Shown here: piece by piece, positions 1 through 64,000 of the stretch
How the letters are laid out: every line of letters begins with the position of its first letter
How positions within the stretch are numbered: the stretch's first letter is position 1
NCBI RefSeq assembly: GCF_002020135.1
Contig: NZ_MPZS01000002.1
Location: 124,001 to 188,000 of the forward strand
Reading direction: 5' to 3'
Source: Thioclava marina
GTDB lineage: Bacteria > Pseudomonadota > Alphaproteobacteria > Rhodobacterales > Rhodobacteraceae
Length of the DNA stretch: 64,000 nucleotides
Notes under the pieces: generated by a model
The model's input: the letters and a program-made list of their open reading frames with translations, nothing else
Database searches by the model: none
Told to the model about the DNA's origin: nothing
Translations under genes and position numbers: made by a program

Positions 1-1
1 C

Positions 2-1567
2 GCCATGCTGCGCCACTGCGCGCGCCTCGGCGTCGCGATCGAGACCGGGGCGGCGCTGACCGGAGCCGAGGCGGGGCGGCTGCTGCTCAAAGGTGGTCGC
101 GTGGCCGAGGCCGATTTCGTCATCGGCACGGGGGCCACGAAACCCGCCGACTGGCTGGCGCAAACCGGGCTCGATCTGACCGACGGCTTCGTCACCGTCG
201 GCCCGACGCTGCAAAGCTCGGATCCGTCGATCTTCGCCGCAGGAGACATCGCCCATCTCAGCCACGCGCCGCGCCCCAAGGCGGGCGTCTATGCGGTGCG
301 CGAGGCCAAGCCGCTTTTCGCCAATCTGCGGGCCGCGGTGACAGGCCGGGCGATGCAGCATTACCAGCCGCAGCGCGATTACCTGAAACTGATCTCTGTC
401 GGGGGCAAACATGCCGTCGCCGACAAATGGGGGCTGCCGCTCGACGGCAAATGGCTCTGGCGCTGGAAGAACCGCATCGACCTGAAATTCATGGAAAAGG
501 TCCACGATCTGCCCGCGATGCCCACGCCTGCGCTGCCGCCAGAACGCGCGCAGGGGATTGAGGAGGTTCTGGGTACCAAGCCGATGTGCGGCGGCTGTGG
601 CGCGAAGCTCGGCGGCCAGGCGCTGCGTGATGCTCTGGCTGATCTGCCCGCCCCCGCACGGGCCGATGTCCTGAGCGGTCCGGGCGACGATGCGGCGGTG
701 CTGTCATGCGGCACCCAAAGCCAGGTCTTCACCACCGATCACGTCCGCGCCTTTACCGAAGACCCGTGGATGCTGGGCCGGATCGTCGCCCTGCATGCGA
801 TGAGCGATGCCTGGGCGATGGGTGCCGCCCCACAGGCTGCGCTAGCGCAGGTCACCCTGCCCCGCCAGTCCGAGGAACTCGGCGCGCGCGCGCTGCACGA
901 GATGCTGGACGCGGCATCCAAAGCCTTCCGCGAGGCAGGATGCGATCTGGTCGGCGGGCATACCTCTATGGGGGCGGAACTGACGCTTGGCTTCACGGTG
1001 ACGGGGCTGACAGAGCGTCCGCTCGGGCAGGACGGCGCCCGCCCGGGCGAGGCGCTGATCCTGACCAAGCCGCTTGGCACCGGCGTGATCCTCGCCGCCG
1101 AGATGGCCAAACACGCCCCGGGTCATGCCGTGGCAAGCGCGCTCGAAAGCATGTCGAAAAGCTCCGCCGCCGCCTCTGCGATCCTCGCCCCCGTGGCAAG
1201 TGCAATGACCGATATCACGGGGTTCGGGCTGGCCGGGCATCTGCTGGGACTTTGCGAGGCGTCACACGTTTCCGCCGAGCTCGATCTCGCCGCGATCCCG
1301 ATGCTGGAGGGTGCCGAAGCGCTGGCGGCGGCGGGAGAGCATTCGACGCTCCTGCCCCAGAATATCGCCAATTGCGCAGGCCGGATGACCGCCCCACCCG
1401 GGCCGCGCACCGATCTGCTTAACGACCCGCAGACATCGGGCGGGCTGCTGGCCACGGTGCCTCAGGCTCAGGCGGAAGACCTGCTGGCCGCGCTCACAGC
1501 CGCTGGCTACCGTGCCGCCCGGATCGGTGTCATCGCCGAGGGGCCCGCTTTCCTGCGCGCGCACTGA
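2..1567 (+). CDS. selD: Selenide, water dikinase SelD fused to an FAD/NAD oxidoreductase domain (5' end missing)
   Basis: The reading frame is open at the left edge, so the N-terminus lies outside the window. The first ~175 visible residues match the C-terminal part of an NADH dehydrogenase-like flavoprotein, including the FAAGD segment that contacts FAD. From about residue 185 the protein is SelD, which makes selenophosphate from selenide and ATP for selenocysteine and selenouridine. The catalytic pair is present as CGGCGAK, with Cys198 (codon TGT) and Lys201 in the visible numbering, so this SelD uses cysteine and not selenocysteine. GPGDDAAVL and DPQTSGG are further SelD signatures. The fusion is known in several bacteria; the oxidoreductase half is inferred to act on selenium or sulfur redox. 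The gene converges on efp. Confidence 0.93.
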   Translation, partial: AMLRHCARLGVAIETGAALTGAEAGRLLLKGGRVAEADFVIGTGATKPADWLAQTGLDLTDGFVTVGPTLQSSDPSIFAAGDIAHLSHAPRPKAGVYAVREAKPLFANLRAAVTGRAMQHYQPQRDYLKLISVGGKHAVADKWGLPLDGKWLWRWKNRIDLKFMEKVHDLPAMPTPALPPERAQGIEEVLGTKPMCGGCGAKLGGQALRDALADLPAPARADVLSGPGDDAAVLSCGTQSQVFTTDHVRAFTEDPWMLGRIVALHAMSDAWAMGAAPQAALAQVTLPRQSEELGARALHEMLDAASKAFREAGCDLVGGHTSMGAELTLGFTVTGLTERPLGQDGARPGEALILTKPLGTGVILAAEMAKHAPGHAVASALESMSKSSAAASAILAPVASAMTDITGFGLAGHLLGLCEASHVSAELDLAAIPMLEGAEALAAAGEHSTLLPQNIANCAGRMTAPPGPRTDLLNDPQTSGGLLATVPQAQAEDLLAALTAAGYRAARIGVIAEGPAFLRAH

Positions 1568-1590
1568 CCGGCCGCCAAACCAACAAAGAA

Positions 1591-1615
1591 AAAGGCGCCC
1601 CGCGAGGGCGCCTTT
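1591..1615. terminator. Bidirectional Rho-independent terminator between selD and efp
   Basis: A perfect 10-bp inverted repeat (AAAGGCGCCC and GGGCGCCTTT, loop CGCGA) lies between the ends of two convergent genes. The A-tract and T-tract on either side make it usable in both directions. Confidence 0.8.
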
Positions 1616-1640
1616 CCCAATTCCGAATCCGCGAAAAGGA

Positions 1641-2210
1641 TCAGTCCTTCGCGCGCTCCACATAGGTGCTGTCTTCGGTGTTGATCACGATGCGGGTGCC
1701 CACGCCGATATGCGGCGGCACCATCACGCGGATCCCGCCGGTGCAGGTCGAGGGCTTGTAACTCGACGAGGCCGTCTGGCCCTTCACGACCGGCTCGGTC
1801 TCTTCGACTTCGACGGTCACTTTCTGCGGCAGTTCGATCGCGATTGCGGCGCCCTGGAAGGTCTTCAGGTAAACCCGGATCCCGTCGCGCAGGAACACTT
1901 TCGCATCGCCGATCACGTCTTCCGGCACGGCGATCTGCTCGTAGGTGTTGGGCTCCATGAAGTGGTAGCCTTCGCCGTCGTCATAGAGGAAATCGTATTC
2001 GCTTTCCTCGACATGGGCGCGCTCGACCTGCTCGGTGGTGCGCCAGCGTTCCGAAACCTTCGTGCCATCCGAGATGCGGCGCATGTCGACCTGAGTGACA
2101 GGCGTGCCCTTGCCGGGGTGGATGTTCTGCGCCGAGAGCACGACATAGAGCTTCTCGTCGATTTCGAGAACGTTGCCCTTGCGGACCGAGGAAGCGATGA
2201 CTTTGACCAT
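1641..2210 (-). CDS. efp: Elongation factor P
   Basis: EF-P binds the ribosome between the P and E sites and relieves stalling at proline runs. The 189 residues cover the whole family length, with the KOW-like N-terminal domain and two OB domains. The tip lysine is visible as Lys34 in HPGKGTP, which is the residue modified by beta-lysylation. The gene is transcribed away from epmA, whose product attaches beta-lysine to this residue; only a short intergenic region separates the two starts. A lysine 2,3-aminomutase gene (epmB) is not in the window. Confidence 0.97.
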
Positions 2211-2306
2211 GGAGTTTCCTTGTGGATCTTCGAAACGGGCTCTGGCGCCCGGGTTGCAGGTCGCCTAAACCATTTGCGCCCCGATTTCCAGCCTGAAAGG
2301 CTTGCC

Positions 2307-3341
2307 ATGCCCCCGTTCTGGAGCCCCGAACGCCACGCCGACCGCCGCCCAGCACTTCTCGCGCGCAACCGTATTCAGGCGGCGATCCGGGGCTGGCTGG
2401 CCGCGCAGGAGTTCGTCGAGGTCGACCCTTGTGCGCTTCAGGTCTCGCCCGGCAACGAAGCCCATCTGCACGCCTTCGCAACCGATCTGATCGGCAATGA
2501 CGGGCAGGCGCGGCGGATGTATCTGCACACCTCGCCCGAATTCGCGATGAAGAAGCTGCTGGCGGCAGGCGAGCCGCGCATCGCGTCCTTCGCCCATGTC
2601 TGGCGCAACCGCGAGGCGGGCAAGCGCCATTCGCCCGAGTTCACGATGCTGGAATGGTATCGCGCGGGCGAGGATTACACCGTGCTCATGGAAGATTGCG
2701 CGGCGATGCTGCACATGGCGGCGGAGGCTGCCGGGACATCAGTGCTGCGCTATGGGGCGGCCGAATGCGATCCCTTCGCCACGCCCGAGCGGCTCTCGGT
2801 CGCAGACGCCTTCGCGCGCCATGCCGGTGTCGACCTGCTCGCCTCCTGCGAGGGGGCCGAAACCGATGCGGCTGCACTTCGCGCCCAATGCGCGGCGACT
2901 GGGTTTCCGGTTGCCGAGGATGACAGCTGGTCGGACATGGTCTCGAAACTGCTCGTGGCCAAGGTCGAGCCGCATCTGGGCCACGGGCGCGCGACGATCC
3001 TTGATCGCTACCCGCTGGCCGAGGCGGCGCTCGCGCGCCCTGCCCCCGACGACGCCCGCGTGGCGGAACGGTTCGAGCTTTATGCCTGCGGGGTGGAGCT
3101 GGCCAATGGCTTCGGCGAGCTGACCGACGCCGCCGAACAGCGCCGCCGTTTCGAGGCGGATATGGACCTGAAAGAGCGGCTCTACGGCGAGCGTTACCCG
3201 ATCGACGAGGATTTCCTCACCGCCCTCGAGATCATGCCCGAAGCCTCCGGCATCGCGCTTGGCTTCGACCGGCTGGTAATGCTGGCGACAGGGGCGCCAA
3301 AGATCGAGGATGTGCTCTGGGTGCCGGTCGGTTCGGTCTGA
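2307..3341 (+). CDS. epmA: EF-P--(R)-beta-lysine ligase EpmA (GenX/PoxA)
   Basis: This 344-residue protein is a class II lysyl-tRNA synthetase catalytic core without the anticodon-binding domain, the hallmark of EpmA. Class II motifs are seen in order: motif 2 as FAHVWRNREAGKRHSPEF and motif 3 near the end as GIALGFDRLVM. It activates (R)-beta-lysine and transfers it to Lys34 of EF-P. The ATG at 2307 is chosen because the protein alignment to the family begins at the PPFWSPERHADRRP segment; the open frame extends far upstream but that part is antisense to efp. The gene is divergent from efp, so both halves of the modification system sit together. Confidence 0.93.
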   Translation: MPPFWSPERHADRRPALLARNRIQAAIRGWLAAQEFVEVDPCALQVSPGNEAHLHAFATDLIGNDGQARRMYLHTSPEFAMKKLLAAGEPRIASFAHVWRNREAGKRHSPEFTMLEWYRAGEDYTVLMEDCAAMLHMAAEAAGTSVLRYGAAECDPFATPERLSVADAFARHAGVDLLASCEGAETDAAALRAQCAATGFPVAEDDSWSDMVSKLLVAKVEPHLGHGRATILDRYPLAEAALARPAPDDARVAERFELYACGVELANGFGELTDAAEQRRRFEADMDLKERLYGERYPIDEDFLTALEIMPEASGIALGFDRLVMLATGAPKIEDVLWVPVGSV

Positions 3342-3343
3342 AA

Positions 3344-3367
3344 GGGGCAGCTCGGGCCTGAGCCCCC
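3344..3367. terminator. Possible hairpin between convergent epmA and DUF2237 gene
   Basis: GGGG(CA)GCTC and GAGCCCCC pair around a GGGCCT loop, with a two-base bulge. It lies between two convergent stop codons but lacks a clear T-tract. Confidence 0.35.
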
Positions 3368-3374
3368 GGCACCA

Positions 3375-3758
3375 CTAGCGTTCCTTGCTCTCCGCCGCAT
3401 TGGCCACGAGAACCGCCATCGGCACGATACCCAACGCGTCGCGGTGGGTCGAGGCAAGCATCACCTTGGGCGCGCAGCCTTCTTCGACCGCCTCGAGAAA
3501 GCGCGACGCGCACAGGCACCAGCGATCTCCGGGTTTGAGGCCGGGGAAATCATGGAACGGACGCGGGGTCGACAAGTCGTTTCCGACATATTTCGACCAG
3601 GCGAGGAATTCCGCCGTCATGATCGCGCAGACCGTGTGAGAGCCGGAATCCTCCCAGCAGGTATTGCAGCTGCCATCGCGAAAGAACCCGGTGCGGGGCC
3701 GGAGCGAACAGGGCTGCAAGGTTCCCCCCAGGACGTTCACCGCCTCGTACATCTGCAT
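3375..3758 (-). CDS. DUF2237 family protein
   Basis: The 127-residue product carries the conserved signatures of this family of unknown function: NVLGG near the start, then FFRDGSCNT, SHTVCAIMT, GNDLSTPRP, and PGLKPGDRWCLCA, with several conserved cysteines. The start at 3758 has a strong GGGGAGGGG ribosome binding site about six bases upstream; a second ATG at 3752 is possible. It begins 16 bases downstream of the serine hydrolase stop codon, so the two are probably co-transcribed. No enzymatic role is established for the family. Confidence 0.88.
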   Translation of the reverse strand: MQMYEAVNVLGGTLQPCSLRPRTGFFRDGSCNTCWEDSGSHTVCAIMTAEFLAWSKYVGNDLSTPRPFHDFPGLKPGDRWCLCASRFLEAVEEGCAPKVMLASTHRDALGIVPMAVLVANAAESKER

Positions 3759-3774
3759 ACGCGCCCCTCCCCTT

Positions 3775-4935
3775 TCAGGAAATTTCGGCGATGCGGCGCA
3801 ACATGGCAAGGTTTTCCTCTTCCACGCCTTCCTGTTTGAAAAGGCGGTCGGCGGCATTGATCGCGACGACGACGTCATGGGCGGGGCTGATATAGACATG
3901 CTGGCCGTAGATGCCGCGTGCGAAATAGTCGCCGCCATGCTCGGCCGTGTCGACGGGCACCCACCATTGATAGCCGTAACCTTCCCCCTTTGGTGCCTGC
4001 AGAACGGTCGATTGGGCAACCCAGGCTTCGGGCACGATCTGGCGCCCGTTCCAGAAGCCCTTTTGCAGGAACATCTGGCCGAAGCGGGCGTAATCGCGCG
4101 TGCGCAGGTTCAGCCCGCCAAGGACGAAGCTGACACCCTTGCCATCGGTGAGCATCACCGGCGAGGCCTCCAGGCCCATCGGCTCGATCAGCAACTCGCC
4201 CATCACCTCGGCCGGATCCGCCCCGGTCGCGCCCGCGATCACCATGCCCAGAACATGGGTGTCGATCGAGACATAGAGCATCCGCGCGCCCGGATCGGCC
4301 TCGCGGGTCTTGAGCGAGGCGGCGAAGGCGTTCATCGACCGCCCCATCGCCAGAACCCGGCCCATCTTGTTGATATCGGAATGGAAATCCAGATAGTCCT
4401 CGTTGAAGGCCACGCCCGAGGACATCATCAGCGCATCGCGGATCGACACGCCGTCATAGGCCGTGGCTTTCAGGTCCGGCGCGAAACGGGTGAGCGGCGC
4501 GTCGAGATCGGGGATCACGCCCTGATGGTGCAGGATACCGAAGGTCGCCGAGAGAAAGCTCTTCGCCATCGACCAGGAAATCCGCAGATCCTCGGGTTTC
4601 GTGCCAAGAAAATAGCTCTCATGGGTAATCTGGCCGTGGCGCAGCTTGACCAGTGCCGTCACTGAGCGCCGTTCGATCCAGTCCCCGACCCCGGCGGGCA
4701 ACCCGTCATCGTCACCGCGCGCAAGCTCCGAGACGGGGCCATTTCCGCGATCGATCACCCGCGAATGGAAAAGCGCCGGCATGTTGGAGAAATTCGACAC
4801 GATCCGGTCGGGCTCGAACAGACGGTTCACCTCGCGCAGCCGCGCGATCTCGTCACGTTTCCACCAGGCCAGCCCCGCGACCGGCAGTGCCGCCGCCATG
4901 CCTGCCCGTATCGCCCAGCGTGCAAGACCCTTCAT
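3775..4935 (-). CDS. Beta-lactamase-fold serine hydrolase (class C-like)
   Basis: The 386-residue protein has the SxxK active-site motif as SMAK inside ISWSMAKSF, followed by regions typical of penicillin-binding/class C beta-lactamase-like hydrolases. A hydrophobic segment at residues ~10-25 (GMAAALPVAGLAW) suggests a membrane anchor or uncleaved signal, so it probably acts in the periplasm. The ATG at 4935 is preceded by GGGAGG six bases upstream, which supports it over an upstream ATG. The substrate cannot be predicted; family members include esterases and D-amino acid peptidases as well as beta-lactamases. It leads a two-gene unit with the DUF2237 gene. Confidence 0.88.
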   Translation of the reverse strand: MKGLARWAIRAGMAAALPVAGLAWWKRDEIARLREVNRLFEPDRIVSNFSNMPALFHSRVIDRGNGPVSELARGDDDGLPAGVGDWIERRSVTALVKLRHGQITHESYFLGTKPEDLRISWSMAKSFLSATFGILHHQGVIPDLDAPLTRFAPDLKATAYDGVSIRDALMMSSGVAFNEDYLDFHSDINKMGRVLAMGRSMNAFAASLKTREADPGARMLYVSIDTHVLGMVIAGATGADPAEVMGELLIEPMGLEASPVMLTDGKGVSFVLGGLNLRTRDYARFGQMFLQKGFWNGRQIVPEAWVAQSTVLQAPKGEGYGYQWWVPVDTAEHGGDYFARGIYGQHVYISPAHDVVVAINAADRLFKQEGVEEENLAMLRRIAEIS

Positions 4936-5043
4936 GCCGTGCCTCCCTTTCGTTTCCGAAAAGGAAGCATGCAGCCCGCGCCCTATCAAGGCCTACGACA
5001 CGTCACCGCGCAATCCTCGCAGAAGGCCCGGCGGGCAAGGGGC

Positions 5044-5553
5044 TTAGTAGATATAGCGGATCTGGTCGGTCCAGTAACGCTCCATCCGGCGCAAGGTGTG
5101 GTTCATCTCCTCCATAGTTTCGAAGGTGATGACCCCGCGCGTCTCCATGCCCGATGCGTGCCGCTCGAACAGGCCCGCAACATTGTCCCGCAGCTCGCGC
5201 CCCTTGACGGTCAGCCGCACCCGCACCGAACGCCGGTCGACCTCACAGCGCTGATGGTGCATGTAGCCCGTCTCGACCAGCTTCTTGAGATTGTAGGACA
5301 CGTTCGAGCCCTGATAGTAGCCGCGCGATTTCAGCTCCCCCGCGGTCACCTCGTTCTCGCCCACATTGAAGAGCAAAAGCGCCTGCACCGGGTTGATCTC
5401 GAGGATGCCCAGCCGCTCGAACTCGTCCTTGATCACATCCAGAAGCAGCCGGTGCAGCCGTTCCAGCAGCGAAAGGCTGTCCAGATATCCTGCCATCAGC
5501 CCCGGCGTCGCCGGCGCGGGCATCATGTCGTTTGCAGATTTCTGCACGGTCAT
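5044..5553 (-). CDS. MarR-family winged-helix transcriptional regulator
   Basis: The 169-residue product has the MarR layout: N-terminal dimerisation helix (SLSLLERLHRLLLDVIKDEFERL), then the winged helix-turn-helix with VTAGELKSRGYYQGSNVSYNLKKLVETGY, and a beta-wing rich in basic residues (CEVDRRSVRVRLTVKG). It resembles the LdtR subgroup of alphaproteobacteria, which regulates cell-wall and stress genes, but that assignment is only by overall look. The start at 5553 has GGAG about eight bases upstream. The protein is probably autoregulated through the palindrome in its upstream region. Confidence 0.85.
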   Translation of the reverse strand: MTVQKSANDMMPAPATPGLMAGYLDSLSLLERLHRLLLDVIKDEFERLGILEINPVQALLLFNVGENEVTAGELKSRGYYQGSNVSYNLKKLVETGYMHHQRCEVDRRSVRVRLTVKGRELRDNVAGLFERHASGMETRGVITFETMEEMNHTLRRMERYWTDQIRYIY

Positions 5554-5612
5554 TTCATTCTCCGCCAGTTTCGCTGCCCCTGACAGGCGACCTTGGCGGG
5601 AAATGGGAAATA

Positions 5613-5620
5613 TAACGTTA
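5613..5620. promoter_or_regulatory. Candidate operator (TAACGTTA palindrome) upstream of the marR gene
   Basis: The region 5554-5681 between the MarR gene and sdhE contains an AT-rich patch centred on a perfect 8-bp palindrome. Its position ~60 bases upstream of the regulator start fits an autoregulatory site. This is a suggestion from position and symmetry only. Confidence 0.3.
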
Positions 5621-5681
5621 AGCCACCCGGGCTTTGCGCTAGTTCGTCGCGATAGCCACGCCATAACGACGCGATCGGGCC

Positions 5682-7618
<1,937 letters not shown>

Positions 7619-7644
7619 GGGCGAACGGCCCGGGAGGTTGGTGA

Positions 7645-8046
7645 ATGGGTGATCTGCCGGAGTACTATTTCCGGGTGAAGGAAAACGGCGCGACGGTGTT
7701 CCGCGTCGACACCGAGAACCGGCAGCGCCGGATCGAGATGGACCCCCTCGCCAACGTCAACATCCGCAATGGCGAGATCAAGCCGCAAGGCGATCGGGAA
7801 TTATCCGCCACGGACCGCGCCGAGATCGAGGCCTGGATCGCCCATCGCCGCGAGGTGCTCGCCCAGCGAGATGTCGACGACATTCTGCGCGCGGTCGACC
7901 ATCTCAACCTTGTCACGCAATGGGCGCAGTCGAAGGCGACCGATGCTCAGCTCGAAGAGATCACCGACACGCTTTTGCTGACGATGCACGACTTGCGCAC
8001 GGTGCTCGTGCGCAAGAAGGCCGAGAGGCTGGGCGCAGGCGGCTGA
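7645..8046 (+). CDS. Conserved hypothetical protein, 133 aa
   Basis: A soluble, charged protein with no recognised domain. The first half looks beta-rich (EYYFRVKENGATVFRVD) and the second half helical (DDILRAVDHLNLVTQWAQ, then EEITDTLLLTMHDLRTVLVRKKAERL). It starts 26 bases after aatA with a GGGAGG site upstream and is likely in the same transcript. Base composition matches its neighbours, so it appears native. Function unknown. Confidence 0.75.
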   Translation: MGDLPEYYFRVKENGATVFRVDTENRQRRIEMDPLANVNIRNGEIKPQGDRELSATDRAEIEAWIAHRREVLAQRDVDDILRAVDHLNLVTQWAQSKATDAQLEEITDTLLLTMHDLRTVLVRKKAERLGAGG

Positions 8047-8277
8047 CGCAGAGGTTTGTCGTCGAGCGACGGGACCGCGCCATATGGCCCCCGAACCTCG
8101 CCCCTAGCCGCCAGCCGCCAGCCGAAAGAAAAGCGGCCGCAAATGCCACGGCAAGAAACCAAACCGCGATGGCGATCCGACAGCGGTCCTCCGGCGCAAG
8201 GCGTCCGCGCCCATGCGGAAACCGCCCCTAACGGATCGCTCTCGATCGAACCGCCACGGGCCTCCCTCGCCCCTTCC

Positions 8278-8751
8278 TCACTGCGGCATGATCGGCGGCG
8301 CCATCACGATATAGGGCGTTCTGGGCGTCTCTCCGGGCGGCAACGCCTCGGGCATCGGATCGCCCGGCGCGCCGAGCGACTTGATGTAGCGATAGAGTGA
8401 ACGCAAGTCGCTCTCGGGCATCGCGTGCATGTTGTAGAACGGCATCGGCGGCTTGGCGATGAAGGTCTTCGCATATTTGACGAAGGCCTCCTCATCCATC
8501 TCCTTGATCTCGTCTCGCAGATTGACCGCGTATGTCGTCCCCCATGGCCCCTGCCAGCCAAGCGGCACGCCCCTCAGCGCCGCCTCCGGATCGATCTTGC
8601 CTCCGGATTCGTTATAGCCCGCAGTGTGACAGTCATGGCATCCCGAGGTGATCGAGATCAGCTCGCCACGCGCGATGGAAATCTCCTGCGCCACAACGCC
8701 CGAAGAACTGGCCAGCGCGCCAAGCGCGGCCAATACAAAGACATGTCTCAT
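8278..8751 (-). CDS. Secreted monohaem cytochrome c
   Basis: The 157-residue precursor has a signal peptide ending near residue 22 (SSSGVVAQ) and one haem-binding motif CHDCH with Cys38, Cys41 and His42. Several methionines in FYNMHAMPESDLRSLYRYI could supply the second axial ligand; that segment matches the C-terminal helix of class I cytochromes c. It acts in the periplasm as an electron carrier or as a subunit of a dehydrogenase. No partner enzyme gene is adjacent, so the electron donor is not known. Confidence 0.9.
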   Translation of the reverse strand: MRHVFVLAALGALASSSGVVAQEISIARGELISITSGCHDCHTAGYNESGGKIDPEAALRGVPLGWQGPWGTTYAVNLRDEIKEMDEEAFVKYAKTFIAKPPMPFYNMHAMPESDLRSLYRYIKSLGAPGDPMPEALPPGETPRTPYIVMAPPIMPQ

Positions 8752-8915
8752 GGGTTTCTCCCCTTCCCCTATGAACGGGCGCGACCCTCACGCGACCACC
8801 CCCGCGATCCGGCCGTTCCTCCACACGCCGCCACATTCGGGACCGGATCCGGAGGAAGTGTGCGACCAGGGGGCCGAGTCGGGCAAGTGAGCCAAAAGAT
8901 TGACGGGCGCTCGCC

Positions 8916-8933
8916 CCGCACCGGCTTGTGCGG
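8916..8933 (-). terminator. Weak hairpin downstream of urtE
   Basis: CCGCAC and GTGCGG form a 6-bp stem just past the urtE stop codon. There is no T-tract, so termination may be Rho-dependent or incomplete. Confidence 0.25.
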
Positions 8934-8934
8934 A

Positions 8935-9630
8935 TCAGACGCTCACCACCTCGCGTAGCGCCTCGCGCGTGAGGGTCTCTTTCGTGCCCTCCATCGCGAC
9001 CTCGCCACGCTTGAGGACATAGAAGCGGTCCCCGAGATCGTGGGCGAAGTCGAAATACTGCTCGACCAGCACGATCGCCATATCCCCCTTCTCGCGCAGG
9101 TAAGAGATCACCCGCCCGATCTGCTGGATGATGTTCGGTTGGATGCCCTCGGTCGGTTCGTCGAGAAGCAAGAGCTTGGGCTTCATCAGCATCGCCCGCG
9201 CGATCGCGAGCTGCTGCTGTTGCCCGCCCGAGAGATCCCCGCCCCGGCGATGCAGGAAGTCCTTGAGTATCGGGAAGAGCTCGTAAATCTCGTCGGGAAT
9301 GAAATGCTCGGATTTCGGCAGGCAGGCGAAAGCCGTCTCCATATTCTCGCGCACCGTCAGCAGAGGAAAGATCATCCGGCCCTGCGGGACGTAGCCCAGC
9401 CCTGCCTTCGCCATCGCCTGCGGCGGCACCCGCCCCATCGCCTCGCCATCGAGCACCACTTCGCCGCCCGACCGGATATGTGTGCCCGAGATCGCCTTGA
9501 GAAGCGAAGTCTTGCCCACCCCGTTCGTGCCCATGATGCAGGTCACCTCGCCCGCGCGGGCCACCATGTCGATCCCGTGCAGGATCTGCGAGCCGCCGTA
9601 ATGCAGCGTCAGCCCCGAAACTTTCAGCAT
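8935..9630 (-). CDS. urtE: Urea ABC transporter ATP-binding subunit UrtE
   Basis: The 231-residue ATPase has Walker A GTNGVGKTS, the signature LSGGQQQQLAIARA and Walker B LLLLDEPTEGIQP, all typical of the LivF/UrtE branch. With UrtD it powers high-affinity urea uptake. The ATG at 9630 lies one base after the urtD stop codon, and is preferred to an upstream TTG because the family begins at MLKVSGLTLHYGG. It is the last gene of the urt unit. Confidence 0.95.
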   Translation of the reverse strand: MLKVSGLTLHYGGSQILHGIDMVARAGEVTCIMGTNGVGKTSLLKAISGTHIRSGGEVVLDGEAMGRVPPQAMAKAGLGYVPQGRMIFPLLTVRENMETAFACLPKSEHFIPDEIYELFPILKDFLHRRGGDLSGGQQQQLAIARAMLMKPKLLLLDEPTEGIQPNIIQQIGRVISYLREKGDMAIVLVEQYFDFAHDLGDRFYVLKRGEVAMEGTKETLTREALREVVSV

Positions 9631-9631
9631 C

Positions 9632-10402
9632 TCAGCGCCCAAGATACACCTCGATCACTCTTTGGTCCGCCGTCACATGGTCGAGCGTGCCTTCGGCCAG
9701 CACCGACCCTTCATGCAACACCGTCACCTTGCAGTTCAGACGGCGCACGAATTCCATGTCGTGCTCGACCACCACGACCGCGCGGGTCTTCGCCAGTTCC
9801 ACCAGAAGGGCCGTGGTCTGTTCGCGCTCGGCCAGCGTCATGCCCGCCGCCGGTTCATCCACCAGCAGAAGGCGCGGCTCCTGCGCGAGCAGCATCCCTA
9901 TTTCCAACCATTGCTTCTGCCCGTGGCTCAGTTCGCCCGCCTTGCGCGGCAAGTGATCGCCCAGCCCCACCTGCGCGGCGATCTCCTCGACCCGCGCACG
10001 ATCCTTCGCCCCGGCCTTCCAGACCAGAACCGAGAATGGGCTGCGATTGGCCTTGAGCGCCATCATCAGGTTCTCGGTGACGGATTGATCCTCGAAAACG
10101 GTGGGTTTCTGGAACTTGCGCCCGATCCCCGCCCGGGCGATCTGCGCCTCGTTCATCTTCAGCAGGTTCTGGTGCGTCTCGCCCCAGAGAACGCGGCCCT
10201 CGTCGGGGCGGGTCTTGCCGGTAACGATATCCATGAAAGTCGTCTTGCCAGCACCGTTCGGACCGATCACCGCGCGCAGTTCCGCCGGACCGATCGCAAA
10301 GCTCAGGTTGTTGATCGCGCGGAAGCCGTCGAAGGTGACCGAGATCCCCGAAACCTCGAGCTGCGCATTGCCCGGCTGAGCACCAATGACGCGATCGCTC
10401 AT
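9632..10402 (-). CDS. urtD: Urea ABC transporter ATP-binding subunit UrtD
   Basis: The 256-residue protein is the LivG-type ATPase of the urea importer, with Walker A GPNGAGKTT, signature LSHGQKQWLEIG and Walker B LLLVDEPAAGM. The start at 10402 overlaps the urtC stop in an ATGA, which indicates translational coupling. The N-terminal ~15 residues are variable and polar. Confidence 0.95.
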   Translation of the reverse strand: MSDRVIGAQPGNAQLEVSGISVTFDGFRAINNLSFAIGPAELRAVIGPNGAGKTTFMDIVTGKTRPDEGRVLWGETHQNLLKMNEAQIARAGIGRKFQKPTVFEDQSVTENLMMALKANRSPFSVLVWKAGAKDRARVEEIAAQVGLGDHLPRKAGELSHGQKQWLEIGMLLAQEPRLLLVDEPAAGMTLAEREQTTALLVELAKTRAVVVVEHDMEFVRRLNCKVTVLHEGSVLAEGTLDHVTADQRVIEVYLGR

Positions 10403-11622
10403 TCCTGCGCCTCCCCTTCGCGGAAGGCGCCCTTGTCCGGCCCGAGCGGCGCACCATGGCGCTTCGGGCTGCGGATCCCCTCGAGGAGATCGACGATCCC
10501 CGACAGCCCCTTCGGCGCAAGCAGCGTCACCAGCACGAAGGCCAGCCCCAGGAGCACCTGCCACCAGTCGACCCATTGGATCGTGTAGAAACCCAGCGGG
10601 ATATCGGGCACCCGCCCCCCGGTGAACCAGCTCGAGACGATCGAGACGAAAGCCGCGCCCATGACCGCGCCGTAAAGCCGCCCGCGCCCGCCGATCGCGA
10701 CCCAGACCGCGAGATAGATCGAGGCGATGGGCGCCATCTCGCCGGGGTTGATGATCCCGGCCTGCGGATAATAAAGCGCGCCCGCGATGGCCGCGATGAT
10801 GGCAGTGAGGGTGAAGACGAAAAGCTTGTAGCCCTCGACCGAGTAGCCCAGAAAGCGCACCCGCGCCTCATCATCGCGGATGCCGCGAATGACCGAGCCG
10901 AACTTGCCCGAGACGATGAAGGCGGCCGCGATATAGCCAAGGCCGAGTGCGACGGCAGAGGCCCAGAGGAACCAGACCGAGAGGTGATCCTGATTTGCGC
11001 TCACGCCGGGGATGTTCTGCAGGCCGCTCAGCCCGTTATTGCCGCGCAGCCCGCTCTCGTTCTGGAAGAGATACAGCGACAGCGCCAGCGTCATCGCCTG
11101 CGTCAGGATCGACAGGTAAACGCCCGTGACCCGCGAGCGGAACGCGAGCCAGCCGAAGATCAGCGCCAGCAGTCCCGGCACCAGCACCACGAAGAGAAGC
11201 TGCATCGGCAGGTTGCCCGCGAAATGCCAGATCGCGGGCAGATCCGATCCGCCGACCACGCCGAAGATCTGCGTGCCGATGGCGTCATTGATTTCTTGCG
11301 GCGTCATCGGGAACTCGCCCGCAGAGCTGAGAACGATGTCGCGGGTGCGCTCATACATCAGCCACATGCCGATCATGTAGCCGCCCAGTCCGAAGAAGGC
11401 GAAATGGCCGAGGCTCAGGATGCCCGTATAGCCCCAGACCAGATCCATCGCGATGGCGATCAGGCACAGGCACAGCGTCTTGCCCAGCGTCTTGACCATC
11501 GAAGTCGAGATCATCCCGGGTCCGTAGGCGTGAGAGAGAAAAGTGACACCCAGCGTGAAGACCGCGAGGATCAGCAGGAACCACAGGACGGAGGGGTTCT
11601 TGGCGAGAAAACCAGATCTCAT
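10399..11622 (-). CDS. urtC: Urea ABC transporter permease UrtC
   Basis: The 407-residue protein is a LivM-type permease with about ten hydrophobic segments. The family core LSLGHFAFFGLGGYMIGMWL and the coupling region GSVIRGIRDDEARVRFLGY are visible. Start at 11622 chosen because the N-terminal MRSGFLAKNPS precedes the first membrane span. It is separated from urtB by 94 bases that hold a hairpin and a copy of the dispersed GGGATATTT element. Confidence 0.94.
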   Translation of the reverse strand: MRSGFLAKNPSVLWFLLILAVFTLGVTFLSHAYGPGMISTSMVKTLGKTLCLCLIAIAMDLVWGYTGILSLGHFAFFGLGGYMIGMWLMYERTRDIVLSSAGEFPMTPQEINDAIGTQIFGVVGGSDLPAIWHFAGNLPMQLLFVVLVPGLLALIFGWLAFRSRVTGVYLSILTQAMTLALSLYLFQNESGLRGNNGLSGLQNIPGVSANQDHLSVWFLWASAVALGLGYIAAAFIVSGKFGSVIRGIRDDEARVRFLGYSVEGYKLFVFTLTAIIAAIAGALYYPQAGIINPGEMAPIASIYLAVWVAIGGRGRLYGAVMGAAFVSIVSSWFTGGRVPDIPLGFYTIQWVDWWQVLLGLAFVLVTLLAPKGLSGIVDLLEGIRSPKRHGAPLGPDKGAFREGEAQE

Positions 11623-11645
11623 GCGCGGGCCTCCGAGGTTGCAGA

Positions 11646-11696
11646 GGGGGTTTCGCACCCCCGCACCCCCGCGGGATATTTGGACCAAGAGGAAGG
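11646..11696. repeat. Dispersed intergenic element, copy 1 (hairpin plus GGGATATTT core)
   Basis: A hairpin (GGGGGT, loop TTCGC, ACCCCC at 11646-11662) is followed by GCGGGATATTTGGACCAAG and GAGGAAGG at 11671-11696. The same core occurs near 23.7 kb and 30.85 kb. It separates urtB from urtC and could act as an attenuator or RNA-stability element within the operon. Confidence 0.7.
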
Positions 11697-11716
11697 GATA
11701 AGGGTCTGTCTCATGC

Positions 11717-13702
11717 TCAATCCCCCGCGGCCCGGCCCTTGAGCGCGATGATGCCGCGCGGGCGGAACTGGATGAAGATGATGATGAAGAGGATCATGTA
11801 GGTCTGGGCCGCGAGCGTGTTCGACGGGTTCAGCCATTCGATCCCCTTTTGCAGCACGCCGATCAGGCCCGCGCCCGCGAGCGTGCCGAAGATCGAGCCG
11901 ACGCCGCCTACCACGACCGTCATGAAGCTTTGCACGATATAGTCCTGCCCCATCTCGGAGGTGACTTTCGCGAAAAGCCCGATGGCGACGCCCGCGATGC
12001 CCGCGATACCCGAGCCGAAGCCGAAGGCGAGCATGTTGATGCGGTCCGGGTTGATCCCCATCGAGGCCGCCATCGAGGGGTTCTGCGTCACCGCGCGGAC
12101 CTCGAGGCCAAGACGGGTGCGGCGCATCACCCAGAGGTAGAGGGCGAGGAAGATCAGCGCGAGGACGAAGATCGCGATCCGGATATAGCTGATCGACACC
12201 ACATCGTTGAGCGTCCAGGCCCCGTCGAGCCAGGGCGGCGAGGTCAGCGGGCGCGCCTGCGTGCCGAAGATGTTCTTGAAGAGCTGTTGCAGCGCGATGG
12301 AGATCCCGAAGGTCGCCAGCAAAGTCTCGAGCGGGCGTTTGTAGAGCCAGCGGATCACCAGCCGCTCCATCGCGACGCCCGCCCCGAAGGTGATCGCGAA
12401 GGCCAGGGGCAGCGCGATCAGGATGGATGCCGTGTAATCGGGCACGAAGAGCTGCACGACATAGCCTGTATAGGCGCCCATCGTGATGAACTCGCCATGC
12501 GCCATGTTGATCACCCCCATCACCCCGAAGGTGATGGCCAGACCGATGGCCGCGAGGAAATAGATCGAGGCGAGCGAGAGCGCATCGAGGCCGAGATCGA
12601 CCGTCTGCATCGCCGCCACCGTGCGCCCGACGCGGGTCAGTGCGGCATCGGCGGCGGTCGTGACCTCCGGGTCGGGCTCGGCGTAGATATCGGCATATTG
12701 GTGATCGGTGACGAGCTTGTCGGCCTCGGCATCGGTCAGGCGCTGCGGGACGATGCCCGCGGCGGCGAGCGTCGCGTAGGCCTCTTCGCGCTTGGCAGGA
12801 TCGGCCATTGCGGCCAGCGGCAGCCCGCCCACCTGACCGCCCTCCACATGCGCCGCCAGGGCCTGCTGCATCTCGGAGGCCGAGATCCGCGCGGGTGCGA
12901 TCTTGGCGGCGACGAGCATCGCATAGGCTTCATCCTTGGAGATATCACGACCGGGCTTGAGCGCGTCGGCGACATTGCCCTCGGGCGCGCCGGCGAAGGC
13001 TGTGCGGGTCGTGGCCACCAGAGGGTTCAGCGTGGCGCGGAAATCGAGGCCCAGATCGGAGCCGAAGCTCTCGATCGCGGCCACGCGCTCGGGGGCATCC
13101 TTGCCAAAGCGGATGGTCAGCAGACGCTCCAGACGCACCTTCTCTGCCTTGATCGCGGGATCGGTTTCGTCAGGGATCGAGGCGCGCAGCGGTTCGAGAT
13201 GCGAAGCCTCGCCGTCCCGCTCGATCGCGGTCAGGGCGTCGCGGCGCTTCTTCGGGTCGGGATCGCTCAGCAGAAAGCGTACCAGCGCCGCGCCGATCTC
13301 GGCGCGCACGCCGGAATTGGGTTTGATCTCCTTGATATCCGATTTCGGCGCGGTGCCTGCGGGTGCGCCCGTCGCTGGATCGGACAGAGCGTAATCACCA
13401 CCCTTTTTCTCGATGATGAAAAACGCCCCATCGCTTTCGCGTTGGCCCACGCGCTTGTCGGCATAGGCTTGGAGGAACCGCGACGCCCCCTCCCCCGAGG
13501 CGGCGATCGCCGCAATGACCGGGCCGATGGTGCGCCGCGACGGCTTGGCGATTTCCTTGGAATACTCGGCGAGTACCGCCGCCAGCCCCGTAATCTGAGC
13601 CTGCGCGGCCTCGGCCTGCGGCGCGGTGATGCCGGTCTCCTGCGCCTGCCCCGGCAAGGCAAACGCAAGCAAAAGCCCAAGCGCGATCAGAAACTTGCGC
13701 AT
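11717..13702 (-). CDS. urtB: Urea ABC transporter permease UrtB with long periplasmic N-terminal domain
   Basis: The 661-residue protein starts with a signal peptide (MRKFLIALGLLLAFALPGQAQ) and a ~350-residue soluble region containing several alanine-rich helical stretches, then the LivH-type permease of ~300 residues with IGLAITFGVMGVINMAHGEF. Long N-terminal extensions are known in UrtB of many proteobacteria; their job is not established. The start at 13702 is set by the signal peptide. It follows urtA after a 58-base gap with a strong hairpin. Confidence 0.93.
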   Translation of the reverse strand: MRKFLIALGLLLAFALPGQAQETGITAPQAEAAQAQITGLAAVLAEYSKEIAKPSRRTIGPVIAAIAASGEGASRFLQAYADKRVGQRESDGAFFIIEKKGGDYALSDPATGAPAGTAPKSDIKEIKPNSGVRAEIGAALVRFLLSDPDPKKRRDALTAIERDGEASHLEPLRASIPDETDPAIKAEKVRLERLLTIRFGKDAPERVAAIESFGSDLGLDFRATLNPLVATTRTAFAGAPEGNVADALKPGRDISKDEAYAMLVAAKIAPARISASEMQQALAAHVEGGQVGGLPLAAMADPAKREEAYATLAAAGIVPQRLTDAEADKLVTDHQYADIYAEPDPEVTTAADAALTRVGRTVAAMQTVDLGLDALSLASIYFLAAIGLAITFGVMGVINMAHGEFITMGAYTGYVVQLFVPDYTASILIALPLAFAITFGAGVAMERLVIRWLYKRPLETLLATFGISIALQQLFKNIFGTQARPLTSPPWLDGAWTLNDVVSISYIRIAIFVLALIFLALYLWVMRRTRLGLEVRAVTQNPSMAASMGINPDRINMLAFGFGSGIAGIAGVAIGLFAKVTSEMGQDYIVQSFMTVVVGGVGSIFGTLAGAGLIGVLQKGIEWLNPSNTLAAQTYMILFIIIFIQFRPRGIIALKGRAAGD

Positions 13703-13724
13703 CCTGCCCCCATGGATGGAAAAA

Positions 13725-13750
13725 GGCGGGAGAGCCTGTGCCCTCCCGCC
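13725..13750 (-). terminator. Hairpin between urtA and urtB (attenuator or processing site)
   Basis: GGCGGGAG and CTCCCGCC form a perfect 8-bp stem with a 10-base loop, right after the urtA stop. There is no long T-run. Such hairpins after a binding-protein gene commonly stabilise its mRNA and make it more abundant than the permease mRNA. Confidence 0.6.
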
Positions 13751-13760
13751 CGAAGGTCGA

Positions 13761-15062
13761 TCAGTAATTCGACTTCTTCTGCACGCAGGTCTTCGTCTCG
13801 GTGTTGTACATGCCACAATCGAGGCCCGGCCAATCCGATTTCAGCACCGCCGATTCCGGCAGGAAATCGGTCCAGGCATCGCCCGGCACCGGATCGGTCT
13901 GCGAGATGATGTCGAACTGGCCGTCTTCCATGATCTCGCCGATCAGCACCGGCTTCGTCAGGTGGTGGTTCGGCAGCATCTTCGCGGTCGAGCCGGTGAG
14001 GTTCGGGAATACCTGCCCTGGCATCGCCTCGATCACCTTGTCGATATCGGTGGAGCCGACCTGCGTCACCGCCTGCACCCACATGTTGAAGCCGATATAG
14101 GTGGCTTCCATCGGATCGTTCGTCACGCGGGTATCGTCGCCGGTGAAGGCGTGCCACTGCTCGATGAAGGCTGCGTTCTCGGGGGTGTCGGCGCTCTCGA
14201 AATAGTTCCAGGCGGCGAGCTGACCGACGAGGTTCTTCAGATCCGCTTCACCAAGGCCCGACAGTTCCTCTTCGCCGACCGAGAAGGCGACGACGGGGAT
14301 GTCGTCAGCGGTGATGCCGGAAGCCGCAAGCTCCTTGTAGAAACCGATATTCGCATCGCCATTGATCGTCGAGATCACGCCGACCTTCTTGCCGTCCGCC
14401 CCCAGCGCCTTCACGTCGGCCACGATCTTCGACCAGTCCGACTGACCGAAGGGGGTGTAGTTCACGAAGATGTCGCTCTCGGCGATGCCCTTCGATTTCA
14501 GATAGGCGTCGAGGATGTTGTTCGTGGTGCGCGGGTAGACGTAGTCGGTGCCCAGAAGGGCGAATTTCTCGACGCCGAGCTCCTCGAGGAAGTAATCCAC
14601 CGCCGGGATCGCCTGCTGGTTCGGGGCGGCGCCGGTGTAGAACACGTTGCGCGAGCTTTCCTCGCCCTCGTATTGCACCGGGTAGAACAGCAGCCCGTTG
14701 AGCTCTTCGAGCACCGGCAGAACCGATTTGCGCGACACCGACGTCCAGCAGCCGAAGATCACGTCGACCTTGTCCACGGTGATCAGCTCGCGCGCCTTTT
14801 CGGCAAACAGCGGCCAGTCGGAAGCCGGGTCGACCACGACCGCCTCGAGCATCTTGCCGTTGATGCCGCCCTTCTTGTTCTGCTCCTCGACCAGCATCAG
14901 GACGGTGTCCTTGAGCGTGGTTTCCGAGATCGCCATCGTGCCCGACAGCGAGTGCAGGACGCCGACCTTGATCTTGTCCTCTTCGGCGAAGGCAATGCCC
15001 CCGCTCATCGACATGGCACCGGCAAGCGCCGCGGACATCATCAGTTTACGCCGTGTGATCAT
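13761..15062 (-). CDS. urtA: Urea ABC transporter substrate-binding protein UrtA
   Basis: The 433-residue precursor has a twin-arginine-like N-terminus (MITRRKLMMSAALAGAM) and a signal cleavage near IAFAEE. The mature part is a periplasmic binding protein of the urea/amide group: KVGVLHSLSGTMAISE, DPASDWPLFAEKAREL, GCWTSVSRKSVLPVLE. It delivers urea to UrtBC. The 270-base leader upstream, up to ureG, contains the ureG terminator and a small GCCCG/CGGGC hairpin at 15096-15110, so urtA probably has its own promoter. No convincing sigma-54 or NtrC site was recognised. Confidence 0.95.
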   Translation of the reverse strand: MITRRKLMMSAALAGAMSMSGGIAFAEEDKIKVGVLHSLSGTMAISETTLKDTVLMLVEEQNKKGGINGKMLEAVVVDPASDWPLFAEKARELITVDKVDVIFGCWTSVSRKSVLPVLEELNGLLFYPVQYEGEESSRNVFYTGAAPNQQAIPAVDYFLEELGVEKFALLGTDYVYPRTTNNILDAYLKSKGIAESDIFVNYTPFGQSDWSKIVADVKALGADGKKVGVISTINGDANIGFYKELAASGITADDIPVVAFSVGEEELSGLGEADLKNLVGQLAAWNYFESADTPENAAFIEQWHAFTGDDTRVTNDPMEATYIGFNMWVQAVTQVGSTDIDKVIEAMPGQVFPNLTGSTAKMLPNHHLTKPVLIGEIMEDGQFDIISQTDPVPGDAWTDFLPESAVLKSDWPGLDCGMYNTETKTCVQKKSNY

Positions 15063-15246
15063 TTCATTTCCCTCGTTCCGTCAGCCTGCACACGGGCCCG
15101 TTTTTCGGGCTCTCTCGGCGGCTGAACCTCCACTTTTGGATGGGCCGGGACCATTCCCCACTAAGGCCCGGGCGCGCCGTTTTCGGCTACCCACGACATC
15201 CAAACCTTGACGCTGCGTCGCGGCAAAACAATCCGCGTCCACGCAG

Positions 15247-15270
15247 CCAAAACCCGCCTCGAAAGGCGGG
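15247..15270 (-). terminator. Rho-independent terminator downstream of ureG
   Basis: On the minus strand CCCGCC-TTTCGA-GGCGGG is followed by TTTTGG. It lies 63 bases past the ureG stop codon and separates the ure and urt transcripts. Confidence 0.7.
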
Positions 15271-15332
15271 CTTGCCGGAGTTTTGCGCAAAGGAAATGGC
15301 CGAATGCCCAAAAAACAATCAGGCAGTCGTAA

Positions 15333-15959
15333 TCAGGCGGGAATCGGATGCAGGACGAGCCCGCCCTCGCGCACGAGAAATGCCACGATCTCGTCGACCC
15401 CCTCACCCTGCCGCAAGTTGGCCATCACGTAGGGCCGCTCACCCCGGGCGCGTCGCGTATCGGCTTCGAGCAGCTCCCGATCAACCCCCACATAGGGCGC
15501 GAGCTCCACCTTGTTCACCACCAGCAGATCGGATTTCGCCACCCCCGGCCCGCGCTTGCGCGGGATGTCCTGACCGGCAGCCGTGTCGATCACATAGATC
15601 GTCAGATCGGCCAGTTCCGGCGAAAAGGTTGCGGCCAGATTGTCGCCCCCGCTCTCGATCAGCACCAGCTCCAGATCCGGGATCTTGGCGCACAGATCGG
15701 CGATGGCGGCGAGGTTGATCGACGCATCCTCGCGGATCGCCGTGTGCGGGCACCCCCCTGTCTCGACACCGCGAATCCGGTCTCCCGGCAGAACCTGCGC
15801 GCGCATCAGCGCCTCGGCATCCTCGCGGGTGTAAATGTCGTTCGTCACCACCGCCATCGACACGCGCGCCGCGAGCACCCGCGCCAGTTGCTCGGTCAGC
15901 GTGGTCTTGCCCACGCCCACCGGCCCGCCGATTCCAACCCGCAAAGGTCCGTTGCCCAT
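15333..15959 (-). CDS. ureG: Urease accessory GTPase UreG
   Basis: UreG is the SIMIBI GTPase that drives nickel insertion into urease. The 208 residues contain the P-loop [11 protein letters not shown], the nickel-binding Cys-Pro-His motif in [10 protein letters not shown], the metal-linked [17 protein letters not shown] and the base-recognition [11 protein letters not shown]. It starts nine bases after the ureF stop, last in the ureEFG unit. Confidence 0.97.
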
Positions 15960-15968
15960 ATCCTCACC

Positions 15969-16607
15969 TCACGTCTTGAAAAGACGCACATCGAGCGTCT
16001 CGTGTTTCATCGCCGTCACCTCCGCGCGAAAGGCGCTGAGTGACAGATCGGTCAGCTGCGCCCCCACCGCGCGGGCCGCGATGGCGGCGATCTTGTCATG
16101 CAAGCCCGCCAACACCCTCTGACCCGCGATTTGTCCCAGAGGGACAAGTCGAACCGCCGCAGAGACCAGGTTGGACGCGAATGAATGTTGAAAAAGTGCA
16201 ATTATCTGCGCGGCGGGCATTTCAAGATCTCGGCCCGCCTCGGCCACGGCGACCGGCAATATCCGCGCAGGCAGCTCCTGACCGCGCAGCCCCGCCTGCG
16301 CCAGCGTGAAGGCCGCGCCCTGCTCCACCGTCTCGCGCAGCCGCTCGGCCGACCCGGCCATCGCGCGCCCGAGTGCGTCGAGCTTCGCCAGATCCTCGCC
16401 GCGCAGCCCGCAGCCCAGCAACACCGCATCGCCCCAGCCCGCCCCGAGTTCGAGCACGTCGCCCAGCCAGGCCGCGAAACTCTCCGCATCGCGCACCTCG
16501 CCCGCCGCCACCGCCTGCTCGAGCCCATGCGAATAGGCAAAGGCCCCGGTCGGAAAAGCCGGGGACAGCCATTGCATGAGAGAGAGAGACGCGATCGGAT
16601 CAGGCAT
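15969..16607 (-). CDS. ureF: Urease accessory protein UreF
   Basis: The 212-residue protein shows the UreF signatures LMQWLSPAFPTGAFAYSHG near the start and LVPLGQIAGQRVL in the C-terminal half. UreF joins UreD and UreG in the pre-activation complex on the apo-urease. The ATG at 16607 overlaps the end of ureE by eight bases. Confidence 0.94.
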   Translation of the reverse strand: MPDPIASLSLMQWLSPAFPTGAFAYSHGLEQAVAAGEVRDAESFAAWLGDVLELGAGWGDAVLLGCGLRGEDLAKLDALGRAMAGSAERLRETVEQGAAFTLAQAGLRGQELPARILPVAVAEAGRDLEMPAAQIIALFQHSFASNLVSAAVRLVPLGQIAGQRVLAGLHDKIAAIAARAVGAQLTDLSLSAFRAEVTAMKHETLDVRLFKT

Positions 16608-17142
16608 GGTCGTGATGATGATGGTGGTCGTGCCCGTGGCCGTGGCCGTGACCATGGTCATGCGAATGGGAATGACCGTGGTGATGCGAATGGCCGTGGT
16701 CGTGGCCCATCGTCCGGCCCATCCCGTAGGCGCCGCCCTCGGGCTGGAAGGTCTCGACACCGGGGCGCACCTCCGCGCCAAGCCCCTTGAGCATCCCCTC
16801 GAGAACATGATCGGCCCGGATCACCAGCCGCTCGGCCTCGATCTGGCAGGGCGTATGGCGGTTGCCGATATGCCAGGCGAGCTTGGGCAGATTGCCCTTC
16901 ACCTCCAGCACGGGCTCCAGCGCCGGGCGCACCTCGATGAAGCGGCCATCCTCCAGCACGAAGGCCTCGCCGCCCGAGAGATTCGTCACCTCCGGCAGGT
17001 CGACCAGAAACCCCGTGCCCGAGCCCGCCACCAGACGCTTGCGCCGCAGGAACCGCCCTTCGTAATCGAGCGCCACGAAATCCGCCGCCGCCTGCCACGC
17101 GCCCTTCGGCACCACTTTTCCGGCTTTCGGATAATCGCTCAT
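16600..17142 (-). CDS. ureE: Urease nickel metallochaperone UreE with histidine-rich tail
   Basis: UreE delivers Ni(II) to the UreDFG complex. The 180 residues include the peptide-binding N-terminal domain, the metal-binding WHIGNRHTPCQIE segment, and GMLKGLGAEVRPGVETFQPEGGAY. The last ~38 residues are an exceptionally His/Asp/Gly-rich tail (about 20 histidines), which would bind several nickel ions and act as a store. The gene runs away from a small plus-strand gene at 17214. Confidence 0.96.
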   Translation of the reverse strand: MSDYPKAGKVVPKGAWQAAADFVALDYEGRFLRRKRLVAGSGTGFLVDLPEVTNLSGGEAFVLEDGRFIEVRPALEPVLEVKGNLPKLAWHIGNRHTPCQIEAERLVIRADHVLEGMLKGLGAEVRPGVETFQPEGGAYGMGRTMGHDHGHSHHHGHSHSHDHGHGHGHGHDHHHHHDHA

Positions 17143-17213
17143 TGTCTTGCTTCCTTTAACGTTTTCTCAAACTTGGGGCCGCATCGTCAGACGCGGACCA
17201 GAGGAGATTTCGC

Positions 17214-17564
17214 ATGTTCGACCACCGCTCCCCCGCCGATGAACTGGCCCATATCCGCGCCGAGATCGCGCGGCTCAAGCGCCGCGAGGCGCAGCTGCGC
17301 GAGGCTTACCTGACGCAGCCCGACATGCCGCGGCTCGGCCGCTGGACGAAGGTCGAGATCGTGACCCACAGCCGACAGATCTTCGAACCGCGCCTTCTGC
17401 CCGAGGATATCCGCCTCGACCCGGCTTTCCAGCGCGAAAAGGTGACGCGGCTGCTGCGCACAATGCCGCATGCCCGAGCGGGCCGTCACTTGCCGCCGCT
17501 CGTGGCGTCCGAGCAGATCAGCGCAGCCCCGCAAGGGGAGATGTCGATACTCGCCGCACATTGA
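17214..17564 (+). CDS. Hypothetical protein antisense within the urease cluster, 116 aa
   Basis: This gene lies between ureC and ureE but on the opposite strand. AGGAG stands about nine bases before its ATG. The N-terminal 40 residues (ADELAHIRAEIARLKRREAQLREAYL) are a predicted coiled coil, and the middle is basic. No domain is recognised. Its end is only four bases from the ureC stop, so the two genes converge, and its start is divergent from ureE, which must then be expressed from a promoter in 17143-17213 or by readthrough across this gene. Confidence 0.65.
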   Translation: MFDHRSPADELAHIRAEIARLKRREAQLREAYLTQPDMPRLGRWTKVEIVTHSRQIFEPRLLPEDIRLDPAFQREKVTRLLRTMPHARAGRHLPPLVASEQISAAPQGEMSILAAH

Positions 17565-17568
17565 CCCC

Positions 17569-19275
17569 TCAGAACAGGAAGTAGCGCTGCGCCAACGGCA
17601 GAACCTCGGCCGGCTCGCACACTAGCAGCTCGCCATCTGCGCGCACTTCGTAGGTCTCGGGATGCACGTCGATCTTCGGCGTCGCCGCGTTGTGGATCAT
17701 CTGCGCCTTGCCGATGCCGCGCGTGCCCTCGACCGCGAGTGTCGTTTTCTGCAAGCCAAGGCTCCCCGCCAGCCCGTTCGCCTGTGCCGCTTGGCTGATG
17801 AAGGTCACCGACGAGGCATGACGCGCGCCGCCCAAGGCCCCGAACATGTTGCGCGTGTAGAAAGGCTGCGCCGGGATCGAGCCGTTCGGATCGCCCATCT
17901 GGGACGAGACGATCATGCCACCGATCAGCACCATCTCCGGTTTCGCGCCGAAGAAGGGCGGGCTCCACAGCACGAGATCGGCCCGCTTACCCACCTCGAC
18001 CGAGCCGATATGCTGGCTCATCCCATGCGTGATCGCCGGGTTGATCGTGTATTTCGCGATGAAACGTTTGACGCGAACGTTGTCATTGTCGCCCTGCTCT
18101 TCCGGCAGACGCCCGCGCTGCTTGCGCATCTTGTCGGCGGTCTGCCAGCAGCGGATGATGACCTCGCCCACCCTGCCCATCGCCTGACTGTCCGAGGAGA
18201 TGATCGACATCGCGCCCATGTCATGCAGGATATCCTCGGCCGCGATCGTCTCCTTGCGGATCCGGCTCTCGGCGAAGGCCACATCCTCGGGCACCTTGTT
18301 GTCGAGGTGATGGCATACCATCAGCATATCCAGATGCTCTTCGACCGTGTTCGCGGTGTAGGGCCGTGTCGGGTTGGTCGAAGACGGGATCACGTTCGGC
18401 GCGCTCACCACTTTCAGGATGTCCGGCGCATGACCGCCGCCCGCGCCTTCGGTATGGAACGCGTGGATGGTGCGACCCTTGATCGCGGCCAGCGTATTCT
18501 CGACGAAGCCGGATTCGTTGAGTGTGTCGGTGTGGATCATCACCTGCACGTCCATGTCCTCGGCCACGCTCAGGCAGCAATCAATCGCGCCCGGCGTCGT
18601 GCCCCAATCCTCGTGCAGCTTCAGCGCGCAGGCACCGCCCTCGACCATCTCGACCAGCGCCTCGGGCTTCGAGGCATTGCCCTTGCCGGAGAGCGCAAGG
18701 TTCACCGGCAGCGCGTCGAAAGCCTGCAACATCCGCGCGATATGCCACGGCCCCGGCGTGCAGGTCGTGGCCAGCGTGCCATGGGCAGGGCCCGTGCCGC
18801 CGCCCAGCATCGTCGTGATCCCCGAGGCCAGCGCGTCTTCGATCTGCTGCGGGCAGATGAAATGAATATGCGCGTCGAACCCGCCCGCGGTCAGGATTTT
18901 CCCTTCTCCCGCAATGGCTTCGGTTCCCGGTCCGATGATGATGTCGACATTCGGCTGGGTGTCCGGGTTGCCCGCCTTGCCGATCGCGACGATCTGCCCG
19001 CCCTTGAGGCCGACATCCGCCTTGTAGATACCCGAGTGGTCCACGATCAGCGCGTTGGTGATGACCGTATCGACCGCTCCGCCCGCGCGGGAAATCTGGC
19101 TCTGGCCCATCCCGTCGCGGATCACCTTGCCGCCGCCGAACTTGACCTCCTCCCCGTAGGTGGTCAGGTCGCGCTCGACCTCAATGATCAGATCGGTATC
19201 GGCAAGCCGCACCCGATCGCCGGTCGTGGGGCCGAACATATCGGCATAGGTGCTGCGCGAGATCGTGGCCGGCAT
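17569..19275 (-). CDS. ureC: Urease alpha subunit UreC
   Basis: The catalytic subunit of urease, which hydrolyses urea to ammonia and carbamate. At 568 residues it has full family length. Seen are the nickel-ligand HIHFICPQQ motif, the carbamylated-lysine segment [23 protein letters not shown], and the active-site flap [20 protein letters not shown] with its catalytic histidines. The ATG at 19275 overlaps the ureB stop as ATGA, so a TTG one codon earlier is less likely. Confidence 0.98.
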
Positions 19276-19580
19276 CAAAGCGCCCCCATAACTTTCTGAT
19301 TGAATCCATAGACTTCGCGCGATCCGCGATAGGGCACGAGCCGCACTTCACGGCTTTGCCCCGGCTCGAAGCGCACCGCCGTCCCTGCCGCGATATCGAG
19401 CCGGTAGCCGCGCGCGGCCTCGCGGTCGAACTCCAGCCCCGGGTTGGTCTCCGCGAAATGGTAATGCGAGCCGACCTGCACCGGACGGTCGCCGGTATTG
19501 GCGACCATCAGCGTGATCGCCTCGCAGCCCTCGTTGAGGGTGATATCGCCCGCGGCGGGCAGGATTTCCCCGGGGATCAT
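19275..19580 (-). CDS. ureB: Urease beta subunit UreB
   Basis: The 101-residue structural subunit matches the family: [31 protein letters not shown], and [18 protein letters not shown]. The start at 19580 has an AAGGA site upstream; the open frame continues further but runs into the preceding small gene. It overlaps ureC by one base of the stop codon. Confidence 0.96.
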
Positions 19581-19584
19581 CGGC

Positions 19585-19764
19585 TCAATCCTTGTTACGG
19601 GGCAGCGCCCGGGCGAGTTCCGGGCCGATATAGGCAAGGGCGGCCAACGCCAGCAGACCGATCAGCGGACCGTCATGGAAAAACCAGGTCGTGCCCGCGC
19701 TGTGACCGGGATGAGCGAGCGCCGCAGTCGGCGCGAGAAGGGCGAGAGCTGCGAGTTTCTTCAT
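19585..19764 (-). CDS. Small secreted/membrane protein with HPGH motif, between ureA and ureB
   Basis: The 59-residue product begins with a signal peptide ([17 protein letters not shown]) followed at once by HPGHSAG and then one membrane segment ([20 protein letters not shown]). The HPGH after the signal sequence is the same arrangement as the N-terminus of HupE/UreJ nickel permeases, but those have six spans and this one has a single span, so it is not a full permease. Its position within the structural urease genes suggests a nickel-related or operon-specific role. That role is inference. Confidence 0.65.
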
Positions 19765-19823
19765 CGGGCTGCCTTTCATTAGCAAAACTTATTCTCGGAG
19801 CGCTTGCATAAGCTGCGCTTATC

Positions 19824-20126
19824 TCAGCGGATCGGATGGTGGACGGTGACGAGCTTGGTCCCGTCCGGGAACGTCGCCTCGACCTGGATCGAATGGATCA
19901 TCTCGGGGATGCCCTCCATGCATTGATCGGCCGAGATCACGCCCGCGCCAGCCTCCATCAGATCGGCGACCGAGCGGCCCTCGCGGGCGCCCTCGACCAC
20001 GAAATCCGAGATGATCGCGATGGCTTCGGGATGGTTAAGCTTCACGCCGCGCTCCAGCCGCCCCCGCGCGACCATCGCGGCGAGACTGATGAGCAGCTTG
20101 TCCTTTTCCCTCGGTGTCAGGTTCAT
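19824..20126 (-). CDS. ureA: Urease gamma subunit UreA
   Basis: The 100-residue subunit is full length, with [39 protein letters not shown], and [18 protein letters not shown]. It assembles with UreB and UreC into the urease trimer. It starts nine bases after the ureD stop, confirming the order ureD-ureA-(small gene)-ureB-ureC. Confidence 0.97.
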
Positions 20127-20135
20127 CTTCGTTCC

Positions 20136-20960
20136 TCAGATCTGCCAGACGCGCGGGGCCGATTGCCCGCGCCGCAAGGTTTCCATCAGGCGCAGGATCT
20201 GGCGGCGCATCGGCCAGCCCTCCCGCGCCAGCAATCGGATCACGCATTTCCCGTCGAAACCCGAGGCGGCGCCCTCGACGCCGGGCTCATCCAGCACCGT
20301 CCGGGCAGCCTCGGTCGCGTCCTCGGCACCCTGAGCGCAGAGCACCATCGTCGCGAAAGCGCGGGCCTCGCCAAGGATCGCCCCGCGCGCACCTTTGGCG
20401 AGAATGTTGGAATCGAGCGCGAACGGCTCAAAAAACACCGGGTTTCCCGCCCTTTCGATGCGGCGACTGTCGAAAAACTGCAATTCACGCACCCGCTCGC
20501 CCATCGCGATCCGGCCCAGAACCACCGCTTCGAGCATCAGGCAAGAAGCGTCGGCGGCCAGCTCGATCGTCGTCTCGCGCACGAGTTTCGAGTGGTCGAA
20601 CAGGATGGTTTCCTGCGGCAGCCAATCCAGATGGCTGCCCGACCCGACGCGGTGATGGACTGTGACCTCGGCGCGCGCATCTTCGGCGCGATAGGCGCGC
20701 TCGGCGGCCTGCGTGGTAGCGACGAGCCGCGCACCATTGGCCAGATCGGTTTCGTAAGAAAGCCGGTCGCCAGACGTCAACCCGCCGGATGTATTGAGGA
20801 AAACGACCTCGGCTGCGCCCGGAACACGCGGGAGGATCGCCTTCGCGGACCCGCTCTGATGCAACCCGATCAGCCGCGCGCCATCGAAGCCCGCCCGCGC
20901 GGCCCCGCGCGAGCGCTGCATCCTTGGCACAGCTTTGGTCTGAACAGTGGCGTCGAGCAT
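20136..20960 (-). CDS. ureD: Urease accessory protein UreD
   Basis: UreD is the scaffold on which UreF and UreG assemble to load nickel. The 274 residues contain FLNTSGGLTSGDRL, ATTQAAERAYRA, WLPQETILFDHSKL and a C-terminal ARLLAREGWPMRR-like end. The ATG at 20960 has GGAGGG five bases upstream, which decides it over the ATG four codons earlier. It is the first gene of the urease transcript; 139 bases separate it from the Lrp-type regulators on the same strand. Confidence 0.94.
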   Translation of the reverse strand: MLDATVQTKAVPRMQRSRGAARAGFDGARLIGLHQSGSAKAILPRVPGAAEVVFLNTSGGLTSGDRLSYETDLANGARLVATTQAAERAYRAEDARAEVTVHHRVGSGSHLDWLPQETILFDHSKLVRETTIELAADASCLMLEAVVLGRIAMGERVRELQFFDSRRIERAGNPVFFEPFALDSNILAKGARGAILGEARAFATMVLCAQGAEDATEAARTVLDEPGVEGAASGFDGKCVIRLLAREGWPMRRQILRLMETLRRGQSAPRVWQI

Positions 20961-21099
20961 CAATCCCTCCATCCCGATCCAAGACTTCTCCGGCAGGGTG
21001 GTCCATGCCTTCCGACCCCGACGGATCACCTGAGAAGCGCGCCGCAAGCGTTGCGCCCATTTGGGGCGCATCACGCCTAAAGTTTCAACAGTAAATAAA

Positions 21100-21561
21100 T
21101 CAGCCCAGCGGGCCGGGGCGGCGTTCCTCACTCAGCAGGACATTCGCCTCGACCTGCCCCACGCCGGGCAAGGTCATGATCCGGCGGCGTAAAACGCGCT
21201 CGAAATCGGCGAGATCGCGGGCGGTGACGCGCAGGCGGTAATCGAAAAGGCCAAGCACGTGCTGTACCACCTGCACCTCGGGGATCGCCGTGACCGCGCG
21301 CTCGAAATCCTCGAGGCTGACGCGGCCTTTTGCGGCGAGCTTCACGCCGAGAAAGACGGTCACGCCGAAGCCGAGCGCCTCCGGTTCGACAACCACGCGC
21401 CGCCCTGCGATCACGCCCGCCTCTTCCAACCGCCGAATCCGGCGCCATGTCGCGGGCTGCGAGAGACCAAGTTTGCGCCCGAGCGCACCTGCGCTTTGCG
21501 TCGAATCGCGGCTGAGCGCGCGCAGGATGCGGCGGTCGAGATCGTCAAGATCAAGGCTCAT
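21100..21561 (-). CDS. Lrp/AsnC-family transcriptional regulator (second of pair)
   Basis: The 153-residue protein has the N-terminal helix-turn-helix (LDDLDRRILRALSRDSTQSAGALGRKLGLSQ) and the C-terminal RAM/AsnC ligand-binding domain (EVQVVQHVLGLFDYRLRVTARD). Its start overlaps the stop of another Lrp-type gene in an ATGA. Such paired Lrp genes often form a hetero-oligomer, which is inferred here. Confidence 0.92.
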   Translation of the reverse strand: MSLDLDDLDRRILRALSRDSTQSAGALGRKLGLSQPATWRRIRRLEEAGVIAGRRVVVEPEALGFGVTVFLGVKLAAKGRVSLEDFERAVTAIPEVQVVQHVLGLFDYRLRVTARDLADFERVLRRRIMTLPGVGQVEANVLLSEERRPGPLG

Positions 21562-22016
21562 ACCGGCAGCTCCGCGCTGGATTTGATGGTCGAGATCAGC
21601 ATCAGCGCATCGAGTTCGGAGATATGCGGCAGGGTCAGAATGCGGTTGCGATAGATCTCCTGGTAATGCGCCATGTCGCGGGCGATGACCTGCAGACGCA
21701 TGTCGGTGGACCCGAGGAAGCTTTGGATCTCAAGTACTTCCGGCACCTCTCGTGCGGCGGCGATGAACTCGTCAAAGGCGCGCGGGTTGGTCTTGTCGAG
21801 GGTGAAGCGCAGGCTGACCTCGACCTCCCAGCCAAGCGCGTGCCAGTCGATCAAAGCCTGCTCGCCCCGGATCACGCCGCCTTCGCGCAACCGCTCGATC
21901 CTCCGCCAGCAGGTGGCCGAGGTCACGCCCGCGCGCTCGGCCAGTTCGGCCGTGGGCAGCCCCGGCTCGGCCATCATCTGGCGCAGGATCCGGCGGTCGG
22001 TATCGTCAAGTTGCAT
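21558..22016 (-). CDS. Lrp/AsnC-family transcriptional regulator (first of pair)
   Basis: The 152-residue protein has the same architecture as its neighbour: helix-turn-helix (TDRRILRQMMAEPGLPTAELAERAGVTSATCWRRI) and a RAM domain (LEIQSFLGSTDMRLQVIARD). The two share clear but incomplete similarity, so the pair is an old duplication. It is divergent from ilvC, a common arrangement for amino acid-responsive control, but no target is proven. Confidence 0.92.
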   Translation of the reverse strand: MQLDDTDRRILRQMMAEPGLPTAELAERAGVTSATCWRRIERLREGGVIRGEQALIDWHALGWEVEVSLRFTLDKTNPRAFDEFIAAAREVPEVLEIQSFLGSTDMRLQVIARDMAHYQEIYRNRILTLPHISELDALMLISTIKSSAELPV

Positions 22017-22025
22017 GATTTATCC

Positions 22026-22050
22026 GAATTATGAATTTATCGAGAATTAT
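22026..22050. promoter_or_regulatory. AT-rich repeat in the lrp-ilvC divergent region, candidate Lrp site
   Basis: GAATTAT occurs twice, 18 bases apart, in an unusually AT-rich stretch for this genome. It sits just upstream of the regulator gene and within the 125-base region shared with ilvC. Lrp proteins bind AT-rich degenerate palindromes, so this is a plausible autoregulatory and ilvC control site. Confidence 0.35.
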
Positions 22051-22063
22051 TTTTACGCAATAG

Positions 22064-23164
<1,101 letters not shown>

Positions 23165-23186
23165 TCTGCGACCGGATGCATCAGGA

Positions 23187-23212
23187 GGGGCGCCTTGCGG
23201 GGCGCCCCTTTT
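23187..23212 (+). terminator. Rho-independent terminator of ilvC
   Basis: GGGGCGCC and GGCGCCCC form an 8-bp stem with a TTGCGG loop, followed by TTTTCTTG. Confidence 0.85.
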
Positions 23213-23245
23213 CTTGTCACTCTCCCGCGAAAGATCGGAGGCCCC

Positions 23246-23635
23246 ATGCAGGACATGCCGCAAAGCGAGCTCGACGCGATCCAGGCAGAGCGCGCGAAAT
23301 TCTTCACCCCACGCTGGTTCGGCGACCTCTTCGCGGGTCGGCTAAGCCCGGGCGATACGTTCTGGGTCGGCAATTACGGGCCCGCGATGGTGGTGGTCCC
23401 GGCGCTGGTGCTGATCGCGCTCTTTACCGCCATGGCGTCTCCCGGTCATCTCGGCCCGTTGTTCGGGGGCACCGCGATCCTCGCCGGGCTGTACCGGATA
23501 GCGGTTCTGATCGGCCTGTTTCGCAGCGTCGCGCGCACGCCCGGCCCGAAGGGCTGGCGGATCTTCGGATTGCTCTGGACTGTGTTCGAAGCCGCGATCC
23601 TGATCTGGCTCGGGTTGCGCCTCATCGGCGGCTGA
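23246..23635 (+). CDS. Small integral membrane protein, 129 aa
   Basis: After a polar N-terminus there are three hydrophobic segments (around residues 48-62, 68-90 and 102-128). The ATG at 23246 has GGAGG five bases upstream. The N-terminal AERAKFFTPRWFGDLFAGRLSPGDTFWVG segment with three aromatic clusters resembles small Rhodobacteraceae proteins of unknown function. It is downstream of the ilvC terminator and so is probably transcribed separately. Confidence 0.7.
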   Translation: MQDMPQSELDAIQAERAKFFTPRWFGDLFAGRLSPGDTFWVGNYGPAMVVVPALVLIALFTAMASPGHLGPLFGGTAILAGLYRIAVLIGLFRSVARTPGPKGWRIFGLLWTVFEAAILIWLGLRLIGG

Positions 23636-23661
23636 TCTCCCCGCGTCACGGCCCGCAAGAA

Positions 23662-23762
23662 GGGGCTCTGCCCCCGGCCGCGATGCGGCCTCCCCCGGGA
23701 TATTTTCACCAACTCGAAAAGACAGGGTTTTCCGTTTCGAATTGGTCGAAATATCCCGGGGG
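23662..23762. repeat. Dispersed intergenic element, copy 2 (inverted pair of GGGATATTT cores)
   Basis: GGGGCTCTGCCCC (23662-23674) precedes a core beginning CCCCCGGGATATTTT at 23692-23712. A second core runs in inverted orientation at 23742-23762, matching at 19 of 21 positions. The pair can form a long hairpin between two convergent genes, the 129-aa membrane protein and glmM. Confidence 0.7.
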
Positions 23763-23797
23763 TGAATTTCCGTCAGGAAAGAGGAGGCAGCGCCCCC

Positions 23798-25141
23798 TTA
23801 CGCGGTTTCCGCCTCGACCGCCGCAACGATCCCGTCGACGGCTTCGATGAGAAGCGCCTCATCCTCGCATTCCGCCATCACGCGGATCAACGGCTCGGTA
23901 CCCGACTTACGGATCAGCAAGCGCCCTTGGCCTGCCAGTTTCGCCTCGGTCGCGGCGATCAGTTTTTCAACATTCGGGGCGCTGAGGGGCTCTTGCCCCG
24001 CCTGATACCTTACGTTTTTCAACATTTGCGGCACAGTCTCGAACTGGCGGACCAATTCGGAGGCGCGGCTTCCGGTCTCGACCATCGCGGCGAGGAATTG
24101 CAGCCCCGCCATCAGCCCGTCGCCGGTCGTCGCGTAATCGGTCATCACGATGTGGCCCGACTGTTCGCCGCCGAGGTTGAAGCCGCCTTCGCGCATCCGT
24201 TCTACCACGTAACGGTCGCCGACCGCCGTGCGCTCGAGGCGCAGGCCTTTGGCCTGAAGGAAGCGTTCGAGCCCGAGATTGGACATCACGGTCGCGACCA
24301 GCGCGCCACCAGCGAGCTGGCCCGAACCGGCCCAGCGTTTCGCAAAGAGCGCCATGATCTGATCGCCATCGGCGACATGGCCGGTCTCGTCGATGATCAT
24401 CACCCGGTCCGCATCGCCATCGAGCGAGATACCCAGATCCGCGCCATGGGCGACCACAGCCTCGGCGCAGGTCTGGGTATGGGTCGAGCCGCAATTGAGG
24501 TTGATATTGCGCCCGTCGGGAGAGACGCCGACCGGGATCACGTCGAAGCCAAGCTCCCACAGAACGTCGGGGGCCGCGCGGTAGGCCGCGCCATTTGCGC
24601 AATCGACCACGACTTTCAGCTCGGGCTTGTGCAGTTTCGGGAAGGTGGTCTTGGCATATTCGACATAGCGGCCCAGACCGTCGTCGATCCGCTTGGCGCG
24701 GCCGATATTCTCGGGCCGCGCGAGGCGGATCTCGGCATCCAGCATCGCCTCGATCTCGGCTTCGGCCTCGTCCGACAGCTTGAACCCGTCAGGGCCGAAG
24801 AACTTGATGCCGTTATCCTTGGCCGGGTTGTGGCTGGCCGAGATCATGATGCCCAGATCGGCGCGCATCGAGCGGGTCAAGTAACCCACCGCGGGCGTCG
24901 GGACGGGGCCGAGCAGCAGCACGTTCATCCCCGTCGAGGTCAGGCCCGCGGTCAGCGCGTTTTCGAACATGTAGCCCGAGAGCCGCGTATCCTTGCCGAT
25001 CACCACACGGTGGCCGCGCGAGTCGTCCTGACGGAAATAGCGGCCGGCGGCGGCGCCCAGACGCAGCGCCATCTCGGCGGTCATCTTGCCGGAATTGGCC
25101 TCGCCACGCACGCCATCGGTGCCGAAAAGCTTTCTGCTCAT
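23798..25141 (-). CDS. glmM: Phosphoglucosamine mutase GlmM
   Basis: GlmM interconverts glucosamine 6- and 1-phosphate for cell-wall synthesis. The 447 residues are full length, with FGTDGVRG at the start, the phosphoserine loop SASHNP (Ser103), the metal loop LDGDADR and the C-terminal phosphate-binding [14 protein letters not shown]. Its start overlaps the folP stop by an ATGA, the common folP-glmM arrangement. Confidence 0.97.
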
Positions 25142-26157
25142 TCTTCAAATCCTCTCGTGATCGCGTCCCAGAGCCGGATGCCTTGGGCGATCTCGGCCAC
25201 GTCGTGGACACGGTGAATCTGAACGCCCTGATCGAGGCCCGCGAGCGTCACGGCAAGCGTGCCGGGCATGCGGGAGTCGGTGTCTTCCGCGCCGCCGACC
25301 GTGCCGATGAAGCGCTTGCGCGACACACCCAGCAAGAGCGGGCAGCCGAGCCCGTGAAAGAGGCTCAGGCCGCGGATCAGGGCGAGGTTGTGCTGAACGG
25401 TCTTGCCAAAGCCGATGCCGGGATCGGCGATGATCGCCTCACGGGCGATGCCGTAATCCTCGGCCAGCGCGATACGGTCCTCGAGGTAGTCATAAACGTC
25501 GAGCAGCACATCGGTGTAGCGCGGGTCGTCCTGCATCGTCTCTGGCAGGCCCTGCGCATGCATCAGGCAGATCGGCGCGCCGGAGACCTGCGCGACCTCG
25601 ACCATCGCCGGGTCGAACTCCATCGCGGAGACATCGTTGAGCATCGCGGCCCCGGCCTCAAGCGCCTGATCGGCAACCAGCGACTTGCGGGTATCGATGG
25701 AGATCGGCGCGTCGAAATCGGCATCGCGCAGCGCCGCGATCACGGGGGCGGTGCGGGCAATCTCCTCGTCCTCATCGACTTCGGTCGCGCCGGGGCGCGT
25801 CGACTCGCCCCCGATGTCGAGGATATCGGCGCCCCTCTGGCGCAGAGCGAAGGCGCGCTCGATCGCGGCATCCTCCACGTCGAAGCGGCCGCCATCGGAG
25901 AAACTGTCCGGCGTGACATTGAGAATGCCCATGATGCGCGGGGCGTCCATCGTGAGACCGGCCAGAGGGGGGCGGGGGGCGCACAGCCGTTCGATCATCT
26001 CTTCGGGCAGGTGCGACGCGGGCACGATCTCGGGTTCGGCGTCGCGGCGCATCAGTTCGACCTCGTCGAACCAGCACCAGCCTCCTGCGAGGGTCAGCGC
26101 GGTTTCGGGACGGGCGGCATCGGTCCGCAGAAGCGGGCGGTAATAGATCTTCTCCAT
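25138..26157 (-). CDS. folP: Dihydropteroate synthase FolP
   Basis: FolP condenses p-aminobenzoate with dihydropterin pyrophosphate in folate synthesis and is the sulfonamide target. The ~339 residues include an unusual ~75-residue N-terminal lead ([29 protein letters not shown]) seen in related alphaproteobacteria, then the pterin-binding core: [37 protein letters not shown], and GVSRKRFIG. An ATG three codons earlier (26166) is an alternative start; neither has a strong ribosome binding site. Confidence 0.94.
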
Positions 26158-26197
26158 GCGCCCCATTCACCCGATTGCGCGGGTCTTTTCAAGACGC

Positions 26198-27118
26198 TCA
26201 GAGCGGGTGCGTCTCGATCGGCACGCGGCTTCCTGCCGGGGCTGAAACATCCCCGTGAAGTTCCAGCCGGGTCGCGGCCATCTGCTCGGCCAGCCAAAGC
26301 GCCAGCGCCACCGCGTTGCGCGCGGGGCTTTTGGGCCCGTCGGTGGCGTCGAGCACGATCTTGGAGGGTGCCCAGACCACCATCTCGCCGTGGCGCATCG
26401 CCCAGTCGATTTCGGTCCGGGTGGCGACGACGACGCAGCGATTGTCGCGCGCGGCGAGCCGCCAGGCATTCTGCTCGATGGCGAGCAGGTCGATGCGGCG
26501 CTGGGTGGGGTTCTGGCCGCTTTCGGGGACCGGGCCGTCAGGCAGACCCACGGCGAGGATCACCGGGTGCCCCGCGCCTTGCAGAGCATCGAGCCGGGCC
26601 GCGAGGTCGGGCGCGTCGATCGCCGCGTTCGAGAGATAGGCCACGACCGGGTGGAGAGTTTGCTCCGCACCGCTCGCATCGACGTTTTTCACCGGCACCG
26701 AGGCGCGCGAGCGCACGATTTCCACGCCGAGCGCGCCGGGGCCGCGATCGAGTTTCTCGATGCGGACGAAGACGCGCATCGCCTGAGGGCTGGCGAGGAT
26801 GCGCTCGGCCACCTTGGCGGCGAGGGTTTCGAGCAGGTTCACGCGCTCTTCGGCCAGTTCGGCCGCGATCGCCTCGGTGATACGGTCATAGCTGAGAATG
26901 CGGTCCACGTCGTCTTCGAGCGGCTCGGTGACGGGACGGACCTCGACGACCACGTTGAATTGCAGCCGCTGCGTGTGGCCGCGTTCCTGCTGGAAGGCAC
27001 CGATATCGGCCTCGACGATATGGTCGCGCAAGCTGATCCGGTCGCGCGGATCGGCGGGCGCGGAGGCCTCGGCCCGCGCTTCGGGATGCGAGAAAGCCAG
27101 CGAAATGTCGGAACTCAT
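26198..27118 (-). CDS. folB: Dihydroneopterin aldolase domain fused to an unassigned C-terminal domain
   Basis: Residues ~25-140 match FolB, which cleaves dihydroneopterin in folate synthesis: ISLRDHIVEADIGAFQQERGH, then VNLLETLAAKVAERIL and VFVRIEKLDRGPGALGVEI with the catalytic-type lysine. FolB proteins are usually ~120 residues; this one has 306. The last ~150 residues (from LHPVVAYLSNAAI) contain ILAVGLPDGPV, CVVVATRTEIDWAMRHG and WLAEQMAATRLELHG, which I do not recognise. The neighbourhood with folP supports a folate role. The ATG at 27118 starts just after a terminator from the upstream gene. Confidence 0.82.
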   Translation of the reverse strand: MSSDISLAFSHPEARAEASAPADPRDRISLRDHIVEADIGAFQQERGHTQRLQFNVVVEVRPVTEPLEDDVDRILSYDRITEAIAAELAEERVNLLETLAAKVAERILASPQAMRVFVRIEKLDRGPGALGVEIVRSRASVPVKNVDASGAEQTLHPVVAYLSNAAIDAPDLAARLDALQGAGHPVILAVGLPDGPVPESGQNPTQRRIDLLAIEQNAWRLAARDNRCVVVATRTEIDWAMRHGEMVVWAPSKIVLDATDGPKSPARNAVALALWLAEQMAATRLELHGDVSAPAGSRVPIETHPL

Positions 27119-27155
27119 GCGCGCCTCGGGAATTCTTGGGTCATGTCGAGCATAG

Positions 27156-27180
27156 AAAAAGGGCGGACCGAAGCCCACCC
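27156..27180 (-). terminator. Rho-independent terminator of the SleB-like gene
   Basis: On the minus strand GGGTGGGC and GTCCGCCC pair around a TTCG tetraloop (two G-U pairs), followed by five T. It lies 40 bases past the hydrolase stop. Confidence 0.85.
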
Positions 27181-27220
27181 TCAAGCGTCATTTCATCGCC
27201 CGCTCGCGACGGCCACCCGC

Positions 27221-27910
27221 TCAGTTTTCGGCGGTGCGGATCGGATCGGCGTAGAAGACGTGATGGCCGATCGAGGCGGTCTTGTCGAAGCGGCGCGACC
27301 AGCTCGGGCGGATGGTACGGGTATGGAAATACGTCGCACCGACCGTGAGCGAGCGCGGCGCGCCGTCGATCATCGCGCGCGCGACTTTCGCCACTTTGGC
27401 ATAGGCGGCGGAATTGTTGACCCGGTCGGCCTTGCCGTCGCAATACCAGCTGAACTGGCAACCACGGCGGTTCGACTGATGAACCACGCCGCAGATGGAC
27501 CCCGGGAAACGGGGATCGTCGACGCGGTTGAGGATGACCTCGGCCACGGCCTGCTGGCCCTTCACGCCCTCGCCGCGGGCCTCGAAGTAGAGGGCCTTGG
27601 AAAGACATTGGAATTGCGCGTCACCGGTGGCGGCGGGCTGTTTGGCCAGCCAATCGGCCGAGAGGACCGGCGGCAGGTTCTTTTGACTCGCAACGTTCTT
27701 GGACCGGGCGGGTGCCATGGTAAGCGCGGTGACCCGACGCTTGTCGATCGCGCTCATCGCGGAGCGCTCCTGCCATAGAACCGACATCAGACCCTGTTCG
27801 GCGACCTCTCCGGGGTCGTTCGACTGGCTTACCGTTACTTCGGCACGCAAGCCTCCGGCCAGGGCCAGGAGGACGATCGCGCCCCCCGTCCAGCTTTTCA
27901 GCACTGACAT
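27221..27910 (-). CDS. SleB-type cell wall hydrolase (Hydrolase_2 domain)
   Basis: The 229-residue protein has an N-terminal signal or anchor (SWTGGAIVLLALAGGLRAEV) and a C-terminal Hydrolase_2 domain: CLSKALYFEARGEGVKGQQAVA, with the catalytic-type glutamate in YFEARGE, then VILNRVDDPRFPGSICGVV, GCQFSWYCDG and GATYFHTR. Family members cut peptidoglycan (SleB, and CwlJ-like proteins in alphaproteobacteria). It is expressed alone, between a 254-base upstream region and its own terminator. The start at 27910 is set by the signal peptide and a GGAAGAT site. Confidence 0.88.
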   Translation of the reverse strand: MSVLKSWTGGAIVLLALAGGLRAEVTVSQSNDPGEVAEQGLMSVLWQERSAMSAIDKRRVTALTMAPARSKNVASQKNLPPVLSADWLAKQPAATGDAQFQCLSKALYFEARGEGVKGQQAVAEVILNRVDDPRFPGSICGVVHQSNRRGCQFSWYCDGKADRVNNSAAYAKVAKVARAMIDGAPRSLTVGATYFHTRTIRPSWSRRFDKTASIGHHVFYADPIRTAEN

Positions 27911-28164
27911 GTTTATCTTCCGATAAGGACAATCGCCGCGTCCCCCCATTGAGCCGCGACCGCGCTCCCTTACCCGACGAGAGCGAATGTGTCCAGAAAA
28001 TGCCACAAGATCGCGCAACCCTGATGAAAGTTGCGGCGAAATCCTGCTCAAATACGCGGAAGATCGCGTGCGATATCCCTCTCGAATCGGATAGCGCGCG
28101 CGGACGTGATTTGCCAACGGTATTTGATAAAAATGCGCGATTTCTCGCCGCTCTGAGTTTACCT

Positions 28165-30705
28165 TTACGGCACCGCGCGTCCGCGCGGAGCAAGAAGCGC
28201 GAAATGTGCCGCTGCAAGACGCGCCACCGGCACCCGGAACGGCGAACAGGAGACGTAATCGAAGCCCGCTGCCCGGCAAAAGGCGATTGATTCGGGGTTG
28301 CCGCCATGCTCGCCGCAGACCGAGATCGTGATATCGGGACGTGCCCCCCGACCGCGCCCCGCGCCGATCAGCAAGAGCTCCCCCACCCCTTCGACATCGA
28401 GGATGTGGAACGGATCTTCGCTATAGACCTGCTGATTGACGTAAGTGGACATGAAACGGCCCGCATCGTCGCGCGAGAGCCCGTAGGTCATCTGCGTGAG
28501 GTCGTTCGTACCGAAGGACAGGAAGGCCGCGTGCTCGGCGATCTCGCCTGCGCGCAGAGCCGCACGCGGCGTCTCGACCATCACGCCGAGGCGATAGGTG
28601 AAATTGGCCTTGGTCTCGGTACGGACCGCGGCGGCCACCGCGTCGATCCGGGTCTTCACGATCTCGACCTCGCGCGAGGCGGAGACGAGCGGGATCATGA
28701 TCTCGGGTACGACCTCGGCGCCACGGCGGATCGCCTCGACGGTCGCCTCGAAGATCGCACGTGCCTGCATGTCGTAGATCTCGGGCACGGTGACGCCGAG
28801 ACGCACGCCGCGCATCCCGAGCATGGGATTGTATTCGGAAAGCGCCTCGACGCGGCGCGTCACTTCCGAGAGCGGCCGGTCGAGCGCCTCGGCCAGCTCG
28901 CGCATCCCCTCGCGGTCATGGGGCAGGAACTCGTGCAGCGGCGGATCGAAGAGGCGAATGCAGACCGGCTCGCCCTTCATCAACTCGAAGAGCATCAGAA
29001 AGTCGGCGCGCTGCATCGGCAGTAGCCGGTCGAGCGCGGTGCGCCGGTCCTCGGGGCTGTCGGCGAAGATCATCTCGCGCATCACCGTCAGGCGATCTTC
29101 ATCGAAGAACATGTGTTCGGTACGCGCAAGCCCGATCCCGTCGGCCTCGAACATCAGCGCGGTGCGTGCGTCATCGGGCGTGTCGGCATTGGCGCGCACG
29201 CCGATATCGCGCACCAGATCGGCCCAGTGCAGCAGCGTGCGGAACCCGTCATCGAGCGCGGGCTCGAGCATCTCGGCCGCCCCCACCAGCACCTCGCCAT
29301 TGGTGCCGTCGAGGGTGATCGTGTCGCCCTCGCGGAAGATCCGGCCCTTGGGCCCGCGGAACTGGCGCTCGCGGCCGTTGATCTCGATCTCGGCGCCCAC
29401 GATGCAGGGCAGCCCGAGACCGCGCGCGATCACCGCCGCGTGGCTGGTCATGCCGCCGCGTTCGGTCAGCACGGCGACGGCGGCATGCATGCCCCGGATA
29501 TCCTCGGGGGAGGTTTCGCGGCGCACGAGGATGCAGGGCTCGTCACGCGCGGCCGAGGCCTGCGCGGCCGCGGCCGAAAAGACGATCTTGCCGGTGGCCG
29601 CCCCGGGAGAGGCCGCGATGCCACGCGCCAACACGTCGCGCGGCGCGCGCGGATCGACCTGATAGTGCAGAAGTTCGGTGATGGCGCGCGGCTCGACCCG
29701 CAAGAGCGCATCCTCGCGCGAGATCACCTCGTCCTGCGCCAGCGCCACCGCGATGCGCACGGCGGCGCGCGACGAACGCGGCACCCGCACGGCGTCGATC
29801 ACATGGACCTCGCCGCTTTCGATGGTGAACTCGATCTGCATCTCCTCGCGCAGCTTCACCCGGCAGCGCGCGCCGAATTCCTTGAGCGTATCGAAGACCT
29901 TGGCGTCTGCCTCCTCAAGCGAGGCGCCGCGCGGATCGCGGGTCAGGTAAAGCGTCTCGACAGCGGCCTTGCGTCCCTGGCTCTGGCCGCGGAAGCGTCC
30001 GGTGATCTGCGGCCCGCCGGTCACCCCATCGACGAACTGGATCGTTCCCGAGCCCGACAGCCCCGGCCCGATCCCGAGCGCCATCTCCTGCACGAGAAGC
30101 CCGAGCACCGCATCGGGCGGCGCGCCCTTGGCCTGACGCAGCAGGCGCGCGGTCGTGCCCTCCCAGGCGCGCGCCATCGAACGCAACACCTCGGCGAGTT
30201 GCCGCGCGCCCGATTGCGGGAACCGCTCGTCGGTCTCTTCCTCGTAAGCGTCGAGCGCGGCCTCGAGCGATCCCGGTCCCGGCTCCTGCTGGAACATGTC
30301 CGGGTCGAGGCGCGCGACATGGATCGAATAGAGCTGCACGAAACGCAGATAGAGCGCGTCGGCAGCCTCGGAGCCATGCGTGTTCGAGAGCACCGCGTGC
30401 ATGTCGTCATTCATGCCCACATTGAGCACGGTGCCCGGCCCGCCCCATTCGGGGTTCTCGGGGCTCGGGCGCACGGAAACGAGCATCTCGGGGCCGAAAA
30501 CCGCGGCCAGCGCCTGCGCGTCGAAGACCTGCCCGGCGGCAATCGCGCGCACCGTATCGGCGGGCAAGGCGACAGTCCTGGGCACCGGCAGGTCGAGCCG
30601 GATCAGCCGCTGGAGGCATTTCGCGCGCCAGCCATGACGCGCCTTATCCACCTCGGCGGTGGGCGTCAGGGTTACAAAATCAGCGATTTCAACGGGTTTC
30701 TGCAT
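28165..30705 (-). CDS. PEP-utilising enzyme, divergent pyruvate phosphate dikinase-like protein
   Basis: The 846 residues follow the PPDK layout: ATP-grasp-like N-terminal domain (VRPSPENPEWGGPGTVLNVGM), phosphohistidine domain with His422 in ERGGMTSHAAVIARGLG, and the PEP/pyruvate TIM barrel with MLGMRGVRLGV, GVMVETPRAAL, SFGTNDLTQMTYGLSRDD and the catalytic Cys797 in VCGEHGGNP. The usual KGANLAEM start of PPDK is missing and replaced by KARHGWRAKCLQRLIRLDLPVPRT, so the nucleotide-binding part differs. It may be a dikinase of altered specificity rather than the gluconeogenic enzyme. Confidence 0.85.
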   Translation of the reverse strand: MQKPVEIADFVTLTPTAEVDKARHGWRAKCLQRLIRLDLPVPRTVALPADTVRAIAAGQVFDAQALAAVFGPEMLVSVRPSPENPEWGGPGTVLNVGMNDDMHAVLSNTHGSEAADALYLRFVQLYSIHVARLDPDMFQQEPGPGSLEAALDAYEEETDERFPQSGARQLAEVLRSMARAWEGTTARLLRQAKGAPPDAVLGLLVQEMALGIGPGLSGSGTIQFVDGVTGGPQITGRFRGQSQGRKAAVETLYLTRDPRGASLEEADAKVFDTLKEFGARCRVKLREEMQIEFTIESGEVHVIDAVRVPRSSRAAVRIAVALAQDEVISREDALLRVEPRAITELLHYQVDPRAPRDVLARGIAASPGAATGKIVFSAAAAQASAARDEPCILVRRETSPEDIRGMHAAVAVLTERGGMTSHAAVIARGLGLPCIVGAEIEINGRERQFRGPKGRIFREGDTITLDGTNGEVLVGAAEMLEPALDDGFRTLLHWADLVRDIGVRANADTPDDARTALMFEADGIGLARTEHMFFDEDRLTVMREMIFADSPEDRRTALDRLLPMQRADFLMLFELMKGEPVCIRLFDPPLHEFLPHDREGMRELAEALDRPLSEVTRRVEALSEYNPMLGMRGVRLGVTVPEIYDMQARAIFEATVEAIRRGAEVVPEIMIPLVSASREVEIVKTRIDAVAAAVRTETKANFTYRLGVMVETPRAALRAGEIAEHAAFLSFGTNDLTQMTYGLSRDDAGRFMSTYVNQQVYSEDPFHILDVEGVGELLLIGAGRGRGARPDITISVCGEHGGNPESIAFCRAAGFDYVSCSPFRVPVARLAAAHFALLAPRGRAVP

Positions 30706-30840
30706 TGCAGCGCGCCTTCTCTACCGTGGCAGAATAGGCCGATTCCCCGCCCCCGCAAGTGTGTCATTTGGCCAATTAACCCAGCGTCACCGCCACGCCA
30801 GGTCCCGGCCCCGGGACAATCGGGGCCGGCGGGAGCCTCC

Positions 30841-30868
30841 GGCGGGGATATTTAGGCCAAGAGGAAGG
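30841..30868. repeat. Dispersed intergenic element, copy 3
   Basis: GGCGGGGATATTTAGGCCAA followed by GAGGAAGG lies directly downstream of the glyS stop. It matches copy 1 at nearly every position and has GC-rich inverted sequence on its left (GGCGGGAGCCTCC). Confidence 0.7.
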
Positions 30869-30869
30869 A

Positions 30870-33188
30870 TCAGCCTTCGATCTTGGTGAGATCGGCCACG
30901 TCGAGGCAGATCTGGCGGATGCGGGAGAGCAGGTTGAGCCGGTTGCGGCGGATCACCTCGGCCTCGGCATTGATCTGGACGGCCTCGAAGAAGGCGTCGA
31001 TCGGGGCGCGCAGGGACGCCATCGCGGACATGGCGGTGGCGAAATCTTCCGCTTCCATCGCCGGGGCGATTTTGGCTTCGGCGGCGTCGAGGGCGGCGAA
31101 GAGGGCTTTTTCCTCCTCGGTTTCGGCGAATTTGGGATCGGCGCCGAAGCTGTATTCGACCCCGTCTTTTTCTTCCGCCTGCGTAAGGATGTTGTTCGCG
31201 CGCTTGAAGCCCTGGATCAGGTTCTCGCCATCGTCGGTTTTCAGGGTCTCGCTCAGCGCCTCGGCGCGTTTGACGACGAGGGTGAGATCGTCCGAGCCCG
31301 GCATGGCGAGCACGGCGTCGATCACGTCATGGCGGATGCCCGCGTCGCGCAGGTGGACCTTGAGGCGGTCGTGGAAGAAGGAGAGGAGGTTATCTCTGGC
31401 TGGCACGAAGACGGATCGCCACTCAATTCCACTTCGCTGCGACACATAGATCTCGGCAATGGCTTCGGCCGCATTTCGGATATGCCGCTCCTTAATTGCT
31501 GGCTGTAGAGAAATCGCAGAATTGATATTTTCGACGTGGGCTTCGCCAGACGAACCGATGAACTCAGCGATCTCTGAAGAAACCTCTTGGCCGCGCTCGA
31601 AATCGTTGAGAATTGCGATGAACGTACGTTTGCGCTCAGCCTCAAGCACCGGTTGGCGATGTTGCTCAAAACCATTTTCGATCAGATCAGAGAGACAAAC
31701 ACGAAGATCATTCCCCAACACCAACCGGATCACCCCCAGCGCGGCGCGGCGCAGCGCGAAGGGGTCCTTGCTGCCCGTCGGCTTCTCGTCGATCGCCCAG
31801 AAGCCGGTCAGCGTGTCGATCTTGTCGGCGAGCGCGACGGCGACCGAGACGGGCTCGGAGGGCACATCGTCGGAGGGGCCCAGCGGCGCGTAATGGTCGC
31901 GGCAGGCATCGGCGACGGCATCGCGCAGGCCTGCCTTTTGCGCGTAGTAGCGGCCCATTACGCCTTGCAGCTCGGGGAATTCGTAGACCATTTCCGAGCG
32001 CAGGTCGGATTTGGCGACGCGGGCGGCTTCGGCGGCGAGATCGGGCGAGGCGCCGACCAAGGGCGCAATTTCACGCGCGAGCGCCTCGATGCGGCGGATG
32101 CGGTCACCCTGCGAGCCGAGCTTGTTGTGGAAGGTCACGGCGTCGAGCCCCGCGCCCATGCCCTCGAGACCGTGGGCGGCCACGGTGCGCAGGTCGTTTT
32201 CCCAGAAGAACTTGGCGTCCGAAAGGCGTGCCGAGAGCACCTTCTGGTTGCCCGCGAGGATGGTCGCGCCGTGATCGGCAGTTTCGCGGTTGGCGACGGT
32301 GACGAAGCCCTCGATCCGGCCGGTCTTGGGGTTCTTCACCGAGAAGAATTTCTGATGCTCCTTCATCGAGGTCTGCAGCACCTCGGGCGGCAGGTCGAGG
32401 AATTGAGCGTCGATCTCGCCCATCAGCGTGACAGGCCATTCGACGAGGCCCGCGACCTCGGCCAGAAGGCCCTTGTCCGGCACCACTTCCCAGCCCTTGG
32501 CGAAGGCCATCTGCTCGGCATCGTGCCAGATTGCGGCTTCGCGCTCGGCCGGGTCGAGCATGACCTTGGCGGCCTTGAGCTGCTTGGCGTAGCTCTCGAA
32601 CCCGCCGACCTGGATGGTGTCGGGGGCCATGAAGCGGTGGCCGCGGGTGGCGTCACCTGCGGTGATCCCGTCCACGTCGAGCGCGACGATCGTGGCGCCC
32701 GCCTCGTCCGAGAGGATCGCGAGGATCGAGTGCAGCGGGCGGACCCAGCGCAGCGCGCCCTCGCCCCAGCGCATCGATTTCGGCCAGGGGAAGTTGCGGA
32801 TCGTTTTCTCCAGCACCTCGGCCACGATCTCGGTGGCGGGGCGGCCGGGCTTTTCGATCACCGCGAAATAGACCTGACCCTTCTTGTCGTCACGGGTCTC
32901 GAGCTGATCCATCGTGAGGCCGGTCGAGCGCAGGAAGCCCTCGATCGCCTTTTCGGGCGCGTCGGTGCGCGGGCCCTTGCGCTCTTCGCGCAGGGTGGGC
33001 GAGTTCGCGGTCAGCCCCTCGACGGTCAGCGTCAGGCGGCGCGGGGTCGAGAACGCCCCGGCGGAGGCATAGGTCAGACCGGCCTCGACCACGCCATCGG
33101 TGATCAGCTTCTTCAGGTCCTCGCGGGCCTTGGGCTGCATCCGCGCCGGGATCTCTTCGGAGAACAGTTCAATCAGAAGATCGGGCAT
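30870..33188 (-). CDS. glyS: Glycyl-tRNA synthetase beta subunit
   Basis: GlyS is the beta chain of the alpha2beta2 bacterial glycyl-tRNA synthetase. The 772 residues include LLIELFSEEIPARM at the start, EEIPARMQPKA, GEGALRWVRPLHSI, LPPEVLQTSMKEHQKFF and the C-terminal anticodon-binding region ending LCLDVADLTK-like. The usual length is ~690-740, and residues ~500-597 form an extra, lower-GC stretch. The ATG at 33188 begins one base after the DUF6446 stop. GlyQ is encoded ~1.2 kb upstream on the same strand. Confidence 0.95.
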   Translation of the reverse strand: MPDLLIELFSEEIPARMQPKAREDLKKLITDGVVEAGLTYASAGAFSTPRRLTLTVEGLTANSPTLREERKGPRTDAPEKAIEGFLRSTGLTMDQLETRDDKKGQVYFAVIEKPGRPATEIVAEVLEKTIRNFPWPKSMRWGEGALRWVRPLHSILAILSDEAGATIVALDVDGITAGDATRGHRFMAPDTIQVGGFESYAKQLKAAKVMLDPAEREAAIWHDAEQMAFAKGWEVVPDKGLLAEVAGLVEWPVTLMGEIDAQFLDLPPEVLQTSMKEHQKFFSVKNPKTGRIEGFVTVANRETADHGATILAGNQKVLSARLSDAKFFWENDLRTVAAHGLEGMGAGLDAVTFHNKLGSQGDRIRRIEALAREIAPLVGASPDLAAEAARVAKSDLRSEMVYEFPELQGVMGRYYAQKAGLRDAVADACRDHYAPLGPSDDVPSEPVSVAVALADKIDTLTGFWAIDEKPTGSKDPFALRRAALGVIRLVLGNDLRVCLSDLIENGFEQHRQPVLEAERKRTFIAILNDFERGQEVSSEIAEFIGSSGEAHVENINSAISLQPAIKERHIRNAAEAIAEIYVSQRSGIEWRSVFVPARDNLLSFFHDRLKVHLRDAGIRHDVIDAVLAMPGSDDLTLVVKRAEALSETLKTDDGENLIQGFKRANNILTQAEEKDGVEYSFGADPKFAETEEEKALFAALDAAEAKIAPAMEAEDFATAMSAMASLRAPIDAFFEAVQINAEAEVIRRNRLNLLSRIRQICLDVADLTKIEG

Positions 33189-33189
33189 C

Positions 33190-33666
33190 TCACTTCTCCG
33201 CTTCGTCATTCAGTTGGTGCCAGACAAAGGCCCGGCCATCGGGATAAAGAGCCACGACGCGATCGACGCCGGGGCGGATGTTGTGTTGCGACAGGAACGC
33301 CACCGCGCGACCGGCCTCGAGATCGGCGCCGATGGTCTTCGCGTCATAGCAGTCGAACCAGTTCGGACCGATCAGCGGGGCGGCCTTGTCATAGACCTCG
33401 TAGGTTTCGGTCGCGGTGGCGATCGAGAGATCGGTGTTGAAGCAGGCCCGGTAACGCAGGGGCGAGCTGTCCGCGTCGATCCCTTCGAAACCGCGAGCGT
33501 CAAGCGGGTCGAGCGTGGTGCCGTCGAGTTCGGCGAGCGAGATCTTCGCCGCCTCGGAGCCGGGCGCGACCTGATCGTAATAGCCGTATTCCTGCGAATA
33601 GTAGACCACCGCGCCGAAGACGAGTGCGATCACCACGATGCCACCTCCGATGAGCTTTCCGTTCAT
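33190..33666 (-). CDS. Membrane-anchored protein of the DUF6446 type between glyQ and glyS
   Basis: The 158 residues start with one membrane span (LIGGGIVVIALVFGAVVYY) followed by a soluble domain with YRACFNTDLSIATATETY, WFDCYDAKTIGADL and DRVVALYPDGRAFVWHQL. Two cysteines in the soluble part could pair. Homologues are common next to glyS in Rhodobacteraceae, and the DUF6446 name is given from memory of that context. Function unknown. Its stop codon is one base before glyS, indicating co-translation. Confidence 0.75.
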   Translation of the reverse strand: MNGKLIGGGIVVIALVFGAVVYYSQEYGYYDQVAPGSEAAKISLAELDGTTLDPLDARGFEGIDADSSPLRYRACFNTDLSIATATETYEVYDKAAPLIGPNWFDCYDAKTIGADLEAGRAVAFLSQHNIRPGVDRVVALYPDGRAFVWHQLNDEAEK

Positions 33667-33737
33667 GCCGAGCCCCTCCGGGGGTTTCGTGCGCCCGCCG
33701 AGCGGATATGATCGGCGCGCATCACGGAAAGAGGCCC

Positions 33738-34370
33738 ATGGAAACCGCCCTGTTCATCAAAGCCTTCGGCGCGCTCTTCGCGATCATGAATCCCTTCGTC
33801 AACCTGCCGGTCTTTCTGGGTCTCACCGATGGCATGGAACGCGCGGCCCAGCGGCGCACCGCGCTTCAGGTGACGCTCTATTCCGCGGGACTGAGTGCCG
33901 TGATCGTGGCCGCGGGCACGCCGATCCTGAAGCTGTTCGGCATCTCGGTCGACGATTTCCGCGTCGCGGGCGGTCTCGTCTTGCTGACGATCGCGCTGGG
34001 AATGCTCAATGGCTCGGGAAGTCCGGCCCATAGCGGCACGCCCGCCGAGCAGGCACATCAGGCCCAGAGGGAGGATATCGCCTTCTATCCGCTGGCCTTC
34101 CCGATGCTGGTTGGACCGGGCACGATCACGACGCTGATCGTCTTCAGCGGGCGCGCGCAGGACAGCGCGGGCTATATCGCGCTGATCACCGCGCTGGTGC
34201 TGGTTCTGGCGATGGTTGCGCTGGTGATGTGGTTCGCCGCCGATATCGGCCATCACATGTCCCAGACCCTGCGCACCATCACGACGCGCCTGATGGGCAT
34301 GATCCTCGCGGCCATCGCGATCGAGATGATCGCGACGGGGCTCAGAACCCTGTTGCCGGGGCTCGGCTGA
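33738..34370 (+). CDS. MarC-family integral membrane protein
   Basis: The 210-residue protein has six predicted membrane segments and family signatures FGALFAIMNPFVNLPVFL and FPLAFPMLVGPGTITTLIV-like (YPLAFPMLVGPGTI). MarC proteins were once thought to be multidrug exporters; their transport role is unproven. It is on the opposite strand, wedged between glyQ and the DUF6446/glyS unit. The ATG at 33738 has AAAGAGG upstream. Confidence 0.9.
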   Translation: METALFIKAFGALFAIMNPFVNLPVFLGLTDGMERAAQRRTALQVTLYSAGLSAVIVAAGTPILKLFGISVDDFRVAGGLVLLTIALGMLNGSGSPAHSGTPAEQAHQAQREDIAFYPLAFPMLVGPGTITTLIVFSGRAQDSAGYIALITALVLVLAMVALVMWFAADIGHHMSQTLRTITTRLMGMILAAIAIEMIATGLRTLLPGLG

Positions 34371-34396
34371 CAGCGAGGGGCGCATGGCCGGGTGCA

Positions 34397-35332
34397 TCAG
34401 GCGGCATCCCCCGCCGCTGCCCCGCCCGCCTCGGTCTGCACGAAGGCATCGGCGCATTTCTTCGCCAGCGCCCGGACGCGGCCGATATAGGCCTGGCGTT
34501 CGGTGACCGAGATCACGCCGCGCGCGTCGAGCAGGTTGAAGAGATGCGAAGCCTTGATGCACTGGTCGTAGGCCGGGTGCGCCATGACGATCTTGCGGCC
34601 CGCATCGTCGGTATCCGGCGAGGCGAGGATGCGTTCGCATTCGGCCTCGGCATCCTCGAAATGCTTGAGCAGCATGTCGGTATCGGCCACGTCGAAGTTC
34701 CAGCGCGAGTATTCCTGCTCGGTCTGGCGGAACACGTCGCCGTATTTCAGCGCGATCGGGGCCGAGGGGTCGTTATAGGGCATGTCCATGACGTGATCGA
34801 TGCCCAGCACATACATTGCCAGACGCTCGAGCCCGTAGGTCAGCTCGCCCGAGACCGGCTTGCAGTCATGGCCGCCGACTTGCTGGAAATAGGTGAACTG
34901 GCTGACTTCCATGCCGTCGCACCAGACTTCCCAGCCCAGCCCCCAAGCGCCGAGCGTGGGGCTTTCCCAGTCGTCTTCCACGAAACGGATGTCGTGCAGC
35001 TCGGTGTCGATGCCGATCGCGCGGAGCGAGCCGAGATAGAGGTCCTGCAGGTCCGGCGGGCTCGGTTTGATGAGCACCTGGTATTGATAGTAGTGCTGAA
35101 GGCGGTTCGGGTTCTCGCCATAGCGGCCATCGGTCGGGCGACGCGAGGGCTGGACATATGCCGCGGCCCAGGGCTTCGATCCGAGCGCGCGCAGCGTGGT
35201 CGCCGGGTGGAACGTGCCCGCGCCGACCTCCATGTCATAGGGCTGCAGCACCGCGCAGCCTTTCGAGGCCCAGTAGCTCATCAGTCGCAGGATGATTTCC
35301 TGAAACGACTTGGGGGCGTCCGCTTTGGCCAT
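34397..35332 (-). CDS. glyQ: Glycyl-tRNA synthetase alpha subunit
   Basis: The 311 residues are full length. GlyQ carries the aminoacylation site: [34 protein letters not shown] contains the class II start, followed by [30 protein letters not shown] and [21 protein letters not shown]. The ATG at 35332 has AAGGAAGG eight bases upstream and is preferred to a GTG three codons earlier. Confidence 0.97.
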
Positions 35333-35453
35333 GTCTCGCACCTTCCTTGAAAAGCGCCTCCTCTCTAGGCAAGGGGCGCGGGGGCGTCAACGCCTCGAAG
35401 AGCGTTGCGCGGCGGCTTGCGTAGTGTTCTCCGCATGGCGGGGGAAAACCTGA

Positions 35454-35531
35454 CCGCAAAAGCGGCATTTAAGGGGTGACGCGCGGCGTGGTTTCGGTAA
35501 GGTCGCCGCAAAAGCAGTTATTATGGGGTGA
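35454..35531. repeat. Two 26-bp direct repeats upstream of the protease-like gene
   Basis: CCGCAAAAGC...GGGGTGA occurs at 35454-35479 and 35506-35531, 21 of 26 positions identical, with repeat starts 52 bases apart. The second copy ends four bases before the start codon at 35535, overlapping its ribosome binding site. The spacing is five helical turns, so the pair could be an operator. Confidence 0.55.
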
Positions 35532-35534
35532 GCA

Positions 35535-37334
35535 ATGCGGGCCGTTTCGCGTACAGTTTCGATCGTTGTTGGGGCCAGCCTGACCGGCATGGTCTGGACG
35601 GGAAGCGCCTGGGCGGAGGCATGGGTGCAGATCGAGGCGAAGAACTCTCTGGCGCAGGCCGAGGCGCGGGCGCGCGAGTGGGCGGGAATGTTCCCCGATG
35701 TCTCGGGCTTCCGGCTGGATTCGGGCTGGTATGCGATCGCGCTCGGCCCCTTCCCCGACGATCAGACCGCCGACGACCGCAGGCTTTTGCTGCGCGGAGA
35801 GGGGCTGATCCCGCGCGACAGTTTCGTCGCTGATGGCGGCAATTTCGGCCAGCAGTTCTGGCCGGTGGGCGCTGGCCTGGGCATGACGCCCCGGCCCGAG
35901 GCGCAACCCGCGCCCGAGGCCCAGCCCGAAGACCCGGTGGCGCCACCGGTTGCAGACACCCAGCCTGAACCGCTGACAGAGGCTGCGCCCATCGAGGTCC
36001 CCGCCCCGATCGAGACATTGGCCGAGAGCCGCCGCCTGGAGGCCGCCCTCACCCGTGATGAGCGCCGCGACATTCAGGCCGCGCTGGAATGGACGGGCCA
36101 TTACCAGGGCGCGCTCGACGGGCTGTTCGGGCGCGGCACGCGGGCGTCCATTGCCGACTGGCAGCTCAAGAACGGCTACGAGCCGACCGGGGTTCTCTCC
36201 TCGACCCAACAAATCGCCCTCCTCGACCGGGTGGCCAGCGAGCGCGCGGCCCTCGGGCTTGAAAAGGTCACCGAATCCGAGGCCGGGATCGAGATCGACA
36301 TGCCGCTCGGGCTGGTGCAATTCGCGCGCTACAATGCGCCCTTCGTGAATTACGCGCCCAAGGATGGCAGCGGTGTTCAGGTTCTGCTGATTTCGCAGCC
36401 CGGCGATGCGGCGCGACTGCGCGGGCTCTACGACGCGATGCAGACGCTCGAGATCGTGCCGGTTCGCGGTGCGCGCAAGCTGGGTGCCAGCGGTTTCACC
36501 ATCGAAGGCAAGAACGACAATATCCACTCCTACACGCAGGCCGACCTGTCGAAAGGGCTGATCAAGGGCTTCACGCTGGTCTGGCCCGCCTCCGACGATC
36601 AGCGCATGACGCGAGTGCTCGACGCGATGAAGAAAAGCTTCGCGCCGGTCGGCACTGCGGCGCTTGACACCACGCTCGGCCAGCCGATGTCGGTGACCCG
36701 GGCCGCCCTGATGGCCGGGATCGAGAAACGTGCGCCGGTCTTCTCGCGCTCGGGCTTTTTCATCGATGCGGAGGGCCATGTGCTGACCGCCGCAGAAGGG
36801 CTTGCGCAATGCGGCCGGATCACCATCGAGGATCACCCGGCGGAACTGAGCTATGACGCGGGCGCGGAAGGCTATGCGGTGCTGACGCCGAAAGACACGC
36901 TCGCGCCCAAAGCGGTCGCGAAATTCCGCACGGATGCGCCTTTCTCCGGGACGCAGGTCGCGGTGGCGGGCTTTTCCTATCCCGAGGCCCTGCCCGCTCC
37001 GGTGCTGAATTTCGGCAAGCTCTCGGCGCTGAAGGGGCTCGAAGGCGAGAAAACCCAGGCCCGCATCGAGGCCAAGACCCGCGCGGGCGATGTGGGCGGT
37101 CCGGTGCTCGACGGCTCGGGCGCGGTGGTGGGGATGCTGCTGCCGGTCGCAAAGGATCCTCAGCGTGTACTGCCCGACGGGCTGACAGTGGCGCTTCAGG
37201 CCTCTGCGATGGCGCCCGGGCTTTCCGCGCGGGGCTTTGCGCCCGAAGCGTCGGATTTCTCGGGCCAGCGCACGCCCGAAGATCTGCAAACGCTCGCCGA
37301 CGGGATGGTGGTGCAGATTTCCTGCTGGAAGTGA
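35535..37334 (+). CDS. Secreted protein with SPOR-like, peptidoglycan-binding and degenerate trypsin-like domains
   Basis: The 599-residue precursor has a signal peptide (ends near SAWAEAW), a SPOR-like repeat region (~28-105), a proline/alanine/glutamate-rich linker (~120-165), a peptidoglycan-binding domain (~175-235, RGTRASIADWQLKNGYEPTG), and a trypsin-fold C-terminal domain (~405-585). The catalytic residues are lost: the His position is Glu421 in LTAAEG and the nucleophile position is Val520 in GDVGGP, where active enzymes have GNSGGP. It is therefore probably a pseudoprotease that binds the cell wall. It meets trkH tail to tail, with TGA directly followed by TCA. Confidence 0.85.
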   Translation: MRAVSRTVSIVVGASLTGMVWTGSAWAEAWVQIEAKNSLAQAEARAREWAGMFPDVSGFRLDSGWYAIALGPFPDDQTADDRRLLLRGEGLIPRDSFVADGGNFGQQFWPVGAGLGMTPRPEAQPAPEAQPEDPVAPPVADTQPEPLTEAAPIEVPAPIETLAESRRLEAALTRDERRDIQAALEWTGHYQGALDGLFGRGTRASIADWQLKNGYEPTGVLSSTQQIALLDRVASERAALGLEKVTESEAGIEIDMPLGLVQFARYNAPFVNYAPKDGSGVQVLLISQPGDAARLRGLYDAMQTLEIVPVRGARKLGASGFTIEGKNDNIHSYTQADLSKGLIKGFTLVWPASDDQRMTRVLDAMKKSFAPVGTAALDTTLGQPMSVTRAALMAGIEKRAPVFSRSGFFIDAEGHVLTAAEGLAQCGRITIEDHPAELSYDAGAEGYAVLTPKDTLAPKAVAKFRTDAPFSGTQVAVAGFSYPEALPAPVLNFGKLSALKGLEGEKTQARIEAKTRAGDVGGPVLDGSGAVVGMLLPVAKDPQRVLPDGLTVALQASAMAPGLSARGFAPEASDFSGQRTPEDLQTLADGMVVQISCWK

Positions 37335-38783
37335 TCAGCTGCGCCAGAAGCGCGGCAGGATCAGCACGAGCACGCTCATCAGCTCGAGCCGCCCGACGCA
37401 CATCGCAACGCTCATCAGCCATTTCGCGGTTTCGGGGAAGGCCGCGACCGAGCCGTTGCCGGTGATCTCGGGCCCCCAGGCCGGGCCGATATTGGCGATC
37501 GAGGTCCATGCGGCGGTCATCGCAGTCTCGGTCTCGAGCCCGGTGAAAGTCAGCGCGATGATGAGCACCCCGAAGCTGAGGATGAAGAGCGAGAAGAAGG
37601 CCATCACCGAGTTCACGACGCTGTCCTCGACCGGGCGCCCGTCATATTGCACACGGAGCAGCCGATGCGGTGAGTAGAGCCGCTGGATCTGCGCCTTGAT
37701 CGCCTCGAGCAGGATCAGGTAGCGGAAAACCTTGACCGAACAGGCCGTCGAGGAAGTGCACCCCCCGATCAGCCCCGAGATGATCAGCACGGTAAAGGCC
37801 AGATGGCCCCATTGCGTGATATCCTCCGAGGCGTAGCCCGTCCCGGTGAAGGTCGAGACCACGTTGAAGGTCACTTCGCGCAGGGTGGGCCAGAAATCGG
37901 CCTCGTGGCGGAACATCCGGTAGAGCACGATGACCGCGATCGCATAGCCCATCCAGCGAATGAAGGCGCGCACCTGCGGGTCGCGCCAGAGCGGGACCGC
38001 ATCGCCGCGCAGGACCTGGACGAAACGGATGAAGGGCATCGCGGCGAGCGCCATGAAGACCGAGGCGGCATATTCCGGCGCGCCCTTGTAGGTGGCGAAG
38101 CTTGCATCGTAATTGGAAAACCCGCCCGTCGACATGGTTGTGAGCGCATGCATCACCGCGTCGAACCCGGTCATGCCGAGCCCCATATAGGTCAGCGCAC
38201 AGGCGATCGTCAGACCGACATAGATGCGGATCAGCGCCGAAGAGATATCCATCGCGCGCGGCAGGATCTTGCCCAGCGTGTCGAACCCTTCCGAGCGGAA
38301 GAACTGCATCCCCCCCACCTTCATCACCGGCAGGAAGATCATCGCGACGATGATGATGCCCAGCCCGCCCAGCCATTGCAGCAAGCCACGCCACAGGTTC
38401 ACCCCCGGCGGCAGGTCGTCGAGCTTTTGAATGGCGGTGGTGCCGGTGGTGGTGAGGCCCGACATCGCCTCGAAATAGGCATCCGTCAGGTTCAGATGCG
38501 GTGCGCCGAGCATGAAGGGAACCGCACCGAAGAACGGCAGGGTGATCCAGACCGCAGTCGTCAGAACGAAGCTCTGCTGGATCGAGAGGGTCCGCTTGAG
38601 CGCATCGCGCGAGGCCAGCGCGAGCAGCGCGCCCGCCGTCATCGTCAGCACGGCGCTCTCGACGAAGACGAGCCAGTGCCCTGCCCCATAACCCAGATCA
38701 ACCGCCGCCGGGATCAGCATCGTCAGCCCCAGCACGGATGTCAGCATTCCAATGATATATCCAACCGGGCGCAGATCGATCAT
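37335..38783 (-). CDS. trkH: TrkH-family potassium uptake protein
   Basis: TrkH is the membrane subunit of K+ uptake, working with the NAD-binding TrkA. The 482 residues include four P-loop repeats with the selectivity-filter glycines: SGLTTTGTT, TMSTGGFS, TFTGTGYAS, and SIANIGPAWG. Around ten membrane spans are visible. The ATG at 38783 precedes MIDLRPVGYIIGM; a GTG three codons upstream is possible. No trkA gene is in the window. Confidence 0.94.
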   Translation of the reverse strand: MIDLRPVGYIIGMLTSVLGLTMLIPAAVDLGYGAGHWLVFVESAVLTMTAGALLALASRDALKRTLSIQQSFVLTTAVWITLPFFGAVPFMLGAPHLNLTDAYFEAMSGLTTTGTTAIQKLDDLPPGVNLWRGLLQWLGGLGIIIVAMIFLPVMKVGGMQFFRSEGFDTLGKILPRAMDISSALIRIYVGLTIACALTYMGLGMTGFDAVMHALTTMSTGGFSNYDASFATYKGAPEYAASVFMALAAMPFIRFVQVLRGDAVPLWRDPQVRAFIRWMGYAIAVIVLYRMFRHEADFWPTLREVTFNVVSTFTGTGYASEDITQWGHLAFTVLIISGLIGGCTSSTACSVKVFRYLILLEAIKAQIQRLYSPHRLLRVQYDGRPVEDSVVNSVMAFFSLFILSFGVLIIALTFTGLETETAMTAAWTSIANIGPAWGPEITGNGSVAAFPETAKWLMSVAMCVGRLELMSVLVLILPRFWRS

Positions 38784-38945
38784 GCGCCCCACCTTGCCCA
38801 GAGCGCGGGGCTAGTCAATCCCCGGAAGAGACTTTGCAAACTCTGGGATATTGGTCAGTTAATTTGCTCAATTTCGCAAATTTTCCTTGCGCCGCGCCGC
38901 AGCAACGCTAGGTTTTGCGCCATTCCGACATCCAGGGAGATACGC

Positions 38946-41900
38946 ATGTTCAACAAGATCCTCGTGGCAAACCGTGGCGAAATCGCCATCCGGGTGATGC
39001 GCGCGGCCAATGAGCTGGGCAAGAAGACCGTCGCCGTCTATGCCGAAGAGGACAAACTGGGCCTGCATCGATTCAAGGCCGATGAAGCCTACCGCATCGG
39101 CGAGGGGCTGAGCCCGGTCGGCGCTTACCTGAGCATCGAGGAAATCATCCGCGTCGCCAAGGAATCGGGCGCGGACGCGATCCATCCGGGCTATGGTCTG
39201 CTGTCGGAAAATCCCGATTTCGTCGAGGCTTGCGCGAAGGCCGGGATCACCTTCATCGGCCCGAAGGCCGAAACCATGCGCGCGCTTGGCGACAAGGCCT
39301 CGGCGCGCAAGGTCGCGATCAAGGCGGGCGTGCCGGTCATCCCCGCGACGGAAGTGCTGGGCGAGGATTTCGACGCGATCAAGGCCGAGGCCGCCGAGAT
39401 CGGCTACCCGCTGATGCTCAAGGCCAGCTGGGGCGGCGGCGGGCGCGGCATGCGTCCGATCCTTGGGCCTGACGAGCTGATCGAGAAGGTCCGCGAGGGT
39501 CGTCGCGAGGCCGAAGCCGCCTTCGGCAATGGCGAGGGCTATCTGGAAAAGATGATCACCCGCGCGCGCCATGTCGAAGTGCAGCTTCTCGGTGACACGC
39601 ATGGTGGGCTCTATCACCTCTATGAACGCGACTGCACCGTGCAGCGCCGCAACCAGAAGGTCGTCGAGCGCGCCCCCGCCCCTTACCTGAGCGAGGAACA
39701 ACGCGCCGAGGTCTGCGAACTGGCGCTCAGGATCGGTCAGGCCGTGGGCTATCAGAACGCGGGCACGGTCGAGTTCCTGATGGATATGGACTCGGACAAG
39801 TTCTACTTCATCGAGGTCAATCCGCGCGTTCAGGTCGAGCATACCGTGACCGAGGAAGTCACCGGCATCGACATCGTGCAGGCCCAGATCAAGATCGCCG
39901 AGGGCGCGACCCTCGCCGAGGCCACCCGCGCCAAATCGCAAGATGAAATCTCGCTGTCGGGCCACGCGCTGCAATGCCGCGTCACGACCGAGGACCCGCA
40001 GAACAACTTCATCCCCGATTACGGCCGCCTGACCGCTTACCGCTCGGCCACCGGCAACGGCATCCGCCTCGATGGCGGCACGGCCTATGCGGGCGGCGTC
40101 ATCACCCGCTATTACGACTCGCTTCTGGTGAAGGTCACCGCCTGGGCGCAGGACCCCGATCAGGCGATCCGTCGGATGGACCGGGCGCTGCGCGAATTCC
40201 GTATCCGCGGCGTGAGCACGAATATCGACTTCGTGATCAACCTGCTCAAGCATCCGACCTTCCTCGACATGAGCTACACGACGAAGTTCATCGACACGAC
40301 GCCGGAGCTGTTCGACTTCAAGCAACGCCGTGACCGGGGCACGAAGATCCTGACCTATATCGCGGATATCACGGTGAACGGTCACCCCGAGACCGCTGGC
40401 CGCGCCAAGCCTCATGCCGAGGCGAAACCGCCGCGCGTGCCTGCGATCACCGGCGAGGTGAAGCCCGGCACCCGCGACTTGCTGGAGAAGGAAGGCGCGA
40501 AAGCCGTCGCCGACTGGATGAAGGCGCAGACAAAGCTGCTGCTGACCGACACCACGATGCGTGACGGCCACCAGTCGCTGCTGGCGACGCGGATGCGCTC
40601 GATCGACATGATCAAGGCCGCGCCTGCCTATGCCGCGAATCTGGGTGATCTCTTCTCGGTCGAATGCTGGGGCGGGGCCACCTTCGACGTGGCCTATCGC
40701 TTCTTGCAGGAATGCCCGTGGCAGCGTCTGCGCGACATTCGCGAAGCGATGCCCAATATCCTGACCCAGATGCTGCTGCGTGCCAGCAACGGCGTGGGTT
40801 ATACGAACTATCCCGATAACGTGGTGCAGTTCTTCGTCAAGCAGGCCGCCGAAACCGGCGTCGACGTGTTCCGCGTCTTCGACTCGCTCAACTGGGTCGA
40901 GAACATGCGCGTCGCGATGGATGCGGTGATCGAGAGCGGGAAGATCTGCGAAGGCACGATCTGCTACACCGGCGATATCCTCGATCCCGACCGCGCCAAA
41001 TATGACCTGAAATACTATATCGGCATGGCGAAGGAACTGGAGGCCGCGGGCGCGCATGTGCTTGGCCTCAAGGACATGGCGGGGCTGCTCAAACCCGCCG
41101 CGGCCCGCCAGCTGATCGCGGCGCTCAAGGAGGAGGTGGGCATCCCGATCCACTTCCACACCCACGACACCTCGGGCATCGCGGGCGCGACGATCCTCGC
41201 CGCCGCCGATGCGGGCGTCGATGCGGTCGATGCGGCGATGGATGCCTTCTCGGGCGGCACCTCGCAGCCCTGTCTCGGCTCGATCGTCGAGGCGCTGGCC
41301 CATACCGAGCGCGATACCGGCCTCGATATCGGCGCGATCCGCAGGATGTCGAACTACTGGGAGGCCGTGCGTCATCAATATGCGGCCTTCGAATCCGGTC
41401 TCGAGGCCCCGGCCTCCGAGGTCTATCTGCACGAGATGCCAGGCGGCCAGTTCACCAACCTCAAGGCGCAGGCGCGCTCGCTGGGGCTTGAAGAGCGCTG
41501 GCACGAGGTGGCGCAGGCCTATGCCGATGCCAACCAGATCTTCGGCGATATCGTGAAGGTGACGCCGTCCTCCAAGGTCGTGGGCGACATGGCGCTGATG
41601 ATGGTCGCGCAGGGGCTTTCGAAGGAAGATGTTCTCGACCCGGCCAAGGATGTCTCCTTCCCGGATTCGGTGATCGACATGATGCGCGGCAATCTCGGCC
41701 AACCGCCCGGCGGCTGGCCCGAGGGGATCGTGGCGAAGGTTCTCAAGGGCGAGACACCCTCGACCGAGCGACCGGGCAAGCACCTTCTTCCGGTCGATCT
41801 GGAGAAGACGCGCAAGGATCTCGCCGAACAGCTCGGAATGGAGATCGACGACGAGGATCTCGCGGGGTACCTGATGTATCCCAAGGTCTACACCGATTAC

Positions 41901-42377
41901 GCCACGCGCCACGAGACCTACGGCCCCGTGCGTACGCTGCCGACCCCGGTCTTCTTCTACGGGATGGAACCGCAGGACGAGATCTCCGCCGAGATCGACC
42001 CCGGCAAGACTCTGGAAATCCGCTATCTGACCTTCGGCGAGACCGACGATCAGGGCGAGGTGAAGGTCTATTTCGAGCTCAACGGCCAGCCGCGCGCCGT
42101 GCGTGTGCCCAACCGCGCCGTGAAGGCCACGACTGCCGCCAAACCCAAGGCCGAAGCGGGCAACCCGAACCATATCGGCGCGCCGATGCCCGGCTCGGTC
42201 GCCTCGATCTCGGTCTCGGTGGGGCAGAAGGTCAAGCCGGGCGACATGCTCCTGACCATCGAAGCGATGAAGATGGAAACCGGCATCCATGCCGATCGCG
42301 AGGCCGTGGTGAAAGCGGTCCACGTCACCGCCGGTGCCCAGATCGACGCGAAGGACCTGCTGATCGAGTTGGAATAA
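38946..42377 (+). CDS. pyc: Pyruvate carboxylase
   Basis: The 1143-residue enzyme makes oxaloacetate from pyruvate and bicarbonate. Domains in order: biotin carboxylase (residues 1-~450; FNKILVANRGEIAIRV, KASWGGGGRGMR, EVNPRVQVEHTVTEE), carboxyltransferase (~530-800; TDTTMRDGHQSLLATRMR, ECWGGATFDVAYRFL, FHTHDTSGI, HEMPGGQFTNL) and biotin carrier (~1065-1143; the biotinylated Lys1109 in EAMKMETG). The ATG at 38946 has GGGAG upstream; the frame is open for over 1 kb before it but that part is antisense to trkH. A strong terminator follows. Confidence 0.98.
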   Translation: MFNKILVANRGEIAIRVMRAANELGKKTVAVYAEEDKLGLHRFKADEAYRIGEGLSPVGAYLSIEEIIRVAKESGADAIHPGYGLLSENPDFVEACAKAGITFIGPKAETMRALGDKASARKVAIKAGVPVIPATEVLGEDFDAIKAEAAEIGYPLMLKASWGGGGRGMRPILGPDELIEKVREGRREAEAAFGNGEGYLEKMITRARHVEVQLLGDTHGGLYHLYERDCTVQRRNQKVVERAPAPYLSEEQRAEVCELALRIGQAVGYQNAGTVEFLMDMDSDKFYFIEVNPRVQVEHTVTEEVTGIDIVQAQIKIAEGATLAEATRAKSQDEISLSGHALQCRVTTEDPQNNFIPDYGRLTAYRSATGNGIRLDGGTAYAGGVITRYYDSLLVKVTAWAQDPDQAIRRMDRALREFRIRGVSTNIDFVINLLKHPTFLDMSYTTKFIDTTPELFDFKQRRDRGTKILTYIADITVNGHPETAGRAKPHAEAKPPRVPAITGEVKPGTRDLLEKEGAKAVADWMKAQTKLLLTDTTMRDGHQSLLATRMRSIDMIKAAPAYAANLGDLFSVECWGGATFDVAYRFLQECPWQRLRDIREAMPNILTQMLLRASNGVGYTNYPDNVVQFFVKQAAETGVDVFRVFDSLNWVENMRVAMDAVIESGKICEGTICYTGDILDPDRAKYDLKYYIGMAKELEAAGAHVLGLKDMAGLLKPAAARQLIAALKEEVGIPIHFHTHDTSGIAGATILAAADAGVDAVDAAMDAFSGGTSQPCLGSIVEALAHTERDTGLDIGAIRRMSNYWEAVRHQYAAFESGLEAPASEVYLHEMPGGQFTNLKAQARSLGLEERWHEVAQAYADANQIFGDIVKVTPSSKVVGDMALMMVAQGLSKEDVLDPAKDVSFPDSVIDMMRGNLGQPPGGWPEGIVAKVLKGETPSTERPGKHLLPVDLEKTRKDLAEQLGMEIDDEDLAGYLMYPKVYTDYATRHETYGPVRTLPTPVFFYGMEPQDEISAEIDPGKTLEIRYLTFGETDDQGEVKVYFELNGQPRAVRVPNRAVKATTAAKPKAEAGNPNHIGAPMPGSVASISVSVGQKVKPGDMLLTIEAMKMETGIHADREAVVKAVHVTAGAQIDAKDLLIELE

Positions 42378-42400
42378 GAGCCGATCGCATCTGACATGAG

Positions 42401-42432
42401 ACGCGCGCCCGGCCCTGCCCGGCGCGCGTTTT
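42401..42432 (+). terminator. Rho-independent terminator of pyc
   Basis: ACGCGCGCC and GGCGCGCGT form a perfect 9-bp stem with an 11-base loop, followed by TTTTC. Confidence 0.88.
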
Positions 42433-42648
42433 CATCTCCGACAAAGGGAAAGCGAGCGGGAAAGCCTACAGGGGGGACCTGGCGATCCTCCTTACGTTGG
42501 GTGGCTCTGGGAATTTCATGCTTCCCAGATGACTAGAGATCTCGAGCTCGGCTGTCATCGCTGGACTATCGCGGTGGCGACGAGGTGACGGTGGCGCGCA
42601 AAACCGTCGTGCCGATGTCTCCAAGGGGCGCCGCTTTCCACCAGCCCT

Positions 42649-42720
42649 ATTCAGCTGGCCGAACATGATCCGGGTCCGGCTGCAGCACTCGTATCGGAGC
42701 TTGTCGCGTTTGACCGGCTT
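42649..42720 (-). mobile_element. Remnant of an IS5-family transposase C-terminus
   Basis: On the minus strand a frame reads KPVKRDKLRYE then RTRIMFGQLN, which resembles the YRRRNRIEIMFGRLKDW block near the end of IS5-type transposases. The surrounding region (42433-42856, ~420 bases) has no intact gene and looks like eroded coding DNA. The match is short, so the call is tentative. The remainder of the region shows nothing else recognisable. Confidence 0.35.
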
Positions 42721-42856
42721 GCAGGGGGATGGCCGGTCCGAAACTGAAGGCATCGCTTGGCATTCAGCGCCACACGGGGCCACTCCGCCATTGGGTACCG
42801 GCCCGCAAGAAACCAGTCTGCCACGGGCGTAATTCATCAGCCTACCCCCGAGGGGC

Positions 42857-45800
42857 TCAGAAGCGCAATCGAAGCCCAGCCGCGATGTCGATGCTGGCCG
42901 AACCGGTATCGGGCTGGAAATCGCCATGCGCGCCGAAATAGAGCGTGCGCCGACCGTCGAGATCGATCCGGTTCACGGAAATGTCGACGCTCGCGAGCAC
43001 GGCGGCATAGTTCCCATCGGTCTCGAAATCGCTACCCGGCACGGCCAGGAACGCGGCCTTGATGGGGGCCTGCTTGAGCAGTTCGGCCCGTAGCCCGCCG
43101 CGCAGTTTGACGTTCAGGGTCCCGCCATTCCCAAGCTGGCGGATCCGGGTCTTGATCAGCCCGGCCGAGATCTGGAGCGAATTCGAAACCCTTTTGGCCA
43201 CGGCCAGCGACAGATCATCCGCGCCGGTCTCCTCGAAGGCATCGCGCCAGATCTGAGCAAAGCTCAGCCCGGTATCCCATTGCAATCCGCTGTCCGCCGA
43301 TCCTGTTTCGGGCCACAGCAAGCGCAGGTTCACCCCCGTGTAGTGATCGTCGAAACGTGCATCGGCGGTGCGGCCCGCGCCCGCGATCTCGATCCGGCGC
43401 TTGGCCTTGGAACTGCCACGGCCGAATTCGATATTGCCGGTCAGGCGCAGGCCCGTGTCCAGATCCGTCGCGCCGTAGATCATCGCGAAACGCCGCGCAC
43501 TATCGAGCGAGGAATCCGGCGCGCCGTAGCCCCGCGCGGAGGACGCGTCATGATCGTCGCCCAGTGCCATGCCGATCCGGTAACCGTCCCCGGCCAGGAG
43601 ATCGGCCCCGATCGTCCGGGTGAACGACCCCGTCGTGTTGTTCAGAAGCACGTCGCTCGAGCGATGGGTGACGGCGTGGCGACCGCTCAGATGTACCCAG
43701 AACGCGCTGCCCTTTTGATCACGCGCCGTATCCAGCCGGTCGAAAGCCACACCGCGATGCGCCCAGAGCGCGGAGAGCGTGGTGGCGCGCGGGATATCAT
43801 AGAGCTCGGGCGTGAGCTGGCGCAGCGCCAAGTCGAGATCGGGCGAAAGTTCGTCGATGCCATAGGTGGCGGTGTCGAGGTCGCGCGTCATGAACGCCAG
43901 ATTGTCGAGCGCGAGCCCTACCGCGATCTGGTTGGCATAGGTGGCGCGCTGGCCGAAATCGGACAGTTGCAGCGTGCCCATATCGATCTGCTCGATGCTG
44001 GAATAGGCGTAATCCTCGAAACGGAAGGTGAAGCTGTCCGTGTCGGTCTGCAGCGCCTGCAGCATCGTGTATTCCGAGGGCAGAACGCGGCGGAAGCTCA
44101 GTTCGAGCGTGTCAGCGCCGCCATTTCCCGCGATATCGCCGGTGATCAGCGCGTTGTTGTTCAGCACGAAGCGATCGTCGCCGGTGCCGCCTTGCAACGC
44201 GCCGAAGGTTTGCGAGCCGTGCTCGAAGGTCGCGATGTTGTTGCCCGAGGTGAAAGCCAGCGCCGTGCCGCCGATGCCGCGCAAGATCCCCGTCGTGTCG
44301 AGGCTGTTATTCGTGCCCGCCCCGAAGTAGACGCCCGTGGTGCCCGTGATCGCGCCGGTCGCATCATTCGTCACGCTGTTATCGGACACCTCGCCTGCGA
44401 TCGTGCCCGCGCCGCCCTGAAAGCGGATGCCGAAGCCGCCCGCCGTGATTTCGCCGGTATTGGCGACGGTGTTGCCGCTGACCGCGCCACCATCGCCGAT
44501 CCGGCTGCCGCTCGCACCGCCGTCACCGCCGATCAGGGCGATCCCGTCCCCGCCCGAGGTGATCGTGCCGTCATTGGTGATCGTGTTGCCGACAACGCTG
44601 CCGCCGCTGCCGCCATCGCCCAGGAAACCGCTTTGCCCGGTGGCGCCCGTAGCCCCTGTCGCGCCTGCGCTCGTGGCCGCACCCGGGCGCCCGGCAAAAC
44701 CGGCCATCCCATCATACCCATCATCCGCGCAAACCAGCGTCACCGCGAGCGGGGGCACCCCGATCTCAAGGCAAGCCCCATCGCCGCCCGAACCGCCCGA
44801 ACCGCCGGGCCCTGCCAGCGCCGCGGGCGCCGCTGCGCCGCCCAGGCCGCCCGCGCCGCCGACACCGCCAACCCCTGCCGCGCCGCCAGCGCCACCCTGA
44901 CCACCAGCCAGAGAAATGCCGATACCGCCTGCGTCGATCGTGCCGCGATTGGTGATGGTGTTGTCCTGCAGGTCCCCCGCATCACCACCGCGCCCGCCAT
45001 CGCCGCCGCGTCCGCCATTGCCACCGCGTCCGCCATTCGCTCCAGATGAGGAACGGCCCGCGAAGCCGCCATCGCCGCCATTGCCCCCGTTGCCGCCCGG
45101 ATAGGCATGCAGGCTCGAATCGATGATGCCATCGTCCCCGCCAGAGCCATTGCCACCCCGGCCGCCATCGCCCCCTTTCACCCCGTCGGCGCCGTCGCCG
45201 CCGCTGCCGCCATTCCCGCCATCGCCGCCTGCGCCGCCCGCACCGCCATCGCCGCTCGCGAGCGCGATCCCGTCGCCTGAGGCGCTCAGCGCGCCGTCAT
45301 TGGTCACCGTGTTACGCGCAAGCGCGCCCCCATCCGCGCCGCGCGCGCCACTGCCCCCAGCCGCGCCCGCGCCGCCGGTGCCGTAACTATCTCCGAAATA
45401 GCCGCTCCTCGCCCCACGCAGTCTCGCGTCGCCGCCATGCCCGCCATCGCCCCCCGGCGCGCCGCAGGCAGTGTCGCCATAACAATCGTTCGTGCCCGGG
45501 TAGACAAGCCCTGGTCCTGCAGGGCCAGCGGCGCCATTTCCGGCCGAGAAGGGCACGTTCACCCCGTCGCCGCCAACGCCACCATCACCGCCGCGCCCGC
45601 CATCTCCGCCCGCGCCGCCTTCACCGGCGCTCAGCCGCATGGCGGTGGCTCCGGCTGCGATCGTTCCGCTGTTGTAGACGGTGTTGTCCGTGACGTCGCC
45701 GCCGATGCCGCCCAAGCCACCACCGCGCCCGGCCCCGCCGCTCCCTGCGCTGGCGCCGAGCCCGTCGTAATAAACCTCGTCGCCATTCTGGGCCTTGTAG

Positions 45801-46600
45801 AGATAGTTGATCCCGGCGACGCCTGGATGTCCGGGCAGGCCGGGTTGCCCGCCATACCCGCCCGCGCCGCCCAGACCACCCGCACCGCCCGCGCCCCCCG
45901 CTCCGCCCATGATCGAGAGCCCGTCCGCGCCCGCATCCAGCGCCGCGAAATTGCTCAGGCTGTTGGCGCTGGCCACGCCGCCTGTCGCCCCGCGCGAGCC
46001 CTCGCCAGCCACACCGCCATTTGCGCCGCGGCCACCAAGCCCGCCCGATTGTTCGGGCGTCGCCTGATCCGCGCCATAGCTGCCGCTCCCCCCAGCGCCG
46101 CCATTCCCACCTTTCGCCCCGAGCCCGCCCGTGCCGCCGGCGACCATGGCGCCGCTCATCCCGGTCGTCAGATCCGCATTGAGATCGAGCGTGATCCCTG
46201 AGGCCGCCCCCGCAGGGCCCGCATCGGTGGCCGCGACACCCGCTGCGCCTTGAGATCCGGCACGCCCATCCGTTCCCGAGGAGAAGACCGGAGCGCCATT
46301 GCCGCCATTCGCCCCATCGGCCCCGGCGAAACCATTCCCGCCGCTCCCGCCGATGAAGAGATACCCGAAATCACTGACGCTTGCGGGTAGATCGAAGCTA
46401 AACGCCCCCGGCGCCAGATCGGCGCCTGCAGAGCCGGGCGAACTCGCCGTGCCGGGCTGGCCCGTCGCCCCCGTCACCTCGAGCACGCTATCGGCCAGGG
46501 CGGGGCCGAAGCCCACCGTGGTGCCTAGCACAAAGACCATGATGGCGGCTTTCCGCTCCCGGCGGATGCCAGCGGAATCGCGTTTCGCGCTGCTCGACAT
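42857..46600 (-). CDS. Autotransporter with glycine-rich PE_PGRS-like passenger
   Basis: The 1247-residue protein has an extended signal region (KAAIMVFVLGTTVGFGPALAD), a ~630-residue passenger made of GGxGGxGG and GxDGGxGG tracts interrupted by NTITNDGTITSGGDGIAL-type parallel-beta repeats, a stalk containing FEHGSQTFGALQGGTGDDRFVLN, and a C-terminal outer-membrane barrel (~960-1247) ending in the aromatic residue required for barrel assembly (LRLRF). It is a type V secretion system protein, probably an adhesin or surface shield. The gene sits between an IS scrap and a pseudogene, in a region of recent change. Confidence 0.85.
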   Translation of the reverse strand: MSSSAKRDSAGIRRERKAAIMVFVLGTTVGFGPALADSVLEVTGATGQPGTASSPGSAGADLAPGAFSFDLPASVSDFGYLFIGGSGGNGFAGADGANGGNGAPVFSSGTDGRAGSQGAAGVAATDAGPAGAASGITLDLNADLTTGMSGAMVAGGTGGLGAKGGNGGAGGSGSYGADQATPEQSGGLGGRGANGGVAGEGSRGATGGVASANSLSNFAALDAGADGLSIMGGAGGAGGAGGLGGAGGYGGQPGLPGHPGVAGINYLYKAQNGDEVYYDGLGASAGSGGAGRGGGLGGIGGDVTDNTVYNSGTIAAGATAMRLSAGEGGAGGDGGRGGDGGVGGDGVNVPFSAGNGAAGPAGPGLVYPGTNDCYGDTACGAPGGDGGHGGDARLRGARSGYFGDSYGTGGAGAAGGSGARGADGGALARNTVTNDGALSASGDGIALASGDGGAGGAGGDGGNGGSGGDGADGVKGGDGGRGGNGSGGDDGIIDSSLHAYPGGNGGNGGDGGFAGRSSSGANGGRGGNGGRGGDGGRGGDAGDLQDNTITNRGTIDAGGIGISLAGGQGGAGGAAGVGGVGGAGGLGGAAAPAALAGPGGSGGSGGDGACLEIGVPPLAVTLVCADDGYDGMAGFAGRPGAATSAGATGATGATGQSGFLGDGGSGGSVVGNTITNDGTITSGGDGIALIGGDGGASGSRIGDGGAVSGNTVANTGEITAGGFGIRFQGGAGTIAGEVSDNSVTNDATGAITGTTGVYFGAGTNNSLDTTGILRGIGGTALAFTSGNNIATFEHGSQTFGALQGGTGDDRFVLNNNALITGDIAGNGGADTLELSFRRVLPSEYTMLQALQTDTDSFTFRFEDYAYSSIEQIDMGTLQLSDFGQRATYANQIAVGLALDNLAFMTRDLDTATYGIDELSPDLDLALRQLTPELYDIPRATTLSALWAHRGVAFDRLDTARDQKGSAFWVHLSGRHAVTHRSSDVLLNNTTGSFTRTIGADLLAGDGYRIGMALGDDHDASSARGYGAPDSSLDSARRFAMIYGATDLDTGLRLTGNIEFGRGSSKAKRRIEIAGAGRTADARFDDHYTGVNLRLLWPETGSADSGLQWDTGLSFAQIWRDAFEETGADDLSLAVAKRVSNSLQISAGLIKTRIRQLGNGGTLNVKLRGGLRAELLKQAPIKAAFLAVPGSDFETDGNYAAVLASVDISVNRIDLDGRRTLYFGAHGDFQPDTGSASIDIAAGLRLRF
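44480..46360. repeat. GC-rich low-complexity coding repeat (Gly-rich tracts of the autotransporter)
   Basis: The plus strand here is dominated by CCGCC/GCCACC triplets that encode Gly and Asp tracts on the minus strand. It is the cause of many long proline-rich frames on the plus strand. Slippage during replication is likely, so copy number may vary between strains. Confidence 0.75.
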
Positions 46601-46871
46601 TTCGTCCCCACACTTAACGCCGGGGACGATCTATCGTCATCCACCCACGTATTTCCCCTGTAGGCACTCTAGATAGCGGAGGCGGATGACGCAGCGTCCA
46701 ATTCCGGGCAGATCCGGGAGGGTGCTGACAGTATCGGACGGCCCCGGGTCCCGCCGGCCGACATGTGAGGCCCCGATGCGCCCCCAGCGCTGCACCCACG
46801 CAAGATGCTCGACAATCGCCGCAATCATCAGAGAGAAAACGATATTTCAGTCGACCTCCTTTCACGAAACC

Positions 46872-47953
46872 ATGCATCCCGGCACCGATATCGGCGGAAT
46901 TGGCATGGGGCTGATCCGGATGGTGCGCCCGTGGAACGAATGGCTGGTCGTGTGGGGCTACGACGTCAACGAACCCGAACCTGATGTCACCGAGGAATTC
47001 GCGACAGGAGTTGCGAACCAGTCGATCGGCGACCCGGAGCTGGAGATCGAACTGCTCAGCGCCAACACCTGGACGGTGAACAACTACTATGCAACAGAGG
47101 TTTCAAACGGCCGCGTCTTCTGCATGGGCGACGCGATTCACCGCCACCCCCGTCAAACGGCCTCGGCTCGAACACCTCCATTCAGGACTCCTTCAACCTC
47201 GCCTGGAAACTTGCGATGGTCCTGAAGGGCCAGGCGGGCGAAAAACTTCTCGAAAGCTGTGACGCCGAGCGCGCGCCCGTCGCCAAGCAGATCGTAACCC
47301 GCGCGAACCAGTCGATCGGCGAAACCGGCCCGATCTTCGATGCGCTCGGGATGGATGGCGGCGTCGATCCCGTCCAGATGCAGAAGAATCTCGAAGCGCG
47401 CTGCAATACGACTCCGGCGGCCGAGAAACAGCGCGAGGCCATCCGCAAGGCGATCGCATTCAAGAAATACGAGTTCGATGCGCACGGGGTCGAGATGAAC
47501 CAGCGCCACCGCTCAGCGGCGATCGTCACCGACGGTCAGATCGAGCCGAGCTTTGAGCTCGATGCAGAGCTGCATTATCAGCCAACCGCATGGCCCGGCG
47601 CGCCCCTGCCGCATGCATGGCTTTATCGCACGGGCGGGCAACGGGTCTCCACGCTTGATCTCTGCGGGCACGGGCGTTTCACAGTGCTGACGGGGCTCGA
47701 CGGAAAGGCCTGGATCGAGGCGACACATGCGCTGGCTCAAGAGCTCGGGATCGCGATTGAAGCGCATCTCATCGGGCCACGCCAGCCCCATGCCGATCAT
47801 GCCGGGGATTGGGCGCGGCTGCGCGAGATTTCCGATAGCGGCTGCTTGTTGGTGCGCCCGGACCACCGTGTCGTCTGGCGCGCCAATCGCCTGACCGATG
47901 CGCTTCAGGCTGACCTGCGGCGCGTGCTCTCTGCGATCCTCGATCGCAAGTAG
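46872..47953 (+). pseudogene. Frameshifted C-terminal half of an FAD-dependent phenol (chlorophenol) hydroxylase, TfdB-like
   Basis: Two overlapping frames give MHPGTDIGGIGMGLIRMVRPWNEWL... then, after a shift of one base, GLGSNTSIQDSFNLAWKLAM through CGHGRFTVLTGLDGKAWIEA to the end at 47953. The break is in a run of five C at 47147-47151, where six would restore HRHPPxNGLGSN. The first ~55% of the enzyme, with the FAD-binding GxGxxG, is missing. 46601-46871 upstream has no recognisable part of it. The family hydroxylates phenols such as 2,4-dichlorophenol. Confidence 0.8.
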
Positions 47954-47964
47954 TAAAGCACCTC

Positions 47965-47994
47965 TCCCGCGCGGCGCGACAGAACCGCGCGGGA
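47965..47994. terminator. Long hairpin after the hydroxylase pseudogene
   Basis: TCCCGCGCGG and CCGCGCGGGA form a perfect 10-bp stem with a 10-base loop, 11 bases past the stop. There is no T-tract. Confidence 0.45.
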
Positions 47995-48449
47995 ACCCTC
48001 AACTCCCGCAGGCATCCGATCAGGAAGGGGAAGCATCGCGGTGCGGGCATCGGCAAAGATTACTTCGCGTGGGTGCTCCGCACCGCAATCGGTACGGGCT
48101 TGCCCTCCCGTCGAAACAGGCTCTTACCACAACCGAACTCCCGCCGATCGTTTCCTCGCGATGCGCGTTCCAGACGTCCACGACTCCAATTCCCTTGATC
48201 TTTTGCCGACCTGTCACGAGACGCCCCACCACAGCATACGCAAATCTGCGACATGAAATCCGCACGGATCGATTTCCCGGACCCTGAAACGACAGCTTCT
48301 CGTGCACTTGTGGTGGGGGGGGCCTCGGGGCGGGGCTGACCGACCAAACCCGGCGAAACCGTTGGCGGAGGAGGTGTCCGGTCAACCGGGAAATTGGGTC
48401 ACGCATGCGGCAATAAAAACAACAACTTAGGAAAGCCCCGCAGCATTGC
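47995..48449. other. Intergenic region without a recognisable gene
   Basis: About 450 bases between the hydroxylase pseudogene and the restriction operon. No frame has a ribosome binding site or a family signature. Part of it may be eroded mobile DNA. Confidence 0.5.
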
Positions 48450-48485
48450 GTGCAGCAAAATGTGCAGCAAATTGTGCAGCAGATT
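48450..48485. repeat. Three tandem 12-mers (GTGCAGCAAAAT type)
   Basis: GTGCAGCAAAAT, GTGCAGCAAATT and GTGCAGCAGATT follow one another directly, ~40 bases beyond the hsdR stop codon. Confidence 0.7.
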
Positions 48486-48526
48486 TCTCCCCAGATCGGA
48501 GCATTGGAGAAAGTGTTTGGACAAGG

Positions 48527-51490
48527 TCAACCGTTTCGCGCTTGCCTCTGCGCCCGCTTGAAGAAGTGACGTGTCGCCTGCTCGCGCGCGTCCTTGTCGG
48601 TCATGACGATATTCCGCATCTCGTTATCCTGTTGGAACATCTTCACCATCTGCTGAAAGAACGCTTGAGAAAACGCGTTGTATACTACGTCCGCTGGGTT
48701 GTTGCGCATCATCTCGGTCATGTCGTCATCCATGACGTCGCGGGTGACACGTTCGAAGCGCAGAAAGTCCTCCCGCGAGAACTTGGTCCCGTGTCGATCG
48801 TTGAACGCGTCGATGATCTCCGAGAGAGAGCGCTCTTCTTCTTCCGTGTAAGGATTGGCACCAAACTCGGAGATCGGCTGCAGGGTCGTGGTGTCGCCCG
48901 CAGTCAGGGACGCGCTTCCCTCCTCGTCTTTCTGAAGCTTGAAGGCTGCCAGGTTGAGCATGTCGTCCGATACCGTGATATCGGCTGGCACGTTGCGCGA
49001 CGGGAGCAGGCGCGAGAGCCAGGAGCCGTAGGCGTAGAGCTTTTCTAGCCAGGCATCGTTGAGGTTCACGACCTGAGCGACGAAGGCGTAGAAGCGCTGA
49101 AAGCTCCTCAAGAGCTGCCGGAATTCCTCTTTCTGCGCCTCATCCTCGTCGAGCAAAAAGCGTTCGACAGCGAGCCGCACGGTCCCCTCCAGAACAAGAC
49201 GATCCTGTTCGGTCAGGTCACCCTTGAAGAACTGATCGGCAAAACGCTCGATCTCTTCCTTGTTGATGTAGGTCGAATTGGAGATCCGCTGTTCGAGATC
49301 GTAGACCTGATTGAGATCCGTTCGTTCTTCGAGGGCCGTCGCTTCGAAGAAGGGAGCGAAGGCTTCCTTGATGTCCTCCATCGTGTTCTGGAAATCGAGC
49401 ACGAAGGTGCGGTCCTTGCCGGGATAGGTCCGGTTCAAACGCGCGAGGGTCTGCACGGCCTGAAGGCCCGCCAGCTTCTTGTCGACATACATCGCGACCA
49501 GTTTCGGCTGGTCGAAACCAGTCTGATATTTCTCGGCGACCACGAGGACCTGGTAGGCATCCGTGTCGAACTTCTTCGGCAACTCGGTTTCGGCGAAGCC
49601 GTTCGCAGTCGCTTCGGTCCACTCATTCCCATCGACCGTCAGATCGCCGGAGAACGCGACGAGCGCCTTGAGATCGGTATAGCCCTTGCTTGCTATATAG
49701 TCGTTCAGACGCTGCCAATAGCGCAGCGCGTGCTCGCGGCTCTGCGTGACGATCATCGCTTTCGCTTTACCTTCAAGCTCCCGCGCGACGTGGCGGCGGA
49801 AATGCTCGACGATGACCTCGACCTTCTGGTCAATCGCGGTCGGGTGCAACGAGGCATAGCGGGCGACGCGCGCTTGCGCCTTGCGGCCCTTGAAGGCCGG
49901 ATCGTCCTCGATCGTCTTCTCGAGCTGATAATAGGCCTTGTAGGTCATGTAGTTCTGGAGCACGTCCAGAATGAACCCCTCCTCGATCGCCTGCCGCATT
50001 GAGTAGAGGTGGAACGGATGTGGCTTGCCGTCAGATCCGATGCGGCCGAAGCGCTCCAAGGTGACGTTGCGCGGGGTCGCGGTGAAGGCAAGGAACGAGA
50101 TGTTCTTCTGCGGGCCGCGCGCTTTCTGGAATGCCAGAACGAGGTCCTCAATATCCTCGGGGCTGGTGTCATCGCGGGTGAGCGCGTCGGTCATCGCTTG
50201 TGCCGCTTTCCCGGATTGCGATGAGTGCGCCTCGTCGATGATCACCGCGAAGTTCTTGCCGGCCTGTCCCGAAATCGTCGCCAGATGCTCGGTGCCGAAC
50301 TTCTGGATTGTCGTGATGATGATCCGTGCGCCCTTGATGATCGCGTCTTTCAGATCGCGGGACGTGCCGTCGATCTTCTTCACCACGCCTTCAGTCTGCG
50401 CGAACCCGCCAATGGTGTTCTGCAACTGACGGTCGAGCACCAGGCGATCCGTCACGATGATCGCTGTGTCGAAGAGCGGCTGGTCGTTCCCGTCATGCAG
50501 GTTGATGATCTGATGCGCGGTCCAGGCGATCGTGTTCGACTTGCCCGACCCTGCACTGTGCTGGATCAGGTAGTTCTTCCCTGGGCCTTGAGCCTTCGCG
50601 TCTGAGAGCACCTTGCGCACCGCATCGAGCTGCTGGAAGCGCGGGAAGATCAGCACCTCTTTGCCATCACCCCGTTCGAGGTGGATGAAACGGCCGATCA
50701 GATCGAGAAGCACCTCGCGCGAGAAGACGGCCTTACCGTCGGGCAGATCCTTGTAGAGATAGGCGACGCGGTTCTCGCCCGGCACGTCAGGGTTACCGGC
50801 ACCGCCATTGCGCCCGCGATTGAAGGGCAGGAACCGTGTCTTGCCGTTCATCAGCCGCGTCGTCATCGACACATTGTCCTGATCCACCGCGAAATGAACG
50901 ATGGCACCGCGCTTGAAGGTCAGCAGCGGCTCACCCGCAGGCGACCGATCCTGGCGATATTGTCTCTCGGCATGTTTGACGTTTTGACGGGTCAGCAGGT
51001 TCTTCACTTCGAGCGTCGTGACCGGGATGCCGTTGACGAAGGTCACCAGATCAAGGGCGTTCTTGTTCTTCGCCGAATAGGTCACCTGGCGCATCACCGA
51101 GAGGATATTCGCCTCGAAGAGCCGCGTCAGATCCGGGTTCAGGTTCGAGGCGGGCTTGAAGAAGCACAGCGCGAAGCGGATGTTCGGCACCAGCTTGATG
51201 CCCTCGCGCAGCACGACATGGGTCGGGTGCTCCTTCAGCGCCTTGTCGAGACGCTTGAGAACCTCTGCCTCGGCCTGCGCGCTGTAGTGATCCTCCAGCA
51301 CTTTCCAGGCGTCGGGTTGCGTCGCCTTGAGGAAGTGGAACAGCAACGAAGGATCAAGCGCATGGGCGACATCATAATGGGACGCGCAGTTGCGTTCGAT
51401 ATACCCCTGTTCGGAGGTCAGGCAGGAGACGATATGCGCCTCGAAGACTTTCTCTTGGTGGATGTTGGCGGTGGTGTGGGTGTCGGTCAC
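48527..51490 (-). CDS. hsdR: Type I restriction endonuclease subunit R
   Basis: HsdR translocates DNA and cuts it far from the recognition site. The 987-residue protein has the N-terminal PD-(D/E)xK nuclease with Asp147 and the Glu161-Val-Lys163 pair (TLEVKN), then a superfamily 2 helicase: Walker A HSAGSGKSNT (~311-320), DEAH box VIIDEAHSSQSG, FTATP motif III and LVVAEKYQTGFDQP in the second lobe, followed by a helical C-terminus that docks on HsdM. It is last in the operon and overlaps the 115-aa gene by an ATGA. All active-site motifs are intact. Confidence 0.96.
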   Translation of the reverse strand: MTDTHTTANIHQEKVFEAHIVSCLTSEQGYIERNCASHYDVAHALDPSLLFHFLKATQPDAWKVLEDHYSAQAEAEVLKRLDKALKEHPTHVVLREGIKLVPNIRFALCFFKPASNLNPDLTRLFEANILSVMRQVTYSAKNKNALDLVTFVNGIPVTTLEVKNLLTRQNVKHAERQYRQDRSPAGEPLLTFKRGAIVHFAVDQDNVSMTTRLMNGKTRFLPFNRGRNGGAGNPDVPGENRVAYLYKDLPDGKAVFSREVLLDLIGRFIHLERGDGKEVLIFPRFQQLDAVRKVLSDAKAQGPGKNYLIQHSAGSGKSNTIAWTAHQIINLHDGNDQPLFDTAIIVTDRLVLDRQLQNTIGGFAQTEGVVKKIDGTSRDLKDAIIKGARIIITTIQKFGTEHLATISGQAGKNFAVIIDEAHSSQSGKAAQAMTDALTRDDTSPEDIEDLVLAFQKARGPQKNISFLAFTATPRNVTLERFGRIGSDGKPHPFHLYSMRQAIEEGFILDVLQNYMTYKAYYQLEKTIEDDPAFKGRKAQARVARYASLHPTAIDQKVEVIVEHFRRHVARELEGKAKAMIVTQSREHALRYWQRLNDYIASKGYTDLKALVAFSGDLTVDGNEWTEATANGFAETELPKKFDTDAYQVLVVAEKYQTGFDQPKLVAMYVDKKLAGLQAVQTLARLNRTYPGKDRTFVLDFQNTMEDIKEAFAPFFEATALEERTDLNQVYDLEQRISNSTYINKEEIERFADQFFKGDLTEQDRLVLEGTVRLAVERFLLDEDEAQKEEFRQLLRSFQRFYAFVAQVVNLNDAWLEKLYAYGSWLSRLLPSRNVPADITVSDDMLNLAAFKLQKDEEGSASLTAGDTTTLQPISEFGANPYTEEEERSLSEIIDAFNDRHGTKFSREDFLRFERVTRDVMDDDMTEMMRNNPADVVYNAFSQAFFQQMVKMFQQDNEMRNIVMTDKDAREQATRHFFKRAQRQARNG

Positions 51491-51834
51491 AGGTTCCCCA
51501 CCTCGCGTTGAATGTCAGGAAGCGGCGTCGAGTTGTCGAACGAGAAACGCCATGCGCCTTGAATGCTGTGGGAGCGCAGATCGATCTGTTGGGTCTTGTA
51601 GTTATAGGTAAAGACGTAGCGCGATCCTTGAAGCGTGACCCAACACGTCCGGGCAAGATTGCCGTTTCGCTCGTAGACCTCGACCTTGTCGAATTTGAGA
51701 TTCAGGCGTTGCCGCACCTCGTCGGAGAGCGGTTGTATGACGTGTTCGACATTTCCGCCGTGATGGCGTGCCTCTCCGATAACCTTAGCGATGAAGGCAT
51801 CAATCTCCTGGTTGGTCGTCAGTTTTCGTGCCAT
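51487..51834 (-). CDS. Small protein between hsdS and hsdR (115 aa)
   Basis: The product begins MARKLTTNQEIDAFIAKVI and contains DKVEVYERNGNLARTCWVTL, GSRYVFTYNYKTQQIDLR and WRFSFDNSTPLPDIQ. Similar small proteins, sometimes named integron cassette proteins, occur in type I restriction operons. The sequence looks like a compact alpha/beta fold, without known catalytic motifs. It overlaps both hsdS and hsdR by a few bases, so it is part of the operon and may modulate restriction, which is inference. Confidence 0.75.
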   Translation of the reverse strand: MARKLTTNQEIDAFIAKVIGEARHHGGNVEHVIQPLSDEVRQRLNLKFDKVEVYERNGNLARTCWVTLQGSRYVFTYNYKTQQIDLRSHSIQGAWRFSFDNSTPLPDIQREVGNL

Positions 51835-53135
51835 TACGCTTGCATCTCCTCTTGAATGGCTTCGAGCTGGCGGTCGGGGATGCCGGATTTGGCGTAGGCC
51901 TGAACGTCGATCTGACCCGTGACAGCAGCGGTGATCAGGGCGGATCGGTATTCTTTGAGACGGTCGACGGAGGCGTTGACTGCGTTGGTCGTTTCTGAAA
52001 CGTGAACCTTTTCCAATTCGATTTCTGCCACGACCTTCGCCTGCTTTTCCAGTGATGGAAGGGGCACAGGCAGGGTGCGAACCGTTTCTTGACTTATATT
52101 TTGCATGGATGAACTTGCGCCGTTGGCGCGCGAAGAATAATGAAGTCGCGCTTTCTTGCTTCTTAGTGCCAGCAGCGCAAACGAAGGTGAAAGCAACCTT
52201 TCATCAAGTCTCAGGCGATATAGTTTGTCGCAAAGCATCAAGCGACTTTCGGCATTTTTGACGATTGCCGCGCTGCCAACTAATTCGGGAGTGTTTGCTC
52301 TCGACATAAGGAGATCGCCATCACCGACTTCTAGTTCAGGACGGGGGGGCATGTCTTTTGGGAGCGTCTTATGTTCGGCTGCAGTGAATGACCAACCGTT
52401 TACGCAACCTACTTTGAGAACTCCCCATTCATCGCCTTCTTTCGGGCGAGTTTCGCAGTCAGGACTCCACCCTTGTTCGATATTGATCAATGCACGGCGG
52501 AACGGCACTGCCTTCGTTTCGTCGATGTAGACTGACTTCTCTAGTTTGGACTGGAGTTTCTCCCCCAGCAACGCCACCAAGCGCTGCTTTTTCGCGATCA
52601 GCAGGTCTATTCTTGCGGTCTCATGGTCTAGAAAGTCGGCGATCTGGCGTTGGGTCGCAAGGTCGGGGCGATACACCCAGTCGTTCGGGAAATCGGCAAA
52701 CTTCACAGACTGACGAACGCCGCCACCAAGAGAGTAGTAATGTTTTGCTAGATCAAGCGCGAGCAGCGAGTAGAACCAGAAGCGCGGATCGTTGTCGCGC
52801 TGAACTTCAACCGCGTCATATGCCGAGGTAATAATGCCTCGTTGTGTCACGAGACCCTGCCGCAGACTGCGTTTGTCGTTTTGCAGATCAGTCAGGCGCA
52901 GGACGATATTGCCCGGTTCGACGATCTGATACCCCTCGAAGTTCTCAGGCAGGAGACCGTCAGCGGTATCGATATCCTTCTGAATGATACGCCCGTAACT
53001 GAGCGACAGCAGGTTGTCTTCCTTCATCCCGGCATTCTTGTGCCCGCGACGAACGCGGAACACCTGATGCAATTTGTCCAACTGCCAGTCATCCGGTTTG
53101 GGTGCTGCGTGAACGCGTTCTTGGAGTGTGATCAC
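51834..53135 (-). CDS. hsdS: Type I restriction-modification specificity subunit S
   Basis: HsdS chooses the DNA target. The 433 residues show two target recognition domains, each followed by a conserved coiled-coil: QRQIADFLDHETARIDLLI near the middle and LEKQAKVVAEIELEK with the tail VDRLKEYRSALITAAVTGQIDV. The first domain (residues ~15-150) and second (~215-350) are unlike each other, so the site is bipartite and asymmetric. GC is lower in the second domain than in hsdM, which fits domain exchange. The start overlaps the hsdM stop. Confidence 0.95.
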   Translation of the reverse strand: MITLQERVHAAPKPDDWQLDKLHQVFRVRRGHKNAGMKEDNLLSLSYGRIIQKDIDTADGLLPENFEGYQIVEPGNIVLRLTDLQNDKRSLRQGLVTQRGIITSAYDAVEVQRDNDPRFWFYSLLALDLAKHYYSLGGGVRQSVKFADFPNDWVYRPDLATQRQIADFLDHETARIDLLIAKKQRLVALLGEKLQSKLEKSVYIDETKAVPFRRALINIEQGWSPDCETRPKEGDEWGVLKVGCVNGWSFTAAEHKTLPKDMPPRPELEVGDGDLLMSRANTPELVGSAAIVKNAESRLMLCDKLYRLRLDERLLSPSFALLALRSKKARLHYSSRANGASSSMQNISQETVRTLPVPLPSLEKQAKVVAEIELEKVHVSETTNAVNASVDRLKEYRSALITAAVTGQIDVQAYAKSGIPDRQLEAIQEEMQA

Positions 53136-55153
53136 TCAATCACCTCCTGCAACAGACCTGCTATCTCTGCTTCCAGAGCCTTCAGCTCGGCGTCGATTTC
53201 CTCGAGCGGGCGGGGCGGCACGTATTTGTAGAAGTAGCGATTGAAGTTAATCTCATACCCTACGCGCCCGACGCCGCCATCCTGCGCGTCGGTGTAGCTC
53301 TCGTCCACCCAGGCATCCGGCACAAAGGGTAGAACCTCGCGCTGCACATAGGCGCGCCAGTCCTCGTTCAGCGGGACGAGTTCGTGATCGCGCAGATCGG
53401 TATCGGGTTCGGGGTTGCCGTTCTTGTCTGTGCAGACCTCGGCATCCTCGTCACGCTCGGACAGCGCCGACAAAACCGCCTTCTTCACCGGCGCGCCCAA
53501 TTTCACGCCAGCGGCCCTCAGAGCGCCGCTGAGCGCCTTCTCGAACTTATTGCGGGACAGCCAGCGCTCACCGACCGGAAGCCCCTCCAGCGCCTCCAGA
53601 ACCCGCGCCTGCTCATCCTCGTCGAGCTTGGCGAAGGGCTTGGCCTCGCGCAGCGCCTCCAGCCCCTCCGGCGTGACCGAAAAGGCCAGTTTGAGCGGCC
53701 GCTCGACCCGGATTTCGCGATAGCCGAAATCGGTGGTCTCGAAGATCTTCGACACGTCAGCCCAGTCCGAATTGCCGTTGAGCATGTCGTGGTAGATCCG
53801 CGCGATCTCTTCGGTGGCTTCCTGCGGGATCTCGCGCCGTTTCGAGCCGAGCGACTTGCGCATCGATTTCCAAAACCGCTCGCCGCTCGCATCGATCAAC
53901 TGCACCTTGCCGCGCCGGTCCTTGTCCTTGCGGTTGGTGAGCAGCCAGACATAGGTCTGGATCCCGGTGTTGTAGAAGAGGTCGGTCGGCAGCGCGATGA
54001 TCGCCTCGACCCAGTCGTTTTCCAGCATCCAGCGCCGGATCTCGCTCTCACCTGAGCCAGCCCCGCCGGTAAAGAGGGGCGAACCGTTCATGACGATCCC
54101 GATGCGCGAGCCCTGCTCGTCATTGCGCATCTTGGAAATCATGTGCTGAAGGAACAGGAGCTGCCCGTCCGAGATCCGGGGCAGGCCCGCGCCGAAGCGA
54201 CCTTCCATACCGAGATCTGCCGCCTCGTCCTTGATCGGGTCTGCGTATTTCTTCCAGTCGACCCCATAGGGCGGATTGGAGAGCATGTAGTGGAAGCGTT
54301 TGCCCTGGTGCGCGTCCTGGGTCAGCGTGTTGCCGAAAGCGATGTTCTCGGGATTGTGCCCGGTCACCAGCATGTCGGACTTACAGATCGCGAAGGATTC
54401 CGGGTTCAGCTCCTGGCCGAACAGCTCGACCCGGATGCGGTCATTGAGATCCTTCATCTCCATTTCGGCGATCGAGAGCATCCCGCCGGTGCCGGCCGCT
54501 GGATCATAGACCTGCCGGATGACGCCACTGCCGGTCAGGGCTTCTTTGTCGTTGACCAGGAGAAGCGAGACGATTAGGCGGATCACCTCGCGCGGGGTGT
54601 AGTGCTCACCGGCGGTTTCGTTGGAGATCTCCGAGAAGCGACGGATCAGGTCTTCGAAGAGATAGCCCATCTCGATGTTGGAGATGGCGTCCGGATGCAG
54701 GTCGATCTGCGTGAAGCGATCGAAGACCTGGTAGAGCAGCCCCGCATCGTTGAGACGCTTGAGCTGATCGGTGAACAGGAACTTGTCGAGGAAGATGTCC
54801 CGGACATTGCCCGAGAACTTGGTGATGTAATCGATCAGGTTCTTGTGGATGTCCTTCGCGTCCTGCCCCTTGAGCGAGGCGAAGGTGAAGCGGGACAGGT
54901 TGTAGAGCCGGATGTTCTGGCCGACCGCTCCGGAGAGAAGCGTGTCGCGCGCGTCATCGTCCATGTCCGCAGGGAGGCTCTCGGCCATGGCGAGCACATC
55001 AGGCTTGCTCGCCTCTAGAATGCAGTCCAGACGGCGCAGAACCACGAAGGGCAGCACCACCTTTCCATATTCGGATTGCTTGAAGTCGCCGCGAAGAAGT
55101 TCTGCAATTGACCAGACGAAACTGCTTAAGCTCTTGATGTCGTTGTTGCTCAT
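53132..55153 (-). CDS. hsdM: Type I restriction-modification methyltransferase subunit M
   Basis: HsdM methylates adenine at sites chosen by HsdS. The 673 residues carry the AdoMet motif DPAAGTGGML, the catalytic NPPY in LSNPPYGVDW and the N-terminal helical domain (SFVWSIAELLRGDFKQSEYGK). The C-terminal ~180 residues are longer than in EcoKI-type HsdM. The ATG at 55153 is chosen since MSNNDIKSLSSFVW matches family starts. First gene of the operon. Confidence 0.96.
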   Translation of the reverse strand: MSNNDIKSLSSFVWSIAELLRGDFKQSEYGKVVLPFVVLRRLDCILEASKPDVLAMAESLPADMDDDARDTLLSGAVGQNIRLYNLSRFTFASLKGQDAKDIHKNLIDYITKFSGNVRDIFLDKFLFTDQLKRLNDAGLLYQVFDRFTQIDLHPDAISNIEMGYLFEDLIRRFSEISNETAGEHYTPREVIRLIVSLLLVNDKEALTGSGVIRQVYDPAAGTGGMLSIAEMEMKDLNDRIRVELFGQELNPESFAICKSDMLVTGHNPENIAFGNTLTQDAHQGKRFHYMLSNPPYGVDWKKYADPIKDEAADLGMEGRFGAGLPRISDGQLLFLQHMISKMRNDEQGSRIGIVMNGSPLFTGGAGSGESEIRRWMLENDWVEAIIALPTDLFYNTGIQTYVWLLTNRKDKDRRGKVQLIDASGERFWKSMRKSLGSKRREIPQEATEEIARIYHDMLNGNSDWADVSKIFETTDFGYREIRVERPLKLAFSVTPEGLEALREAKPFAKLDEDEQARVLEALEGLPVGERWLSRNKFEKALSGALRAAGVKLGAPVKKAVLSALSERDEDAEVCTDKNGNPEPDTDLRDHELVPLNEDWRAYVQREVLPFVPDAWVDESYTDAQDGGVGRVGYEINFNRYFYKYVPPRPLEEIDAELKALEAEIAGLLQEVIE

Positions 55154-55252
55154 GGATCCCTCGAAATTCGCGGACAGGATGGGAGGAGGCATCCTAGGGT
55201 GCAAGAACAATTCGGACGAGCAGACACTGCAGTCCACCCCAAGCGTTGCCCC

Positions 55253-56698
55253 CTATTCGCATGTGACGAAGTGGGTAACGGATGTCAGCATCTTGCCCAT
55301 CTGCTCTGGAGCTATCTGCTCGCCTGCGTCGCTCGTCTGAGGCGTCACGCCGTTCTGGTAGAGAAACAGCTTCGCTATCTCTCCCCGGATGGCGAAGTTC
55401 ACATTCTGCGGGATATCCCCGATCGCGTCCTGCACAAGTTTCGCGTCTAGCTTCGACACGACGACCCCGACGACATGGCCGTGTGCATCGACGACCGGAC
55501 CACCCGAGTTCCCTGGCTGAACCGGCGCAGAGATCTGCATACGACTTCCGTCACCTCCAAGCCCTTTAATGCTCGTAACTGAGCCGCGCGTGACATTCAG
55601 GCCGCTCAGCAAGCCAGCGAGCGGATATCCTGCGATCGTGACATCTGCATTCAAGCTAGCAGGCTTGGCCGCGAAGGTAACACTCTTCAGGCCGCTGACG
55701 TTCTCGACCTGCACCAATGCGAGATCGAAATCCTCATCCTTTCCAATCAACTTTGCAGGCGAGCCGTCAACGGTGATCTTACGACAATCCCCTGCGACGT
55801 GATTGTTGGTCAGAATCTTTCCGTCGGGAGCGACTGCAAAGCCCGTGCCAGTCCCGCCCTCGTCTTCTCCAGGGGGAGCGGGAGGCTTTTCACCAACAGT
55901 GCCCTCGCCAACTCGCGGCTTGGGGCTGAGATCCTTGGCCTCATCGAGAAACGCCATAACCCCAGTGTAAAGCTCGCCATACTCCGGAAGATCCAGTTCA
56001 GTGCCTCGATGGGGGAGAATTGACGCCGTAACCAACGCCAGACGACCGGCATCGCGATCTTGGGCGGACACAAGAATCGTCGACCACTCTCCAACACGTA
56101 TGCGATCAGAGCGCACGTAGAGTGTTTTGCCTCCAGATACGCGAGCTGACGTGATCAGCAGATGATCCTTGCGCACTGTGTAGAGGTTGGAAACTGAGGT
56201 ATCGAGCGCGTAGCGGTGCATAGCAACTGCTCGGCCGATATCGCCTGACGTCAAAGATATCGACAACGTCGAAGCGCTGTCGTCAAAATCGAGAGTGAGA
56301 CCGTTCGCGCTGACATGCGAAGACATAGTCTTCTGTGGCGACAGGAACGATAAATCGGCAAAATCGAAGTAGTAGCGTGACCAGCCACCATCCGAGATCG
56401 TCTTGATCTCATCGACCACCAAAGCCACCGGCGCGAGGTTGGGCAACTCGCCTGCGTTAAAGTCGATGCCACTCTTGCGAGCGTAGGCCTGGAGAGCGCT
56501 CGCACTTCCAGCCCCCCATTTGCCATCGATCATGCCCAAGTAAGAACCGTCTAGCGCGAGAGCCGCTTGAAGAAACCGGACTTCCTGGGAGGTCAGATCA
56601 CTAGCGCGGAAAGGTTCAACGAGCTCGCTTCTCGTCCAAGCACTCGCCGAACAGACCCCTAAGAATATCAGAAGACCAGCACTTAAAAGTGCGCGCAT
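55253..56698 (-). CDS. Secreted peptidoglycan-binding trypsin-like serine protease
   Basis: The 481-residue precursor has a signal peptide (LLSAGLLIFLGVCSASAW), a peptidoglycan-binding domain (~35-80, LALDGSYLGMIDGKWGAGSASALQAYARKSG), a beta-rich middle with no known match, a Pro/Glu linker, and a trypsin-fold protease with an intact triad His300 (LTNNHVAG), Asp325 (DFDLALV) and Ser398 (PGNSGGPVV). It acts in the periplasm. Its GC is lower than the core genes. It resembles the inactive protein at 35.5 kb in layout but is catalytically complete. The gene starts ~100 bases from hsdM. Confidence 0.88.
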   Translation of the reverse strand: MRALLSAGLLIFLGVCSASAWTRSELVEPFRASDLTSQEVRFLQAALALDGSYLGMIDGKWGAGSASALQAYARKSGIDFNAGELPNLAPVALVVDEIKTISDGGWSRYYFDFADLSFLSPQKTMSSHVSANGLTLDFDDSASTLSISLTSGDIGRAVAMHRYALDTSVSNLYTVRKDHLLITSARVSGGKTLYVRSDRIRVGEWSTILVSAQDRDAGRLALVTASILPHRGTELDLPEYGELYTGVMAFLDEAKDLSPKPRVGEGTVGEKPPAPPGEDEGGTGTGFAVAPDGKILTNNHVAGDCRKITVDGSPAKLIGKDEDFDLALVQVENVSGLKSVTFAAKPASLNADVTIAGYPLAGLLSGLNVTRGSVTSIKGLGGDGSRMQISAPVQPGNSGGPVVDAHGHVVGVVVSKLDAKLVQDAIGDIPQNVNFAIRGEIAKLFLYQNGVTPQTSDAGEQIAPEQMGKMLTSVTHFVTCE

Positions 56699-56904
56699 CG
56701 AATATCTCCACCAATCCTAGATAAGAATGGCTCAGCGGCTGTGTTCGGTCAAGAAAACCGATCATTCAGGCCTCCGGGGCAAAATCATCAAACGCGGAGA
56801 TGCGCACAGCCAATCCGTAGAAATTGCGGCTGATATGCCGTCGCCGGGTTGTTTAATTCGCGATCTTGGCGCTAATTCGTCGAGCAGCCAAGTTTGGAGG
56901 GGTA

Positions 56905-57354
56905 ATGTTCAAGCGAATTTCAAAAGTATTCTTGATTGCCACAACGGTCGCATTGTCAGGTTGCGCCTCACAGAGCATGTTGCCCCCAAGCAGCTCAGAG
57001 GCGGATTTTTCAGCACCTGAGGGGAAGGTGGGCTGGTCTTCCTATCGAGAAACCGCGCTCTTCCGCAATGCGAGCGAAGAACACGTCTATGACGCTGCGA
57101 AGTTGGCTCTAGGTGAAACTGGCTTTGCCCTCAGATCGGCAGACAGGTCGGCTCGACGCGTCACCGGTGAACATGGCATCACCCTCCACGACTGGAATGT
57201 GATCGCTGGCATCTACTACAAACCGACACCGGCTGGCATCCATGTCCTCGTGCAGGTCGAAGGTTCGAAAGACACTGGCTTCAGCGGCGATGTGACCGGA
57301 GACGGTTGGACCGGGAAAATCATGAGTAGGATGCGTCAGCATATTGGACGCTGA
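56905..57354 (+). CDS. Small lipoprotein, 149 aa
   Basis: A lipoprotein signal ends in the lipobox LSGC (MFKRISKVFLIATTVALSGCASQ). The ATG at 56905 has GGAGGGG four bases upstream. The rest (VYDAAKLALGETGFALRSADRSARRVTGEHG then HDWNVIAGIYYKPTPAGIHVLVQVEGSKD) resembles the DUF3568/SoxB-like type of alpha-beta lipoproteins only loosely, so no family is assigned. It is divergent from the protease and converges on the DUF927 gene. Confidence 0.75.
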   Translation: MFKRISKVFLIATTVALSGCASQSMLPPSSSEADFSAPEGKVGWSSYRETALFRNASEEHVYDAAKLALGETGFALRSADRSARRVTGEHGITLHDWNVIAGIYYKPTPAGIHVLVQVEGSKDTGFSGDVTGDGWTGKIMSRMRQHIGR

Positions 57355-57431
57355 ACACCCGCCACGGGCAATCCTCGCTTCGAATGGGGAGGGCAAAAGA
57401 GCCCTCCCACGTTTTCGCGAAGATCGTGTCC

Positions 57432-59417
57432 TCAGACTTCCTTAAAAGACATCACGCGGCTCACGTCGACCGTGTAGAGGCGCGGCCGACCGGGGATAGC
57501 GCGCGGAGCCTTACGCTGGAGGCGCCCCTCTTCACCGGGCACCAAGAGATGAAGCTCGACCATGCGCTTAGCCGCAAGCGCCCCTGCTTCGGCCGGGAAG
57601 AGCTGTGTCCAGGTTTGCGAGGTCAGATAGGCTTTTGTCATGTCGCGCCATCCCTCAGGAACGACGTTTGACTGCGGCCCATCGACAAGCGGAAGGGTTG
57701 CGAGACTCGCCGTCAAATATTTCTGCAAGGCCTTCACGTAGTCAGCGCCATCTTCCAGCACGTCGACAAAGCGCCGATCATACCAGTCGAGGAATGCGCG
57801 CGTGCACGCACTAGTCGCGTCACCTTGCGCCCAACCGGTGAGTTGAAGGAGCGTCGCAAGCTCACCCGCGGTAGCAATTGCCGCGAACCTCTTAGCGACG
57901 CGAGACACTTGTCCATCGATCGTTAAAGGAAGCGACGATACCATGCGCTCAGCATTTGAATTGACCAGCCTGCCCAGCTTGTCGCAATCGCGACCGACGC
58001 CACGAGAAATGATCTGGCGAACAAACTCCCGACCGGCGCAACCGAATTGCTCGCGAACCGCTTTCTGAACGATCCCAGAAAACTCCGCGCCATCATCTGC
58101 ACCGTGGAGAACATCAAATACTCCATATGCACAGCAATCAGCTTCGATATCGACCAAACGCACTTCGTGACCTGCCATAGCTGTGAGGCGCGCCTCTGCG
58201 AGCTTCTCCTCGATGCTGATTTCTCCCGACGAGATTAACGCCAAGCGCCAACGAGCCTGCTGAGCCAGCTCAACATCTTTGGACATCCGGGTTTTGCCCA
58301 CACCGTTTGCAAGCATGTAAATCGCGTCATAGAGGCTACGGGCCGGGATCTCAGCAAGCTCATCGAGCGCCAACAGCATGTCGTTGCGGCGCGCAGCAAT
58401 CGCCTCAAGGCCGTTCTTGGTTGCGTGCCACTGGGTAATGAGACTCTCCCCACCCCAGACCGATGCAGCCAGCTTGAGCATAGTCGTCTTTCCTGAAGAG
58501 GACTGCCCCCGAAAATGCAGACCGCCACCGCCGAGCCCAAGCAGCGCAAGAAACGGACCAGCGAAGCTGAGCGAGACCGCCAAGATCATCAAATGGTTGC
58601 CGGCGCAGAGTGAAGCCACGTCGCGCTTCCAGCCTTCCACCGAACCTGCAGTGATCGTAGCGGAACCGTCCAAACCCACCGGGAGGATCCTAGTTTTGCC
58701 TATGGCAGAGTCGCCGATGGCGAATGCCGAATAGTTTTCATCCACCCAACCCGCCCGTGTCACCGTCCGAAGCCGCTCTTCGGGCTTCCAGGTCTTGAGC
58801 AGCTCAATGACCTGCTCCTTGGCCTTCTTTTCGCGCCCCAGCTCGAGACCACTATCGACCAGAGTTGCGATCACCATTTGAGGCTTCGATTGCAGATCGG
58901 AATTAAGAACCGAAATCTTATGCCAGTCGCCATCAGCATTTTTCACTGCAACGACCTTACCCCACCCCCTGCCTTCTCCATTCGAAAAACTAGCCTCGAC
59001 CCGGATCGGCGAGCAAACGAAGATCGGGCCCGCATCGCTCTCGGCCATGTAGAAAAGGCCATCCTCTTCAAGGTTGAAGCCCGGCGGAATTGAAGCGTTC
59101 GACGAAGCGACCGGTGCAGCCACATCTCCACCTGCGACATCGAAAGGTGCTTTGGTTACCTGCTTAGTTGCTCCCGCTTTTGCTGCGTGAAGCTCGATGA
59201 CCTTCTGGGGCCCCTCCTTGGCACCTTCCTCTACGCCAACCGGACGAGGTTGGAGTTCGATGGGAGGCCGAACATCTGCTTCCGCTGCGAGCTCATCCAA
59301 ATTTGCGCGGTCATCAGTTTCGGGCAACAGAGCCCCCTGCCCTTCGCACTCAATGCCCAAAGGCAATGCTGAGATAGAGGCACCGGGAATAGCGTTTTCT
59401 GAGATGTGGTCTTTCAT
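57432..59417 (-). CDS. DUF927-domain P-loop ATPase (helicase-like)
   Basis: The 661-residue protein has a ~110-residue disordered acidic N-terminus, then a DUF927 domain: KISVLNSDLQSKPQ, LRTVTRAGWVDENYSAFAIGD, and Walker A GQSSSGKTTML at ~304-311 with Walker B MLLALDELAE at ~347-356 and the sensor-like LISSGEISIEEKL. DUF927 proteins are helicase/primase-associated ATPases found in mobile elements and plasmids. The start at 59417 has AAGGA upstream. Its partner is probably the HUH-type protein encoded next on the same strand. Confidence 0.85.
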   Translation of the reverse strand: MKDHISENAIPGASISALPLGIECEGQGALLPETDDRANLDELAAEADVRPPIELQPRPVGVEEGAKEGPQKVIELHAAKAGATKQVTKAPFDVAGGDVAAPVASSNASIPPGFNLEEDGLFYMAESDAGPIFVCSPIRVEASFSNGEGRGWGKVVAVKNADGDWHKISVLNSDLQSKPQMVIATLVDSGLELGREKKAKEQVIELLKTWKPEERLRTVTRAGWVDENYSAFAIGDSAIGKTRILPVGLDGSATITAGSVEGWKRDVASLCAGNHLMILAVSLSFAGPFLALLGLGGGGLHFRGQSSSGKTTMLKLAASVWGGESLITQWHATKNGLEAIAARRNDMLLALDELAEIPARSLYDAIYMLANGVGKTRMSKDVELAQQARWRLALISSGEISIEEKLAEARLTAMAGHEVRLVDIEADCCAYGVFDVLHGADDGAEFSGIVQKAVREQFGCAGREFVRQIISRGVGRDCDKLGRLVNSNAERMVSSLPLTIDGQVSRVAKRFAAIATAGELATLLQLTGWAQGDATSACTRAFLDWYDRRFVDVLEDGADYVKALQKYLTASLATLPLVDGPQSNVVPEGWRDMTKAYLTSQTWTQLFPAEAGALAAKRMVELHLLVPGEEGRLQRKAPRAIPGRPRLYTVDVSRVMSFKEV

Positions 59418-59528
59418 ATTTTTCCTTACTGCTCGCTTCAGAGCATGACGGGGTCGTTCACAGCCTGAAGGCCATGCCGGACGGTTCAAAAATGAGGGAA
59501 TTCTGGTCGGACACCGTGGCCCGGTGGA

Positions 59529-60143
59529 TCAGCTAACGGCGTTGACCGGAGCAGTAGAAAGGTTCGCCGGATGCTGTCCGAGACGCCTGGACTCGTAATC
59601 TGCGCGGACCAGTTGCGTCATCGCTCTACTCGTCCACCAAAGTTGGTTTTCGCTCATCAGGGCGAGCAAACGGGCGGTGAAGGCGAGATCTTTCGAGAGA
59701 TACCCTTTCCAACCGTTGCCTTCGTAAACGAGCTTTGACTTGAACTGGCGAGCACCGCGACGACCACCGACATAGCCGACTGCCCGACGCATGGCTTCAG
59801 CAACCGATTTTCTTGGGATGCTGCCATCGATGTATATCCCATGGAGGTGAAGCCGATCGGTATCCCTAGTAGCCTCCAGGACGAAGGTCGCCGGAAGCTG
59901 GCGGAGATCCTTTGAATTGAGCTGTGCGTTAAACCTCTTGCTGACTTCACGCATCGGCTGCTGCTTTCGCTTCAAGAGAGCCTCGAAATCCGGCGCGAGG
60001 TTCAGCGTGATTGCTAAGCCTCTGTTGAACTGAGCGAAACGGAAAATCTCCCTCCGACGCTCTTCCGAACTCAGCTTCTTCCAAGGGCGTAGGACTGGGG
60101 AACGAACAGAACTGATAACTGCTGTGTGACGCTTCGGTGGCAT
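59529..60143 (-). CDS. Putative HUH endonuclease / rolling-circle replication initiator
   Basis: The 204-residue protein shows three ordered motifs of HUH nucleases: motif I LAITLN (43-48), motif II HLHG with His99 and His101 in DRLHLHGIYID, and motif III YLSKD with Tyr148 and Lys151 in WKGYLSKDLAF. This matches the YxxK single-tyrosine Rep type. HUH enzymes nick one DNA strand and stay linked to the 5' end. The N-terminal and C-terminal parts are basic and unlike known Reps. No ATPase domain is fused; the DUF927 ATPase downstream may supply it. Confidence 0.6.
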   Translation of the reverse strand: MPPKRHTAVISSVRSPVLRPWKKLSSEERRREIFRFAQFNRGLAITLNLAPDFEALLKRKQQPMREVSKRFNAQLNSKDLRQLPATFVLEATRDTDRLHLHGIYIDGSIPRKSVAEAMRRAVGYVGGRRGARQFKSKLVYEGNGWKGYLSKDLAFTARLLALMSENQLWWTSRAMTQLVRADYESRRLGQHPANLSTAPVNAVS

Positions 60144-60451
60144 GTGTCTTCTCTATGGTCTGGGGTGTGGGTTGTTGGAGCCGATAGTTTCGGTCGCTTG
60201 GTTGACAGTGATTGAGAACGATGAGCACGCCATACGCTGTCGCTACTACGCTACTACTAGACAACGATTGGGCACCCTCAACGAAGCCCCATAAATGCAA
60301 GGGACTTCAGGCGGTTTCGTGCATTAAGCGCATGGACATTATTCCCCGCCCTGTCGCGCATGCGATCAGGTCGGAAGCTGGCTCTGTCCTAGGGTTTGGT
60401 GGGCCGAGCTTTCGGTCAGCGGCTCCTTCGTCCCTAGTGCCATCTTAGACC

Positions 60452-60523
60452 GTGGGACCGTGGGACCGTAGGACCGTGGGACCGTGGGACCGTGGGACCG
60501 TGGGACCGTGGGACCGTGGGACC
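60452..60523. repeat. Nine tandem copies of the octamer GTGGGACC
   Basis: Nine direct 8-bp units run without gaps; the third copy has one substitution (GTAGGACC). A non-multiple-of-three unit excludes a coding role. It lies in a 404-base gap (60144-60547) between the HUH gene and the next gene upstream; the rest of the gap shows no gene. Confidence 0.9.
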
Positions 60524-60547
60524 GAATAACTCGGACCATTAGCAGCC

Positions 60548-61084
60548 TCAAGCTTTCCAAGTCGGAAAACTCAGCCTCAGTTGCTTGTCGAACTCATCGA
60601 GCAGCTTTCTCAACCGGGCCGCTTCTTCAAACGCGCGCTTGCGGGCATCTGGATCGCTAAGGTCAGAAGCCTCAATCTCACCAATCCGCGCTTCGATCTC
60701 CGACTTCTTGTAGTCCCGAATTTGGATTGCCAAATCTCTGGCCGCCTCGATCAAGCAACCGACAGTAACTTCAGCACGGCCGAGAGATGTCCCCTTCGAT
60801 GAGCCGAAGGGATTGCTGTGGCCACCCCCCTCTGAAGGACTTTCAAGCGTATCGAGCGTCACAGCTTCAGGACCGGAGTCATCTTCAAGCAGTGGGGGCG
60901 AAATTCCACAAAGCTCGAGCGATTGCGCAAAGGATGAACCAACCTGCTCATCCACGGGAAAGAACTCGTAGAATGGCTTCTGAAACAAGTCGCTTGGCGA
61001 TGACGGCTTCTTCAGATCCTCCTGTTTCTTCGCCTTCTGGCGTTCGCGGTGAAGCCGCACCTTCTCAGCATTCGTTAAGGCCAT
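60548..61084 (-). CDS. Small accessory protein with ALTNAEK-type N-terminus, 178 aa
   Basis: The protein begins MALTNAEKVRLHRERQKAKK, a basic segment shared by many small proteins of mobile elements, and ends in a coiled coil (EIEARIGEIEAS, then KRAFEEAARLRKLLDEF). The ATG at 61084 has AGGAGA upstream. The middle is acidic and probably disordered. It may bind DNA or act as a replication accessory protein; no function is known. Confidence 0.7.
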   Translation of the reverse strand: MALTNAEKVRLHRERQKAKKQEDLKKPSSPSDLFQKPFYEFFPVDEQVGSSFAQSLELCGISPPLLEDDSGPEAVTLDTLESPSEGGGHSNPFGSSKGTSLGRAEVTVGCLIEAARDLAIQIRDYKKSEIEARIGEIEASDLSDPDARKRAFEEAARLRKLLDEFDKQLRLSFPTWKA

Positions 61085-61160
61085 GACGATTCTCCTACCC
61101 AACAAGGTTACGGTTACACAAAAACCGACATCTGGCGCAATAGGAAAAATGCACGATCCG

Positions 61161-61436
61161 TCAATCGGCCGAAGAATTCCGTGTCCGGACAATCGCTCTG
61201 AGCCTCTCGCACTCGTCTTTGGCTTTAGCGAGGTCACTGCGGAGCCGAACATTTTCGTCGAGCAAATCGCGTTTTGTGGGATGAAGAAGCCATTGGACGA
61301 AGTTGTTCCTGACCGCCCTCTCGTCACCGTGGTCTCGATCAAACTGCCACGAGACGTATTTGGCCTGCAGCATCAAGACGCCGCAAAACGCGAGTGCGAT
61401 CACTGGGGCAACAAACTGGTAGATTTCCATCGACAT
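61161..61436 (-). CDS. Small membrane protein with coiled-coil tail, 91 aa
   Basis: One membrane span (FVAPVIALAFCGVLMLQA) is followed by a basic linker (HPTKRDLLDENVRLRSD) and a heptad-like coiled coil (LAKAKDECERLRAIV). The ATG at 61436 has AAGGAG nine bases upstream; a second ATG is two codons later. Lower GC than the core genome. Function unknown. It lies in the same strand order as the HUH and DUF927 genes. Confidence 0.55.
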   Translation of the reverse strand: MSMEIYQFVAPVIALAFCGVLMLQAKYVSWQFDRDHGDERAVRNNFVQWLLHPTKRDLLDENVRLRSDLAKAKDECERLRAIVRTRNSSAD

Positions 61437-61567
61437 CCGGCCTTGCTCCTTGATCAGGATCAGTGTGCTTAGGAGTTCAGCATGGAAGTCGCGACCTGGC
61501 AACATAGGACTGCGCCGCCGCTAGCCGGCTTCAAAAAGGTTAGCCCCCCGGCCGAGCATGCCCCTTC

Positions 61568-61613
61568 GTGAGGTAGCTAACTAGCTCGTAAGCTAGATGG
61601 CTATCTAGCTCAC
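61568..61613. repeat. Overlapping, mutually exclusive CTAG-rich hairpins
   Basis: CTAGCT/AGCTAG (61581-61596, loop CGTA) and AGCTAGAT/ATCTAGCT (61591-61610, loop GGCT) are both perfect, and share AGCTAG, so only one can form at a time. The outer ends GTGAG and CTCAC (61568-61572, 61609-61613) can also pair. Such cruciform DNA is typical of origins and nick sites. Confidence 0.7.
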
Positions 61614-62044
61614 GACCCAGTCAACATATCAAGGCGGAGGACCGGGCCGTTTAGTTGCTTCGGAACAGGCACGCCCGGCGCAGCAGATACTCCGGGTATA
61701 CGATACCGCCTCGACTTGCGTCGCATGTCAGCCGTCTGTTGCTCAGAACTCACTTCGTCTAAGTAACGCCTTGGAAGATCACCCAGGACATCCCGAACTT
61801 GTAGCCACCCGTGACACTTCCCGAGCATCAACACGCATGTGCCAGAGAGAACGCCGTGGATCGAGCGGCACTTCCCCATGAAATTCGGCCGCGTCGGTTG
61901 CTCCATCCAAGTCGTTCGAGCTCGAAATATGCGAATTTCACAAGCAGCGAGCAACGCTCCGTTCGATTGCCGACCAGACTATTTCGATCCGCTTCACTAT
62001 GGTTGGAGGCGAAAAATCGAATTCCAAGCCCATTTTTGTCAACT
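61614..62044. other. AT-rich non-coding stretch
   Basis: About 430 bases with lower GC than the chromosome. A minus-strand frame (61610-61906) is open but has no ribosome binding site and no family match. I see no gene here. Confidence 0.45.
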
Positions 62045-62260
62045 TAACGTAAACCCAATCAGGAAATGTCTAGGTATTATTGGTCGAATTCGGCAACTAA
62101 GGGTTAACATAGAGGCGCCATCGAAGCGCGAGCTCTTCCAAAACGTAAAGCGAATTGAGCGTTTTTGCCTTCTTTTCGCCAGCTGAACTTTACGTTTTTT
62201 GGCTCTAGCTTTACGTTTTCTTTCCGATTGAAGCTGTCAGGTTAAGTGCACTTTACGCAT
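62045..62260. repeat. Iteron-like array of TTTACG-based repeats
   Basis: CTTTACGTTTT stands at 62188-62198, GCTTTACGTTTT at 62208-62219 and CTTTACGCAT at 62251-62260; the C residues of CTTTACG are 21 and then 42 bases apart. The inverse copy AAAACGTAAAGC is at 62140-62151, and a weaker TAACGTAAA at 62045-62053. The spacing is two and four helical turns. Repeats like this bind a replication initiator or repressor. Confidence 0.6.
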
Positions 62261-62656
62261 GCGAGCCGATCGAAACGCAAACTACAGAGCGATTTCGCTC
62301 CGTCATCCCTCACGAGACACAAGAGCTCTGATTTGCTGTGACCCCCGATAATTCCTCCAGTTGATGCTAGAGTCCGACCCAACAGTGCACCGCTCCCCAA
62401 GGTTGGATCACCGGAAGCTGACCCTGAAGAACCGCCCCCTGTTCGAGAACCCCTACCTTCCCGGTGCCCTAGTAAACGAGCCAAGCCCTCCGTTCCAGAT
62501 CAGCCCCTCGTGTCCCAAACCATCTGACGACGGACATCTCGGGCTAAGGGACGGAGTTCTCTAAACCACTGCTCCGTGGACATGACATTATCGCTGCCGA
62601 GAACGGAAATAGTCGCCTGTCCCATCATTGGGCAGGGCCGCCCTTTCAAAAGCGAA
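62261..62656. other. Intergenic region with short inverted termini and no gene
   Basis: The ~400 bases hold no convincing gene. GTTCTCTAAA at 62556-62565 is repeated in inverse as TTTTAGAGAAC at 62774-62784, with the 62657-62680 hairpin between, like a small non-autonomous element. Confidence 0.35.
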
Positions 62657-62680
62657 GCGGCAGGAGTTTCCTCCTGCCGC
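62657..62680 (-). terminator. Strong hairpin downstream of the cold-shock cluster
   Basis: GCGGCAGGAG and CTCCTGCCGC form a perfect 10-bp stem with loop TTTC. On the minus strand TTCGCTTTT follows, which fits a terminator for the transcript from the csp gene. Confidence 0.6.
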
Positions 62681-62786
62681 TCCACCTCCCGGCAAGTCGT
62701 GTGGCGAGCGTCAGCCGGTTCGCTTGGAACCTCGCGCCGCTCAGCCTTCTTGCCGGGACCCCCACACCCCTGATTTTAGAGAACGA

Positions 62787-62948
62787 TTATTCCTGAACGC
62801 CGCGCACCAAGGGGCCACGCTCGTCCGATATCTTGTCGTCGGACAGACTGCGGAAGAAGTGGTGCCAAGCGAGGGCGGCATGGCCCTTATGCGTCGCAAG
62901 GTCATTCGTCTGGGGCGTTTTGCCCGAAGGCACTTTTTCAAAAGCCAT
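62787..62948 (-). CDS. Small hypothetical protein, 53 aa
   Basis: A short frame begins MAFEKVPSGKTPQTNDLATH with GGAGGG six bases before its ATG, and ends at TAA after 53 codons. It contains AALAWHHFFRSLSDDKI and a charged C-terminus. No family is known. It comes third in the same-strand run csp, 72-aa gene, 53-aa gene. Confidence 0.5.
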   Translation of the reverse strand: MAFEKVPSGKTPQTNDLATHKGHAALAWHHFFRSLSDDKISDERGPLVRGVQE

Positions 62949-63014
62949 CTTCGGCCCTCCATGTTATTCCCGGGAGACGCCCGGGAAATTCTGTTGGATG
63001 ACCGAATTTTCCGG

Positions 63015-63233
63015 TCAACTTCGCGGTTTCGTCCTGCGAGACGGTGGCTTCAGGTCGTGATCGCCCTCATCCCGCTCCAGTCGCGCCGCGCGCAAAGTCG
63101 CGGTCAGATCCGCTCTTTTTTCAGCTTCCGCCTCTCGGATGATGCGCACTGCGGCATCCGTCTTGTCCTGAGCCGTCCCCGGTTTCGGGGCAAGTTCGCG
63201 GAAGAAGCCGTTCAACTTGTCTTTGCGGGGCAT
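63015..63233 (-). CDS. Small basic protein downstream of csp, 72 aa
   Basis: The product starts MPRKDKLNGFFRELAPKPG and is helical and highly charged (DAAVRIIREAEAEKRADLTA, TLRAARLERDEGD). The ATG has GGGAGG seven bases upstream. It is 56 bases after the csp gene and probably in the same transcript. Function unknown; it could be an RNA- or DNA-binding peptide. Confidence 0.55.
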   Translation of the reverse strand: MPRKDKLNGFFRELAPKPGTAQDKTDAAVRIIREAEAEKRADLTATLRAARLERDEGDHDLKPPSRRTKPRS

Positions 63234-63289
63234 GTGCCCTCCCTGTTCGCGGGATCCGGCCCGATGGACCGGATCCGGAACCGATCCGA

Positions 63290-63496
63290 TCAGGCGAGTG
63301 CCAGATCGCAGGCGGACTCGCGTCCGTCGCGGCCGGTCTCGATCTCGTAAGTCACGGCCTGCCCGTCATTGAGCTGCGAGAGGCCCGCGCGCTCAAGGGC
63401 CGAAATATGGACGAAGATATCCCGTCCGCCGGTCTTCGCCTCGATGAAGCCGAAGCCTTTGGTCTGGTTGAACCATTTCACGGTGCCATTGGCCAT
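63290..63496 (-). CDS. Cold-shock protein, CspA family
   Basis: The 68-residue protein is a single cold-shock domain that melts RNA structure. RNP1 KGFGFIEA and RNP2 DIFVHISALE are intact, preceded by GTVKWFNQTKGF. The ATG at 63496 has AGGAGA six bases upstream. The ~200-base leader upstream (63497-63693) could act as a thermosensor, as known for csp mRNAs, but I see no clear structure in it. Confidence 0.93.
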   Translation of the reverse strand: MANGTVKWFNQTKGFGFIEAKTGGRDIFVHISALERAGLSQLNDGQAVTYEIETGRDGRESACDLALA

Positions 63497-63693
63497 CGTG
63501 ATGTCTCCTATGATAAATGCTGCCCGCAAAACGCGACAGCCCGGCTCAGTCAATTCGAAAAGGCAGACTGAAGCCGACAAAGGAGACAGGTTGCAGAAGG
63601 GAATTACGTTGCCCGCTCTCACTACGCCGGTTCGGCGAAAATAGCAAAGGAAATAAGTAGCGTCCGGTTTTGCGCGATTTCGGCTGAGGGGGT

Positions 63694-64000
63694 TCAGAGG
63701 ATCTGATCCGACCAGACTTCGAACCCCTCGAGGACATTCGTTCCGAAGGAATGGATCAGGGGAACGTCGGCCGCATCGCGGCCCTGAGCCACGAGAATGC
63801 GCCCGATGCGCGGGGTGTTGTTGCGCGGATCGAAGACCCACCAGCGCCCCTCCAGCCAGACCTCGATCCAGGCCGCGAAGTCCCCTGGCGGATAGGGCGG
63901 CGGTTCACCGATATCGCCAAGGTAGCCTGTGCAATAGCGGGCGGGGATGTTCATGCATCGGCAGAAGGCGATCGCCAGATGGGCATAGTCGCGGCAAACG
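63694..64000 (-). CDS. Transglutaminase-like protease-fold protein (5' end missing)
   Basis: The frame stays open to the right edge. Its visible C-terminal part begins VCRDYAHLAIAFCRCMNIPARYC, where VCRDYAHL carries the nucleophilic Cys of the transglutaminase core, and continues with the later conserved WIEVWLEGRWWVFDPRNNTP, which holds the catalytic Asp. Family members in bacteria are often predicted proteases or cross-linking enzymes. The first part of the protein lies outside the window. Confidence 0.85.
   Translation of the reverse strand, partial: VCRDYAHLAIAFCRCMNIPARYCTGYLGDIGEPPPYPPGDFAAWIEVWLEGRWWVFDPRNNTPRIGRILVAQGRDAADVPLIHSFGTNVLEGFEVWSDQIL

Follow-up and report, generated by a model that had tools for sequence, protein, structure and literature searches.

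The window (the whole 64,000-nucleotide stretch of Thioclava marina DNA that was analyzed) encodes, side by side on one strand, a protein with the motifs of an HUH Rep nuclease and a DUF927 AAA+ protein. An octamer array, a hairpin and a set of TTTACG repeats all lie upstream of these two minus-strand genes (Table 1). The initial annotation had picked out a 204-residue protein with ITLN, HLHG and YLSKD in order, a DUF927 P-loop ATPase beside it, and the repeats on the upstream side of same-strand genes, all of which we recovered. Its ORF coordinates within 57432-62260 were right, but this span is just the middle of a larger element, which runs from 48363 to 73716 in window coordinates and whose right part extends past the window end.

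Table 1 Positions of genes, repeats and element ends, in window coordinates
Feature	Position	Strand	Remarks
attL	48363-48378	.	16-bp direct repeat TGGCGGAGGAGGTGTC
Triple GTGCAGCA	48450-48481	+	12-bp spacing; likely integrase arm sites
hsdR	48527-51490	-	type I restriction subunit; cargo
hsdS	51834-53135	-	type I specificity subunit; cargo
hsdM	53132-55237	-	type I methyltransferase; cargo
Trypsin-like serine protease	55253-56698	-	cargo; PF13365, E 1.5e-24
Small protein	56866-57354	+	by eye, lipoprotein-like start; no Pfam family matched
DUF927 AAA+ protein	57432-59489	-	685 aa from TTG start
HUH protein of Rep type	59529-60143	-	204 aa
Octamer array	60448-60524	.	9.6 copies of GACCGTGG
orf178	60548-61084	-	conserved
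orf114	61161-61505	-	98% identical in G014
Conserved non-coding block, candidate origin	61506-61645	.	contains hairpin; 138/140 identical in G014
Hairpin	61560-61625	.	one base missing from one arm in G014
TTTACG sites, iteron-like	62042-62257	.	three direct, two inverted
Probable insertion-sequence scar (by eye)	62337-62411	.
Segment 97.6% identical to G015	62412-67230	.	4.8 kb; within attachment repeats
Tyrosine integrase	72264-73541		outside window
Second triple GTGCAGCA	73578-73609		adjoins integrase gene; partner of left triple
attR	73701-73716		outside window; same 16-mer, partner of attL

The HUH protein carries ITLN at residues 45-48, HLHG at 99-102 and YLSKD at 148-152, matching the order of motif I, HUH and catalytic tyrosine in the HUH Rep superfamily. 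The motif I asparagine, HxHG and GWxxY-x-x-K are kept in an alignment of eight sequences (A2), the motif I letter excepted; the asparagine is invariant in a second alignment of nine sequences (A3), and HxHG and the tyrosine are invariant in both. One relative (L073) has arginine in place of the lysine after the catalytic tyrosine. PF23343 (REP_ORF2-G2P) matches seven of the nine family members at E <= 1 (best 4.9e-7), whereas the window protein matches no Pfam family (0 families), PF01446 (Rep_1) included. We ran the fold check proposed in the initial annotation on a predicted model with a pLDDT of 84.5. AAV Rep nuclease domains took ranks 1-30 in the PDB, with modest scores (best E 1.2e-3, no match at E <= 1e-3, PII proteins also listed), and the named matches in BFVD were replication proteins. 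The model and both searches point to an HUH fold, at modest E-values, resembling that of AAV and microvirus Rep nucleases.

The DUF927 protein matches PF06048 at E 6.1e-65 (220 bits against a cut-off of 22.6) and contains the Walker A motif GQSSSGKTT. Matches with solved structures were 8tch (E 3.9e-15) and 5dgk (E 2.9e-10), and NCBIfam Cch1 matched at E 6.2e-15 with 54.7 bits, far under the model cut-off of 700. The protein is a relative of the Cch and SaPI Rep helicases. Peptide patterns from the window protein gave no match in genome contigs or viral contigs, after which we gathered relatives by a search of genomes. At E <= 1e-20, this detected DUF927 in 37 of the 390.

Five TTTACG copies lie on both strands between 61900 and 62300, against a mean of 0.36 in shuffled sequence, and none of 2000 dinucleotide shuffles gave five. 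The direct copies at 62189, 62210 and 62252 are spaced 21 and 42 bp apart. When any 7-mer was allowed, 109 of 1000 shuffles had one at least four times, the observed top count being four; what speaks for the repeats is the presence of exact 10-11-mers, together with the fact that a congener (G014) has conserved them. This stretch folds unremarkably (z -0.14). The hairpin stands out by itself, with z -3.89 on one strand and -4.53 on the other (as good a fold in 1 and in 0 of 200 shuffles, respectively), but in its 146-nt context z is just -1.15 and 26 of 200 shuffles are as good.

Sequence evidence makes it almost certain that 48363-73716 (25,354 bp) is an integrative element, situated where tRNA-Ser(UGA) has its 3' end. 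Within the 102 kb examined, the 16-mer TGGCGGAGGAGGTGTC, which opens with the 3'-terminal 14 bases of this tRNA, was found only at attL and attR, and a triple GTGCAGCA lies about 90 bp inwards of each end. In a second congener (G001) the left flank directly meets tRNA-Ser(UGA), indicating that the site is unoccupied there. The features of a tRNA-integrated genetic element, namely an integrase, direct-repeat ends and an empty site in a relative, are all present. No long exact direct repeats that could serve as element ends were found between 40-58 kb and 60-64 kb; the window holds no such pair because attR lies beyond it. The initial annotation's reading as an integrated mobile element with a Rep-type HUH protein and a separate helicase gene stood up. 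Its remark that no integrase was seen does not hold for the element, the integrase being outside the window and beyond that reader's view, and neither does its placing of the element near a restriction operon: the type I operon sits between the attachment repeats, inside the element. It had also named conservation at one fixed chromosomal locus, with no presence/absence among close relatives, as an outcome that would count against it; instead, HUH is present in 2 of 61 relatives, own genome counted, and the G001 site is unoccupied.

Relatives of orf178 adjoin HUH in Rhabdonatronobacter sediminivivens and in viral contig L071; the structure model of orf178 (pLDDT 60) was too poor for use. We rejected the edge 62336/62412 as an element end, since it resembles an internal insertion-sequence scar; 62386-62419 recurs beside transposase-like sequence, closely in G008 and with a less exact match in G013. 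Phage proteins of Paracoccus marcusii, the one reference set used, gave no tblastn match to 48001-74000 at E <= 1e-5, and no terminase, portal or capsid gene was found in the element by this search. Phage packaging is a reasonable guess for the route between cells, because HUH relatives occur in capsid-encoding elements.

The HUH relatives at 14 loci, which exclude a weak class-level relative (L019, E 5.1e-5), belong to phage-like elements, to plasmids and to islands that carry defence genes. Eight loci are phage-like, and each of the other six has restriction or CRISPR genes in its vicinity, although the defence-gene match in one of them, from Nitratireductor, is weak (E 3e-7). Searches of IMG/VR found no relatives with the window protein alone or a 3-row alignment, and five with an 8-row alignment. 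As 6 of the 11 inner branches of the HUH tree are open, we make no claim on the number of gene moves. The neighborhood check suggested by the initial annotation found HUH and DUF927 adjacent, in the same gene order, in three genomes (the window, R. sediminivivens and G143). In the DUF927 tree, which omitted broken, weaker or unretrieved loci, a clade of five (support 100/100) has HUH in four, against 0 of 13 other DUF927 loci with long flanks. HUH occurs without DUF927 at 10 of the 14 loci, and DUF927 without HUH also occurs. Searches of an open-licence library showed no description of the pair.

Among the closest known counterparts are plasmid p6 of Gemmobacter fulvus (NZ_CP076367) and R. sediminivivens contig 43, which like the window element have HUH, DUF927 and defence cargo, and share a small HTH protein (68%) with it. 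They differ in having a RepA/ParA plasmid backbone (annotated for p6, seen by eye for contig 43) where the window element has an integrase at a tRNA. The G. fulvus DUF927 protein clusters with that of the window, whereas its HUH protein clusters with G010, away from the window. The R. sediminivivens contig bears a coverage tag of 1020, uninformative without the values of other contigs, and an end overlap was sought for this contig and for L016 and none was seen. P. marcusii plasmid NZ_CP157016 and phage-like elements of its kind have an HUH relative at 30%, together with the terminase, portal and capsid genes not found in the window element. RepW plasmids (Rep_1, PF01446) of Rhodobacterales have a rolling-circle type Rep and come from the same bacterial order (excerpts of PMC9025767), but are 2.2-6.8 kb in size, and the window protein has no match to PF01446.

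G014 carries the element backbone at the same tRNA with other cargo, its identity reaching 92.4% over 60490-62336 and 96.3% over 70684-73714, the integrase end. Conservation of non-coding DNA is highest in the hairpin block and at the TTTACG sites: the block differs at 2 of 140 positions against 88 of 655 in other non-coding DNA (p 3e-6), and the sites at 1 of 56 compared with 36 of 214 (p 0.002). The octamer array is shorter there and adjoined by an IS21-like insertion (named by eye). G014 has no HUH gene, and no DUF927 gene within the stretch read. The conservation of block and sites may therefore serve another role or predate the loss. A recombined tract is another possible reason for the similarity of the block, given that it adjoins orf114, which is 98.8% identical in its coding DNA. 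In more distant relatives, a search of the DNA upstream of the module found no repeats like those of the window.

We consider it probable that HUH and the MCM-like helicase form a two-gene replication module, and we likewise favor the fuller statement that this is an integrative element whose excised circle is copied by HUH and DUF927. The integrase would excise the element as a circle, which the two-gene module would copy. Tyr148 of HUH would nick one strand, most likely in the block at 61506-61645, and HUH would remain attached to the 5' end. The Cch-like, MCM-type DUF927 helicase, possibly brought in by the TTTACG sites, would unwind the strand for the host polymerase, and HUH would rejoin the displaced strand. 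Against such a module, each of the two complete plasmids with HUH (G. fulvus p6 and that of P. marcusii) has a conventional initiator in its annotation as well.

Alternatively, DUF927 alone could be the initiator, binding the TTTACG iterons and opening the origin like SaPI Rep, with HUH in a second role such as a later rolling-circle switch or the supply of strands to be packaged or transferred. DUF927 is part of Cch, a relative of SaPIBov1 Rep, and iterons are bound by the group of the latter (excerpts of PMC7581432); HUH-less DUF927 relatives are common, as the genome and long-flank counts above attest, and G014 has conserved the TTTACG sites. We nevertheless think this rather unlikely. In the same excerpts SaPI origins, with their iterons, lie directly downstream of rep, while here only 77 bp separate the DUF927 gene from the next gene downstream, with no repeats by eye, and one finds the TTTACG sites on the upstream side, about 2.5 kb away. 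In G014, moreover, these sites are retained with no DUF927 in the stretch read.

HUH could instead be a mobilization relaxase, with a conjugative helper carrying the element: HUH enzymes include relaxases, and Vibrio islands mobilized by IncC plasmids have conserved DUF927 genes (excerpts of PMC7449626). This seems improbable to us: the nearest folds are Rep nucleases, both HUH plasmids are typed as non-mobilizable in PLSDB, and no relaxase match was found among the proteins scanned, a subset of ORFs. The order Asn, HUH, Tyr is, in addition, typical of Rep proteins and not of relaxases. A third alternative, in which the HUH-DUF927 pair would itself act in defence like the remaining cargo, is very improbable: despite the defence genes near the six non-phage-like loci, the other 8 of 14 are phage-like, PADLOC gave no match at E <= 1e-3 for HUH, DUF927 or orf178, and those DUF927 relatives whose structures have been solved are proteins of mobile elements.

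The AAV Rep nuclease domain and the microvirus/inovirus-type Reps (PF23343) share the HUH motifs and the predicted fold with the window protein, but the latter lacks a PF23343 match and its gene sits on an integrated element. The AAV Rep helicase is an SF3 domain, while the window has its helicase in a gene of its own and of a different type. Cch of SCCmec and SaPIBov1 Rep belong to the same AAA+ family as the DUF927 protein and likewise occur on integrated islands (PMC7581432, in excerpts), but here the neighbor is an HUH protein. More tentatively, with the balance slightly against it, an unnamed HUH nickase family and a Cch/MCM-like helicase may form a split counterpart of AAV Rep on defence-carrying elements and plasmids, an undescribed group in Rhodobacterales. 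The nickase family would be shared with capsid-encoding phage-like elements, and the hosts would be integrative elements and plasmids with restriction and CRISPR systems.

On SCCmec and SaPI islands, the partners described for DUF927 helicases are primases or polymerases. If our reading is true, an HUH nickase partner would mean a different start of copying for the same kind of island, and would connect islands with restriction and CRISPR cargo to an HUH family known from capsid-encoding elements. The element has defined ends, and its 140-bp candidate origin lends itself to direct testing.

The putative replication genes lie in an integrative element. The window is G000:C2:124001-188000, and the genome, of 3.65 Mb, is assembled in five contigs. 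The contig was read on past the window, covering 102 kb in all. Three copies of the 14-mer at the 3' end of tRNA-Ser(UGA) were found there, one within the tRNA and the others at 48363 and 73701; the 16-mer TGGCGGAGGAGGTGTC is confined to 48363 and 73701. Some 90 bp inward of each end repeat is a triple GTGCAGCA site: on the left, 87 bp separate the start of the repeat from the triple, and on the right 92 bp separate the end of the triple from the repeat. Allowing up to two mismatches, 3 of the 16 congeneric genomes, own genome included, contain this triple, and none contains a reversed control pattern. GC content changes from 65% in 1-46700 to 57% in 48363-62336. In the congener G001, only 7 bp separate the counterpart of window 34419-42458 (91%) from the tRNA and right flank (88%); the T. 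marina genome thus carries 43.4 kb extra. The element is real, and its integration at tRNA-Ser, its integrase and its cargo are evident from the sequence.

Features of the element and its surroundings (window numbering, continued past 64000)
Feature	Position	Strand	Detail
Further insert	42459-48362		left of the element; not present at this site in G001
Large ORF	42857-46600		glycine-rich; relative on a different contig in G001
Integrative element	48363-73716		25,354 bp
Protease gene	55253-56698		cargo; trypsin-like; similar to the protease segment in RT-Protease_XI models of PADLOC (E 1e-16)
DUF927 gene	57432-59489	-	called start TTG
HUH gene	59529-60143	-	204 aa
Octamer array	60448-60524
orf178	60548-61084	-	ATG start at 61084
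orf114	61161-61505	-
Candidate origin block	61506-61645		non-coding, with hairpin
TTTACG sites	62042-62257		five copies
Recurring stretch	62475-62536		62 bp; found again in several congeners, 82-95% identical and on other contigs
Tyrosine integrase gene	72264-73541		PF00589, 32.5 bits (cut-off 27.1); adjoins right-hand triple
Probable second element	73717-85905		fetched loci L004 11717-20000, L005 1-3905
Second integrase gene	73765-75183		arm-binding domain
tRNA-Ser(UGA) gene	85906-85995

A second integrase gene starts at 73765, and 73717-85905 is therefore probably another element, inserted in tandem at this tRNA-Ser. The further insert on the left also holds a monooxygenase-like gene that, by eye, seems broken. 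A segment of G015 matching the window from 62412 on (L106 617-15320) adjoins a stress-gene cluster, in which we recognized by eye a small heat-shock protein, FtsH, Clp, thioredoxin and a KefB-like transporter.

The open reading frames, motifs and repeats described in the initial annotation proved real on re-examination of the sequence. HUH lies upstream of DUF927, with 39 bp between its stop and the DUF927 start, and orf178 ends 404 bp upstream of HUH. An AlphaFold model of the HUH protein, built on 9 sequences, has a pLDDT of 84.5 and a pTM of 0.77, and the HUH fold is a prediction from such models. In a Foldseek search of the PDB, nothing reached E <= 1e-3. AAV Rep nuclease domains fill the top 30 places, with E-values between 1.2e-3 and 2.0e-2 and TM scores, normalised by query length, of 0.29-0.39; lower ranks hold PII proteins and further ferredoxin-like ones, as well as a RAYT transposase, NS1 domains of parvoviruses and RepB of pMV158. 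The BFVD search returned 114 matches at E <= 1e-3 (best 1.2e-5); among the best 50, five carry a name, and each of these is a replication protein, with two microvirus initiators among them. PF23343 matches 7 of the 9 family members and not the window protein, and searching PDB sequences with a profile of the 9-sequence alignment yielded no match.

The HUH family is rare. Genomes with a match number 2 among 61 relatives, 6 among 394 of the family and 2 among 385 of the class, the own genome being part of each count; matches also occur in 2 of 72,556 plasmid records, and in 0 of 50,697 phage records. We examined 14 distinct loci, counting a locus under several identifiers once and leaving out the weak L019. 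Eight are phage-like, of which seven encode terminase and capsid relatives of the phage genes of a P. marcusii plasmid; the eighth, L016 at the end of a contig, encodes no more than a tape-measure-like relative. HUH relatives near terminase and tail-type genes, in small capsid-encoding elements, were seen at L017, L065, L067, L069, L070, L071 and L073; the five IMG/VR hits lie on contigs of 15-27 kb.

The other six loci carry type I restriction-modification (window), type I restriction-modification with HEC-05 (G143), type I-D CRISPR (R. sediminivivens contig 43; Cas10d, Cas7d and Cas5d models), a type IIG-like enzyme (G010), a methyltransferase with the BPTD_3080 restriction enzyme (G. fulvus p6, RefSeq names) and a weak type III match (Nitratireductor, E 3e-7). 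Contig 43 looks plasmid-like and carries, at L064 7888-14308 and L110 5600-7000, its CRISPR genes together with, by eye, a periodic, CRISPR-array-like repeat stretch. Four of the five non-phage loci outside the window, all except G143, encode a small HTH protein like that near the element's integrase (52-72% identity). As this protein also lies near DUF927 in six of the 13 DUF927 loci without HUH (L052, L053, L056, L057, L058 and L062), it is not specific to HUH and could be a marker of a broader set of elements. The HUH tree unites the window, R. sediminivivens and G143 (100/99), and G010 with G. fulvus (100/99), the rest being mostly without resolution.

PDB entries matched by the DUF927 protein are 8tch, titled 'Pathogenicity island protein' (E 3.9e-15), and 5dgk, titled 'Active helicase' (E 2.9e-10), the latter being Cch; against NCBIfam Cch1 it scores 54.7 bits, far under the cut-off of 700. 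In the order, 37 of 390 genomes have relatives at E <= 1e-20. We calculated a tree of 30 sequences, comprising the window, four relatives tied to the analysis, 13 long-flank loci and 12 whose flanks span roughly 1.5 kb. In it, the window falls in a clade (100/100) with G. fulvus, R. sediminivivens, G273 and G143. HUH is present in the fetched region of four of these five, G273 being the one without it, and in none of the other 13 long-flank loci (Fisher p 0.0016, without correction for kinship); none was found in the 12 short-flank loci, whose flanks are not long enough for them to be counted. The G. fulvus HUH gene is 4 kb away from DUF927. Because this HUH groups with G010 and not with the window, the pairing is not strictly confined to one lineage. 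At the G273 locus (L050), which has no HUH, a type I system whose hsdR is 89% identical to the window's adjoins a same-clade DUF927 (47%); reshuffling of cargo and replication genes seems to have taken place.

At the same tRNA, the congener G014 carries 60490-62336 at 92.4% and 70684-73714 (HTH gene, orf173, integrase and right triple) at 96.3%; different genes occupy the space separating the two. HUH was not found in G014, nor DUF927 in its fetched stretch; an IS21-like insertion, named by eye, adjoins the octamer array. In this single comparison, 2 of 140 positions differ in the block 61506-61645 and 88 of 655 in the remaining non-coding 61646-62300 (p 3e-6), and 1 of 56 in the five TTTACG sites versus 36 of 214 in their surroundings (p 0.002); one difference removes a hairpin-arm base and another alters one TTTACG. 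At the sequence level, the HUH motifs, the helicase family and the conservation of block and sites in one congener are clear. Against the block as an origin, it abuts orf114, whose coding DNA is 98.8% identical, and the G014 copy lacks HUH.

In the available parts of the sources, Cch includes DUF927 and is related to SaPIBov1 Rep, and SaPI origins are iterons directly downstream of rep (PMC7581432); DUF927 is regarded as a mobile-element helicase family, with activity shown for one member (PMC5862659); in Vibrio islands the DUF927 gene is conserved, yet dispensable for mobilisation (PMC7449626); and RepW (Rep_1) plasmids occur in Rhodobacterales (PMC9025767). The same parts, and those of PMC10061031, PMC12324425 and PMC6563490, do not describe the HUH-DUF927 pair.

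In the mechanism we propose, the element would excise, nicking would occur in the hairpin block, the helicase would be loaded, copying would be of the rolling-circle type, and the element would have a route between cells. Against this, both HUH plasmids also bear annotated initiators, a backbone copy without HUH exists in G014, the PDB fold scores are modest, and scars and insertion sequences lie inside the window's copy. This copy may be decaying. Element and pair do not form a new category; HUH and DUF927 are plausibly an unusual replication pair.
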